From Diabrotica undecimpunctata (taxonomy: Eukaryota; Arthropoda; Insecta; Coleoptera; Chrysomelidae), in assembly GCF_040954645.1 (NCBI RefSeq), contig NC_092813.1, positions 17,987,235 to 18,051,234 of the forward strand: a DNA stretch of 64,000 bases, read 5' to 3'. Numbering within the stretch: position 1 is the first letter of the stretch; every line of letters begins with the position of its first letter. The notes beneath the pieces were generated by a model. The model did not search any database, was not told where the DNA came from, and saw only the letters and a program-made list of their open reading frames with translations. The position numbers and the translations under genes are program-made. Of this stretch, positions 1 through 64,000 are shown in pieces.

Positions 1-333
1 TCGAGCTTTCAATTGTGTTTACAATTATTATCAAGAGCTAAAAAAGACAAAATATCTTACAAGGTTGAACTAGAAAGAAAAAACAATTTTTGTTAACTTA
101 CCAAATAAAAATTAGTTTAGTAAATAAAAATTGCTGCTAATACATCTTAAAAATAATTAATATAAAAATGTCTTAATCTAATAAATGCTTCTCTGAAAAT
201 TTTTTATAATTTTGAAAACATTTTTTTAATACAAAAATAATTGAATTTATGAATAAGTTAAAATAGCAACCAATTACAAATAAGCTCAATGTCATAAATG
301 CCAACATAAAATTTTTATTTTTGACAATTATAT
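1..333 (+). repeat. Left arm of a ~330-bp inverted repeat
   Basis: The reverse complement of this stretch recurs at 716-1049, starting from a shared XhoI-like CTCGAG terminus and ending at an ATATAATTGTCAA-type junction. The arms differ by scattered substitutions and small indels. The arm is a second, opposite copy of part of the Penelope-type coding frame in the right arm, but a one-base deletion in the sequence matching 760-770 shifts its frame. The arm starts at base 1, so the element may extend beyond the window. Confidence 0.85.
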
Positions 334-519
334 TGTCAAAAATTAAAATTTCGTTTAAACATTCTTTTTCTGTTTAGTAACAAAAAATAGGAAGATTTAT
401 TCACCGTTGACAGATGTCTGAAAAAATGTAACAGATATATGGAGAATTTAATATGACATTTCACAAGTTTTATATATAAATCATAAAGAAAGAATATAAT
501 TATAAATTTTGCTTAGATT

Positions 520-831
520 TTAAATTTCTGATCTTTTGTTTAAATTATTATCACTTTTGCTAATACAAACCGTTTCCAAAAAAGTCCTTTTAAATTTATT
601 ACTTTCACTATATAAAATTTTAATGTTATCAAAATCCATAATATGGTCTTTATCGATTACATGCTCTGCCAAAGCACAAGATGGTTTTTTAATTCTGCAA
701 TCACTTTTGTGAGAAATATAATTGTCAACAATAAAAATTTTATGTTGGCATTTATGACATTGAGGCTTATTTGTAATTGGTTGCAATTTTAACTTATTTA
801 TAAATTCAATTATTTTTGTATTAAAAAAATG
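520..831 (-). pseudogene. Penelope-like element fragment, C-terminal endonuclease region
   Basis: The minus-strand frame is open from about 831 to the stop at 520. It carries the pattern HKSDCRIKKPSCALAEHV followed by a DFDNIKIL segment and a KR-x-FLE segment. This matches the C-terminal half of the GIY-YIG endonuclease of Penelope-like retroelements as I know it, where ALAEHV precedes a hydrophobic FD-x-KIL stretch and a KR-rich helix. The GIY-YIG core and the reverse transcriptase are absent, so this is a fragment. No ATG is needed, and the first start-like codon (786) is TTG. The family call rests on pattern recognition only. Confidence 0.6.
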
Positions 832-1049
832 TTTTCAAAATTATAAAAAAATTTCAGAAAAGCATTTATTAGATTAAGACATTTTTATATTAATTATTTT
901 TAAGATGTATTAGCAGCAATTTTTATTTACTAAACTAATTTTTATTTGGTAAGTTAACAAAAATGGTTTTTTCTTTCTAGTTCAACCTTGTAAGATATTT
1001 TGTCTTTTTTAGCTCTTGATAATAATTGTAAACACAATTGAAAGCTCGA
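716..1049 (-). repeat. Right arm of the inverted repeat
   Basis: This arm is the reverse-complement partner of 1-333. On the minus strand it holds the upstream part of the Penelope-type endonuclease frame. With the left arm it forms a potential hairpin with a ~380-bp loop. Penelope elements are often found as inverted or partial tandem copies, so this may be a rearranged Penelope insertion rather than a DNA transposon. No target duplication can be tested because the left end is cut by the window. Confidence 0.85.
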
Positions 1050-1153
1050 GATTAAAAAAATAGTTAACCAATAGCCCTTTTATTGACTCCAACCCATCCA
1101 AAACAGTTATACATTTGTTCCAAACGAGTCACAAGTACTTCTTTTTTCTTATT

Positions 1154-1155
<2 letters not shown>

Positions 1156-1234
<79 letters not shown>
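1156..1234. repeat. (TA)n microsatellite
   Basis: About 79 bp of uninterrupted TA dinucleotide. The Ile-Tyr-rich frame across it is an artefact of the repeat. Confidence 0.97.
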
Positions 1235-1238
<4 letters not shown>

Positions 1239-1300
1239 ATGATATGTGAATGCGATGTAAGAAAACTACAAGTTGCTCTTATTTACCGGCTAGCTTTATG

Positions 1301-3514
1301 AAGATAAAAATAATTTTTTTTTTTTTTAAGTTGATTAATTTGTAATATTGATAAATTTAGAAATGCTTTTAATAAAATTTATTGAACGCCTGAAAATATA
1401 AAAAAAATTAGACAAACATTTATTCTACTCACCTTGTATTCTCTAAATCTCACAGGATACTGCTTTTTTTTATGCAAAGTGAATCTTTTCTATTATTGAT
1501 AAAAGAAAATTTCGTTTGTTTATCTAAAGTATAGAAAGAAACGTGCTGTATTTTGAATTTGAATTTTTACTTATTTTTCTTAGAACATGCAGACTCTTAA
1601 CTCAAGCGAGTTCTGTGACCTGTAGTGCTTGATAAAGAAATACAAAATTATATAAAGCAAAAATCACCACACAAGAAGTTTTATTTTTAATGTACTGTGC
1701 AATTATTCACAAGTGATCAATTAAATATTACACAACGATATCTTGTATAATATATAAAGAAAATTATTTAAGATTCTTCCAATAAATAAGCCAATACTTA
1801 ACCGTTTAATACTAATATGAATGGATTTATATTTATGACGTAAAACAATATTGAAGTAAGTATATGAAATTAGTGTTTTGTGAAGTTGCAACAAGAAATC
1901 CTTGATCTAATACGTGTTTGTTTGTCAAAGTATTTATAACCTCACTTACTATCTTTTTAGAGCGAAAACAAAGGTTTATAATCCTTCAATTTTTAGTTTA
2001 ATCGTTTAACTGTTTTGTTTAATGATTTTAGTATGCAAAAGAAACGGTGAATTATATTTGGTTAATATTACAAAAGCGATAATAAAATTTTTGTGAACTT
2101 GACTTCAAATTATATTTTTTTTTAAACAAAGATGATTTAGAATGATATAGGCTGTTTAAAAAGGTAAGATTATTTCTAAAGAAATTTCAAAACTTGCGTT
2201 TAACTTTATTAAAGTTCACTTTCGTCTTTCAGATAATCCCTTCTCTAAAATTTTATGGAAATCTTCGATAACAAAGATTGCATCTTTCAGTGACGTCTTC
2301 TAATGGATTAGGGCCGCAAAACTATCAGAATTATCTCTCCAATGGTTGAGAAATATTTATAAGTACCCAAAATGAATTTTAAATGATCTTCAGTCAAAAA
2401 TAAACACCAAACGGTCTCTTTATTCAGCGAGAATTCAAATGAGTGGAAAAACTCACCTTTCTGGTAGCTGTTGACCTCTTTATGATGACTGCTAACAATT
2501 CCCTTATCGGAAAATATACTGTTAATCTGCAGGCTCTGCTAAAATTTAATCAGAAACGATGGTTTCTTATCGGCAAGGTAATTTGAATATACTTTGTTAT
2601 ACTTCAGGACTTTTTCAAGGTTTTTTTAATACTTTTGAAAAATTGTGACTGCTGAAAAATCAAAAATTTTCGTAACTTCGACTCTTCGTAACTATTGATT
2701 TTCTATCTTTTATTTTTCATTGCTTACCAGATCTCCAAGCATTTTGACAATGTTTTTAAAGATCTGACAGGATTTTTGTATATTTTTGACATTTATGATT
2801 AAAATAAAAAAATATTTTAAATTTTAATAAATTGTTCAATCTTGAGAACTATATTGACTTTTAAAATGAATTGAAACAAATACTAGAGAATTTAAGCTTT
2901 CTTTTGACATATAATTTCTACAATAAATGATAATTTAAATATTAAAATTTTTACTAACAAATTTGACATACACCAATTTTAACATGAATTAGTTGCTTTT
3001 ATTTTGCTTTTATTTAATTTTAAAGCTATCTGAAAGCACTTTTGATATTGAATCACTGAGAATTGTCTTCAGATTACCTGTCCATTAAAGATTATATCAT
3101 TCTGAACTCTTATTTATGAGCTATATCCTATTTCACCTCCTAACACATTTTATTTTCCGAGCTCTATCCATGTCAACTGTATGTTTACTAACAAATTGAA
3201 ACTTCTTACTTTGTGAATAAATGACTTAAATATTTTATCTGTTTTAGAACTGTTGAAGATTCTATTGACTTGTATATATTAGAATTTGGATTATAATAAA
3301 AAATGAAATTAATTAATAAATACAAATTTATGGTTTTTATTTCCACTCGATCCGAAGTGGTTTGATATTTGCTTTTTGTATCTTTATGTTGTGGCTATAT
3401 TGGCTTATTCTGTAAGTATCTCTTACATAAATAATATAATATATATAACGAACAATAACTTAAGTTTAAATCATAATCAATTTCATGATCAACAATTGTT
3501 TTTAGTTTAATTTT

Positions 3515-3546
<32 letters not shown>

Positions 3547-3928
3547 TTATTGAAAAGTGTTTATCAACCAACTATAACTCAGTGGCTATAATAACTCACG
3601 TATTAAAAGAATCTTATTTCTATTATGCTAAATTTGTTTATAATAAACCAACTGGTTTTAATTATAATAATACTAAAATTATTTTGAAAACATTAATTAA
3701 ATCTGGTGATACAATATAGTCGTTATTGGTTTGTTACATGTCTGTGAATTCTGCTTATTTTTGCTTTTAGTTTCTTTCTTATTGTTGAATCTAGTTTCAA
3801 CTATTAAATTAACAACAATAATACAATTGTTTGAGTTAAATATATATGTGGTATATTCAATATTGTCATTTTGTTTTATGTTCATACTATTCATATAAAA
3901 AAAAACTGTTTAGGAGCTTTAATTTCAT

Positions 3929-3930
<2 letters not shown>
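1301..3930. other. AT-rich intergenic DNA, no gene seen
   Basis: I read both strands for coding patterns and saw no conserved protein motif, structured RNA or clear repeat boundary. A short TA run lies at about 3519-3539. Short open frames here, such as 3697-3894, are low-complexity Asn/Ile-rich readings of AT-rich DNA. Confidence 0.6.

Positions 3931-3932
<2 letters not shown>

Positions 3933-3981
<49 letters not shown>
3933..3981. repeat. (TA)n microsatellite
   Basis: About 49 bp of TA dinucleotide, lying directly upstream of the GC-rich tandem repeat that starts at 4021. Confidence 0.95.
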
Positions 3982-3986
<5 letters not shown>

Positions 3987-4020
3987 GTATATATATACAC
4001 ATATATACAAACAACCAGTT

Positions 4021-5216
4021 AATTAGGGCTGCATGGCTATGCTTTGTGCCCCTCCAATTATAAAATTGGCAGGACCCTGGTCTACCTGGCCTTTCGGCAT
4101 ACGACCGCAAGCGCCTCCACTACCCCTACGAGTCCGATACCAAAATGAGGGTGGCACGATGCATAAAGCATCGCGAGGCTCCACCCTTCCCATAGCATAT
4201 GTGTTGTGATTACGCCTCCCATCCGTTAGTCCCTCCCACGGGCGGAAAGGTGACGCAGCCAGAGAAATTTCCACCTCGCACGTAGACTGGTCACCGCCGA
4301 GGATCTCTCCTCTATCCCTCTTAAATCTCCAGGTGGGTACGTGCCGAGACACCGGCGCCCTTAATGGTGGTGTAAGGTCAAAAGAGGTGGAATGAGAGTA
4401 GAGTGTCCCACGAGAGTCTCGTCTCGGATACTAGGAGTGTAGACCGGTGACCGCGACGCCTAAGCGCCTCGAGTGCGTTTCTACAGACCCAACACCCCAA
4501 GCGACGGCTCTCCACCTCTAGTCGCCTCTTACGTCAGGAACGGCTTTCTGACCCCGGCCGTATTCTTATCTCCGCGAGCCGGACGGAAAATTAGGGCTGC
4601 ATTGCTAAAGTGCGTGCCCTCCAAGTACAAAGACCTGGCAGGACCCTGGGCTACCTATCTCGCGACATACGCCCATAGTGAAACCTCTGCCCCTACGAGT
4701 CCGACACCAAAGTGAAGGTGCCACGCAGCGTGTGCAAGTCACACCACGTGGGGGCTTCACCCTCCCCGTAGTACCTGTGTTGCGAGTACCTCACCTACCC
4801 GTTATTCCCACACCACGGGCGGATAGGCTCGGCAGGCGGAGGAATTTCCCCTCGCACGTAGACAGGTCGCCGCCGAGGATCTCTCCTCTACCACTCTTAG
4901 ATCTCCCGGTGGGTACGTGCCGGGGCACCCACACCACGCCTGACACAAGGTCAGGAGAGGTATGTACGGGCCCAGCTCGTTCAACCTCACCAGGCTCTTT
5001 TGGAATGGGAGTAGAGTGGTCCCACGAGAGTCTCGTCTCGGATACTAGGAATGTAGACCGGTGACCGTGTCGCCGAAGCGACCGTGTGCGTTTCTACCAA
5101 CCCGACACCTCAAGCGACGGCTCTTCACCTCCCCATTCCTACCCATTAGTCGCCTCTTACGACAGGCACGGCTTTCTGACCCCGGCCGTATTCTTATCTC
5201 CGCGAGCCGGACGGAA
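4021..5216. repeat. GC-rich tandem repeat, two ~600-bp units
   Basis: Two head-to-tail units begin with AATTAGGGCTGCA at 4021 and 4589 (568 and 628 bp). A third start at 5217 is cut off within about 15 bases. Blocks shared in the same order include one around 4281-4340 and 4857-4916, and the block ending in CCGCGAGCCGGACGGAAAA at 4570-4590 and 5200-5218. On the minus strand both units carry a near-palindromic TAAGAGGCGACT motif. GC content is far above that of the surroundings. The four open frames over it are not conserved between the units in a coding manner, so I treat it as non-coding, perhaps leader repeats of a LINE or a satellite. The family is not recognised. Confidence 0.75.
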
Positions 5217-5339
5217 AATTAGGGCTGCAGTCAGAAGGTTAGTCGGGACGTTAAAGAAACACTCCTATGACTTTTTGTCCAGCTTTCGGAATTGTTTTAT
5301 TCCTTTTTCAAAACGCTGTAATGTAGATAAAAAGAATAT

Positions 5340-5745
5340 TGTGATGATTTTATTTCAATGTCTATTTAATTTATAATGTCTTTATCAAAAGGTTCTTATC
5401 TTAATTTATTAAAAAGCACAATAACTGATATTAGTTTATTTATCACTAAACATACATAATTTATTAGTAGGCGAGCGTAACAGCAATATCGCGAGCGCGA
5501 ATCTTCTTTATTAACTGCCCCTTCAATTAGAGTTCCGTTATTATATACCAGTGCCGTTATCTCGACAAGTCTAAAACCTTCGATGGCGAAACGGTAAAGG
5601 CAAACTGGATTTCCCTCGCATCGGTTCGAACTCATTCTGGAAGGTCATTCAGGTAAATCGAAGCCTCTCGTAAAATCTAAAACATATTAGCATTAGTCAT
5701 CATATATTTTACAGTTATTTTTAGGCCAGGATATTTATCGTAACA
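5340..5745 (-). repeat. Gypsy-1 3' LTR
   Basis: This 406-bp LTR is identical by eye to 11264-11669. The last few codons of pol run into it (pol stop at 5735-5737). A 79-codon frame in both LTRs (5396-5635 and 11320-11559) is the same because the LTRs are the same, and I do not treat it as a gene. Confidence 0.93.
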
Positions 5746-8700
5746 TTGCCCCCCTCTTAAAAGATGGTTCCTCCTGGAACCTTGTCGGGACTGGAACCGG
5801 AACTGTATGCTGGTATCGACAACTGGACCCTCTTTTACAACTTCCAGTTGTATAAAAATGACAAGGGACGGTTTTCTCTCCGCACCAGTAACTATGCGGA
5901 TTGCAACAGACTAACACCTGGACTTCGGTGTCTTTGAAGATCTCCTCCACCATATTTCGGATAACCCTCCAATCTAATTGGCGGCACTCCAGCTTTGGCA
6001 TGGCTAACTTTTGCACGTCGGACTCTAGTACGTGCTCTCTCAATTGAAGTAAGGCTTCCCATACATCTCGGTAGGTAGGTTGGTCACGGGCAGTGTCTTT
6101 TGTTACCAGGTAGAAAATGTAACGTGATGCATCTTGGAGTTTCAAGGTTTTACCGGGAGCTGGCACCTGGCATTGAAGTTCTGCAACTCGACCAAACTTC
6201 CTTCGAAAGACGGATGCCAACCCTGGTGCGTCTTTGATACTGGCCGGGATGGTAAGGGCCAGCGAGTAGTCATCGGGGAGCGCGAGTAGATCTTGCTTTT
6301 CTTCAGTGGTAACACCATGTCTTGCTTTACTGGTACCTCCATAGGCACCCATGAATTCCTCAAACGTGAGGTCAGACACGTCTTGGACTTGGTTTACTTC
6401 CACTTCTTCATCTACGTCGTGGTCACCTTCGAAAGACGCCAGCCGGTTATGGTGTACTATCATCGGCTTTCCCTTCGGAATCTTGCTTATTCGGTAGATG
6501 ACATCGTTGATCTTCTCCATAATTAGGTATGGGCCTTCCCAAAACTGCTGCAATTTGGGAGAACAACCTTTTCGCTTCTTGGGATTATACAGCCATACTT
6601 TGTCGTTCTTCTTAAAGCAACCCTTTTCGGCTTGTGTATCGTACCGTTTCTTCATTCGGTCGCTAGCGATCTGAAGGTGGGAACGGACTAACTCATGTAC
6701 ATCGTCCATTCTTCTTCGTAATTCGATCACATAATCTTCACCTGCTACATCTTCTCCAGGTCGACATCCAAACTCGAGATCACAAGGTAGTCGCATTTCG
6801 CGTCCGAATAGGACTTTGGCTGGTGTCTGGCCTGTTGATTCGTTAACAGCAGATCTGAAGGCCATTGTGAAGAACGGAAGGTATTGGTCCCAGTCTCGCT
6901 GATGATCGGACACCATCTTTGCCAAATACTTGCCAACTGTCCTATTCATTCGTTCTACCATACCATCCGATTGCGGATGATACGCGGTAGTTCTTGTTTT
7001 CTTCATGCCTAGTCTATCACATATTCCTTGGAATAGATCGCTTTCGAAGTTCCTGCCTTGGTCACTATGTATCTCCAAAGGCACTCCAAATCGGCTGATA
7101 TATTCTTGGACCAACTTATCTGCAACGGTGGCGGCCTTCTGGTCGGGAAGTGCGTAAATCTCGACCCACTTAGTAAAGTAATCCATTACTACCAACATGT
7201 ACTTGCCTCCATTTTCACTTTCTGGAAATGGCCCAGCGATGTCCAAAGCTATTCTTTCAAACGGGCTTCCAACATTATATTGTCTCATAGGAGCTCTCCT
7301 TTTCCGGTGAGGCCCGTTACTCGTAGCACAAATAGTACATTTCTTACACCAGTCTTTTACGTCGTCGGAACTGTTCATCCAATAAAACCGTTCCCGAATT
7401 CGCTGAAGGGTTTTCCTTACACCAAAATGCCCTCCTGATGGACTGTCGTGTAACTGAAGAAGTAATTCGGCTATTCTGCTCTTTGGGATCACCAACTGTC
7501 TTCTTTTCTCTGAACCGTCATCATTTTCCAGGACTCGTTTGAGCAAGCCATCTTCGATGATAAATGAGTCCCACTGGGCCCAATACGTCTTAACTACTGA
7601 GCATAGGTTTGATATTTCCTGCCAAGGTGGTCGACGGTTTTCCTCTTTCCATTTTCGGATTTTCTGTATAACTGGATCTCTCTCTTGTTCTTCCCTTATC
7701 TTAGTAGGCGTCCAGCCGTCGTTGACAATCGTCGTTCTTAGCACTGCTGCTTCCTTGGATTCCGTTTTGTTGCAGTGGGAACACTCTGCTGGGCATGGCC
7801 TTCTGGAAAGAGAATCAGCATTTCTGTGGCTAACTCCGGCTCGGTGCTCAATCTTAAAATCGTATTCTTGGAGTCGTTCGATCCACCTGGCTATCTGACC
7901 CTCTGGATTCTTAAACTGCATCAACCACTTAAGGGCGGCATGGTCGGTTCGGATTAAAAACTTCCTTCCATAGAGGTATTGATAGAAGTGCTCTACTGAT
8001 TTCACTACTGCCAGAAGTTCTCTTCTCGTGACGCAATAATTCCGCTCAGGTTTTGAAAGAACTTTACTAAAATATCCGAGGACTCGTTCCTGTCCTCCCT
8101 GAATCTGAGACAGCACTCCTCCAATTCCGACATTACTTGCATCTGTATCTAAGATGAACTCTCCTTCTGGCAGTGGATACCCTAAAATTGGTGCTGTTAT
8201 TAAATGCTTTTTCAAGGTCTCAAAGGCATTTTGGCAGTCTCTATCCCAGCGGTAATCTCTTGCTTCCTCCGTAAGTCGCGTTAATGGCTTAGCGATATCT
8301 GCAAACTTCTTAATAAACCTCCGGTAGTAAGTACATAGTCCAAGAAAACTTCTCACTTGGTGTTTGTCAGTTGGTTTTGGCCATTCCTTAATGGAATCGA
8401 TTTTTCCTTTATCCACGGCCACTCCTTCTTTACTGACTATATGACCCAGATAATTGACTTTACCTTGAAATAGCTGGCACTTCTTGGGGTTTAGCATCAA
8501 TTGGGCAGCTTTAAGTCGATTAAAAACGTTTTCTAAATTTCTCAAATGATCTTCGAATGTCTCCCCCAAGACGATTATGTCGTCTAAATAAACCAGGCAT
8601 GTTTTCCAAGATAACCCTCTCAACACATTTTCCATCAGCCTCTCAAATGTCGCAGGAGCATTACAGAGTCCAAATGGCATAACGTTGAATTGCCACAATC

Positions 8701-9358
8701 CAGATCCTGTGGTGAAAGCTGTCTTTTCTTTATCTACTGGGTCCATTTCTACCTGCCAGTATCCAGACTTCAAATCCAAAGTAGAAAACAATTTACTTCC
8801 AGCCAATGTGTCCAATGTGTCATCGATCCGAGGCAGAGGATAACTATCTTTCTTGGTAACGTTGTTCAGCAAACGGTAATCCACACAGAACCTCGTCGTT
8901 CCGTCTTTCTTCTTAACCAGGACCACCGGAGAGACCCATGGGCTCGTAGAAGGTTCTATCATCCCGTCTTTCTTCATTTCCTGAACAATCGTTTCAGCTT
9001 CCTCTCTTTTCGCCTGTGGTAATCGTCGAGCTGTTTGACGAATTGGCTTAGCATTACCAGTATCAATTTTATGCTTAACAACGGTAGTTCTTCCCGTCAT
9101 TCCTCCTTTCGGTACGAAAATATCACGGTACTGTCGAAGAAATTCCCTTAATTTCCTTTTCTCCATCTGATTTAGAGACTGTCCTGCAACTGCAACCATT
9201 TGGTCGAATTTGTCGTTGGAATTATCAGATGTTGTCGCCTGACGGATTATGGATGTCACAGGTACACAAGTTCCTACTTTTGTCTCTTTCTTTATGGTCA
9301 CTGGGTAGTCATTGACATTGATAAGCCTCACAGGAATTTCCTTAGCCAAAGTCACCAA
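5735..9358 (-). CDS. pol: Gypsy-1 Pol: RT, RNase H, integrase, macro domain, CCCH finger
   Basis: Residues are counted from a TTG at 9358; the frame opens at 9388 and is reached by a -1 shift. RT has LDLKSGY at ~194 and the YLDD active site at 257-260. RNase H starts with DTDAS at ~404. Integrase has an HHCC zinc module (H637, H644, C674, C677) and the triad D706, D766, E802 (D,D35E), then a GPY module at ~942. After that, where Gypsy Pol usually ends or carries a chromodomain, come two extra modules. Residues ~1022-1155 match the TARG1/OARD1 class of macro domains (a YIFYLVTK segment, a QPTY segment and an AMPKLEC segment). Residues 1166-1184 form a C-x7-C-x5-C-x3-H finger. K1087 aligns with the TARG1 catalytic lysine. 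The GCGLD loop with the catalytic Asp appears shortened and changed, so hydrolase activity is doubtful. The last codons lie in the 3' LTR. Confidence 0.93.
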   Translation of the reverse strand: MVTLAKEIPVRLINVNDYPVTIKKETKVGTCVPVTSIIRQATTSDNSNDKFDQMVAVAGQSLNQMEKRKLREFLRQYRDIFVPKGGMTGRTTVVKHKIDTGNAKPIRQTARRLPQAKREEAETIVQEMKKDGMIEPSTSPWVSPVVLVKKKDGTTRFCVDYRLLNNVTKKDSYPLPRIDDTLDTLAGSKLFSTLDLKSGYWQVEMDPVDKEKTAFTTGSGLWQFNVMPFGLCNAPATFERLMENVLRGLSWKTCLVYLDDIIVLGETFEDHLRNLENVFNRLKAAQLMLNPKKCQLFQGKVNYLGHIVSKEGVAVDKGKIDSIKEWPKPTDKHQVRSFLGLCTYYRRFIKKFADIAKPLTRLTEEARDYRWDRDCQNAFETLKKHLITAPILGYPLPEGEFILDTDASNVGIGGVLSQIQGGQERVLGYFSKVLSKPERNYCVTRRELLAVVKSVEHFYQYLYGRKFLIRTDHAALKWLMQFKNPEGQIARWIERLQEYDFKIEHRAGVSHRNADSLSRRPCPAECSHCNKTESKEAAVLRTTIVNDGWTPTKIREEQERDPVIQKIRKWKEENRRPPWQEISNLCSVVKTYWAQWDSFIIEDGLLKRVLENDDGSEKRRQLVIPKSRIAELLLQLHDSPSGGHFGVRKTLQRIRERFYWMNSSDDVKDWCKKCTICATSNGPHRKRRAPMRQYNVGSPFERIALDIAGPFPESENGGKYMLVVMDYFTKWVEIYALPDQKAATVADKLVQEYISRFGVPLEIHSDQGRNFESDLFQGICDRLGMKKTRTTAYHPQSDGMVERMNRTVGKYLAKMVSDHQRDWDQYLPFFTMAFRSAVNESTGQTPAKVLFGREMRLPCDLEFGCRPGEDVAGEDYVIELRRRMDDVHELVRSHLQIASDRMKKRYDTQAEKGCFKKNDKVWLYNPKKRKGCSPKLQQFWEGPYLIMEKINDVIYRISKIPKGKPMIVHHNRLASFEGDHDVDEEVEVNQVQDVSDLTFEEFMGAYGGTSKARHGVTTEEKQDLLALPDDYSLALTIPASIKDAPGLASVFRRKFGRVAELQCQVPAPGKTLKLQDASRYIFYLVTKDTARDQPTYRDVWEALLQLREHVLESDVQKLAMPKLECRQLDWRVIRNMVEEIFKDTEVQVLVCCNPHSYWCGEKTVPCHFYTTGSCKRGSSCRYQHTVPVPVPTRFQEEPSFKRGAMLR
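5746..5758 (-). promoter_or_regulatory. Gypsy-1 polypurine tract
   Basis: On the minus strand AAGAGGGGGGCAA abuts the 3' LTR. This is the expected place for the plus-strand primer of an LTR retrotransposon. Confidence 0.8.
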
Positions 9359-9369
9359 TTCCTTTCCAA

Positions 9370-9891
9370 TTATGATTCCACGCCAACCTCATCGTCGTGG
9401 TTCCAAGGCTCCATCATAACAGGTCTCCCTTCGTCCACAATTCCCTGTAGCCGCGCTACTATGATCGTTTCGCTTCTCGCAGGCACGACTGTATCTTCTT
9501 TAATGGCTGCTTGCACAGTGTTGTCATTATGTGGATGGAGAAATACTTCCTCGTTGCCAACTTTGATTACCTTATTCTTAAAATCCAATTGGAATCCATG
9601 CATATTCATTACGTCCATTCCTAATATAACATCCTCTTCGATGTCAGCAACTTTAACAGTATGGACAAACTTTTCTGCTCCAATTCCCAATTGTACCTGG
9701 ATTTCTCCATGAATGTTGGCATTTTCACCTGTAGCGGTCCGAAGTCGCAACCTCGTTGGTAACAATTTCTTTCGGCTGTTTATAACTGTCGGACGTATAA
9801 TGGTTCTGGTCGCTCCGGTATCCACCAACAACGTATGCTTTTTACCATTTATGTCTCCATCTACATATACACTATCTTCACGACATTTCAA
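9370..9891 (-). CDS. Gypsy-1 aspartic protease
   Basis: This frame encodes the retroviral-type aspartic protease that processes the polyprotein. LLVDTGATRTII carries the DTG active site, and a later ILGMD segment fits the conserved ILG flap-side motif. The frame has no useful ATG: it opens at 10002, inside gag, and is most simply made as a Gag-protease fusion by a -1 shift. It ends at 9370, and pol continues in the next -1 frame, which opens at 9388. Protease thus lies in its own frame between gag and pol. An extra ~60 residues follow the fold. Confidence 0.85.
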   Translation of the reverse strand: MKCREDSVYVDGDINGKKHTLLVDTGATRTIIRPTVINSRKKLLPTRLRLRTATGENANIHGEIQVQLGIGAEKFVHTVKVADIEEDVILGMDVMNMHGFQLDFKNKVIKVGNEEVFLHPHNDNTVQAAIKEDTVVPARSETIIVARLQGIVDEGRPVMMEPWNHDDEVGVES

Positions 9892-9962
9892 AGAAGCTAT
9901 TAGTATGAGAGGGTCTTTGGAAAAGTTCTGAGTCGAAGCTGTCCCCCTAAGGCTGACCCGTT

Positions 9963-11222
9963 CTAGTTTTCCTGATGGTGAGTTTCTTGATTTGCGTCGT
10001 ACCTAGGGTGTTTACAGGAGCTTCGTACGTGTCCTATTTCGCCACAATTCCAGCATCTGATGGTCTTCGTTTTCTTATATGTCATGCTTTTCATCATATT
10101 AACGAGCTGGTCAAGTTTATCTTCATCTCCTTCCTCTTTTACAGTCCTAACTTTACTGTACCCACCAGAGGCCTGCGTAGCTGACTCGTATTCGAGGGCG
10201 GCGGATAAGACATCAACCAGCGTCTTGTGACGAGCTAATCGTAGTGTTCTCTGCATTTCATGATCACAAAGACCATCAATAAACGTTTGAACGGCCAATT
10301 TTTCCATCATGTCTTCGGGAGCTGTTGGATAAGCATATCGTACTAATCTGGCAATATCTACCTCATATTCTTGAAGAGCCTCATCTTTCTTCTGTCTACG
10401 ATTTTTAAGCTGCGACTGATATACATGCTCCAAATGTTCGTGGCCATATCGCATATTTAACCTCTTCTTCAGTTGTTCGAAATCATCGGTCTCCTCTACG
10501 GCTATGGTCTGAAGCACATCTAAGGCATCTCCTCGAAGAGCGATAGTCAGGTTTACAGCCTTTTCTTTTTCAGACCATCCATTCGCTCTTGCGGCTGATT
10601 CGAACTGTTTCATGTAGTTGTTCCATGATGATTTTCCGTCGAAAGTTGGAACTTTAACATGAATAGAACCTCCACTTCCTTCAAATTTCGGCCGTGTCTC
10701 CAACTTACATTTCGTCTCTTCTTCTTTTGTCTCCACTGTAATTGGATTGTTTCCTCTCTCTGCTGTCCCTGTTTCCTCCATCTTCCTTTCCATCTCTTTA
10801 ATCTTTTCTTCGAAGGCCAACATATCGGCAGCAACTTGGTTTTTTAACGAAGACACTCTATCGTCAAGAGCAGATATCTCTGAAGTGACTTTAGAGATGT
10901 TAGCAGAAACTTTGCTTTCCAGAGAAGAAATCTCGTTAGAAACTTTGCTTTCTAAAGAAGCGATGTCGCCGGATACTTTGTTCTCCAATGATGCGATGTC
11001 GCCGGAAACTTTGTTCTCTAATGATGCGATATCACCAGAAACTTTCGAAATCGACGAGAGGACAGCATCTTCAAATATATAAGTCTCTGAATCTAGACCT
11101 TCTTCTAGCAAAGCGTTCTTTAGTCGTTGGACTAACTCAGCCTTTTTTCCGGTAGAAGCTAATTCTCTGTCTTCGAGATGTCTTCTTAAATTCGTCACTG
11201 TGAGCTCATAAATCGTAGCCAT
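9963..11222 (-). CDS. gag: Gypsy-1 Gag with SAP-like head and zinc knuckle
   Basis: Gag is the structural protein of the element's particles and binds its RNA. The first ATG is at 11222 (a GTG two codons upstream is less likely), giving about 419 residues. Residues ~5-40 (LTVTNLRRHLEDRELASTGK and onward) fit a SAP DNA/RNA-binding motif. Residues ~50-150 are a coiled coil built from an 11-residue unit (VSGDIASLENK and variants), encoded by a 33-bp minisatellite at about 10880-11040. A capsid-like core follows. Near the C terminus a CCHC knuckle reads CWNCGEIGHVRSSC. The protease frame overlaps the end of gag and opens at 10002, so a -1 shift must occur between 10002 and 9963. GGAAAAC just before the gag stop is a candidate site but is not a canonical heptamer. 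Confidence 0.9.
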   Translation of the reverse strand: MATIYELTVTNLRRHLEDRELASTGKKAELVQRLKNALLEEGLDSETYIFEDAVLSSISKVSGDIASLENKVSGDIASLENKVSGDIASLESKVSNEISSLESKVSANISKVTSEISALDDRVSSLKNQVAADMLAFEEKIKEMERKMEETGTAERGNNPITVETKEEETKCKLETRPKFEGSGGSIHVKVPTFDGKSSWNNYMKQFESAARANGWSEKEKAVNLTIALRGDALDVLQTIAVEETDDFEQLKKRLNMRYGHEHLEHVYQSQLKNRRQKKDEALQEYEVDIARLVRYAYPTAPEDMMEKLAVQTFIDGLCDHEMQRTLRLARHKTLVDVLSAALEYESATQASGGYSKVRTVKEEGDEDKLDQLVNMMKSMTYKKTKTIRCWNCGEIGHVRSSCKHPRYDANQETHHQEN

Positions 11223-11263
11223 TTTCACAATTTATTTTACGTATCCCACTATTCCGACACCAC

Positions 11264-11669
11264 TGTGATGATTTTATTTCAATGTCTATTTAATTTATAA
11301 TGTCTTTATCAAAAGGTTCTTATCTTAATTTATTAAAAAGCACAATAACTGATATTAGTTTATTTATCACTAAACATACATAATTTATTAGTAGGCGAGC
11401 GTAACAGCAATATCGCGAGCGCGAATCTTCTTTATTAACTGCCCCTTCAATTAGAGTTCCGTTATTATATACCAGTGCCGTTATCTCGACAAGTCTAAAA
11501 CCTTCGATGGCGAAACGGTAAAGGCAAACTGGATTTCCCTCGCATCGGTTCGAACTCATTCTGGAAGGTCATTCAGGTAAATCGAAGCCTCTCGTAAAAT
11601 CTAAAACATATTAGCATTAGTCATCATATATTTTACAGTTATTTTTAGGCCAGGATATTTATCGTAACA
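11264..11669 (-). repeat. Gypsy-1 5' LTR
   Basis: This 406-bp LTR runs from TGTGATG at the + strand left end to TAACA at the right. It is identical by eye to 5340-5745. Because the element is read on the minus strand, this is the promoter-bearing LTR. Inside it, on the minus strand, the leader begins one base past the LTR with TGGTGTCGG, a possible primer-binding start whose tRNA I did not identify. Confidence 0.93.
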
Positions 11670-11748
11670 ATATGTAAATAGTTACAAAATATCACAATTC
11701 GTCAGTACCGCTTACTAGTCGTTGAGATTATTTATAATACGTAGACGG

Positions 11749-11853
11749 ATGCTGAAGATACCTTGGGCACCAAGAAAATCTAATCAGGAAGTACTAAGGA
11801 TGGTCAATGAAGATGGAGAATTACTAAAGACTGTAAAATATTGAAAAAGAAAA
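11749..11853 (+). pseudogene. Relic of a LINE C-terminal region
   Basis: A plus-strand frame reads RRRMLKIPWAPRKSNQEVL and then LRMVNEDGELLKTVK. This resembles the segment downstream of the RT domain in RTE/CR1-like LINEs, where RRML-x-IPW precedes an ELL-x-TVK helix. It ends at a stop and no neighbouring RT is visible. It is a short fragment identified by pattern only. Confidence 0.45.
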
Positions 11854-12860
11854 AAATGAAATAGTTATCATGAGGTAACCTAATGCTTAACTGAAAAAAA
11901 AATATTACAAAAAATAGTAGGAAATGGAAAAAGTACATACATTAACCAACAAATGATAATAATATGCCAATTAACTTAAGGTAACAACAAAATTTGAACA
12001 TAAAGGGAAACGTAAAATGATTTGGAGAGACCCAGATAGGAATATAGAAAATCAAAGACCACAAACATCTTAGCTTAAAATGAAATTTATAATAAGGCAA
12101 GGGACTCATGAAAGTACTAAGGGCAAATGAAGATATGGACTACCACATGGCGACAGCCACAATGAAGAATATGACGATCGCAAAATCATACAATATAGTC
12201 AAATAACCAAACATGACAAGCAGCATATAAAATTATAGGAGTAAGCGAGAGCGGAATTGTCAATAAAGGATGGTACAATCAATTACGATGGTACAATCAT
12301 GAATGAGAAAGTTAAAAAGCAAAATGAATAAATAAAGACTCAGATGGATAAAAAATGTTTCACATACATGCATGTATGAAAACTGTATGTAAACTGATAC
12401 AACCTGGTCCAGAAAAAATAAACGAACAAGTGTACTAACTAATAAGACATATATGGACTCAAAACAAACATTGCATATGGAAAATATGGGCCAATTTAAT
12501 AAATAAGAAACACAAAAACTATGAAAAAAAATACAAGGAGACTACCAAAATGAATTAACACCGGGAAGATCAATTATAAGTGCTATACAGGTACATACGA
12601 GTACTTTGAAACATCTTTTCGACAAATATTGGAAGTAGATGTAGAACGTTTGGATCACTATAGAGATAGGAAAATCAATGTGTTAGAGAGAGAAGTACCT
12701 TTTAGTTAGTAAGAGTGAGATAGATGACGCAACAGACATGTCGAAGGAATCTCCTACTACCATAATTCAACTATTGTCCGCTAGTTGGCGCTATTTTTAA
12801 ATTAAAATATTAAATAAATAAATAAATTATTATAAAAATAAAATAACTAAAACAAATAAA
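11854..12860. other. AT-rich DNA, no gene seen
   Basis: No open frame, conserved motif or repeat boundary stands out. It may be further decayed LINE sequence continuing from the relic at 11749-11853, but no frame supports this. Confidence 0.5.
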
Positions 12861-13140
12861 GATTGTAGATATGAAGTGCCTAAGAACGCTCTTCTTCTTT
12901 TTGTCAACTGTCTATTCTTCTTCTTATTCTTTCCGCAACTGCCAATTCTTCTTCTTTTTCCGTGGAGTCATGGACAATAAAGATTGTAGGTATCTAGTGC
13001 CTAAACGGCTTAACGTAGAGAGATATGGGAGGTATCATGTGACAAGTCGGCATCAGTAATTGCCATTTTTACTTCAAATTAAATTTATAAAATATTTTTG
13101 TAGTTTAACTATTAGTCAAATTAATTTAATTATAAATTTT

Positions 13141-13650
13141 CGGTCATAATTTATGAGGGATAGTTGAAAAGGAGCAAAGCCAAGAGGTACAATCATGTAT
13201 AAGAATTAAACAAAGCGATGAACCATAAAGACCTTAGATAGGTAGTGCCTAAACAACTTAAGGTACCGGGATGTGCAAGGTATTATGCGATAGGGCTAAA
13301 TAAATAGATTTAGATACTATAGAAAAAATAAACATAACATCATGCCATAAAGGCTTTAGATATGTATCTACACGCTTATTGGTCCGATCGTAATGTATGA
13401 GGGGTCGTCCGAATGGAGAGAAAGAGAGAAGTATAATCGTATAAAACAATTAAACATAGCAATGAACCATAAAGGCCTTAAGTATGTAGTACCTATACGA
13501 CTCAAAATAGAGGGATGTGCGACGTATCATGTGATAGGGTCTAACGAATAGAATTGATTGATATAGAAAAATCTACCATAACATTATGCGATAAAGGCAT
13601 TGAATACGTATATAACGAATATGTCTAGATAGAAAAATAGATTAACTATA
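13141..13650. repeat. Tandem repeat, ~243-bp unit, two diverged copies
   Basis: A unit starting near 13141 recurs near 13384. Shared blocks in order are a TATGAGGG segment, AAACA-x-AGC-x-ATGAACCATAAAG, GGGATGTGC and ATTATGCGATA-like blocks. Parts of the same unit recur at about 12865-13060 and 14086-14200, and in reverse at about 55620-55705. No coding potential is conserved. Confidence 0.6.
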
Positions 13651-14079
13651 TGACAAATCTTGAATTATTTACTTAAATTTGGAATCTGGCTCAGTACCAA
13701 ATAAACAACTGATCGAATCCTAACATGCAACATAGCAAATGAATAGGGAGGATATAACAGGATAAATAACAAATAAGGCGACTACCAAAATGACACAACA
13801 TCCGTGTTTTAACTATCATTCCAATAGTCACAAGCTAACGTACGTACACAAGCGTTAATATTGTAAATCGAAATTCATATTTAGCAAAAGAGTGAAAAAC
13901 CAAAGATTCTGGTTTAAAGAATATATTTTTAATAAATAAGTACATACCTAAATATAAAACATTATTTTTTAATATGAATGCTACAGTTCTAAATATAAAA
14001 TACAGCTCGTTTCTTATTTGTACTTGGCGTTGTGCTGGCTGAGTTTGTCTAGTTTTATTTTATTATATATGTATCTTCA

Positions 14080-15720
14080 CGCCTATTGGCCCAGTCGTAA
14101 CATATGAGGGGTAATTGGAAAGGAAAGAAGGCGAGAGGTACAATTAGAAAAAATTAAACAGAACATGTCATAAAAATCATTAGATATATCAAGTAATAGA
14201 ATAAAAAATAATAATAACATTTTTTTTGTTTGTACACATACACATATCTTTATCTATTTTCTATCGTTGAAGGAATTATTGGTGTAGGGAATGGCAGCTG
14301 TCTCCGAATATTATGAACTTCTGGACCATCCAAAAGGTAATTTCCAGTAATATGCTGTTCGTATAAATACCATGGATATCGCTGAGCGAAAGATACATAT
14401 TCCAGTCCCTCAAAGTACCGGCATGCTGGAATAAGCTGTTGTTTGGTATGTACTAGTACAGGATTGATGATTCCCATTCTGAAAATTTTTTAGAACAAGT
14501 CTGTAAATAAAGTAAATTCAAAATCACATCATATTTATACTGTATATTTGCAGTCACATATTTATTAATTTATATTATCTACAAAACAGTAATTTTTTCC
14601 AAGATTGAAAATAATTACAAAAAAACTAAAACTTAACAATCCATGCTAAGAGACTCATAATAAAACAAAAACAAAAATTTTAAATCACAAGTCTTTTAGT
14701 TTAGAGTAATTCGACTGAAAAAAAATTACATAATATGCAAGTTACAAATATAATAAAAAGCGAGATATTAGAAAAGAACTAATATGTATAAATAAAACTA
14801 AAACAAAATGTGTATCTGGTGCTGGACTAATCTGATGCAATGAGACTTGAGGTAAAACAGAAACAAAAAATGTGTCTAAAACAAAAGGTCTGTAAGAGAG
14901 ACAAGATCGTAAAATTTCACAGCAATAATATAGTTTAGAATAATTCTACAGAGAAAATTACATATATACCTATAAATAAGTTACAAATATAAGCGAAAAT
15001 AGAATGAGATATTAGAAAAGAACTAGTATTTATGAACTAAACTAAAAAAATGTGTCTCTATTGCGAGACGTTAACCTAATGCAACGAATAAAACAGAAAC
15101 AAAAAAAATATCTAAAAAGGTCTATACGAAAAAAACAATCACAAAATTTCAAAGCAAAAGTCTTCTAATTTAGAGTAATTCGACAGAGAAAATTTATACA
15201 AGTTACGAATATACATAAACAACAATAGAACGAGATAATAAAGAACTAATATGTATGAATAAAACAAAAAACAAATCTACTAAAACTAAAAAATGTGTCT
15301 CTGGTGTGGGGCTCGAACCTGATGTAACGAGACTCGGAATAATACAGAAACAGGAAAATGTGTCTAAAAAGAAGGTCTGTAAAAATGAAAATGACATATA
15401 TACGTATATATGTATGTATGTTACGATTGTAATCAAAAAATACAACGTGATATTAGAAAAGATGTATAAAAAAACCTAAAAAATGTGTTTCTGGTGCGGG
15501 ATTTTAATCTGTTGTAACGAGACGCGAGATAAAACAGAGACAGAAAAATGTGTCTAAAAAGAAGGTCTGTAAGAAAAGAAATAACGCAAAATTTCAAAGC
15601 AAAAGTTTTTTAGTTTAGAGTAATTCTACAGAGAAAATGTATACAAATTACGAATATAATCGAAGAAAAAGCGAGATATAAAAGAACTACTATGTACGAA
15701 TAAAACAAAAAAACTGACTT
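14080..15720 (-). repeat. Repeat X, minus-oriented copy
   Basis: From about 14080 to 14690 this stretch is the reverse complement, with modest divergence, of 45040-45491 joined to 55475-55705. The second copy is split by BEL-2. From about 14700 to 15720 it consists of four to five diverged ~190-290-bp tandem units. Each has a TGTGTCTCTGGTGCGGG-like segment, a GTAACGAGAC-like segment and a TTTAGAGTAATTC segment. The same units recur inverted at 44440-45060. The block carries a small conserved ORF (14250-14477). I do not recognise the family. Confidence 0.75.
14250..14477 (-). pseudogene. Conserved small ORF of repeat X, function unknown
   Basis: The frame encodes about 75 residues including FAQRYPWYLYEQHITGNYLL and DGPEVHNIRR. 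The inverted copy at 45290-45491 encodes the same protein with HTKQQL, FAQRYPW, EQHITGNYLLDGPEVH and IRR retained. Relative to it, this copy lacks about 11 residues between the YLYE and QHITG segments and carries small indels. Retention of the reading frame suggests a real protein or exon in the ancestral repeat. In the other copy a polypyrimidine tract and CAG (about 45250-45267) precede it, as if it were a spliced exon. I do not recognise the domain. Confidence 0.45.
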
Positions 15721-15956
15721 GCCCTAACTTCACGCGCAGCGTCGAAGTCGCAGCATCATGTCAGCGTCAAATCAACGTCGACTTATGTTTGAGTTATGTT
15801 ATGTTCAAACTGTTTTTGATTTAGAAAATAGGATTTAATGGATGATCATCATCATCATCATGGCTTATTCACTCCTGGCGGAGTGTTTGCCGCCCTTTTG
15901 GGCTCTCTGATTTATTTATTGCGGAGAATCAGTCCGCTGTTGTTTTTTTTTTATTA

Positions 15957-17012
15957 TTATAGCAGCGTGTGTGACTTGGCCCTGTCTACAATTTTCCTCC
16001 ATTCTTTCCGGTCCTTACAGCGCTCCTTCCAATTGTAGATTTTCAGCTTCTTTATGTCTCCTAAGACTTGATCTCTCCATCTTGTTTTGGGTCTCCCTTT
16101 TGGTCTCTTTGTTGTTGGTCTCCATCCAGTTATTCGCTTTAGGGTAGAGTCTGGGTTAGCTCTTTCTGTGTGTCCCAGCCACCTGAGCCTTTGCGTCTTC
16201 ACGAACTTGATTATGTCTTCACCCTCGATGACTTCTTTAATTTCTTCATTGGTTAATCTTCTAAATTCGCTTACACTTATTCTCACCGGTCCCATTATTC
16301 GTCGAATTATCTTTCTCTCTAGGATTTCCAACCTCATTTCATCTTTTTGTGTTGGGCACATCGTCTCTGCACCATAGGTGATCACTGGCCTGATTGCAGT
16401 CTTGTAAATTTTTAATTTGGTTTTCTTACTAATGTACTTTTCTTTCAGGAATTTTGGGTAATTCCAGTAGGTTTTATTACCCAGTAGGATGCGTTCATTT
16501 ATTTCATCCGTTCTATCATTTCTGTCATTCATTATCACTCCCAGGTATTTGAAACGGTGTACTCTTTCAAATGTATATGCTCCAAGCTTAATTTTTTTCT
16601 CTATGTTCGTATTCTCTCTTGAACACTTGAGGTATTTCGTTTTGCTTTGGTTTATTACTAGCCCTCTCTTCTTTGCTTCTTTATCTAGTATTAATATTAT
16701 GTTCTGCATGGTTTTTAAATCTCTAGTAACCAGTGCAATATCGTCTGCATACGCTATCAGTTGGGCTGAAGATTCGATAATCGTTCCCATAATTTTGGCT
16801 AATATGTAAAATAATGTTGTTGACAGGGAGTCTCCCTGTCTGACACCTACCTCCATTTGTACTTCATCTGACGGGCCTTCCCTTGTTAAGATTCGTGCCT
16901 TGGATTCCTTCATCGTCATTTTCGTGAGACTTAGTTTTTCTTGGATGCCTAATTGATTCATATCCTTAATTAGCTCCTCCCTATTATTGACTATCCTCCT
17001 CCTGTATTGCAT
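15957..17012 (-). pseudogene. RTE-like LINE ORF2, RT C-terminal half
   Basis: This frame continues RT after the deletion near 17000. It has GVRQGDSLS (motif B region) and the catalytic YADDIAL (motif C), then thumb and C-terminal regions with RLRWLGHTERA and KRPKGRPKTRWRDQVLGDIK. It ends at 15957, about 100 bases before the trinucleotide tail at 15843. Its frame differs from the upstream piece. Confidence 0.8.
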
Positions 17013-18785
17013 CTATTGTTGACTTACCTTCCCTGAATCCATGTTGGTATTCACCTATTTTTGTTCTAGTTTCTTTTTCTATTCTTTGTCTGATCAAATT
17101 AGTTAATATTTTGTACATTGTATTTAATAACGTGATTCCCGTGTAGTTAGTGCATTTCGTCTTGTCGCCTTTTTTAGGGATTGGTGTTATCAGACCACAA
17201 TTCCAGTCGTTCGGCATGCGTTCTTCTTCCCATATTCGTTCTATTACGTTGTGGATTCTGTGGGCTAGTTCGTCTCCCCCTTTCTTAAAGAACTCATTTA
17301 TAATGTCGTCTGGTCCTGCTGCTTTCCTTGTCTTTAATCTGTTTATGGTCGTCAATACTTCGCTATATGAGAGAGGCTCTGATTGTTCTCCATTCCTTTT
17401 TTCTGTTTGTTCTTCATTTTCTGCATTTTCAGCCTCGTCTTTCTTTTTAAACAGTTCTCTATAGTGTGTTTCCAATTCCATTTTTCCAATATTTGCCGGT
17501 ATCTCTTTTTTTCTCTGTGATTTTATGTATTTGTATAGTCTTGCATTGTCATTACTATTGGCTTCGAGTTCCTGCAGTAATTCTTTGATCCATTCCTTCT
17601 TTTTTGTTTTGCAGCATTTGTCTGACTCTTTCTTCTTCTCTTTATAGTGTAGGAGATCTTCTTGTTTCCCTGTGGCCACCCACCTGTGTCTTGCTTTGTC
17701 CTTGTCTTTACTAGCTTGCTCGCATTCTTCATCGTACCAATCCTTTCTTTTATTGTCTTCCATTAGTCCTATCGTCTCTTCTGCTGTTGTTAAGATACTA
17801 TCTTTTATGTCTTCCCATGTTTTATCTATGTTTGATGGTTTTAGGACTAGTAGTTTTTCTTCTAATTTAGTGCAGAATTTTCTGTTTGCATTATCTGTAT
17901 TTAGTTTCGACCGATTCCACCTCTTTCTTTTCTTTCTGTCGTTTTTATCTTTAAGTATCTCCAATTTTATGTCGCCTATCACCAAAATGTGATCCGAATC
18001 AGCATTGGCTCCCCTGTATGACCTTACATTCTGTACAATTGTTCTCCATTTTTTTGAGATTAGGATGTGGTCTATTTGGTTTCCATCTGCTGTTCCAGGT
18101 ATTAGCCACGTTACTTTGTGCTCTTTTTTGTGCTTGAATTGAGTGCTAATAATAAAAGTATTGGTTGCTGCTGCTAGATTACATATTCTCCTGCCATTGT
18201 TATTCGTATTTTGAGGGATCGTTTCTTTTCCTGCGATTTCTCTGTTCGTGTCTTCTTTCCCTATCTTTGCGTTGAAGTCTCCTAGCAGGATTAGTATGTC
18301 GTTCTTTGGTATTTCTTCGTACAATTCTTCAAGTTTCTCATAGAATTCATTCTTTTCTTCTTCAGGAGCATTCTCAGTAGGGGCATATATGTTGACAAAA
18401 ATGTTAAATTTGCTTATTTATTTTTCATTCTAATATATGATATTCTTCCATCAACCGCTTTAAAGTTAATAATCTTGTCTCTTACGCTATTACTAACTAG
18501 AAAGGCAGTTCCATTGAGCCCCTGTTTGCTTTCTCCTGCGTAGTACATTGTGTAATTTCTTCTAGCAATCATCCCTTCTCCTGTCCACCTTATTTCTTGT
18601 AGCGCTAGTATTCCCATCTTGTATTTTATCATTTCTTTTGCCAACTCTTCCATTTTGCCTGGTCTTAGAAGTGTTTTGATATTCCACGTTCCTATTCTTA
18701 TTTTTCTATTTTTGTTTTTTGCTTTATTTTGTTTTGTTTTGTTTTTGCGTCTTTTCTTACAAAACAGTTTCATGTCCGTATTCAT
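16984..18785 (-). pseudogene. RTE-like LINE ORF2, endonuclease and RT N-terminus
   Basis: The endonuclease begins with a TWNIKTLL segment and has LQEIRWTGEG, LLGDFNAKIG and SDHILV, so the catalytic residues remain. A frame change near 18400-18414 splits it into 18414-18785 and 16984-18324. RT follows with AAGPDDIINEFFKKGG and a GFREGKSTIDAIQ block and then breaks off at ~17000. The sequence resumes at REELIKDMNQLGI, so the stretch with RT motif A and its catalytic Asp is missing. Confidence 0.8.
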
Positions 18786-18829
18786 TGCCCACTCCGTTAT
18801 ACTGTCGCCGTCTTTTGTTATATTTTTTG

Positions 18830-19180
18830 TTAGTTTTTTGACGCCATTTTCATCAATTTTCCTCTTGGATCTATATTATCAGATATGGGAGATCTGTCGT
18901 TTATTGTCCTAGCGTTACCCTTCTTCTCTTCAGGTTTCTTCCAATAATTTACATCTATGCATTCTAGTTGCTCCAGTGAGAACGGTTCACCATTTATCCA
19001 TAATTTGTTGTATTTTAATGCGGCTGTGTGTCCTTCCTGGCGTACCATTTTCATGAGCTGAAGAAGATGCTTCCTTTCCTGTAGTATTTTCTTCGGGAAG
19101 TCCTCATTGATATATGTTTTAGTTCCTCTTAGGTTTTTAGCAGCCTTCAGAATTTCCATTCTCGTAGCTTCCTTTTTCAT
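18830..19180 (-). pseudogene. RTE-like LINE ORF1, C-terminal part
   Basis: From an ATG at 19180 about 116 residues include RMEILKAAKNLRGTKTYINE, a segment like the C-terminal domain of L1-type ORF1 proteins (nucleic-acid binding). The frame is open for some codons upstream of this ATG (to about 19213), where the element is truncated. The downstream endonuclease frame begins ~45 bases later. The clade assignment of an RTE-like RT with an ORF1 is uncertain. Confidence 0.55.
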
Positions 19181-19212
19181 TTCTAATATGATGGGTCTGG
19201 GTACATTTGAAT

Positions 19213-19960
19213 GGATGATATTAGAATATTATTTTCGAGTTCATTTAGCATTAAAGTTAAAATAGAAAAATGATCGTCGAGAGAAAAGCAATTAAATACA
19301 TTAAAAAGGGTTAAAAATCGTCTTAGTAATAGAAGTATTTTGCGAGTATACAGATGCCTTTAACAATATACCTATTTAATATATCTTCCTACATACGACG
19401 CAGATGGATGTTGATTAGAATAACATCTGTGATGTATTATTTGATCGACTTTAAATTCGATGTTGATTGAAATCGAATTTGATTCAGAGAATAAGATTAA
19501 ATCGATGATATTGGAATATTCATTTTCGAGTTCATTTTGTATTAAAATTAAGACTGAAAATTGTTCGTCGATGGTTAGTTTAAGTTCTAGTTTAAAATGA
19601 TTAACTTTGAATTGTTTCACATATTTTTGCAATTTGGAAAAGTTTTCGTCAAATATTGCCCTGTTATTATTTAAGTCTGTAACTGTTTTATTGAAACTAG
19701 TGATTATTGAGTGAACAGCTTGAATTTATTATTTAAAAAAGATCAATCATTTGCTTTTCTTCAATATTTACCTTTATGATTGCTTTGTCATAAAATTTAG
19801 CATTAATATTATCCAGTCTTCCGAATAATATTTTGAAAGCGGAGCTTTTAATATTCAGTAGTCCTGTTTTGAAGTCTGTTATGTCCAATAAGCGAAGACT
19901 TAGCTTTCTTTCAAGCTAGCTAGTATTATTTGAATTATAAGTTTTAAATTAGTTTTATAA
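19213..19960 (-). pseudogene. Relic of an errantivirus-type env gene
   Basis: The minus strand shows pieces of an insect Gypsy envelope (F-like) protein, broken by stops. At about 19800-19950 lies the segment that normally follows the furin-type cleavage site. At 19620-19720 is a heptad-like segment. At 19372-19632 is an open frame carrying the NELENE-type motif seen in this family. The last motif recurs in a second short copy at 19213-19290, so the gene tail was duplicated. No full-length protein can be read. Confidence 0.6.
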
Positions 19961-20534
19961 ATAGATGGATGTGTATCTGAAGGCTCTTTTGAACCATTTT
20001 TCTGTAAGTGTTTTCGAGAAATGATAAATTTTTTTTCAAATATAATTAGGTCTAAATAAGTTAATGTATTCCATGATTTTTTATAGAAATAAACAGGTTA
20101 TATATACTCACAATATATACCTAAAGGTTTCGTAATAGGTTTATTCAGATATAAAAAAGTGTCCAAGATGAGGATAAAAGCAACTAAGCTGACACAAATG
20201 CTGATTTTAAGAGATTAAAATGAACTACTTTGCGGCGTTTCTTTAACTTTCCTACCGTAGTATTCTTTGTTTTATATATCTTTAAAGTTGATTGAATTTT
20301 CTCCTGCTAATTGGTGTGACTTTTGTGATTTCGAATTAACTACATCTATATAATCGTCATAGGTTCATAGGTCATAGGTCATAGAAATTTAGGATTTTGG
20401 GTGATAGAGCTTAGAAGATTAGCTTTGTTACCAAAGAGAAGTTCAAATGGAGGGAATTTGGTTAACGAATGTATTGTCATATTAAAAGAAAACTTTGCGC
20501 AGTTAATTCAATCATACCAACTGGTCTGACTGTC

Positions 20535-20880
20535 TACTAAGGTAGCATGAGATCTTTCCAGTGCATCATTAGACTGTGGGTGATAAACGCTAAAGTTTTT
20601 TTTTTTTATCTTAAAGAGTTTTGCTACATTTTTAAAAAGATTGGACATAAAATGTTATTCTTTATCTGATACGATAAATTCTGGAATACTAAATGTACAA
20701 ATGAATTTTTCTATAAACCCTCGGCTTAAAGACTCAGATTCGTGGTTCAGAAAAGGGAATGCACAAGAAAATTTTGTAAGATCGTCTTGAAGAGGTAGGA
20801 TAAAAGATTAAACTTTTCCAAAATGACTAAGGGACCTACAATGTTTAGAAATATTTTTTCAAATGGAAATGAACTTGTAG
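20535..20880 (-). pseudogene. Relic of a Gypsy integrase core (copy 1)
   Basis: Minus-strand codons give VGPL near 20830, IVSDK near 20665 and YHPQSNDALERSHAT at 20540-20590, the three blocks around the D, D and E of a Gypsy integrase. Stops interrupt it and the base after the second Asp is changed. It lies upstream of the env relic on the same strand, as in an errantivirus-like element, and is probably part of the same dead copy. Confidence 0.65.
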
Positions 20881-21059
20881 TGATAATTTCCATCGGATGT
20901 TTATCATTTTTTTTTTCCTACTGGTTTATACTTTTGACATAAGTTACAATTTAGTATTTTTTCTTTAATTCTCTTATTTGTATATTCTCAATTATCTAAA
21001 ATAGGATTAGAATGATTTTCTTGTACGATTTTATCTATCGAAAGAGTCTGGAAGATGGA

Positions 21060-22410
21060 TCTTTTGCGAAAATCATCCTAGTATTAGAGATATTTGCGTC
21101 CATTCAGATGACTTTAACGATAAACCTATTTAATATATATCTTCCTACAAACGTTATAGATGGACGCTAATTAGAGTAACATCTGGAATGTATTATGAAT
21201 AAGATTAATGTTGATTTAAATCTAATTGGATTTAGAGAATAAGATTGAATCGATAATATTAGAAAATAGATTTTCGAATTCATTTAGCATCAAAGTTAAA
21301 ATGGAAAATTGATCTTCCAGAGAAAAGCCATGAAAGACAATGAAAAATGTTAAAAAGTGTTAAAAATTGTCCTAAAATGATTTTTTTTTAAGATTTTGTA
21401 CATCGAAAAAGTCTAGAAGATGGATCTTTTGCATTAAATTTCATAATATACATATAGCCTCAGAGAAAAGCCGTGAAAAGAGAAAAAAAGCTTTTAACAG
21501 TGTTAAAATTGTCCTAGTAACAGAGATATTTGCATAAATATATAGGTACAGATTCCTTTAACAATATATTTATTTAATATATCTTCCTATATACGTCGCA
21601 GATAGATGTTGATTAGAATAACATCTGTGATGTGTTATTTGATCGACTTTAAGATCAATGGTGATTGAAATCTAAATCGATTTATTGAATCGATTATATT
21701 AGAATATTAAAAAGGGTTTTGCTACATATTTGAAAAGACTGGAGATAAAGTCTGATCCTTGATCTGATACGATAGATTCTGGAATACTAAATGTACAAAT
21801 GAATTTTTCTGTGAACCCTCTGCTAATAGTCTCAGATTGATGGTTCAGAATAGAAAATGCACAAGAAAGTTTTGTAAGATCGTCTTGAAGAGTTAGGATA
21901 AAACATTACCTTTTTCGGAAATGACTAAGGGACCTACAACGTTTAGAAATATTTTTTCGAAAGGAAATATGTACTTGTAGTGATAATTTCTATCGGATGT
22001 TTAATATTATCATTTTTTTCAATACTAGTTTATTCTTTTGACATTAGTTGTAATTTTGTATTTTTTCTTTAATTCTCTTATATGTACGATTAAATCCTCA
22101 CTGACCTGAAATAGGATTAGAATGATTTTCTTGTAGGATTTGATCCATCAAAAGAGTCAGGAAGATGGATCTTTTACATTAAATATCATAATACATATAG
22201 CGGCAGAGAAAAGCCATGAAAAGCGATGAAAAAAACGTTTAAGAGTGTTAAAAATCGTCCTAGTATCAGAAATTTTTACATGTATACGGATGCCTTTAAC
22301 AATAAACCTATTTAATATTATGTCTTCCTATATACGTCGCAGGTGGCTTTTAATTATAATATCATCTGTGATGTATTATTCAATCCACTTCTTACGATCG
22401 ATGGTGATCG
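21060..22410 (-). repeat. Duplicated pieces of the dead env-bearing Gypsy
   Basis: Three stretches (about 21060-21345, 21410-21690 and 22150-22410) share an ordered set of blocks with 19210-19530: AGATGGATCTTTTGC, a TTTAACAATA-x-ACCTATTTAAT block, TCTTCCTA-x-ATACG and an ACATCTGTGATGTATTA-like block. They carry the end of the env relic plus what may be 3' non-coding or LTR sequence. No intact frame remains. Confidence 0.5.
21716..21990 (-). pseudogene. Relic of a Gypsy integrase core (copy 2)
   Basis: This is a duplicate of the block at 20640-20880, and retains the DQG after the second catalytic Asp that copy 1 has lost. The HPQSN block is missing. Both copies being followed by env-type pieces suggests a duplicated or nested pair of dead Gypsy elements. 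Confidence 0.6.
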
Positions 22411-22528
22411 AAATCTAATAGTCTAGGTGCCAGGCGACATACTGTATCACTCATACATAACAGACTACAATTTTCATAGCTTCATAAGACCTCGACCCCC
22501 TAATATCTCTGGGGATACTTTCTGTACC

Positions 22529-22855
22529 GGGTGCTTTTTCTCTCCAGCTTATCCAAAAGTGGTCATTTTAAAGTGGTGTATCAAATTTATTAATAACGTA
22601 TTGCTGTTTACATACAAAAGTCGACTTCGTGAAATATCAGAAAAAAATCTTGTCCGACAAAAATTTTGGTTCCATAAGGGAGTCCACCAAACTAAACAAG
22701 CCGCCAAAAAAACAACTTCAAAAAATTTAGTAATAACAAGCTGAGTTTCTCTGTATCGTTCAAAAATACCGTGAAAAATACTATTTTTATATTGTCCAAC
22801 AAAATGTACTCGCCGATTTTTCCGCCCGACAGTGAAAATCGGCTTTTCCACGATA
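22529..22855 (+). repeat. Left terminal inverted repeat of the TIR element
   Basis: This is the reverse complement of 25137-25433 with several small indels. It is longer than the right arm by a few short insertions, such as an extra AAATATCAGAAAAAAATCT-type stretch near 22630-22650. The apparent reading frames in both arms mirror each other and are not genes. Confidence 0.8.
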
Positions 22856-23292
22856 TCACCATATGGGATGTAAGGGCTTGTCAAAATATGGCCCCTTATA
22901 CACTCCCACGGTGCCTTACGGAGGGCCTTCGACCAGTCTATTCGAAGTACCCTCTGCGTATCTTCCATCTTAGGTATTTCTTACACCGGAAATAAATGAA
23001 ACTCAGTTTAGGAGGTGGGCAAGGCCAGCACACAAAGCAAAGCCAGCCACAGTGTTCGTAGAACTGGAGCAGCGCCCGGACATCGGACTCCCAGGGTGCA
23101 GAGACCCTATTTGGGAGCCGAGACTAGACTCATCCGAGAGCTGAAAAATGTCGCATATTTATTAGTATATTAATATTTTTACGGCATTTTCAGATCTCTC
23201 GGCCAATAGAAAAATATAAAGATGTTCAAAGGCGGGGCGATGCGCATCAGGGTGCGTATTAGTCAACGACTAAGGCACCAGGATGACAACGA
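22856..23292. other. GC-richer block interrupting the left TIR
   Basis: These ~437 bp have no counterpart in the right arm. They are notably GC-richer than the rest of the element. A hairpin at about 23128-23200 pairs CCGAGAGCTGAAAAATG with a downstream CATTTTCAGATCTCTCGG. A minus-strand frame that begins at 22968 runs through the block into the TIR. It is either an insertion or sequence lost from the right arm. No tRNA-like or coding signature is convincing. Confidence 0.5.
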
Positions 23293-23321
23293 GTCTGCGG
23301 AAATTTATTAATAACTGTCGG

Positions 23322-23334
<13 letters not shown>

Positions 23335-23373
<39 letters not shown>
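23335..23373. repeat. (TA)n microsatellite
   Basis: A TA dinucleotide run inside the TIR element, just downstream of the 3' end of its gene. Confidence 0.9.
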
Positions 23374-23378
<5 letters not shown>

Positions 23379-23426
23379 ATATTATGTATACAATAAAAAA
23401 TAATTAAATAATTAAAGTTTTTTTTG

Positions 23427-24789
23427 TCATTCTTCATCAGAACTGTTATTTAACTCTTCATCACTTGAACCAATAATGTTCTCATCGTTCTCTTCATTTT
23501 GACTTTCCGTATCTGAAATAATAATAGATTATGATTTTTCACAAGTACTATATTTCAAATATAAATAACAAGCATAAGATATTATTACCTGATATATTTG
23601 AAGATATATCATCAAATGTAGGACACTGAGGGCCATCAAACCAATGGTGGTAATATTTTTCTTCTATCAAAGTCCATCCACAATTTTTAGGTTTTAAATT
23701 TGTTGGTGATCTTAAATGTGCAATGCACCACACACTGCATATATAAATTGTTCTTTTAATTTGTTGCAATAGCTCTTCTTAAGATGGAGGCATACTTGAT
23801 GCATCCAGACCTCTTAACTGAGCTTTTAGTACCATTTCATCGTGATTTTTGTTTCCAAAAGCCTTCTCGAAGAGCTCAACTTGTCCCATGTTGATGTCTT
23901 TGCTTTTTAAGGAATAAACTTTACAAATAAATTTTTTAATGACTTTAAATGTTGGGTTTGAATTATTCATTTCAGATGGAGGGATTCTTAAAAGATCCAG
24001 GAAGGCTACTTGGAATCTCTCGTTTTTCTTTAAAACATCAAATGGTCTCTTCTTTCCTTTTCTATAAAATGCAAGGTTAAGATTGCCAGTAAATACATGA
24101 CATACTGTTAGAGCTCGTGTCATTTGCTCTCCATAATTTTGATAAATATCATTGATATTAAAATATTCCTTTTTTTGCTGGTTGACATATCTACTCGTAT
24201 AATTACTTCCACATTAAATTTTAAAAATTCCATATTGGATAACATAATTATAGGAATGTCAGAATCGGTACAACGAACTGTCACTCGGTATTTCGTGTTC
24301 ATCTGGCAAATATGGTGTACAATCTTTGTATCTGCTTCTTCATGTGTACAAGATGAATTATAATTTACAGATCTCTTCATTCGATTGTTGAAAACTTTAT
24401 ACACGTAACAGTTATTATAATTCAATTTTAATATTTTTCCTTCGCATATCTCGGCAAATTCGCCGTTGCAGCAGTCTTCAATGAGAAATTCCATAAATTT
24501 TCTTTAAAATTTCTATTTCTTAATAATTTGCCAAACTCTGTTCAGCGCGTATTTTCTCTTCCGGCATCATACTGAATATTACTCTCTTCTCCTCTCAACT
24601 GATGTTCGTGGTCTTAGTTGATGAGTTGTAGTTGTCAAATATGATATGAACTTCTTTTCTTTCAAAGAGTAGAAATTTAAAAATGTATTTAGAAATTGCT
24701 GCATACTTTTGAGGTAATCTTGTTAAAGTATGTAGCAGGTAAAATCCATCATAAATAGTACTGTCAAAGATATTAATAAATAAAAACAC
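23427..24789 (-). pseudogene. Dead TIR-element gene of an uncharacterised repeat protein family
   Basis: Frames 24595-24789, 24120-24494, 23779-24123 and 23548-23769 read as consecutive parts of one protein. Motifs are IIFDNYNSS, THEEADTKIVHHICQMN, TDSDIPIIMLSNM, CHVFTGNLNLAFYRKGKKRP and GLDASSMPP. This matches proteins with EADTKI, a D-x-D-I segment and an F-x-A-x-TGC-like plus GKGK/RKGKKRP block that are repeated in insect and cnidarian genomes. I know no assigned activity. Breaks: a frame change in an A-run near 24173, an in-frame TAA at 23779-23781 and damage at ~24495-24595. A GT-AG intron (23513-23588, minus) joins a final acidic Ser/Asp/Glu-rich exon ending in TGA at 23427. Confidence 0.6.
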
Positions 24790-25136
24790 AAGTTTTACAA
24801 TTAAAAAAAAATTATATACACAATTTCAGCGAAGGGTACGACGAAACGTGTCCGACTGAAAAATCGGAAAAATATTCTTGTCCGTCAATTCTACATTTTT
24901 ATACTACGAGATTTTATAAAACAGCTTTGAAAAAATCAGCTTGTTATTTATAAATAGGACATATCTACAATTTTAATGCTCACACATTTTACAAAAAAGT
25001 CATCTCGATTGTATATTTTTTTAATTTATAGATAAAAAGCCCTATTTTTTTGTCGAACAATTTATTTGTTAAGCTGCTGACTCTTCATTTAAAAAATAAA
25101 AATCATAAGCAAAAAACGTTATTAATAAATTTCCAC

Positions 25137-25433
25137 AGACTTGTGGAAAAGCCGATTTTCACTGTCGGACGGAAAAATCTGCGAGTACATTTTTTTCGGA
25201 AAATGTAAAAATAGTATTTTTTACGTTATTTTTGAACGATACAGAGAGCTTGTTATTACTAAATTTTTTGAAGTTGTTTTTTTGACATGTTTAGTTTGGT
25301 GGACTCCCTTATGGAACCAAAATTTTTGTCGGAGTCGACTTCTGTATTCATTAAACAGCAATACGTTATTAATAAATTTGATACATCACTTCAAAATAAC
25401 CACTTTTGGATAAGCTGGAGAGAAAAAGCACCC
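25137..25433 (-). repeat. Right terminal inverted repeat of the TIR element
   Basis: This is the partner of 22529-22855 and ends in GCTGGAGAGAAAAAGCACCC. Its inner edge joins directly to the short inverted block at 25118-25140. Confidence 0.8.
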
Positions 25434-25979
25434 ATCAAAAAAGCAAGTTAGTACCCATCAACTGATTTTTCATACCATCTTTATATCAGTTAGCCCAAGA
25501 CTCCAGAACAGATCAGAGGTAATGTAAGTCGAAAAAACCTCACCAGCTACAGGGGGTCATTTAAGATGCCCCCATTTTCAGTTTTTAATAATCAATAAGT
25601 TAAGTCTATTACATTTACCTTGATAAATACCATGACGATTATATTTTAATACGGATGTCCTTCGAAAGTTTTTTTAAGTGGCCATACAACGTTTTTAACA
25701 ACTTTTTATGTAAGTAGTAAAAAACCAACGTGTTATTTCTATATATTTAAATTTTAACTTGTGTTTTTTAATATTGGTATTTTTACTCTCTCTTTTAGTT
25801 AACTGATGATGGAATGATTTAATTCCGAAAAGATCTTCTTAAAATAAAAATTTAAGCTTGTAATAAGCACTTTTTTATACCTTAATACACACGAACACCA
25901 CGTGCTTTGTATTCAACAGGTATACTAGCCACTCCTGGATATCTCCACTTCATGGTTTGTTCCAGTTTCACTTTTAATT
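25434..25979. other. AT-rich DNA between TIR element and LINE-A
   Basis: No gene seen. It may include the 3' untranslated region of LINE-A (minus), whose coding part ends at 25980, but no poly(A) boundary is clear. Confidence 0.5.
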
Positions 25980-28900
25980 TTATGTTTTGTTATACAGTTT
26001 ACACTTTTTGATAAAATTTATTGTATTACTGATGTCTTCTTTTAGTGTTTCTTTCAAATTGTGTATTATTTTTGCTGTTGATCTTGCTGTTGAGTACACT
26101 GGACAGTCTATTATTATATGTTGCACTGAAAATGGTATTTGACAGGTGTGGCAAATCGGCTGAGGGTCCATGGAGATGATGTATCCATATGTAAATTTTG
26201 TATGACCAAGCCGCAGTTTGTTAATAACTACTAATGTCTTTGAGCTGGGAGCGGTAGTAAAGCAGAAGTAACATCTGGTTTGATAATTTTTAATTTTGTT
26301 TCTGTTTAGTTCCATTTTAATTGCCAGGTTTTGTTAATGTAAGTTTTTATTAATGTTTTTTGGTCTGAAATTGGTATGTTTTGCATAATAGGAATTGTCA
26401 TGTTATTAATAGTTTCTGTTGCTGCTTTATCAGCTGCTTCATTACCCTTTATCCCAACATGGGATGTTACCCATAAAAATTTTATGTTTTTACCACATGT
26501 TTGGCCATTGTATAGCATATCTTTTATTAATGCTAAATTGACATGAGTAGGATACATCTGCTTGACACCATTTAAGGCACTTAGAGAATCTGATATAATA
26601 AGAAAATTTATATCATTGCTGGCACATTAGTTCAGTGCGTTGAAGATTGCCTGCAGTTCTCCAGTATATATGCTACCCTTGGCTAGACGGGTGACAGAGG
26701 TGTTGTCTTCAAAAATAGCTGCGGCAGCTACACCATTACTGCTTTTAGAGGCATCAGTTATAATTAGTTTGAAATCAGGGTATCTGGAGTTGGTAGACCG
26801 GAATTGTTGTTTTATTTCAGAAAGATTGTGTGAATGTTTGGCATAGTTAAGTAAGGTAAAATCTACTTTTGATATTTGAACTTTCCAGAGAGGAGACTGG
26901 CATCTGTTTGTCAAAGTGGCTCTCAATTGATGTATATCGAATTCAAATCGATTTATTCGTTCATTGAAAGGTAAGTTTCTAGGACAATAATTTGAGTACA
27001 GATTTGGAGGATTGCTCCTTATTAGGTTTGTTATAAACGGGTTTTCCTTTTCACTTGAACACATTGAAAAATATTGTCTTCTGAGAGTTAATCGCGGTTC
27101 TCCTGCTAGAACTTGATTGGCGTGGCTAATTGGCGTGGTTCTGAAAGCACCGAAAACTATGCGTAATGCTGGGGATTGGATGATGTCCAGTTTGTTCATT
27201 TGACTTTTAGTAGCAGTTTCGTAGCATATACATCCAAAATCTAGTTTGCTTCTAATTAGAGCTTGATATAATCGTAGAAGAATAGTTGTGTCTGCGCCCC
27301 ATTTGTGATCGGAAAGAACCTTTAGAAGATTTATTCTCTGTTGGCATGATTTAGTTAGTTCATTTATGTGCGATGTCTACTTTAGTTGAGAGTCGAATGT
27401 CATTCCCAAAAATTTGATTTCGTTGATTGCTATAAGAGTATTTCCGTTGAGTTTTAAATTTAAGTGGTGTTGTGTTTTTCTTTTGTCAAATATTATTACT
27501 TTAGTTTTTTTGGTTGAAAATTTCAAGCCTATATCTAAAGACCACCCTTCTAATTTATTTAGTGTATTTTGTAATATTGATGCAGCTGATTTTAGGTTTT
27601 TACTTCTCATATATATTACAAGATCATCCGCGTAAAGGTTTGCTTTTACTGGAAGCATAAAATGGTTAGATACGTTGTTAATTGCTATTAAAATAGCAGG
27701 GGGCTTAATACAGGCTTGAGGGATACCACTTTCCAGTGATTTCTTAGTTGATATGACACCGTTTGTTTTAACTTTTATACTTCTGTTCTCTAGGAAGTTT
27801 TTGGTGAAGGCTAAGAATTTGCCATCTATTTTCCAACTTTTCATTGTTTTTAAGATGTGATGTGTCCACGTGGAGTCAAATGCTTTTCTGATGTCAAAGA
27901 AAATTGCTATTCATTTTTGTTTATATATAAAAGTTTCGTGTATTTTAGATTCTAATGCTATAATATTATCTATTGTAGACCGTTCTGATCGGTACCCACT
28001 TTGAATGGATGTAAGGAGATTTTTCTTTCCTAAGTACCATTTTAATCTTTTGCTTAGAATCTTTTCCATTATTTTGCAGATGCTACAGGTAAGAGATATT
28101 GGTCGATACGAAGAAGATAAGTTTTTTGGTTTATTGTCTTTTAAAAATGGTATTATAATTGCTTCGCGCAGGAGAGATGGAAATTTATGGGTCGAATAAA
28201 TTTTGTTGAAGATCTCTACTAAAGTAACCTTCGCGCTTATAGGTAGTTTTTCGATGAAAATTGGTGGTATGTCATTAGGTCCAGTTGAGGTATTTTTGGG
28301 GTTATTAAGACTTTCATTTAATTCATCAAAGTGTTATGGAAGTATTTAGTGGATCAGCAGTATCTTCTATATTAATTTTTGATGCTTCTGTTCTTTCTTT
28401 ATGTTCTAAGAAATTTGGGTGGTACTGCTGATTGCTTGAATAAAACTGATAGTGTTCTACTAAAATTTCTGAGATTTCGTGTTTGTCTGAAGTTTTAAGA
28501 TCATTTGTAGTTATTGTTTCAACATGGTTGAATGTTTCTGAAGCTTTTATTTTTTTATTTTTTGCCATATATCCCTTATGGACGTAGACTAGTCAATTGA
28601 CGACACGTAATTGGTCCAGCTCCCTGTTTTTGCTTGCTTTATTAAAAATCTAGATCTGGCTCTTAAAGATCTAAAATTGTTCAAGTTATTAGGTGTGTTA
28701 TATTTCTTGGATATATTAAAAGCATGTTTTGTTTGCTTTAAAGCGGATGCGATTTCAGTGTTCCATCAAGGAAGAGGAACTTTTGTGATATTTTTGGTTT
28801 TTCCTATAGAATCTCTGGCTGCATCTAAAATTATACCATTGAAAAATGATATAGTAGTGTCTATATTATCTGATATAACTAGATTTGGTATACGTATGCT

Positions 28901-29630
28901 TACTAAGTTCGAGTATTTTTCCCAATCAGCTGACTTTAATTTCCACGTTTCATATGGTGTTGTACAGGTTTTTTCATCTTTGTCATGAGTAATTATTATT
29001 GGAAAATGATCACTATCGTATAGGTGGTCCAATCTATTCCACTGTAAAAATGGAGCTAAAGTTGAATCACTGATAGATAAGTCTATGGAGGAAAAAGTGC
29101 CATTATGTGCATTAAATCTGGTAGGTGTTCCTGTGTTTAACAAAACTAGTTTTATGTTATTAATTGCTTCTAATAATATTCGTCCATTTTTATCTGTTTT
29201 TTGTGATCCCCATGTGATGTTGTGACAGTTTGTGTTACCCAAAATTAATTTTGGAGATGGAATTTGTTTAATTACATTTTGAAGTTCTAATAGAGTAGTT
29301 TCGTCAGAATGTGGTAAATATACGTTGCATATATTGATTTTAAAATGATGTATTACCGAAACTACTACTGCTTTCAGATTTGTCTTTAACGGAATTTCTT
29401 TGGATTGGATGGTTGAATGTACAAAAATTCCGACTCCACCACCGGATATTTGCTGTACTGCTCGATTTTTTGTATAAGACATATAATTTTTTAGTGTTGC
29501 TTGATTGTTGGAAAGACGAGTTTCTTAAAGACATATTATTAGTGGTGACAGTTCATTAATTAGCATTTTAATGTTTTCAATGTGGCTATAATAGCCCTTC
29601 AAGTTTAATTGAGAATAAATATAATTGGAC
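25980..29630 (-). pseudogene. LINE-A ORF2: endonuclease, RT, RNase H
   Basis: The endonuclease is open at 28766-29482, but its usual GDFN motif reads LILGNTNCHN and a stop replaces the Gln of ICLQET upstream. RT can be followed at about 27377-28330: motif A FFDIRKAFDS, a damaged motif B (IPQACIKPP) and LYADDLVIYM. RNase H begins with IITDASKSSNG (~26760) and continues with IKFLWVTSHVGIKGNEAADK (26306-26557). The C-terminal block CHTCQIPFSVQHIIIDC lies at ~26110-26165. At least five frame breaks separate these parts. Confidence 0.78.
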
Positions 29631-29938
29631 TATTGAGATAAACCGTAGTCGCTTTCTTCAGTGAGGGAAGATTCATATGTTGGATTTATTTTCTTTATAA
29701 TTCTTGTGATATTATTTTTCATACGTCTATCATTTAATTTTGAGTGAACCATTTTTAATGTGTATAAGCTGTCAAGATCTTCTGTATAGTTTTTAGCTGT
29801 GACTTGAGGAAATTTTGATCCCATTGCGTTTATAACGAAGTCGCATAATTCAGAGAAATTTAGCGTATATGAAGGAGATGCTGTTATTAAAATGTTTTCA
29901 ATTGGTTTTAATGTGGCTTCGACATCTAAAGCCGTTTT

Positions 29939-30854
29939 CTATTTTTTGGGTGCGGATTTTTTTGGAGTTTCGTTTAGGTTTTTAGTTTCTGAGATTTCAG
30001 GAGAGGTTGAAATTTGCCTTTTTGCTTGATTGGTTGTTTTAGTATTATTGCTGTTAGCTGTAGTTGAAGGTATATTTTGTACTATAAGCGAATCATTCGT
30101 CGTTGGTTTGTCATTGGAACAGTTGGTTGTATCATCTGAAATATTTGTTGCTGAATTATTCTGATTTACTTCCATGGGTTTGAGTTCTGAGGTATATGGA
30201 TCTTTAAGTGTTTCTGTACCAGTTGATGTTGATATGCAGTTTTCATCTTTGTGGCCAGTAGTATTACATCTAGAGCAATTTAAACCATCTAGGGATAGGA
30301 ATATTCTGTAAGGAGTGTTGTCATAGGATATTAAGATTGTATTTGGAATTGGTTTGGTGATTATCGGAGAGACAAATATTTGCCGCCTAAAGCTTAAGAC
30401 ATGACTATACTCATACTCAGGCATGCCAACTTTTAAAAACGTTAATTTGGATACTGCAGTTATTTCTAGTTGTTTCAGTTCGTCTTCTAGAATACTGTTC
30501 GGGATGCTGGGGCAGATGTTTGATATTACTAGTCTCCTTGCTGGCGTAATAAGTCTTCGAATTTCTATCTCATTGCCTTGGATGACTACTGTGTTATGGT
30601 TGTTTAGTAAAGTATATACTATGCTAGTATTGTTCAAGTAAATACAAACTCGGTTGTTAGCTATTCGTGATGCAAAGATAACATTTTTTGGTGTGAGTAG
30701 AGACCCTTGGCTACTATTCATGTATTTTAATACCTTGGATAGCTGACAGAATAATGGCTTGTTCTTTTGAAGGAAAATTGAAGTTGCTTACTGCATTGGA
30801 ATATGTCGATGTTGATGATGTAGTAGGTATGCTAATATTTTCAGAATCATCCAT
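29939..30854 (-). pseudogene. LINE-A ORF1 (gag-like)
   Basis: An ATG at 30854 starts MDDSENIS and reads into KEQAIILSAIQGIK. A frame change near 30725 then leads into the 260-residue frame 29939-30721. That frame has RRLITPARRLVISNICPSIP and one zinc knuckle (CSRCNTTGHKDENC), followed by a Ser/Thr/Asn-rich tail and a basic end. The protein would bind the element's RNA. LINE-B ORF1 has the matching RRLISPTKRLLISNVCPSIP block. Confidence 0.75.
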
Positions 30855-30860
30855 TTTTAA

Positions 30861-31889
30861 TTTTTGTTTTCTTCATTTGATGAAATTTTTCTAGAGCCGG
30901 TCCTGTATCGGTTAATTAGTTCTACTTGTCGAAGTTGCCAAAAAACCAGAAACAGCATTAATTTATGTGTTGTATTGAATTATGAGTTATGTATAATTAT
31001 TTAATAATATTGAATTTGTATTAAATTGGTAATGTACTCACAGTTTATTTTTTGTATGCAGAAACTTTGTGGTTTAAATACTCTATTTAGCTAACAATAT
31101 TTTACGTTTCTTGGTTATAAACCGCTGAAAAATTAGTCGAGCAGATTTTAATCGGCACTTTATCAACTAAGCGCAGGGTTGGAATCCGTCGATAGTTTGT
31201 TTAAGTTATAGAGTGAAATGATTAATTTTTTTTGCATTTGAAAAAGTTTTCGTCGAATATTACCTTATTATTATTAAAGTCTGTAACTCTTTTATTGAAA
31301 TACGAATTAATCAAATTATGGTTAACTGCAGACGATTTAATTTTCTTTACCTGTCAATTATTGGGATGTAAATTAATGTCAATACGAAAATAATATGAGT
31401 GTTACGTACAAATTTTATATTAAGACATGCAATTTGGAAAAATAAGTATACACTAATAAAATACAAATTAATTCATATTATCTACAAACTTTCTCTCAAT
31501 ATTGTGAATAATTACAAGAAAACTATTACTACTAGACATTGATATAAATTTTGAAATTCGGGATTTACTTAAATATTAGTATTCTAGTTTCAAAACAAGA
31601 AAACCAGTTCCTAGTCTGTTATTTATTACAGTTAATATATAGGTAAAGGCTCTTTATAAATTATTTTTTGATATTCCTATTCGAAAAGCCAACGAGTCAA
31701 CACCTCGGCTTCTTCAAATAGTATTTCTTATAAAAAAACTTGTCAGTTAATGTGTTTTGTTATCAAGTAATTATTGAAAGTGAAAAGTTTTTTGTGAAGC
31801 AACTTGCCATGTAAACTTTATAATTGATATAAAAACACTAATAGGCCAGGCATTGCGCCTGATTTTCATTAAATATTTTGCGCTCCAAG
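30861..31889. other. AT-rich DNA with small repeat relics
   Basis: The minus strand at about 31210-31330 resembles the env relic at 19610-19720 (shared AAAAGTTTTCGTC-x-AATATT on the + strand, then AAAGTCTGTAACT). The stretch 31440-31560 resembles repeat X at 14540-14650 in the same orientation (shared TATTATCTACAAA and GAATAATTACAA-like blocks). No gene is visible. The 5' part of LINE-B may start near its right edge. Confidence 0.5.
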
Positions 31890-31929
31890 CTACGCAGTTG
31901 TTACCACATCAAAAACAACAAAACCTACA

Positions 31930-32882
31930 CCGGCGACCACATCATATCCTAGCAGAAAGCAAGCGATAGTATTAAATGCTCTTCCGGATACAGCTCTATT
32001 CGATTACATTAAGGCGATCGGTGAAATCGTAACACCAAAGCGTATTACCCACGCTTCCCGCATATCTAACCAACGCATTTGCATCTTTCTTGCTTCTATT
32101 TCTGACGTCGATATTCTTCTTAAAAACAATCCCACCGTTTCCATTAAAAATGAAATCGTCCACATCCGCAGACTCATTTCCCCAACTAAAAGATTGTTAA
32201 TATCTAATGTATGTCCATCGATTCCAAGTCAACTTATGCAGGCATTAAAAACGAAATTGGTCTGCAACTAGCCTCACCTGTATCTCAGATTCGTACAGGC
32301 TCACCCGATGAAGATTATTCCCATATATTAAGTTTTCGACGGTCTATCTACGTAATACCAGATAAAGAAAATTTCGAAATACAAACCTCCGTATTAATAC
32401 ATTTTGAAAACACTTCCTTCCGAATCTTCGTTACATCAGACAAACTAGAATGTTTCCTTTGCCAAAAAGCCGGATATACCGCTGAAACCTGCCAAAACCC
32501 ACCGGATACCTTAATAACCCACCCCCGTTTCGCCCAAGTACCTAATGAATCCACCAACAATAGCCCCACCGCACCTTCCGGCACCTCTCACACTTCTGCC
32601 CCAAATTCTGCCTCCGACAATTTATCCAACATCACACCTCTACCTTTAGATCAACCTCAACCTACACCTCCTATTATCGCCCTCCTGAAAAGGGCCCATT
32701 CAACTGACTCAAGCCTCGATTCTCCCCCTGTAATTGCCATTTCAGATCCTACTACTCACACTTCAATCGATCCACATTCCCTAGATGACAACTCCTTCCG
32801 GGCCTCCAAATCAGCCCCTAAAAAAAATCGAAAACCAAAGATACGCAACCATCAGTCACTATCAGCCCGTCTGCCCGCTTAA
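31930..32882 (+). pseudogene. LINE-B ORF1 (gag-like)
   Basis: The frame is open from about 31900 with KQAIVLNALPDTALFDYIKA and RRLISPTKRLLISNVCPSIP, then shifts near 32215-32250. It continues in the frame 32211-32882 with DEDYSHILSFRRSIYV and a zinc knuckle CFLCQKAGYTAETC. A Pro/Thr/Ser-rich tail and basic end follow. Conserved Asp-Tyr-Ser-His-x-Leu-Ser-Phe-Arg-Arg in both LINE-A and LINE-B supports a common family. Confidence 0.72.
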
Positions 32883-33219
32883 TCATAGAAAATCTTATAG
32901 CAGCAAACCCATCATCCTTTTCAATTAACTCGCTACAACTAATTGCTTTCTTGGAAAATTCTTTCGACTGCCATGACCCCTTAGCTGAAGCATACCAATT
33001 TACTACGAACATTAACGCCCTTCTTGATGACCTCAAACAAATCTACCATAATATTTCTGATAGATAACTTAAAAATCGTATAACTCGCCTACAAAAAAAA
33101 ATTAAGGCTAGGATGAATCTAAATGATATTATTGACACTGTTAGTCTTGCATCTGTTAGCTCTAATGACAGTGACCCATCCTGAGACAAAACCGACCTGC
33201 CTTAATTTATAACTTTTAT

Positions 33220-36152
33220 ATTCACTATAATTCAATGGAATTGCGACAGATATTATCCGCGCTTAGAACATCTGCAGCTACTGATATCTTTCCACCACCC
33301 CACCTTCATTTGCTTACAGGAAACTAACTTCACGTCAACTAATCTCCATACACTCAAAGATTTTGAAGGGTATCATTACATCAGATCTGTCTGCTCCAGA
33401 GCTAGTAGAGGTGCATCTATATTTGCTTTTAAAGACCATTACTCCACTCTTCTTCCTCTGACTACCAATCTCGAAGCCGTCGTTATCACTACTTCCTGCC
33501 CTAATAAACTTACAATATGCTCTATATACATCCCTCCTGACTACATTCTAAAGGAAGAAGAACTTCTTGATTTAGTATACCAACTCCCCAACCCTATATA
33601 ATTGTAGGAGACTTCAACGCCCACAACACTATGTGGGGCTCCTCGCGTACATTTGGACGTGGTAAAGTTGTTGAAAATATTATTGATTGCACTAGCTCAT
33701 GTGTCCTTAATACGGGATTATACACCAACTTTAATATTGCTTCAGGTGCTTTTTCTGCCATGGATCTAAGCATATGTGATCCGAAATCGGCCCCCAAATT
33801 ATCCTGGCAAACAGCGGACGACCTTCACGACAGCAACCATTTCCCTATAATTATACGTGACAACACCTATGACCAAGTTTCAGTGAGAAGTTATTGGCAC
33901 TTCAACAAGGCTAATTGGCCAGAGTTCTCCAAAAAATCTGAATTCCTTATATGTAAATTACCTAACTCTAATAATATCGATGATTCCATAAAACTATTCT
34001 CAGATGCCATAATTAAAGCAGCATTAACTCATATTGGCAAAGCTACAATTAGCTCCCGACATAAAGTTGTACCTTGGTAAAACTCTCAATGTGAACTCGC
34101 AATTCGACAATCAAAGACTGCGCTCAATCAATACCCCAAACATAAAAGTCCTAAAAATTTAATTAAGTATAAAAAGCTGAAAGCCAAAGCCAAATACATT
34201 GTCAACCAGAGCAAGAAAACATCCTGGCATAACTATGTATCGTCTTTGAATGATAACACAAATCCCTCCCAAATGTGGAAAAAAATCCGACAGGTTCAGG
34301 GACAAAAAACTAACACCAAAATTACCCATTTAATCTCTAACAGCACTTCTTCTAGCAACAGCCAAATTATTTGCAATACCCTGGCTAATACATTTGAGGA
34401 ACAATTTCACAACAAACTCAAACCCCTAATTTCATCCTCTACACTAGAACCGCCCTCCTACAACCTCACTTCACAGCACTTACAAGATATCGACAATATT
34501 AATTCTCTTTTCTCACTTTCTGAACTTACATCTGCTTTATCCTCATGCAAAAATACTTCCGCCGGCCCTGATGATATCCCTTATATTTTTCTTAAAAACC
34601 TACCCAACCGCTGCCTCAGTTTCCTGTTAGACATATACAACTTTATCTGGTCTTCTCAAATATTTCCTACTCAATGAAACACATCCGTAATTATACCTGT
34701 CCTAAAACATGGCCAAACACCAATCTTTCCTCAGTCCTATAGACCGATTTCTCTCACTTTCTCCATGTGCAAATTAATGGAAAAGATGATAAACAGACGT
34801 CTTTTATGGTTAATTGACAAACACCAAATTTTACCTAAATAACAATCCGGTTTTAGCCGATAGCGTTCCACAAGCGATAACCTCGTCCTCCTTCATACAA
34901 AGGACTTCAGTCAAACTTACTACATATGTTGATGACCTTGTAATTTATTGCCATCTGTTTAGGAGCTTTTCGTAGCAGTCCAGCTGAGAGCCTCTACCGC
35001 GAAGCCAACGAACCCCCTCTTTGGCTTAGGCGCCAATATCTCCTCCTTTCTTATGCTGCCTCTACTTCAGCTAACCTTTCTAATCCAGTACACACACTGC
35101 TGACATTACCCAACTATACTAGTACTCACCCTCCTGCTCCACGCATACACACTATCGCCCTCTTACTTCCAACTTTAATACCACATATAAATTTATCCCT
35201 AACTAACCCTCTCCCAATCCCGCAGAATTCTCCTTGGACCAAAACTTTACCGAAATTTAATGTGTCACTTACAAAGTTTAGTAAGGCAGAAACCAACCAA
35301 GATTTGATTAGGAAATCCTTACTAGAAATTCTGAATTTTAAGAAATTCGATCGAGTACTCTACACTGACGCATCAAAGAGCGAAACGGGGGTTTTTTGTG
35401 CGGTTACCACTACGGAAACAGTCGTTAGTTCATGTCAAATACCTGCCACATGCAGCGTTCACACTGGTGAACTGTATGCTATTTACCAAGCCTTCAAACT
35501 CTGTACAGCATCCAATCAACATATTGCCATCTGTACAGATTCCCTTGCCTCTATCCAGTCCATCAATAATATATTTACTAATCACCCTCTTGTAGAAAAA
35601 ATCCATGATATTTACCAAAATCTTATCATTCACGACATCCATATCACTATCATATGGATTCCCTCCCACGTCGGGATTATGGGTAACGACAACGCCGATC
35701 GTTTTGCCAAAGAAGCTGCTGTATCCAATTGTACACCACGTAATATACAAATTGCCAGTGACCTAAAAACTAGTATAAAGAAACTCGTACGAAATTAATG
35801 GCAGAATCATTGGAACCAATCCACTACATTTTTACACCAAATAGATCAGACGATTGAGCGGTTCGTTATCCCTGGTATAACTAGAAATGAGATGGTTGTT
35901 GCTAGAAGATTGCGTATCGGTCACACCAGATTTACACATGGTCACCTAATGGATTCTACACCTAAGCCAATCTGTCACTATTGCCAATCTCCACTAAGCG
36001 TTCTACACATCCTTGTGGACTGCCCTCATTACAATAAACGACGCCAAGAACTGGGCATGAAGGGCGACATCACAGATATATTATCGAACCAGAGCCAGGT
36101 CATCACAGCTATCCAGTTCCTGAAGCTATTTCCAGTCATAAAAACTTATTAA
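33220..36152 (+). pseudogene. LINE-B ORF2 with RT deletions
   Basis: The endonuclease starts at IQWNC (~33230) and has CLQETN and IIVGDFNAHNTMWGSS (~33595-33650). The RT N-terminus is seen at 34246-34677 (TSAGPDDIPYIFLK), followed by a stop at 34675 and QSYRPISLT. RT then jumps from the RSTSDNLVLLH block directly to YVDDLVIYC at ~34925, so motifs A and B are deleted. A second deletion follows ~25 codons later. RNase H is open at 35262-35798 (LYTDASKSETG, TIIWIPSHVGIMGNDNADR). The C-terminal CHYCQSPLSVLHILVDC block lies at 35970-36025. Confidence 0.78.
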
Positions 36153-36198
36153 ATAATATATAACTATAGTATATAATATGTAATTGTACCTTTATAAT

Positions 36199-37386
36199 TG
36201 TAGGGGAAAGGATGAGGTAGCTGGTTCGATGATTTAAAAGTAAACATTTGAAAAATTATAGTCCCACCTTCCTACATTTGGTAGATAAAAAATAAATAAA
36301 ACCTCGAAGGACCAGCGACCATTAGGTCGCAAAATTGCGGATTAGTAATAATATAGTGGATAGTAAAGTTAAAAGTAGAAGAATTAAAATAAGAATTAAG
36401 CTAGAAATATTTTTATTGTATTATTTACATGAATAAATAGTAGTATCGGGATTGCCAACAAATCACCCTTTTTAATAATAATAAAAACATAAATGAAATC
36501 GTAGGCTTCCACGGCCAGAGTTAGAATTATAGTTTATTCGTCTTCCGGGTTTGGACCGTGTCATTTGTGAGTGACCCAAAAGTGGGTTCATCTCGACGTT
36601 TCGCTACAATTGTCTGTAGCTTCTTCAGGAGAACAAAAAAGAAAAAGAAAACAAAAGACAAGAAGATGGGTAGTTAGCAACGGTAACTCAGTTACTCAAC
36701 GCAACCAGAGGCGAATACTAACTACCAAGATGGGCATCGTCGAGATGAACCCACTTTTGGGTCACTCACAAATGACACGGTCCAAACCCGGAAGACGAAT
36801 AAACTATAAATACATAAATGTTCATATAAAATGTTCTTAAACCGCACAACTGTTTATATTAATAATTGTTTTTAAAGCTAAATACATGCGATTTATAGAA
36901 CAAGAAAGTTTATAGTTTGTTGAATATCCGGCAACCCTGTAATTTGTCGGACCGGCATTTATGAAATGTTGGCACACAAACTGTCGATTTTCTTCTGATA
37001 AAAGAATAATTTCAGGTTCTTACATATTCGATGCACAGACACTGAATTTAATTAACTATTTAATGAAATAAGTTATTTGAAAACTGCTTCTATTTGAGAA
37101 GCGTGAGAATTATAACTTGCTTCTATTTGAGAAGCTGAAAAATAAGTTTGACTTACGTGCTTCTATTTGAGAAGGCAAAGACGAAGCGATGTTAAGGGTA
37201 GTTGGGTTTGAATATTTTGAATCTTAAGAACTGACAGGCGCAGAAGATACAATGCAGCAGAAAGAAGGCGTGTCATGCTGATTGAATGTCTTAAAATTAG
37301 TGAGATATATTAGCGAGAATAACAATCATTATTAAAATTATTATAGAAGGACAAACTATTGTAGAAAATATAATTAATTTTCTACA
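36199..37386 (-). repeat. BEL-1 3' LTR, interrupted by a foldback insertion
   Basis: This LTR is 863 bp long plus a 317-bp insertion (36495-36811) and its 8-bp duplication. It carries a perfect hairpin GCGACC-ATTA-GGTCGC (36315-36330). It also has three copies of the hairpin GCTTCTATTTGAGAAGC (37086-37102, 37119-37135 and an imperfect one at 37159-37174). All are shared with the other LTR apart from single changes. Confidence 0.92.
36495..36811. mobile_element. 317-bp foldback insertion, Penelope-related by appearance
   Basis: The insertion splits the BEL-1 3' LTR and is flanked by ACATAAAT on both sides (36487-36494 and 36812-36819). It contains a perfect 68-bp inverted repeat (36531-36598 and 36738-36805). 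Between the arms, on the minus strand at 36594-36629, lies CTGAAGAAGCTACA-loop-TGTAGCGAAACGTCG. That is a CUGA-x-GA, stem II, GAAA arrangement like the hammerhead-type motifs found in Penelope terminal repeats. There is no coding capacity. Confidence 0.75.
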
Positions 37387-37448
37387 TACTGGGGGGCGGG
37401 GAAAATTTAAAATCTATACAATGATCGAAACGACCGTTAAGAAAAGGT

Positions 37449-38703
37449 TTAATCAGAAATTGGAAGAGGTGCTAATTTTATTATGGGGCGAACATATTCA
37501 CCTTCTGCTGTTTTTACACGTGCAGCGCGAACTTTACCATCCCTTCCAGTCAATAATTCCAAGATTCTACCTAGTGGCCAATTTAAAGGAGGGCGATCTT
37601 CAGATTGTATGAGAACTAGCTGATTGATCGCCAAGTTTTGTTGGGGTAGTTGCCATTTGGGTCTATGCTGTAGACGGTGCAAATAATCCACAGACCATTT
37701 TCTCCAAAACTCTTGTTGGAGTTTGGAACACACTTTCCAATAAGAAAGCCGATTAGTAGGGGTCCTAGAAAGATCCCTTTCTGGGTAAGAAATAAGGGGA
37801 GCTCCAATCAGAAAATGGCCAGGAGTAAGAGGCAAGAGATCATTAGGATCGTTAGAAAGGGGATACATGGGACGACTATTTAATATGGCTTCAATTTGCA
37901 CTAATAAAGTAGACAGTTCTTCAAAAGTAAGGCAAGTATTGCCGAGCAATTTGGTCAAATGAAATTTAGCACTCTTTACAGCTGCTTCCCAGAGTCCGCC
38001 CCAATGTGGAGACCTGGGAGGGATTAATTTCCAGGTAATTTCGGTGGAAGAAAGAAAATTCTGAATTTCGTGATTATTTTCTTTGGATTTCAGAAATAAA
38101 GATGTCTCGTAATTGATTACGAGCTCCAATAAAATTGGTGCCGTTATCAGAGTAAATTATTTGAGGATTTCCTCGACGACTTATAAACCGTTTTAATGAA
38201 GTAATAAAAGCTTCCGTGGACAAATTGGAGACAAGTTCTATATGGATAGCCTTGGTTACCATACATATAAAAATGGCTATATAAGCCTTAGTGGTGGGGG
38301 CCTTCCTTAATCTAGAGGAGCGAATCATAATAGGACCAGCAAAATCTATTCCGGTCTTAGAAAATGGACGAGCCTGTTGAACTCGATCCAAAGGCAAAGG
38401 GGACATTATCTGTGATGCAAATTGAGCATTAAATCTATGGCAAATAACACACTTTTTAATGATAGTTTTAATTCTTCGTATACCATTTAACGGCCAATAT
38501 CGAAGACGAAAATTTCCAAGGACATTTTGAGCTCCACTGTGTCCTAAACGCATATGTTCCCGATTAATTAGTAGATCGACAACATGGTCATTTTCAGGGA
38601 GGAAAATGGGAAATTTCTGAGAAAAACTTAATTCGGTATATTCAAGTCGACCTCCTACACGGAGTATGCTATTTTCATCAAGGAAGATATTAAGAGGAAG
38701 CAA
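37449..38703 (-). pseudogene. BEL-1 integrase region
   Basis: Two frames, 38074-38703 and 37449-38129, make up the integrase, which inserts the element's DNA. The first has an HHCC module (HMRLGHSG then CVICHRF) and the first two catalytic Asp residues in FAGP and YSDNGTNF contexts. The second supplies the third, in GGLWEAAVKSAK, and a C-terminal DUF5641-like block (WPLGRILELLTGRDGKVRA). The frame change lies between them near 38075-38129. Confidence 0.82.
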
Positions 38704-39445
38704 TTTGGGAGTTGAAATAGATTTTCCCTCCTGTAATAGTTTGATTTAATTGGAAAAAAGAATAAGATTGGACCTGTTTTATAATAAAATCATGGGCATT
38801 CTGAAGCTCTTCTACTGTCAAAGGACTGCCAGAAATGTTTATCTTTTTAAATTTGAGAATCACTTTAAAACTAAAAGCGATTCCTTTTTGCATGCTAGAA
38901 AATTTCGAAAATTTTAAAAATATAGATTTCCAGAATTGTTCTGGCGATTCAGTAATGGGAAATGATACTTGCATGCATTCAGGTACTTCATTTAGAAGTT
39001 CAAAAGAATCAATAGAATCAAAATCATTGGTTTGAGATAAAAAATGAGGACCATGAAACCAGAATTGATGAACATCAGATGAAAAATTTCCACGCGACAA
39101 ATGATCAGCGGGATTTAACGGAGATCTGATATGTCGCCATGTGGTATTCCTGCTATTATCACGAACAGTAAGGACTCGTTTTTTAACAAAAGGAGATATC
39201 TCTAATTCAGACCTTTTAACCCATGTTAAGGCAACTAATGAATCGGACCATAAATTAATGGACTCAATATTGATAGTATCATGCAAAATTTGTATAATCC
39301 GAGAAGATAGGATGGCAAGTAACTCCATAGAGCACAGCTCTAATTTAGGAATTGTAAGTTTGTTCTTTAATGGATTGACTCGGGACTTTGCGGCAATTAA
39401 TCTTGAAGAGAAAGTATTATCATTATAGCTAACGACAAGGTACAC
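38690..39445 (-). pseudogene. BEL-1 RNase H region
   Basis: The frame opens upstream with GFCDASQLAYGACVYL and contains the SKSRVNPLKN block, PKLELCSMELL and NLWSDSLVALTW, then NPADHLSRG. This is the BEL-type RNase H plus linker. Just upstream (39445-39474) the expected ~100-residue connection to RT is missing. A stop and a frame change sit at the join. The frame ends at 38690 and the integrase frame starts there. Confidence 0.8.
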
Positions 39446-39473
39446 ACAGGCTCCATAGGCTAGTTGACTAGCA

Positions 39474-42008
39474 TCACAAAAGCCGATTGCACTGCACGAT
39501 TAGCGGATTGATCACACCCAGGGGGTCAAACACAGAATAAATGAAAGATAAAATACTGCGTTTAGTTAAAACAGCAGGTTCTTGTATATTAGTAGTACGA
39601 ATAAGTAAGAGGTCAGACAGAGGGTTCCATTTTAATCCTAGTATGTTACTAGGGAAGCCATTAATATTAAAATCAATTTCGTAGGACGAAGTTTGTGATA
39701 TCGTAGATAAAAATTCAGAAGAGTTGGATTGCCATTTATGAGGCTTAAGTCCGTGTTTACCCAAAATAGTATTAAGCTCCGAATATATTGTTTCTAGAGA
39801 TGAAAAATCGTTAGTACCTGACAAAATATCGTCCATATAGGTTTGTCTAAGTAGAGCATACCGAGCATTAGGGAAGTTAGGATATCTCTCAGCGATATCC
39901 TTTAAGACACGCGTAGCCAAATACGGTGCACAATTTTGCCCAAAACTAAGACTTGAAAGTTGAATACAGGTGAAGGGATCAGAAGGATTTTCTCTCCATA
40001 AGAAATTTTGGAAATGACGTTGTGATGGATTTATATCTATAAATCTATACATCATTTGAATATCAGCACAAAGGACAAATTTGAAACAACGGAACCTACA
40101 TAATATGTCAAAGAGATTGTCCTGTACTTGGTAACCTTTTGAAGTTAGGTCATTTAAGGACACTCCGGTATCAGTACGGGCGCTAAAGTCAAAAACTACT
40201 CTCACAGGCGTTGAACTGTGTTTCCGTATTACAGCTCTGTGGGGGATAAAATATTTAAATTCATTAGTAGGATGATTGTAAAAAGATAACGGGATTACTT
40301 GAGCGTGATTTAAAGTAAGATATTCATATATAACATTCTTATAGTTTTGAAATAAACTTGAATCACAATTAAATTTTTTCTCAAGAGAGATAAATCTTTG
40401 GCGTGCCATGCAAAAAGACTGCCCCAATTTTGTGGGCATATTTTCAAGGAAGGGCATATCGACCTGGTAACGACCTGACGGTAAAATAATAGTGGTGTTT
40501 TTGAATATTTGTTTTGCAAGTTCTTCGCTAGAGCAATGATTTTTTGATAGTGGAATAGTTTCTAATTCCCAGAAACTTTCCATACGACGGGTCAACTCAT
40601 CTTCTCTTTCGAATTGAACATCATTAGTTGTAATATAAGAATGATAAACATTATTTTGGTTTGAGGAAAAATTTAAGCGGCTCCTAGGTATAGGACCGGC
40701 GATAATGTAACCCAGATAAGTTTCAACTAAAGAGGGGGATCTAGGTCCCATATTAATAATATTAGATTTAAGTAAATTAAAATAAATATCAGCACCAAGA
40801 AGTAAATTTATAGGCCCAGTTTTAAAGAAAAATGGGTCGGCAAGTTCGGGTATTATATGTTCATGTAATTTTAGAACCTCAGGAGATATAGAAAATTGGG
40901 GGAGATTATTTGTTATTTTGTTTATAACAGAACAAGAAACGTTAAAACTAATTGATGGGTTAACAAGAGAACTAAATTGTATATCTAGCACTTCTCTACT
41001 TTTAGCACAATTGGTACTACCTAACCCAGAAATATTTACAAATTGTGTTCGAGAGGACAGCTGCAAATTTTTTGCAAAGGAGCTTTCAATGAGACTCATT
41101 TGACTAGCAGAATCTAATAGTGCTCTTGCCACCTTTTGTTGACCATTAGAGCATCTGATATTTACAAGAGCTGTAGGTAAAAGAACTATGTTATCAGAAA
41201 TAGATACAGTATGGAGTGAAGCTTGCTGAGATGAGGGATGAGCATATTCAATAAATTCATTACTTACAGGGTTCATATTTGGAGACAAAGATTTATTTAC
41301 AATATGTACATTAGATGGTTCTATTCCATGATTGATTCCTCTAAAACGAGAGGTCGTATTTATATTTGGAACGTGATTATGAGTTTGCGTACTAGGGCAT
41401 GGGTTTGATTGATTATCAAAATGTAAATAAGTGTGGTGAGGTTTCCCACAAGTGGAGCATCTTTTTAAAGATTTACATTGCGGTATTGCATGAGTGTTAC
41501 TGAGGCAATTTATGCAATATTTCTTAGATTTGACAAATTGATATCTTTCGATTTCAAATTTCGAACATCCATAAATAAGATGATTAGACTCTTTACAATA
41601 AAAACAATTAGCACGGACGTTGTAAGATTGACGTTGAAGGTTATTTACATTAGAAACTAATGAAACCTTATTTTTTCGGCCGTCAGTGTGTCTGGAATAA
41701 AATTTGGAAGAATTGGGTTCAAAAAGATTTAAATTTTCTAAAACGGATTGTCTTTTATTCAAAAATTCAAAAAATTCTTCCGCAGTAGGAATGATTCCCG
41801 TATCTCGCTCGCTCTCAAACGCTTTCCTAGAATTGAAGTCAAGTTTTTGTTCTAGCAAAAATATAATTAAACATTCCAATTTGATTTGAGGAGTATGACC
41901 TGTATTATTTATTAAATCGAAAGTTTTACGAGAGGTAATATAGAATTCCTTCAAATCATTTGCTGTGCTTTTTGATAAACTTTTTTGTTCTACCAAAGTT
42001 TGGTACAA
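39474..42008 (-). pseudogene. BEL-1 Gag C-terminus, protease and RT
   Basis: An 844-codon open frame. The Gag part has CFYCKESNHLIYGC and two further Cys-His units up to CGKPHHTYLH. The A17-type protease has ALLDSASQMSLI as its active-site block, with Ala after DS where many relatives have Gly. RT has VVFDFSA, DIQMMYRFI (motif A) and TYMDDILSG (motif C). The frame ends at 39474 just after GVINPLIVQ, where the deletion begins. The protein itself looks sound, so the inactivating lesions lie on either side. Confidence 0.85.
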
Positions 42009-42148
42009 AGAAATTAATAACTTAAAATTATACGTTTAAATTCTGATTAGTTAGGCTCAGACTGGAAATTAAATCTAAAGGAGGACCGCGCAGTAAGCTA
42101 GATAATAAAATTTTTCCCCGTCAGTTTTTAATTTAGAGTTATTCAGCA

Positions 42149-42551
42149 CTACCGCTGAAAAAAGATCGAAAAATGAGGGCCATTCTTGAGCCAACCCTGT
42201 AAAAGGTTTAATGTTGATTTTTGGCAAAATAATATTAGAGGATTTAATAATATCACTATTGGATAATGTTTTCTTAAGATTTTCAATATTGGATCCAAGT
42301 TGCGCAATAGCAATCTCGAAACGATCTGATACTTAATTTTCTGCATTGACTTCTACATCGCTAAAATCTTCAAGTGTAATTATATCACTTTGAAGATTTT
42401 TGTAACTTTCGTAGGTACCTAAAATATTTTGTAGTTTTACATTTAATATGCAGATTTCCTCCGATCCATCAAGATTTTTAATATAGGATTCGATCCTAGA
42501 CAATTGAATTTTACAACTTTTACGTTTATTTTTTATAACGGTTAGATCCAT
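42149..42551 (-). pseudogene. BEL-1 Gag N-terminus
   Basis: Frames 42333-42551 (ATG at 42551, MDLTVIKNKRKSCK) and 42149-42346 read as the start of Gag (DUF1759-type region), with a frame change near 42335 and another before 42008. The leader between 42552 and 43444 is AT-rich and has no gene. Confidence 0.65.
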
Positions 42552-43417
42552 TTTAAAATACGAAAGAATTAAAAGCCACTAATCAGAAAATAAAGAATGC
42601 GCTACGAAACAAATATATGTTAATAGAATATAAGCAAACTGGTAAAATTCAAATTAATTATTAATAATCATTAAAAACTTAGAAAATAATAGACAGAAAA
42701 TAAAATATTACCAGTTAAAATGATAATATCAATAATAATATCACGAAAATCACAATGCAGATATCGATTATAAAAATAAAACAATAACAAACAGTTCAAA
42801 ATATATAAAACGAAATATAAATACTCAATATATTATGTAGATAAATACTCAAATTCAGGTATGATCGTAAAAATAAATTCTTAAAACTACACAACATGTT
42901 CACGAAAACGTTTTAAAATAAACTGGCAAACATCAGGTAGTGTTTATTTACCAAACACCCCAAAAGGTTCGTAAGTAGGCAAGTATAAAGATCTTTCGGC
43001 AAGACTTATAAAATCAGTCACTAAATGCCGTTAAACTAATGTTTTTAACACAAACACAACAGATGGTGTAGAGATAAAGGAACTGGACTGTTAGTTCTGT
43101 TACTATCGCGTACTTAGGGTTGATGCAGTTTCAACAGGGTTGCCGGTTCGCAAAAATTTCTGGAAACCGAACACTCCCGATAAAGTTTTAAAATTATTTT
43201 GTCCGTTATAAAATCACTGTCACTGTTTTGAGTTTTTCATAAAAGTTTGTTCAGGTGCACTCGAAGGTGATTAGCGGCATAAGTTTAGAAATTGATAGAA
43301 CAATTGTGAGCAAAAAGTAATAGAATAATTATGATAAAAATGTCATTTTGACAAATAACGTGCTAGCTATTGAAAAGTAATAGAATTATTATTAGAGGAA
43401 TGTCATTCTGACAAGAA

Positions 43418-43437
43418 ATCCGGCTCGATAATGACCA
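43418..43437 (-). promoter_or_regulatory. Candidate BEL-1 primer-binding site
   Basis: Seven bases past the 5' LTR the minus strand reads TGGTCATTATCGAGCCGGAT. From memory, insect tRNA-Tyr ends ...CCGGCTCGAAGGACCA, which would pair except for a short mismatch in the middle. The assignment is tentative. Confidence 0.4.
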
Positions 43438-43444
43438 AAACAAA

Positions 43445-44307
43445 TGTAGGGGAAAGGATGAGGTAGCTGGTTCGATGATTTAAAAGTAAATATTTGAAAA
43501 ATTATAGTCCCACCTTCCTACATTTGGTAGATAAAAAATAAATAAAACCTCGAAGGACCAGCGACCATTAGGTCGCAAAATTGCGGATTAGTAATAATAT
43601 AGTGGATAGTAAAGTTAAAAGTAGAATAATTAAAATAAGAATTAAGCTAGAAATATTTTTATTGTATTATTTACATGAATAAATAGTAGTATCGGGATTG
43701 CCAACAAATCACCCTTTTTAATAATAATAAAAACATAAATGTTCATATAAAATGTTCTTAAACCGCACAACTGTTTATATTAATAATTGTTTTTAAAGCT
43801 AAATACATGCGATTTATAGAACAAGAAAGTTTATAGTTTGTTGAATATCCGGCAACCCTGTAATTTGTCGGACCGGCATTTATGAAATGTTGGCACACAA
43901 ACTGTCGATTTTCTTCTGATAAAAGAATAATGTTAGGTACTTACATATTCGATGCACAGACACTGAATTTAATTAACTATTTAATAAAATAAGTTATTTG
44001 AAAACGGCTTCTATTTGAGAAGCGTGAGAATTATAACTTGCTTTTATTTGAGAAGCTGAAAAATAAGTTTGACTTACGTGCTTCTATTTGAGAAGGCAAA
44101 GACGAAGTGATGTTAAGGGTAGTTGGGTTTGAATATTTTGAATCTTAAGAACTGACACGCGCAGAAGATACAATGCAGCAGAAAGAAGGCGTGTCATGCT
44201 GATTGAATGTCTTAAAATTAGTGAGATATATTAGTGAGAATAACAATCGTTATTAAAATTATTATAGAAGGACAAACTATTGTAGAAAATATAATTAATT
44301 TTTTACA
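43445..44307 (-). repeat. BEL-1 5' LTR
   Basis: This 863-bp LTR is the uninterrupted copy and carries the promoter for the minus-strand transcript. It lacks the foldback insertion, so that insertion happened after BEL-1 integrated or during its last cycle. Its sequence differs from the 3' LTR at about a dozen positions. Confidence 0.92.
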
Positions 44308-44312
44308 ATAAT

Positions 44313-44383
44313 TGTCTCCACGGTGCCTCGTGCTAATGACAGAAGCTGTCACAAGCACGTTAAATTAAATAAAAAAAAAATAT
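44313..44383 (+). mobile_element. LINE-B 3' end and A-rich tail
   Basis: After the BEL-1 target duplication the LINE-B 3' untranslated region resumes with TGTCTCCACGGTGCCTCGTG, a short hairpin GACAGAAGCTGTC, and an A-rich tail ending near 44383. It fits the usual 3' end of I-type elements. Confidence 0.6.
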
Positions 44384-44439
44384 TTTTTACTTTATCTTAT
44401 CTTTACTTTTAGTTTACTATATCTTATCTTATCGTTTAT

Positions 44440-45486
44440 GGTTCTAAGTTGGCTCTTGATGTATTAACGTCTGTGTGTCTCGATTTTTTCGTTTCAGAGT
44501 ATCGTAGCGTTGCATGAGGTTAAAGTCTCGCACAAGAGACAATTTTTTTGTTTTATTCATACATAGCAGTTCTTTTATATCTCGCTCTTTCTTCGATTAT
44601 ATTCGTAATTTGTATACATTTTCTCTGTCGAATTACTCTAAACTAAAAGACTTTTGCTTTAAAATTTTGCGTTATTTATTCTCTTACAGACCTTCTTTTT
44701 AGACTAATTTTTCTGTCTCTGTTTTATGTTGCGTCTCGTTGCAACAGATTAGAATTCCGCACCAGAGACACATTTTTTAGGTTTATTTATACATCTTCTC
44801 TAATGTCACGTTGTATTTTTTGATTACATTGGTAACTTGTATATATTTGTATATATGTCATTTTCTTTTTTACACATCCTCTTTTTAAACACATTTTTCT
44901 GTTTCTGTATTATTCCGAGTCTCGTTGCATTAGGTTAGAGTCCCGCACCAGAGACATATTTTGTTTTAGTTTTATTCATACATATTAGTTCTTTTCTAAT
45001 ATCTCGTTTTTTATTATATTTGTAACTTGCGTATTATGTAATTTTTTTTCAGTCGAATTACTCTAAACTAAAAGACTTGTGATTTAAATTTTTTGTTTTT
45101 GTCTTATTATGAGTCTCTTAGCATGGATTGTTAAATTTTAGTTTTCTTGTGATTATTTTCAATCTTGGGAAAAATTACTGTTTTGTAGATAATATAAATT
45201 AATAAATACGTGACTGCAAATATTCAGTATAAATATGATGTGATTTTGAATTTACTTTATTTACAGACTTGTTCTAAAAAATTTTCAGAGTGGGAATCAT
45301 CAATTCTGTACATACGAAACAACAGCTTAATTCAGCATGCCGGTACTTTGCGAAACTGGAATATGTATCTTTCGCTCAGCGATATCCATGGTCTTTATAC
45401 GAAACCCTACTCGGCGATAAAACAGAATTCATTGAACAGCATATTACTGGAAATTACCTTTTGGATGGTCCAGAAGTTCATATTCG
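44440..45486 (+). repeat. Repeat X, plus-oriented copy, left part
   Basis: This is the reverse complement of about 14310-15700. It includes several ~190-290-bp tandem units, each with a CGTTGCA-type and a GCACCAGAGACA-type block, then the single-copy part with the conserved small ORF. BEL-2 interrupts it at 45491, and the remainder continues at 55475. The ORF 45290-45491 retains VHTKQQL, FAQRYPW and NYLLDGPEVH and is longer in the middle than its counterpart at 14250-14477. Confidence 0.72.
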
Positions 45487-45491
45487 GAGAC

Positions 45492-45609
45492 TGTTCCAGA
45501 AATGAACATATTGTTTTAAAATATAAAATAAAAATGTAATTCTTTAGACTTTTCTTAGTGTAGAATAACTGTAATAGTCACTTCATCAAGTTTGTTCTCG
45601 ACCCCGACT
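45492..45609 (+). repeat. BEL-2 5' LTR remnant
   Basis: The first ~118 bp match the start of the 3' LTR closely and end after CGACCCCGA. The rest of the LTR, the primer site and the start of gag are deleted. Confidence 0.85.
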
Positions 45610-45757
45610 GAGAAACTTAATTACACTGAAACTCAGTCAAAGTTTAATAATAAAGTCACTCAAAAAACTGCTCATATTTCCACTATAAATAATAATAAAT
45701 CTAGCTATGAAAATTGCATATTTGGTAAACAAACTGGTCATAAAATATATCAGTGTA
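45610..45757 (+). pseudogene. BEL-2 Gag fragment, left of LINE-C
   Basis: The frame includes a first Cys-His unit (CIFGKQTGHKIYQC) and is cut by LINE-C within the IYQC segment. It continues across the insertion at 51479 with VYQC, since the duplicated target TATATCAGTGTA encodes it on both sides. Confidence 0.7.
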
Positions 45758-46116
45758 TTTTTTATTTTTTTATTTTATTTTTATGGCTTCGGCAGTTTGC
45801 CATACAGCCAGTTACATGATCTTTTAATCTCATTAGGTACAGTAAAAAGTTTTTGAGTTATTTGCAATCGAATAGACTAAAATAGATAAATTTACAACAT
45901 TTAACAAAAAGAAGAGAAAAAATATAAATAATACATACACATATATATCCATAAACATATACAATTAACATGAGTCACTCGTTTCACGTCCAGGGGACCA
46001 TCAGGACATTATAATATATAACATACACAGAACTAGGCCACGGTAAATAGGATTAAACATATAAATTAGAGAAAACAAAGGTAAAAAGTAAAAACCAATT
46101 TTTTTTTTTTTTTTAA

Positions 46117-46626
46117 CTAAAGAAAAATATTACATTTGGTCAAAAAATCGATTATGCAATCGTAAATTAATCTATTTTGAGTCGCTAGGGCAGATAAAAC
46201 GTTAAACGGAGATTTACCGGTAATACGAACTATATTATTATATAATAAGGTGGATTCCAAATTATATTTGGCACAACCAAAAATTACATGATCTAGGTCA
46301 CCTTCTACTCCACATTCCACACAGTTTTTACTCTCGATCACATGAATCCTTGCAAGATGAGCAGGAAAACAAGCATGTCCAAATTTAAGCCTAGATATGG
46401 TTGTTATATAACGCCTAGGGACATTATAAGTTCTGTGCCAATGTGCAACAGGGACAGTTGTGTGTAAAGAAGTGTATCTATTTGGGTTGGTAAAACAAAA
46501 CTCAGACCATAGGTCACTCCATTTATATTTTAAAACTGCCTTGCGTGAAGCAACCAAATCAGAAATACTGGGTAGAAATTCTGTGGTATCCACTGAATAA
46601 ATACTTAATTTGGCTAGTTGGTCCAC
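46117..46626 (-). pseudogene. LINE-C ORF2, C-terminal part after a frameshift
   Basis: This frame continues ORF2 after a one-base slip. The shifted frame upstream reads FIWAKAHSGIKHNEH (~46630-46675), the end of RNase H, leading into DQLAKLSIYS. A C-terminal block with SRLKFGHACFPAHL and CVECGVEGDLDHVIFGC matches the Cys-His region of I-type ORF2. Confidence 0.82.
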
Positions 46627-49600
46627 ATGTTCATTATGTTTAATTCCACTGTGTGCTTTGGCCCATATAAATTTTTAACATTTTTTTTATTTTCCTTAAA
46701 GTGTTTAACTAATTTTTTAATTAATACTATGTAGGGATTGGAGTATGTGGTTGGAACAAAAGGTTGGTTAATGGCTGTGAGAACTGACATGGAATCTGAA
46801 ACAATAATAACGGAGGAATCTCTGTTAGAAACAAAAAGTAGGGCTTGATATATGGCAATTGCTTCCGCACTAAATATGGAAATATTTGCTTTTAATTTGA
46901 ACATTTTTTCTACCTTCTCCATGGGGATGTAAAAGGCACATCCTGTACCGTCTTCTGATTTGGAGGCATCCGTGTAGATAGTACTGTAGTAATCCCAATT
47001 GGATAAGATGCTTGTTATAATGTTGTTATTTGCTCTTCCAGTGTTAACATAATTTGGTTTAATAAATTTAACGCTATAAAAAAGAGCTTCAAAATCATTT
47101 ATATCTGTGTGTGATTTTAAATTAATAGCTTCATCAGCACAAACTGTGTTTTCTCTAAGAGCTTCACATAGGGTTGGAGAATTTTTCTTAATCCAATATT
47201 TATTCGTTAAATCATAATTGTTTAAATTTGTTAATTCGGTATAAAGGAAAGTGTTCTGGTGTTTAATTTTCAGTAAAAATTTTTCGGCCAAGAAATGTCT
47301 TCTAAGAGAAATTGGAGGCTCACGTGCTTCAACATAAAGGGGCTCAATAGGAGTTGTCTTCATGGCACTAATACAGATACGCAAACACTGGTTTATAAAT
47401 ATGTTTAATTTGTTTAGTAAGTTCTTGCTGGCAGATCCATATAACCAACATCCATAATCTATGATAGAGCGAATGTAAGTTCTATAAAAAAGTAAGGAAG
47501 TCTGAACATCTGTTCCCCACCAAGTTTTAGTTGTCATTTTCAGAAAGTTTAGGCCTTTTTCACATCTATTTAACATATATTCTATGTGAAATTTCCATGT
47601 GAGCTTGTGATCCAGTATAATGCCCAAATATTTAATTACCTTTTTAAAAGGAATTTCTCGCTGTTTTACTATAAATGTTTCGATATTGGGAATATTATGT
47701 CTACTGAAAATGGTCACTGCTGATTTTGTGGCCGACAGCTGAAGGTGATTTTCTTCCAACCATATTTCTACAACGTTGTAGGTATCCATTAAAAATCCAA
47801 AAGCTTCATCTCTCTTCTTTGTTTCACAGTAAATGCAGAAGTCATCTGCATATTGGATGATCTTAAAAGGATATTTTTCCAACTTTAATTTATGTAGGTC
47901 AGCTGTGTATAAATTGAAAAGAAAAGGACTTAAGACAGCTCCTTGTGGAATTCCTGTGAAAACATATCTTGGGCCTAATAAATGGTTGTTAAAATCCCTG
48001 ACATAAACATGTCTTTCTGAATATAATCCGATAATAGCATACACTATTGCCTTAGGAATGTTAAAATCAATAATCATTTTTTTACTCAAAATATTTAAGT
48101 TTAAGGTGTCATATGCTTTCTCAATATCAATAAAAATTGTTGGAAGAAAGTTATTTCTAGAGAAATTATTTTGAATATTTGTTACTAAGGTTGTAAGTGC
48201 ATCTAGCGTACCCACTCCTCTTTTGTATGCAAATTGACAGGGCGTAAGCAGGTCTTTTTTATGTAGCCACCATTCCAGCCTATGTTTTATCATACGTTCG
48301 AAAGTTTTTTGCACACATGATAGCAGAGAAATTGGTCTATAAGAATGGGCCAAGTTAGGGTCTTTACCTTGTTTAGGAATCGGTGTGATTATAATTTTCC
48401 TAAAATCTTCAATGCACTCACCTGCAAGCATCTCATCAAAAATTTGTAGAAGAAAACTTTTTGCTATAATTGGTAGGTTCTCTAACATCGGATACTTTAT
48501 TTGATCAAAACCCGGGGCAGTACTTTTTTTATTTCTTAAAGCATAATTTAGTTCATTAATGTGAAAATTATTTGCCAAAAAATGTTTTTTATCTAAGATC
48601 GTATGTTCGATATTTACAGTGAAAGGAACAGTCTGGGGAGCTACATGATTAAAAAACTCATCTATTAAATCATCATTATGTGGCTTACCAATGTTTATTG
48701 TTTTACGATTCATTTTTTTTGCTTGTTTCCATATCATGCTAGTTGGAGTATTTTTGTTGAGATTGGAACACCATTCAATCCAACTTTTTTTAGCTTTTTC
48801 TTTTAATGTTCGTTTAGTAAGTGCCATGCATTTTTGGTATGCAAGAAAATTATCTTTTGTGGGGTTTTCTTTGTATACTTGCAGTACATGTTTCCTTTCA
48901 GAAATTATGTTGTCACATTCTGCATCCCACCAAGGTGAAGGTGTTCGATTTTTGCACTTAAACGGTCTGTATTCTTTTAAAGTTCTTTGTGCCGCATTAT
49001 TTATACAATTGATTAAGAATGCATATTTTTCTTTGGTGGTTGGATATTCTGCATCAGTAAAGTTATAAAAGTAGTCTTCCACAAACTCTTTATATTGTTC
49101 CCAATTAGCTCCTTTTAGGTTCCATCTATATCGCGGAATTGTGATGTCCTGCAGAATTTGCTGCATTGCAAGAGTTATTTTTATCATAAAATGATTCGAT
49201 CCAAGTGTGTCAGAGTAAACTGCCCAATCTATATCACTAGCTACGTCCGAGGAGCAAAAGGTAACATCTATCATAGAATCATTGCATCCTGGCCGGGTAA
49301 TACACGTGGGTTCGCCAGTATTCATAACTACAAAATCACAATTATTGCTTGCTTCAATGAGTTGTTTACCAATAGAATCGTTTTTATGGGATCCCCAAGT
49401 AGCATGATGCGCGTTAAAATCCCCACCAATAATACATGGAGTTGAAAACTGCGAAAAAATATTTACCCAATCAGTTGTGTTGGTTTTAATATGCGGTGAC
49501 CTATAAACGGAAATTATACTTAAAGTTTTATTGTTGAATTTGATATTAATACCACAAACAAGAAGATCGACATTAAAATTGGAAACTATGCTTAATTCTA

Positions 49601-49821
49601 GGTGTGAAATCGACTTTTTGACCAAAATGCAAATTCCTGAAAAACCATCTTGTCTATCTTTACGAATTACATTATAACCTACGAAACTATATACTTTTTT
49701 GGGTTTAAACTATGTTTCACTTATTATTGCTACATCAATATTATTATTTACAAGATAATGCATTAGACTATTTTTATTCGAAACAGCAGAACGTGCATTC
49801 CACTGACAAATATTTAATGTC
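46614..49821 (-). pseudogene. LINE-C ORF2, endonuclease, RT and part of RNase H
   Basis: The frame begins near 49821 with LNICQWNARSAVSN, the endonuclease start, but no ATG precedes it. A TAG at 49710-49712 breaks it at a position where relatives have Trp. After that 1003 codons are open: GGDFNAHHATWGS, GSNHF (relatives often have SDH), RT motif A TIFIDIEKAYDTLN, motif B IPQGAVLSPFLF and motif C QYADDFCIYC. RNase H begins at TIYTDASKSEDG. A frame change in an A-run near 46676 ends the frame within RNase H. Confidence 0.85.
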
Positions 49822-49840
49822 TTTGGTAATGGAGTGAAGG

Positions 49841-51283
49841 TTACTTTTTACATGTGTCCTCCAACACTTTATTTATCCCTGTTTGAATTAAATCATTATT
49901 CAAATTTTTGATATCTTCAATGGTATGAATACCTTTTAAAAATTCAACTATAAAATCTGCAATTGACTTTACAATGTTTTTGTTATTTAAATTTTGATAA
50001 TTTGGTGGATTATTATTTCGAGGCAGTGGTTGATTAGGGCCAAACTGAAACGGAAACATCGGTTGTGGAGGAGGAGTGTCATTAGAAATTCGACGTTTTT
50101 TATTGCTATGGCCGGTAGGACTTCGTGTAGGATGGGTGGGCAAAACGTAATTGCTATTATTCTTAAAATTTGAGTGTAAAAGGGAGTTAGAATTTCCAGA
50201 CTTAGATTCAATCGCTGGTAAAGGCGGAAAATTGGAGTTGGATAAAATAGAAAAACTATTGTTTACAGATATACCAGAATAAGACATTTCACAATATTCT
50301 TTTGCCTCAATAAAGGAAATATTTTGTTCAACCATAACATTCTTAATTTTACGTTGTTTTTCATAATGAGGACATTTTCTTGAAATAGAAACGTGGTCAT
50401 TTGTTTTACAATATAAACAGCGAATTTCTGAATCGTGACAAACATGATTTTCAGCTTTTACATTACTACACTTAATACATAACTCTTCAATATTTTTACA
50501 TTGCCTAGAAATGTGACCATAGCGTAGACATCTGAAGCACTGTGTAACTCTGCTAAAAAACCGCTCCACCGAAAAATATACACTATTTATTGAAATATAA
50601 CTAGGTAAAGTGTTCCCTTCAAAAGTTACAATAATGGTTTTTTTGGGGACATACTGTATATCACCATCCTTTTCTATTCTACGATGTGTACGTTTAACAT
50701 CAACTACTGTTGAAGGAGATTTTATGTTATCTAAAATATATTTCGTATCGAATTGAGTATCAATATCTTTTATCAAACCCTTAATTTCTAATAAATGATT
50801 TGGTATAAACGCTACAAGATCATTTTCTGATAAAAGAGGATTGTTTACTAAAGCATTGGCATCAGAACATGTTTTTAGACTAACTTTTATTCTATTTTTT
50901 CCAACAGATCTAATTTGGTTAATATTGTTAACATTTAGTTTTTTGTGTAAGATATCTCCCACAAATAAGGGATGAAGACGGCCGGCATTTTCAATATTTT
51001 TTCGTTCGATAAAAACACAAATATTACTCAAATTATACTTATCTCCATTTCTTAGATTAAAAACTTTAGGTGTTTTATTTTGTTTATAAATATCCTTTTC
51101 TTTATCACTAATGACCTGACGACTGGTTTCAGCTGTTGTCTCAGCACTTAAAGTGGTATCCATGTCTTGTACGGGGACCGATAAATAATTTTCTGATTCC
51201 GCATCACTTTTAGAGTTATTTGCACTCATTGTCTGGTTAATAGTTACACCTAACAGCGTCTTTCTTTTTAAAGCTTCCCCCAT
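49841..51283 (-). CDS. LINE-C ORF1 (gag-like nucleic-acid-binding protein)
   Basis: A 480-residue open frame starts at an ATG at 51283. Residues ~90-220 form a conserved pre-knuckle domain. Three zinc knuckles follow from about residue 250: CFRCLRYGHISRQC, then a CIKC unit and a CLYCKTNDH unit. After that come a Ser/Asn/Pro-rich stretch and a helical tail. ORF1 proteins of this kind coat the element RNA. The frame has no stop and looks intact. ORF2 begins immediately downstream, overlapping its end region. Confidence 0.85.
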   Translation of the reverse strand: MGEALKRKTLLGVTINQTMSANNSKSDAESENYLSVPVQDMDTTLSAETTAETSRQVISDKEKDIYKQNKTPKVFNLRNGDKYNLSNICVFIERKNIENAGRLHPLFVGDILHKKLNVNNINQIRSVGKNRIKVSLKTCSDANALVNNPLLSENDLVAFIPNHLLEIKGLIKDIDTQFDTKYILDNIKSPSTVVDVKRTHRRIEKDGDIQYVPKKTIIVTFEGNTLPSYISINSVYFSVERFFSRVTQCFRCLRYGHISRQCKNIEELCIKCSNVKAENHVCHDSEIRCLYCKTNDHVSISRKCPHYEKQRKIKNVMVEQNISFIEAKEYCEMSYSGISVNNSFSILSNSNFPPLPAIESKSGNSNSLLHSNFKNNSNYVLPTHPTRSPTGHSNKKRRISNDTPPPQPMFPFQFGPNQPLPRNNNPPNYQNLNNKNIVKSIADFIVEFLKGIHTIEDIKNLNNDLIQTGINKVLEDTCKK

Positions 51284-51478
51284 TTAGGGGGGAGCTATTT
51301 ACACTCCGTACACGTTAACCACCGTACCACTCCGTTGGCTACCTGAATGGGAATCTTGAATACTTATTAATTGTAATATAACTATTAAATACTGTTTAAT
51401 ATACACACAATTATTAAAAACTAATAGGAGAACTTTTAATTATCAAGTTTAACTTTGACAGTTATTTGACGTGCTCTG

Positions 51479-52501
51479 TATATCAGTGTAACTTATTTAA
51501 AGACACAAATTCTCGAGAAAGGTTTAATTTTGTAAAGCAAGCACAGGTTTTCAGAAACTGTCTTGGCACTAAGCATTTTACTGATAAATGCATCTCTAAA
51601 TACACATGTAAAATTTGCAATAAAAAGCACAATACACTTCTACATGAAGAAAATAATTTTTTTTACACTCATGAAAATAATTTATTCTCTCCCACTCGAA
51701 GCAATAAAAGTGCTTCAAATTCACATGATGGTAATCAAAGTCACGCCAATAGGCAACAATCACGCTTTAATGCATCAAAAACCTCTCAATCGTCAATACA
51801 GGGTGATTCACAAACTCGCCATAGTGCACCACATATCTCTTAAAGTCATTTTCGTGCTCCTCAAAGAAGTAATAATGCCCAAGTTCTTTGGTACTCAAAG
51901 AATTAATTCTCCACATTCATATAATAAATCACCAAAGACTTCTACTCACTTAAGCACTCAGACAAATGAAAATTGTCTACTCACAGACACACAAAGTCAA
52001 AATTCATCTTGCATCTCTTCTCTCTCAACTTTCAATCCAAAAAACGAAGTTTTGCTAGCCACAGCGCTGGTAACGATTTACTCTGAAAGTGGACAACCTG
52101 TACACGCAAGATGTCTTCTCGATAATGGATCTCAATCGAGCTTTGCAACAAAAGATTTAGTAAATAAACTAAATTACTCTACCACCAATAAAAGATTACA
52201 AATTTCCACAATCTCTCAAAATTCTTCCATCTCAAATGAAATGGTAAACATTGAATTTTTCCCATATAAAAACAATGATATGAAATTTGAAGTATCATGT
52301 GCAGTTTTGGATAGTATTACGTGTAAAATACCTCAGGTACCTCTAGATCGTAGCAAAATAAAAATACCAGCTGGCATAAAGCTCAGTGATCCCTCTTACT
52401 CTTCTCCAGGGAGGATCGATCTCTTATTAGGTGCAGAAATTTACTGTGATCTATTAAAGGATGGTTTAATTCATATTGGAGCAGGTCTTCCTGTGCTTTA
52501 A
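51479..52501 (+). pseudogene. BEL-2 Gag C-terminus and protease
   Basis: From the LINE-C junction the frame reads into VFRNCLGTKHFTDKC and KICNKKHNTLLH, the usual BEL zinc-knuckle string. It stops at 51841 and continues in another frame. The protease block is ARCLLDNGSQSSF, with Asn where relatives have Ser, and LLLGAEIYCDLL follows. A TAA at 52499 ends the frame. Confidence 0.75.
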
Positions 52502-53804
52502 AACACTCATTTGGGATATGTCATGTTCGGTAACCTATCTCCACAAGTTTCATCTAAGAAACAGATGCACTCTCACTCAAACTGTAACTATTCACACTCG
52601 AATCATATTTCTTTATTTGTTGAATCTCACACTGAAGAAGAAAATATAAATAATCTTCTCCAAAGGTTTTGGGACATCGAAGAATTTCCCGAAATAAAGC
52701 GTTTAAGTCCTGATGATGAAAAGGCTGAAAAAATATTTAAAGCCACAACACAAATCCTACCGAATAGACAGTTCCAAGTAGATTTACCCCTATGCACGCC
52801 TTATGAAAATAATAAATTGGGCGACTCTTTCCAAATGGCGCGAAGGCGATTTCTAAATTTGGAGAACAAATTCTCAAAAAATAATTCTCTTTATAAACAA
52901 TATAAATCTTTTATAGATGAGTATGTTGAATTAGGACATGCAAAATATGTTCCGTTTTTCTCTGCAGAATATACACTCAGAAAACAAATATTTCTTGCCC
53001 CACCACAGTGTAGAAAAAGACACTTCTCTCACAACTCGTTTGCGCGTACTTTTTGACGCATCGATGAAAACCACTTCTGGTTTTAGCCTTAATGATATTA
53101 TGTTAAAGGGTTATACCACACAACCAGAACTATTTGACACTTTAGTCAATTTTAGACTCTTTAAGTATGTATTCACATCTGATATAAAAAAGATGTTTAG
53201 ACAAATCAGAATTAACCCCAACCAAACTTTCTTATTAAATATTTTGTGGCGCAACTCTCCCTCGGAGCCGTTAACATGTATACAATTAGAAACGGTTACC
53301 TATGGAACGAAACCAGCTAACTTCCTTAGTACACGATGTTTAATTGAACTCGCAAACATGCATAAGGAAGAATATCCTCTCGCTCATGATATGCTCATTA
53401 ATTTGTGCTATATTGATGACATATTATATGGTACAAATAGTATTGAAATACTCACACTTGCTCATAAGCAAATCACTGAACTGCTACAAAATGCAGGCAT
53501 ATCTCTTCACAAATGGTGTTCAAATTCACCACAATTTTTAGAAAATATTTCACAATTTTCAACTGACTCTACGTATGTTATATCTCCAGAAAATCATTTC
53601 AATAAAATATTAGGTCTTTGTTGGGACTCTAAATTAGATAGTTTCTCTATTTCAGTACCAGAAATCGAAATAAAAGATTCCTACACTAAGAGGCAAGTGC
53701 TCTCGATAATCGTAAGTTTTTTCGACCCCAAGGGATTAATTAATCCTGTAATAGTAACTGCAAAAATAATAATCCAAAAAATTTGGCTTTCAAGAATTCA
53801 GTAG
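52502..53804 (+). pseudogene. BEL-2 reverse transcriptase
   Basis: Frames 52511-53056 and 52938-53804 overlap and read as one RT. Parts are FWDIEEFPE, RQFQVDLPL, RVLFDASMKTTSG, TSDIKKMFRQIRI (motif A) and CYIDDILYG (motif C). A frame change lies near 53040 and a stop at 53802. Confidence 0.8.
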
Positions 53805-53882
53805 AATGAAAGTTTAGACTCTACACTCTTAAATGAATGGTTAAATTTTCTCAAACATATTTCAGCACTAAAACATTTAAAA

Positions 53883-54731
53883 ATGCACAGACCTTTTTTT
53901 ATTGAAAATTATATATGTAGTATACAAATACGCGCATTTTCTGACGGTAGTGAAAAGGCATACGCCAGCTGCATATATATTAGAGTTACTTATAGCTCAA
54001 GAAATGTCTCTTCCACACTCATCACCTCTAAAAGTAGGGTAGCTCCAATAAAAACATTAACTTAATCTAAGTTAGAACTTATGGGTGCTGTTTTATGCAG
54101 CAAACTCACTAAAAGAATGGTTGAAATTCTAAATAATAAATTAACTCAAATAAACTCAATAAACTGCTGGACGGACTCAGAAATCGTACTTGCTTGGTTA
54201 GGCTCACATAGCTTGAGATGCTCACAGTTTGTTGCAAATAGAGTTTCTGAAATACAAGGAAACCCACAATTTACGTGGCGATATATAAAGTCAAAACAAA
54301 ACCCCGCAGATATTGCGTCAAGAGGCATGTCAGCTCCTGAACTTATATCATATAACATTGAAAATTTATCTCTCAAATTTTCAAATTTTTCAAAACTACA
54401 ACGCAGTATTGCACTTATTCTCAGGTATATTCACAATTTCAAGTTTCCAAATGAAAAATATGTTGGACCCTTCTCTGTTTCAGAATTCAAAAATGCTGAA
54501 AATTAAATAATAAAACTTTTGCAAAAGGCACACTTTTTTCGAGCATTTTCTTGTCTTGAAAATAAGGAAGATAAAGTTCCACCCCTACACTGGCCATTGG
54601 CAAGAATTGTTGAATGGTTTACTGGTAAGGACGATAAGGTCCGTAGTGTTAAAATAAAGACTAGAGATGGATATTTTAACAGACCCATTACAAAACTCTG
54701 TCCTCTTCCTGTGGACAAAGTGGAAAATTAA
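53883..54731 (+). pseudogene. BEL-2 RNase H joined to the Pol C-terminus; integrase missing
   Basis: RNase H is seen in AFSDGSEKAYASCIYI, SKSRVAPIKTL, a stop at 54063, then SKLELMGAVL, CWTDSEIVLAWL and NPADIASRG. After the linker, a stop at ~54504 is followed within ~75 bases by WPLARIVEWFTGKDDKVRS, the C-terminal DUF5641-like block. The whole integrase zinc and catalytic core between them is absent, so it was removed by a deletion near 54530-54585. Confidence 0.78.
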
Positions 54732-54874
54732 AACTTTAAATTTTGTTACATTTATATGAATTACTCTAGTTTAGGAATAGTTATTTCTTAAATTACCTTT
54801 AAGTTAAGTTTGCTTACATTCTCAAATCACTCTTTTTTTCGTTTTGAAGTAAATACTTCAACGCGGGCAGTCTA

Positions 54875-55474
54875 TGTTCCAGAAATGAACATATTGTTTT
54901 AAAATATAAAATAAAAATGTAATTCTTTAGACTTTTTTTAGTGTAGAATAACTGTAATAGTCACTTCGTCAAGTTTGTTCGCGACCCCGAGTGACTGGCG
55001 TCTCACCCTCTTAAATAGTTTTCACACCTAAATAAAAGAGCAGTAATCTTTACTTTTACGCATCAAGTAGTGATTTATCAGTTCATTCTCACACATCGCC
55101 CTTGAGGCATCGAATTTTTAAACACTCTCAATTCACGTATTAAATATTTCTCTCCGCCGAAATCGGGCATTTTCTCATACCGGTGTGTTTTCTCTTACGT
55201 GTTATAAAGAAAGAATTTTTTGATATTGTATAGTACGCTACGGTCGTGTTGGGCCTCTCTACTCTAAAAAGATTTAATTATAAATCGATAAACTAAAAAG
55301 TGATTTTATTTCTCTGGAGCTATATTTGCTCATATTAAGAATCCTTATACTTCAACGGTCACTGAAGAACCAAACCTATGGAAATACATCCATTCACAAG
55401 TCCTTTGAAGTACGGCTTGGAATCAAAAGATTTCCAACCCTCGAATGTAGGTAGCCAGTAACAAGGCTCCCTCA
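54875..55474 (+). repeat. BEL-2 3' LTR
   Basis: A 600-bp LTR from TGTTCC to CTCA, preceded by an ACGCGGGCAGTCTA junction. It contains AATAAA at about 55030. It is the only full LTR of this copy. Confidence 0.85.
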
Positions 55475-56108
<634 letters not shown>

Positions 56109-56126
56109 TGGCGCAGTCAGATTGGA
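56109..56126 (+). promoter_or_regulatory. Errantivirus primer-binding site, tRNA-Ser type
   Basis: Directly after the 5' LTR the sequence reads TGGCGCAGTCAG. It is complementary to a 3' end ...GACTGCGCCA, the end I recall for insect tRNA-Ser, as used by the 17.6/297 group. Confidence 0.75.
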
Positions 56127-56322
56127 TGGTCAAACGGGCGTTAATGAATATAACTCTCCGTTCGTTTCTACGATTTTTTGACCATTTGAACCATATTCGC
56201 GAAGTGAATTCCAGTTGGGCGAATTGAGTAACCTGACGAGAAGATTCGTACTTCTATACCGGAGGGACTTTCAAGTGAATATTGTGAGTGTCTCTAGATC
56301 CAGTTCCAAAGCAAGGTATTCC

Positions 56323-56351
56323 ATGGACAAGATCGCTACATTACTGTAAGT
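56323..56351 (+). promoter_or_regulatory. Env leader exon start codon and splice donor
   Basis: An ATG in a CCATGG context at 56323-56325 opens a frame of seven codons plus two bases. It runs into a consensus donor GTAAGT (56346-56351), seven bases before the gag ATG at 56358. Joining to the acceptor at 61280 would complete the split codon and continue in the env frame. The hydrophobic codons on both sides give a signal-peptide-like N terminus. Unspliced RNA would use the same ATG to reach a short frame overlapping gag's start, which could modulate gag translation. Confidence 0.65.
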
Positions 56352-56357
56352 GAATTA

Positions 56358-57578
56358 ATGTCATATAGAGAGCCTAATTTAACACTAGATACTGATTATT
56401 CAGAGAGTAGTAACTCAGATACAGATTCTGACTCAATTTTAACTAATTTACATTTTAATAGTAATAATAAAATAATTTCAGAAAAATTAAAATTAAATAA
56501 TAAATTTAAAATGGCAGTTCCACAATTAAAGAAAGAATACTTAGATATGATTCCAGATTTTGATGGAAATCATACATTACTTCCTAGATTTTTAGAAATT
56601 TGCGAAAAACTTGTAAATAAATTTTATAATGCTGCGGATGTAAATGATTTTCAAAATGAATATTTGATGTCAAGTATAATAGCAAAAATAAAAGGCGAAG
56701 CCGCAATTAATATTTCTTCTTGTATTCTTAGAACTTGGCAGGATTTAAAAGATGCTTTGATAAATTCGTATTCAGATAAAAGAGATATTTATACTTTAAG
56801 CATAGAAATTTCAGATTTAAAACAAGGCAATGAATCCCCATTCGATTTTTATAACCGAATTCAACACCTATTAAATCATCAAATATCTGTTTTGTCTACA
56901 AAAACTGAACATATGGTTGAGATTAATATTCTCGGTAGCTTTTTCCGAAATTTAGCATTAAGAGTACTGTTACGTGGGTTAAAAGAACCTCTTGGAACCC
57001 TAATGCGTACAAAGAATCCTCCAGATTTAAATTCTGCATTAGGCATTCTGACAAACGATTTTCAAATATATCTCGAACAAAATAATTCTTCTCACAGTAA
57101 AAATCCCAAACCTTATCAAAATAATAATTATTCATCCAGGCCAAAATCCAATTTCCGACAAAACCAACAAATTATACATCAACCCCAAATTCAATACACA
57201 CAAAGGAATCAATTTTCAACACAGAAAAACCCTATACATCCTCCGAATTCTCAATATATGAGACAATCTTCTTTCCAAAATAATCCTAGTACAAGCAAAA
57301 ACTCAAATTTTAATGGAAACAATGATGCTTTCAAGCCAAATCCGAATAGAAAATTCCCAAACCCTACTCCAATGAGTACAACAACTAATAATACGTACAG
57401 ACCAACTCAAAACTTCCAAAATAGGACTCATTTCCGTAACCCCAATAATTTTGCAAGCCAAAATAAAAATATTATCGCGGAAGAACTTTATAATATAGAT
57501 AATATAGATTGTCCTGAAAGTTCATCCCAAGACCATTTTTTAGAGGAGCTAGCCTCGGAAGAAAACCACAGCATATAG
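56358..57578 (+). CDS. gag: Errantivirus Gag
   Basis: A 406-residue frame with an ATG at 56358. It has an acidic Ser/Asp-rich start, a helical capsid-like middle (~50-240) and an Asn/Gln/Pro-rich basic tail. There is no CCHC knuckle, as is usual for errantivirus Gag, and the basic tail is the likely RNA-binding part. Pol overlaps the end in the -1 frame. A U UUU UUA heptamer at 57536-57542, read as TTT TTA in the Gag frame, is a canonical slip site about 12 codons before the Gag stop. Confidence 0.9.
   Translation: MSYREPNLTLDTDYSESSNSDTDSDSILTNLHFNSNNKIISEKLKLNNKFKMAVPQLKKEYLDMIPDFDGNHTLLPRFLEICEKLVNKFYNAADVNDFQNEYLMSSIIAKIKGEAAINISSCILRTWQDLKDALINSYSDKRDIYTLSIEISDLKQGNESPFDFYNRIQHLLNHQISVLSTKTEHMVEINILGSFFRNLALRVLLRGLKEPLGTLMRTKNPPDLNSALGILTNDFQIYLEQNNSSHSKNPKPYQNNNYSSRPKSNFRQNQQIIHQPQIQYTQRNQFSTQKNPIHPPNSQYMRQSSFQNNPSTSKNSNFNGNNDAFKPNPNRKFPNPTPMSTTTNNTYRPTQNFQNRTHFRNPNNFASQNKNIIAEELYNIDNIDCPESSSQDHFLEELASEENHSI
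57536..57556 (+). promoter_or_regulatory. Programmed -1 frameshift site between gag and pol
   Basis: TTTTTTA at 57536-57542 lies in the correct phase (T TTT TTA) and the pol frame is open through it. A short GAGG-AGCTAG-CCTC hairpin follows at once (57543-57556). The stem is weak, so the heptamer is the stronger evidence. Confidence 0.7.
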
Positions 57579-57610
57579 AATTATTAAACCTAACTAACAA
57601 AGAATGCGAA

Positions 57611-60600
57611 TTGCCGTACATAATTTTCCCTGAACATAATTTAAAAGTTTTAATAGATACCGGGAGCACTAAATCTTTTATTACACCAAAAATAGGTGAC
57701 AAATATTTTAAAAATTCAATATACAAAAAACCATTTCAAATTTCTACTGCTCTTGGAACAACCAAGGAAAATTTCTGTACCGTAATTCCTTCTTCGTCTA
57801 TATTTAGGCATAAAAAGCCGCTAAAATTAAATTATCATATATTTAAGTTTCACGATTATTTCGATTGCTTATTAGGATTAGATAATTTAAAATTATTACA
57901 AGCAAATATTGATTTAGTAAATAATTTACTAAAAACACCTACTTGCTCAATTAAAATTTTCTATTATAGACCGGTCGCTGGCAGCACGAATTGTATAGTA
58001 GTGTCTCCACGTTCCGAACAAGTAATTAGGTTAAACATAAAAAATATAGAAAATGGTGACGTAATTGTACCTTATACAAAATTAGGAAAATTAGAAATTC
58101 CCCAATGTATTACAAGAGTTGTTAATAATGAAGCCCTATGCACTATTACGAACTCATCAGAGTCCCATTTTAAAGTTGATTTAAGTTCACCAATAGAAGT
58201 TGAAAAGTTCGATGAATACGAACAAATAAATCATCCCAATCTTAATTCTATATATACCGAAAAATTTAAATTTGATATTTCGAAAATCCGTACCGAACAT
58301 ATGAATACCGAAGAGCGGAATTCCATTTTAAAACTAATAAGAGAATATTCGGACATTTTTCATATTGAGGGCAACCAATTGTCTTTCACTAATAAAATAA
58401 AACATAATATAAAAACTTCTAACGAGATTCCAATATATTCTAAATCATACAGATATCCGGAAATATATCGTAAAGAAGTCCAAAATCAAATTCAATGCAT
58501 GTTAAACCAAAATATCATCAGACCGTGTAGTTCTCCATGGTCCTCACCGATTTGGGTGGTTCCTAAAAAACTCGATGCCTCCAACAAACCTAAATTTCGC
58601 GTTGTAGTTGACTACCGACGTTTAAATGCTATCACCTTAGGAGATAGATATCCACTTCCAAATATTACTGATCTCTTGGACAAATTAGGGCGTTGTCAGT
58701 ACTTTACCACGCTAGACTTAGCATCTGGGTTTCACCAGATAGAAATGGCAGAAGAAGACATCCCAAAGACCGCTTTCAACACCGAAAACGGGCATTATGA
58801 ATTTTTAAGGATGCCATTTGGCCTTAGAAATGCCCCAGCTACATTCCAGAGGGTAATGGATAACATATTGAGAGGCATACAAAACGAAAAATGCCTTGTC
58901 TACCTAGATGATATTATAATATTCAGCACTAGCCTCCAAGAACATCTCATAAATTTAAGAGAAGTATTTCAGAGACTACGTGAATCCAACTTTAAGATAC
59001 AGTTGGACAAATCTGAATTTTTAAAAAAAGAAGTGGCCTACTTAGGTCATATTGTCACTCCAGACGGAGTAAAGCCAAACCCAGAAAAAATAAAGGCTAT
59101 AAAACACTTCCCAATACCTGCTACCACGAAACAATTAAAAGGATTCCTAGGACTATTGGGATATTATCGGAAATTTATTAAAGATTTTTCAAAAATTACA
59201 AAACCCTTAACAATGCGACTGAAGAAGAATAACGAAATAAATATTAAAGACGCAGATTATGTTGAATGCTTTAATATTTGTAAAGATCTTCTTACAAATG
59301 AACCTATTTTACAGTATCCTGACTTTACGAAACCATTTAATCTGACAACAGATGCGAGTAACTTTGCAATAGGTGCAGTTTTAAGTCAAGGAAAAATAGG
59401 TTCTGATCTACCAATTGCTTATGCGAGTAGAACATTGAATGATTCAGAAATAAACTACTCTACGATCGAAAAGGAACTCCTCGCTATAGTTTGGGCTGTT
59501 AAATATTTCCGCCCATACATTTTTGGTCGTCGTGTGACTCTCGTAACAGATCACAAACCTCTTCAATGGCTATTTTCGTTAAAAGATCCTAGCTCAAAAT
59601 TAGTTCGCTGGAGACTAAAACTCGAAGAGTATGATTATGAGATTGTTTATAAAAAAGGTGCTCTAAACACAAATAGTGATTGTCTATCAAGAATACGATT
59701 AAATGCAAATGAAACTCAAGACATAGAACCCGAAACACCTCCAAATTTCTTCGACTATATAGAAAATTTTGATGAAACATTATTAGGAACCCCAAATAAT
59801 GTAGATTCAGAGTCTTTGATTGTTGAACCCGATGAAATAATAAATGATCAAGATGCCAATGATGAAGATTCCCATGATAGCGGCGGTGTTACAATCCATA
59901 CAAACAAAGAAAATCCGATTACAGGTATACCCATATCAGAAAGCTCGGTAAACACTGGAATGAATCAAATTATCATTTCTCAAGTTAATTACGAACCAGC
60001 AGCACCATCTATTATAAAACTTTATGATAAAAAACAAATAATTCTTGTACAATTTTCAAAAAATGACACTGAACGCGACATAGTTAAATTTGTAAAAGAA
60101 TATATAGCACCTAAAGTTAAATATCATTTGTACTTCGAAGATCCTATATATGAAATATTTAGTAACGTCATACAAAAATATTTCAAATCTTCGCAATTAT
60201 CTCTTATTAAATGCACCAAGAAGCTAATTGATATTCCACCAAATGAAATTGAGGAAATAATAAAAAATTATCACGAAGGAAAACAAAACCACAGAGGATT
60301 AGATGAAACAGAAAGTAGAATAAAGGCCTTATATTATTGGCCGAATCAAAGAGCATCTATCCAAACCTTCATAAACGATTGTGAAATTTGCCAATTAACA
60401 AAGTACGACAGGAAACCTGTCAAACCCATGTTCAATATAACACCTACTGCAACTAAACCCTTCCAAATTGTACACCTAGATTCGATTACGTTGGAAAATA
60501 CAAAATTTTTAACTATAATAGATTCTTTTTCTAAATATGGTCAACTATACAAAATAAATTCAGCTCAAAGCATTGAAGTAGCGAATGCATTAATCCGATA

Positions 60601-61315
60601 TTTTACTCATCACTGCATACCAGAACAAATAATATCTGATAATGGAACCGAATTAAAAAATTCAGTTGTCAAAGAACTGTTAGAGTTACACAAGGTAAAA
60701 GTACATTTTATAAGCTCTCAACATCCAGAGTCTAATGGAATTGCCGAGAGATTTCATTCTACGATCATTGAACACGTTAGACTACTAAATAATCAAAAAG
60801 AATATAAAAATGACCATATTGAACATAAAATAAATTATGCCTTACTAGCCTATAATAATAGCATCCATTCAGTAACAAAAATGAAACCATACGAGCTGAT
60901 TACGGGACATATAGATAATAATTCTCCTTTTGATATCAATATCGATCAACAAGTTTTAAATAATTATATTTCAAACCATAAAGAAAAGATGAAAATACTG
61001 TATTCTAATATCAATAAATCTTTACAAAACGTAAAAGAAAAAGTAATCTCAAAAGCTAACGAAAAACGAGAAGAATTGCCTGAAATAATCCCCACTAAAA
61101 TATTTGTGCGTAACAGACAATTCCAAGGTAAAACAAAAAATAAATACAATGCTGAAGAAATAAGCAAAATTAATAAAAAAAGGAAAACCGCGAAAATAGT
61201 TACTCGACATAAAAATACTGCCGAAAATATCCACTTTTCTAACGTCAAACGACCTAAAAGAAAACCTTACAAATTTTCAGGTTCCTCGCAATCGGATGCG
61301 CAGCAATCCAAATAA
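57611..61315 (+). CDS. pol: Errantivirus Pol: protease, RT, RNase H, integrase
   Basis: Residues are counted from a TTG at 57611; the frame is open upstream into gag and is entered by -1 shift. Protease has LIDTGSTKSFI at 14-24. RT has LDLASGFH at ~368 and the YLDD active site at 431-434. RNase H starts with LTTDASN at ~578. Integrase follows after an acidic linker, with an HHCC module (H-x-H ... CEICQ) and three catalytic acidic residues in HLDSIT, ISDNGTE and PESNGIAERF contexts. All catalytic residues are present and no stop is seen. The pol stop (61313-61315) lies 33 bases after the predicted env splice acceptor. Confidence 0.93.
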   Translation: MPYIIFPEHNLKVLIDTGSTKSFITPKIGDKYFKNSIYKKPFQISTALGTTKENFCTVIPSSSIFRHKKPLKLNYHIFKFHDYFDCLLGLDNLKLLQANIDLVNNLLKTPTCSIKIFYYRPVAGSTNCIVVSPRSEQVIRLNIKNIENGDVIVPYTKLGKLEIPQCITRVVNNEALCTITNSSESHFKVDLSSPIEVEKFDEYEQINHPNLNSIYTEKFKFDISKIRTEHMNTEERNSILKLIREYSDIFHIEGNQLSFTNKIKHNIKTSNEIPIYSKSYRYPEIYRKEVQNQIQCMLNQNIIRPCSSPWSSPIWVVPKKLDASNKPKFRVVVDYRRLNAITLGDRYPLPNITDLLDKLGRCQYFTTLDLASGFHQIEMAEEDIPKTAFNTENGHYEFLRMPFGLRNAPATFQRVMDNILRGIQNEKCLVYLDDIIIFSTSLQEHLINLREVFQRLRESNFKIQLDKSEFLKKEVAYLGHIVTPDGVKPNPEKIKAIKHFPIPATTKQLKGFLGLLGYYRKFIKDFSKITKPLTMRLKKNNEINIKDADYVECFNICKDLLTNEPILQYPDFTKPFNLTTDASNFAIGAVLSQGKIGSDLPIAYASRTLNDSEINYSTIEKELLAIVWAVKYFRPYIFGRRVTLVTDHKPLQWLFSLKDPSSKLVRWRLKLEEYDYEIVYKKGALNTNSDCLSRIRLNANETQDIEPETPPNFFDYIENFDETLLGTPNNVDSESLIVEPDEIINDQDANDEDSHDSGGVTIHTNKENPITGIPISESSVNTGMNQIIISQVNYEPAAPSIIKLYDKKQIILVQFSKNDTERDIVKFVKEYIAPKVKYHLYFEDPIYEIFSNVIQKYFKSSQLSLIKCTKKLIDIPPNEIEEIIKNYHEGKQNHRGLDETESRIKALYYWPNQRASIQTFINDCEICQLTKYDRKPVKPMFNITPTATKPFQIVHLDSITLENTKFLTIIDSFSKYGQLYKINSAQSIEVANALIRYFTHHCIPEQIISDNGTELKNSVVKELLELHKVKVHFISSQHPESNGIAERFHSTIIEHVRLLNNQKEYKNDHIEHKINYALLAYNNSIHSVTKMKPYELITGHIDNNSPFDINIDQQVLNNYISNHKEKMKILYSNINKSLQNVKEKVISKANEKREELPEIIPTKIFVRNRQFQGKTKNKYNAEEISKINKKRKTAKIVTRHKNTAENIHFSNVKRPKRKPYKFSGSSQSDAQQSK

Positions 61316-62913
61316 AAGATGTTACCCATAATCTAGGCATACTACCAATCAAATTGGGACCTGCAAAACTTCAAAAATCTAGCCACACATTTGTCCATTA
61401 TTACAATTTAAATCCGCTTTTAGAAGAATATGATAGCTTAAATATACAATATGATCACTTGAAAAATAATCTTTCTAATTGTAAATTTTTTAATAACGAA
61501 ACAAAAAATTATGTTAATCTAGCACAGTACGTCAAAAATAACATTGAGGAACAATTTGAAAATCTAAACATACATACAAAATTGCAAAGAAATAAAAGAG
61601 GTGTAATCAATGGATTCGGTTCAATTATTAAAGCTGTAACAGGAAATTTAGATGCCGAAGATGGCGAAAAAATTAACTCAATACTAGAACACTTAAAGAC
61701 GAATGAAGCAAACTTGCAAAGCCAAATCAATAACCAGTATTCGCTAAGTCACGAAATTATCAATAATTTTAATGAAACAATTCAAAACATACAAGAAAAT
61801 GAAATTAATTTAAAATCAAAAATTTTGGCAATAAAAAATATAGTAGACTTCCAAACAAATCTTGAAAACGTCAACTATTTAAAAGACATGTTTAACGAAA
61901 TTATAATAACATACAACCTAATACTCAATACAATGGAAAATGTCCAAAATTCTATTACATTTTGTAAACTAAAAACATTACATCCTAGCATTATTAAGTC
62001 CAGTGAATTATATAATGAACTCCAAAAAATTTCATCACATTATAAAACACAACTACCCTTTGAAGTAAAATATGAAAACATTTTAGATTTCGAAGCTATT
62101 TTACAAATAACATGTAAAATAGAAAAGAACCAAATACAATATTTTCTTTCAATTCCTATTAATTATGAATCTAATTTCGACCTTTATAAATTATTACCAA
62201 TCCCAACTAAAAGTAAGTCAGAATTTGTTATCATGTTACCAAACTCAAGATATTTATTAAAAAACGAAAAAATAACAATTCCTCTAAATGACATTTGTAC
62301 TTATGGTAAGATCTTTCATTGTCCTGGTTATCTCCAAATCAACCACGAGCACTCATGTGAAGATGAAATTCTATTTCATGGCATCTCCACACACTGCCAA
62401 TACTTAAAAGCGAAAATCCCATTAAACCATATCGAAATTATCCCAGAAATTAACCAATATTTAGCTGTCTTTCCTAAAGAAGAAAAAATACTCATTAAAT
62501 GTGCAGAAGAGACTCAAATAAAAATCCTAAACGGAATTTATCTCATAGAAAACACACCATGTAAAATTATATTCCAGAATAAAGAGTTAACCTTTCAAGA
62601 TGTCACATTAGGACAACCAATGATGATAAACGTACCACAATTAAATCTCGACATTCTTAAAATAGCACCAATGGAAATAACGCTAAATTCATTAAAACTT
62701 AAAGATATTCCAAATCATGAATTAAGACCCATATTACAAACTACGCCTGTGTACCACATTCCCAGTATTTGGACAACTCTATTGTACATTGGAATAATTA
62801 TAACAATTATTGTTCTATTTAAAAAGAAAATAGCGAAAACAAAGAAAAACAATTCTACAAAGAAGGAAGAAGAAGGGCCAACAATCGAACTTCCACAACA
62901 GGCTTCGTTCTAG
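61282..62913 (+). CDS. env: Errantivirus Env (insect F-like fusion protein), spliced
   Basis: Env is the membrane fusion protein that distinguishes errantiviruses. The frame is open from 61282 to the stop at 62911-62913. The first in-frame start-like codon is only a TTG (61354), so an unspliced start is unlikely. An AG acceptor at 61279-61280 follows a pyrimidine-rich stretch, and a leader exon supplies a start codon (see the splice donor entry). A furin-type RNKR site lies at 61588-61599 with a fusion-peptide-like Gly-rich segment after it, then a coiled-coil region. A membrane segment is encoded at about 62765-62825, followed by a basic tail. No lesion is seen. Confidence 0.85.
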   Translation, partial: FLAIGCAAIQIKDVTHNLGILPIKLGPAKLQKSSHTFVHYYNLNPLLEEYDSLNIQYDHLKNNLSNCKFFNNETKNYVNLAQYVKNNIEEQFENLNIHTKLQRNKRGVINGFGSIIKAVTGNLDAEDGEKINSILEHLKTNEANLQSQINNQYSLSHEIINNFNETIQNIQENEINLKSKILAIKNIVDFQTNLENVNYLKDMFNEIIITYNLILNTMENVQNSITFCKLKTLHPSIIKSSELYNELQKISSHYKTQLPFEVKYENILDFEAILQITCKIEKNQIQYFLSIPINYESNFDLYKLLPIPTKSKSEFVIMLPNSRYLLKNEKITIPLNDICTYGKIFHCPGYLQINHEHSCEDEILFHGISTHCQYLKAKIPLNHIEIIPEINQYLAVFPKEEKILIKCAEETQIKILNGIYLIENTPCKIIFQNKELTFQDVTLGQPMMINVPQLNLDILKIAPMEITLNSLKLKDIPNHELRPILQTTPVYHIPSIWTTLLYIGIIITIIVLFKKKIAKTKKNNSTKKEEEGPTIELPQQASF

Positions 62914-62922
62914 GAGAGGAGG
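62911..62922 (+). promoter_or_regulatory. Errantivirus polypurine tract
   Basis: The run AGGAGAGGAGG abuts the 3' LTR, just after the env stop at 62911-62913. Confidence 0.8.
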
Positions 62923-63165
62923 AGTTATCGACCCATAAATTACAAACTAAGCTTTAATGAGGTAATGACCCAAGTCCAGTGAACTGAAGAACGCTGATTA
63001 AGACAACATATGTTCCGAATGTTATACTTTTAATATTATATTTCTTTTCTGTATAAAAATCATATTGTAGTTAGTCTAGATTCTGCTTTTATCGTAGTAA
63101 AACCTATTGTTAGTATTTTGTGTTAAATAAATATTTTTTAAAAATATAGTTTTGGAAAACTCAAA

Positions 63166-63171
<6 letters not shown>
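62923..63171 (+). repeat. Errantivirus 3' LTR
   Basis: A 249-bp copy of 55860-56108, preceded by a polypurine tract and followed by a TA array. The exact end is uncertain by one or two T residues. Confidence 0.9.

Positions 63172-63240
<69 letters not shown>
63172..63240. repeat. (TA)n tract right of the errantivirus
   Basis: About 68 bp of TA. It is probably the right half of the array that begins at 55709, split by the element. Confidence 0.95.
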
Positions 63241-63242
<2 letters not shown>

Positions 63243-64000
63243 GACAATTAGGGTTTATAGAAAATAATTTATAAGTTATATACTACATAATATTAGATAT
63301 AAAAAAGTATTTGATTATTTTAAGAAGTTAAATACTAGAGAATTTAATAAAAATATATTTATGTGAGGGCAATTTTTAATAAATTAGCATATAATAAGTG
63401 TAAAAAGTTGTATTTTAATGTTGTAAATATATTTAAGTGAGCCATGTGCATAGGCAACCAACTATACAGTAAATTGACAGATAAAAATTAATCATAATAC
63501 GAATATAAGTGGGGTTATAATAATAATGTTAGTTTAAAATGTTTAATTTATATATATTTAATGATTTAAATGTTTATTCTGATCTGAAAAGCCTAAATGT
63601 CAACAAAATTATTAATAGAAAAAATGGAATTCTCTGGATCACCGGAGATGGCCATGTTTGCGAAATGGTTTGTTCCAGAAAATTCAGACATGTATTTAAT
63701 AGAACAAATTGGAACATGATCTCTTACCAGATGGTTCTAGAATATCCAAAAAGATATAAATACCCGTGATTTGGATTCAAGATGGAGTTTTTAGTCAGAA
63801 GTCAGGCCAGTTTATTATGAAAGTTAGTAGACACATTTAGTGAAGTAAATTGTTCAGAATTTTCAAGAAGTCAGTCAGAAAAGTTTAGTAAGAAATATGA
63901 AAGACTAGTTGGAGTCAGTGAATCAGTTACAAATAGTCAAATTGTTTAATATAGTGAGTTAAATGAAGATTAAAAATTATGCATATATTTAATGCACATT
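63240..64000 (+). other. AT-rich end of window, possible LTR fragment
   Basis: Directly after the TA tract a TGTGACAATTAGGG start resembles an LTR end. At about 63750 a GATATAAATAC TATA-like element is followed by a promoter-like stretch with repeated AGTCAG blocks. No matching second LTR lies in the window. The short frame at 63539-63769 is not convincing as a gene. Confidence 0.3.

Follow-up and report, generated by a model that had tools for sequence, protein, structure and literature searches.

A TARG1-type macrodomain fused behind the integrase in a Gypsy lineage found in Diabrotica undecimpunctata

At one locus of the beetle Diabrotica undecimpunctata, a Gypsy Pol protein continues behind its integrase into what looks like a macrodomain, which raises the questions of what this domain is, whether it belongs to one copy or to a lineage, where it came from and what it may do there. 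The window, by which we mean the whole stretch of 64,000 nt of NC_092813.1 that was analysed, had been given a preliminary description from its letters, in which a TARG1/OARD1-like macrodomain was noticed behind the integrase; this observation was confirmed, the coordinates being right and the coding strand being minus. The Gypsy element in question occupies 5340-11669 on the minus strand, and its family is hereafter called the window family. Its features, from the 5' to the 3' end of the element, are as follows.

11670..11673, no strand: right copy of the target-site duplication, ATAT
11264..11669, minus strand: 5' LTR, 406 bp, starting with TGTTAC and ending with TCACA on the minus strand
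11245..11262, minus strand: probable primer-binding site, starting with TGG one base internal to the 5' LTR; found by eye, no tRNA assigned
9963..11228, minus strand: gag ORF, with a SAP domain near the N-terminus, Retrotrans_gag and a CCHC zinc knuckle
9370..9891, minus strand: aspartic protease ORF, in a frame different from those of gag and pol
5735..9358, minus strand: pol ORF, with RT, RNase H, integrase (H2C2, rve and p58 C-terminal domain), macrodomain and CCCH finger
6434..6658, minus strand: integrase C-terminal domain region, Pol residues 901-975, with the Integrase_p58_C match at 942-974
5894..6295, minus strand: TARG1/OARD1-like macrodomain, Pol residues 1022-1155
6098..6100, minus strand: codon of Lys1087, the equivalent of the TARG1 catalytic Lys84
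5969..5992, minus strand: shortened Asp/phosphate-binding loop, two residues shorter than in TARG1, with no Asp at the Asp125 position
5807..5863, minus strand: CCCH zinc finger, C-x7-C-x5-C-x3-H, Pol residues 1166-1184
5746..5758, minus strand: polypurine tract, adjoining the 3' LTR and doubling as codons near the Pol C-terminus; found by eye
5340..5745, minus strand: 3' LTR, 406 bp, with the pol stop codon (5735-5737) just within it
5336..5339, no strand: left copy of the target-site duplication, ATAT

Architecture of the element and identity of the domain

LTRs, a target-site duplication, a primer-binding site and a polypurine tract (the latter two by eye) identify the element as a Ty3/Gypsy LTR retrotransposon, and its domain order of gag, protease, RT, RNase H and integrase is the Gypsy order. 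The LTR pair is identical across all 406 bp, in agreement with the earlier view that the copy is young. As regards an assignment to Errantivirus, there is no env ORF between pol and the 3' LTR of element 5340-11669: pol reads on through the polypurine tract and has its stop codon within the 3' LTR. The frames of protease and pol/RT are offset at about 9370-9391 in the window copy, unlike in three related Pol proteins described below (P0002, P0011 and P0012), where protease and RT share a single frame; many of the scored genomic copies of the window family have longer open frames. The SAP domain of Gag (PF02037, E 8.5e-7) is another nucleic-acid-type module of the same element. Beside the insertion site, GC-rich blocks at 4269-5229 of the window are repeated once at a spacing of about 576-628 bp (families D5, D6 and D8).

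Pol residues 1022-1155 match the TARG1/OARD1 type by profile (E 3.7e-43) and by structure comparison. In a test of macrodomain class the fold is nearest to TARG1, in the ALC1-like macrodomain class, and the structure predicted for the domain has its fold intact. A chance resemblance is ruled out by the match in the PDB, by the profile and by the structure comparison. The identity and the macro fold proposed earlier are thus borne out, and the Pfam domain map of Pol likewise places the domain after the integrase. To judge from its sequence, the window macrodomain is a TARG1-type member by descent and its status as an active TARG1 is unsupported, because Asp125 and an intact diphosphate loop are both missing in the window copy.

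The CCCH finger behind the macrodomain was found with PF00642 in the whole Pol (E 1.3e-5, 25.5 bits against a cut-off of 20.5); its C-x7 spacing is one residue below the C-x8 of the Pfam description, and the nearest PDB entries are CPSF4 fingers (E 1.8e-5). The pLDDT of this region in the predicted structure is <50, and the AlphaFold model of the related 867-residue P0008 has a mean pLDDT of 49. No chromodomain was found among the Pfam matches to the window Pol up to E 1, and the macrodomain occupies its place.

Spread and origin of the fusion

The preliminary description had regarded a macro domain as exceptional in Gypsy. This view did not hold: two protein searches using regions of Pol turned up eight further Pol proteins with the same fusion (P0002, P0003 and P0008-P0013), of which P0010 and P0013 come from the beetle Callosobruchus maculatus, and the domain is instead a standing module of this lineage. 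The six relatives that cover RT are 76-93% identical to the window over RT, with open frames. The CCCH motif is present in eight of the nine Pols scanned (that of the window and its relatives), that is, in seven of the eight relatives; the P0013 model stops short of it. Near the C-terminus, five relatives have LRRGQC and one has LRREQC, and these protein letters would fit a polypurine tract and an LTR start read in the same frame, as in the window copy.

When the isolated domain was used for a protein search, Diabrotica matches appeared at 74-83% identity. The proteins found in this way were P0004 and P0005, Diabrotica virgifera gene models named 'OARD1-like'; P0006, from the firefly Aquatica leii; and P0007, a Diabrotica virgifera 'tachykinin-like peptides receptor' model that seems to include an element piece. 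Since element sequence precedes the domain in P0004 and P0005, the two look like element fragments.

Within the 1.743-Gb assembly that contains the window, the macrodomain query gave 5532 first-look candidates. The best 150 of them, the window's own included, were all 99-100% identical and had no internal stop; being the top-scoring places by construction, they are biased towards stop-free copies. With this bias in mind, the segment is open in 149 other scored places, the best-scoring ones, and is neither absent nor degenerate in these copies, a result in favour of the earlier interpretation. A query with the integrase C-terminal domain gave 150 scored places, all at 100%, and in 30 loci excised from this search the macrodomain was in register in every one; none differed in more than 15% of codons, and the 30 held a single stop in the macrodomain and a single one in the CCCH tail. 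When the same genome was queried with P0011, which keeps the catalytic dyad, all 150 scored places were stop-free at 55-57% identity. The ten of these loci that we read form a second family (for example, loci L086-L097), with a domain 41-43% identical to that of the window, and in the two loci read with flanks, the integrase C-terminus, macrodomain and CCCH motif lie in one frame. The macrodomain fusion is a lineage trait of a Gypsy lineage. A one-off fusion or an assembly artefact is ruled out by the eight other Pols, by at least 150 places in the own genome and by the second family. A search of viral contigs with the window module or the whole of P0011 gave no relative, and none was found in the genome-contig search.

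As for the source of the domain, a query with the TARG1 domain of the sawfly Athalia rosae revealed one standout place in the own genome (51% identity, E 2.2e-33; the next place, 2.2e-24). This locus (L098, G000:C3:100933900-100934900) lies in a frame that is open over 760 residues, has both residues of the catalytic dyad and matches human TARG1 with E 1.9e-35; it probably represents the TARG1-like gene of the host itself. A tree of 21 macrodomains united all 13 element rows in one clade (support 98/97), and the own-genome TARG1-like gene was sister to it (94/93); four rows from IMG/VR formed a separate clade (100/99). The base of this tree is weak (72/49), and human TARG1 did not group with the insect genes. 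Another tree, which contained 12 of the 24 IMG/VR domains and neither the host gene nor the second family, likewise united the element rows, 11 in this case (99/97). Macrodomain and integrase identities also covary (r 0.89, over 36 non-independent pairs of nine Pols). A single capture from an insect-type TARG1 gene, with later descent along with the element, is the simplest account; a capture from bacteria or their viruses is disfavoured by both trees.

Active site and selection

Residues of TARG1 are numbered in our alignment on the assumption that its first residue is 14, which puts the Lys and the Asp at 84 and 125 as in the papers. The catalytic dyad of TARG1 consists of Lys84 and Asp125 (PMC5087735, PMC9411070, PMC7050489; the last of these writes Glu125), and neither bacteria nor human cells were rescued by a Lys84Ala mutant when their DNA was ADP-ribosylated (PMC8501950). 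The equivalent of Lys84 is present in 12 of 12 element rows of the alignment, in accordance with the earlier remark that the catalytic Lys is retained in the window copy (Lys1087). The equivalent of Asp125 is present in 8 of the 11 element rows that reach this column, and the full dyad is thus kept in 8 of 11, a count that includes the near-copies P0010 and P0013 (94% identical). The three rows without the Asp are the window, P0002 and the Diabrotica P0004, and they have in common the two-residue loop deletion, which had also been noticed earlier, and an altered first loop. The window family has thus retained the Lys, with changes at Asp125 and in both the phosphate loop and the first loop. 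The second family has Arg in place of Lys84 in all ten loci read, with the Asp and the first loop kept. Two families of one genome have lost opposite halves of the dyad. In a separate tree the dyad-keeping group was unsupported (31/5), so that the order of the losses can be followed no further than two separate broken clades.

The preliminary description had argued from the shortened Asp loop to a binding role. That step does not stand by itself, because DarG, a hydrolase of bacteria, works with the Lys alone (PMC9411070) and the loss of the Asp is thus no proof of binding. The non-catalytic reading survives on other grounds: with both loops damaged and with the complementary change of Lys to Arg in the second family, hydrolysis by the window-family domain appears unlikely. 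Since the dyad is broken in both families examined, hydrolysis of the TARG1-dyad kind would not be what keeps the domain in this genome. Overall, the earlier interpretation is upheld in the identity and position of the domain, the Lys, the loop, the youth of the copy and selection; its one-off view and its passage from loop to binding are not.

Signs of the selection that had been presumed from the open frame are seen in the following comparisons. The macrodomains of the window and P0002 are 68% identical over 129 residues with zero gaps, and their mismatches are conservative, with a mean BLOSUM62 of 0.34 against a neutral value of -0.53 +/- 0.27. Among neutral simulations run to the same identity, 1 of 3000 was as conservative, 140 of 3000 were stop-free and 0 of 3000 were both. 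The same simulation test gave 2/3000 for the integrase core, 79/3000 for RT and 1054/3000 for the linker. The CCCH region of the same pair showed no conservative pattern (mismatch mean BLOSUM62 -0.33, 3 gaps).

Among the 30 copies chosen by their integrase C-terminal domain, the nonsynonymous to synonymous rate ratio of the macrodomain was 0.44 (16 and 11 variants, one of the 16 being a stop), and 0.24 when variants found in at least two copies were counted (4 and 5 variants); the ratio for all variants is based on these 27 codon variants. That of the integrase was 0.22 for all variants and 0.09 for shared ones in 27 of the 30 copies, L057, L066 and L067 being left out of the integrase count only and the macrodomain count using all 30. 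For the linker the two ratios were 0.56 and 0.38, and for the CCCH tail they were 0.61 and 0.27; few variants underlie either pair. Counts from the copies found with the macrodomain query (19-20 synonymous and 2 nonsynonymous) were discarded, because these copies had been ranked by the very segment under test. On most branches the rate of change in the macrodomain is about 2- to 4-fold that in the integrase. Within the broken-dyad clade the ratio of macrodomain to integrase branch length is 2.3 to 3.5, inside the range of the other branches (about 1.1 to 4.4), with the very short tip of P0013 outside that range (macrodomain/integrase branch ratio 0.2). These results, with their small counts, together speak for a macrodomain that is constrained, more weakly than the integrase is.

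Possible roles and known systems

We lean, by a slight balance of probability, towards a history in which a single capture of a TARG1-type domain gave an ancestral eraser borne by the integrase, and in which the window family now has a non-hydrolytic reader or a structural module. An insect gene would have supplied a Gypsy lineage, once, with an ADP-ribosyl hydrolase domain of the TARG1 type, and this domain and the CCCH zinc finger would have been joined to Pol after the C-terminal domain of the integrase. The computed results carry the fold, the fusion, its spread, the single origin, the active-site changes and the amino-acid constraint; ancestral catalysis, packaging, substrate and counter-defence are inferred. 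As it lies within Pol, the macrodomain should be packaged with the other Pol domains and travel alongside RT and integrase. TARG1 removes ADP-ribose from RNA uracil and DNA thymine, and of the three TARG1 paralogues of Drosophila, two act on U-ADPr (PMC13036486); its substrates also include nucleic-acid ends and proteins (PMC7050489). The ancestral domain most likely stripped ADP-ribose from the RNA or cDNA of the element or from proteins at the integration site. Such removal would blunt a putative host PARP response, and the CCCH finger would hold nucleic acid. In the window family, because the active site has decayed, with the Lys kept and the Asp and phosphate loop gone, the module would most likely be non-hydrolytic and serve as an ADP-ribose reader or as a structural part of the integrase. 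A more specific version sees an arms race between retrotransposon and PARP: the eraser on the integrase, once part of a host-type TARG1 gene, would remove or recognise the ADP-ribose that the host attaches to the element's RNA and cDNA or to target chromatin, and the two families would have become non-catalytic readers through opposite losses of the dyad; we put this forward tentatively, as an idea whose chances are below even.

Two other roles seem unlikely to us. The domain may never have been hydrolytic and may guide the integrase by binding ADP-ribosylated chromatin or DNA breaks, at the place held by the chromodomain in chromoviruses. Its position directly behind the integrase C-terminal domain would suit such a targeting function, as would the lack of a full dyad in both own-genome families examined and the constraint on the window family; but a pure reader has no need of the hydrolytic dyad that most relatives keep (8 of 11 rows), and the window family has altered ADP-ribose loops. 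With an equally small probability, the domain of the window family is a tail that takes part in folding or interactions of the integrase and has no ADP-ribose function, selection acting on the fold only. The window, P0002 and P0004 have changes in both of their ADP-ribose loops with the fold predicted intact, and the nearby linker is unconstrained in the same simulation test, both of which accord with a structural tail; the Lys84 equivalent is nevertheless kept in all 12 element rows of the alignment, the loop-damaged ones included (in the second family it is Arg). A decaying host fragment carried as a passenger, which would agree with the decayed active sites of the two families, is very improbable and already disfavoured, since divergent elements share the fusion with open frames (76-93% RT identity), replacements in the macrodomain are conservative and the 150 scored copies are stop-free, though these were selected by macrodomain score.

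Known systems offer partial likenesses. RNA viruses are known to use macrodomains to counter ADP-ribosylation by the host; insects, to our knowledge, have no interferon. Chromoviruses have an extra domain, the chromodomain, at the integrase C-terminus. The position is like that in the window element, and the fold and ligand are different. A 2019 opinion on accessory domains of retrotransposon polyproteins (PMC6338049) counts the chromodomain among those known from LTR elements; in its text 'macro' occurs only in 'macrophage-like', and ADP-ribosylation is absent. The nearest precedent found is in epsilon-like endogenous retroviruses of fish that carry macro-domain ORFs (Basta et al. 2009, cited in PMC4977317) and are likewise retroelements with an acquired macrodomain; as described in the citing passage, they differ in having additional ORFs and no fusion to a Gypsy integrase, and the macrodomain class is unstated there. 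TARG1/OARD1/C6orf130 itself differs in that the element domain is a C-terminal part of Pol followed by a CCCH finger, and in that the window family has lost Asp125 and has an altered phosphate loop and an altered first loop. The macrodomain of the antitoxin DarG, a partner in a bacterial toxin-antitoxin system with a structure holding ADP-ribose (5m3e), is 20-25% identical to the window domain. Macro folds also occur in other mobile genomes, of insects and of bacteria: VP8 of Kadipiro virus is alike in a fold comparison only, outside the tree, as the top BFVD row (35% identity, E 7.9e-15); lower BFVD rows include proteins of insect-associated RNA viruses and phages. A TARG1-like macrodomain relative is also encoded by 24 viral contigs of IMG/VR (L001-L024), which differ in forming a separate clade (12 of the 24 in one tree and 4 of the 24 in the other). 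The GCGLD loop is kept in all 12 IMG/VR rows examined, and these 24 contigs possibly counter ADP-ribosylating defences.

No macrodomain in a Gypsy Pol was found in the open-access literature among the matches listed, most subscription journals and Repbase being outside this scope. The capture of a host domain by a retroelement is of a known kind, and a macrodomain on a Gypsy integrase is a new form of it. A TARG1 domain retained on a retrotransposon integrase would suggest that ADP-ribosylation of nucleic acids or chromatin bears on insect transposons too. Between them, the dyad-keeping and dyad-broken relatives amount to a set of naturally occurring mutants, and copies of the element are numerous enough for tests.

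The window contains further elements. A second Gypsy-type element at 56358-62913 (plus strand) has a gag-like ORF, a pol and a third ORF, which we take to be env-like; its pol gave no Macro match. Broken pieces at 37449-42008 (minus strand) and 51563-53804 (plus strand) are presumably BEL/Pao-like polyprotein ORFs, and ORFs at 15957-18324 and 46614-51283 (both minus strand), with endonuclease and RT-like text, are presumably non-LTR retrotransposon ORFs. At the beginning of the window, 1-285 and 765-1049 form an inverted repeat with arms of 285 nt that are 98% complementary and 479 nt apart.
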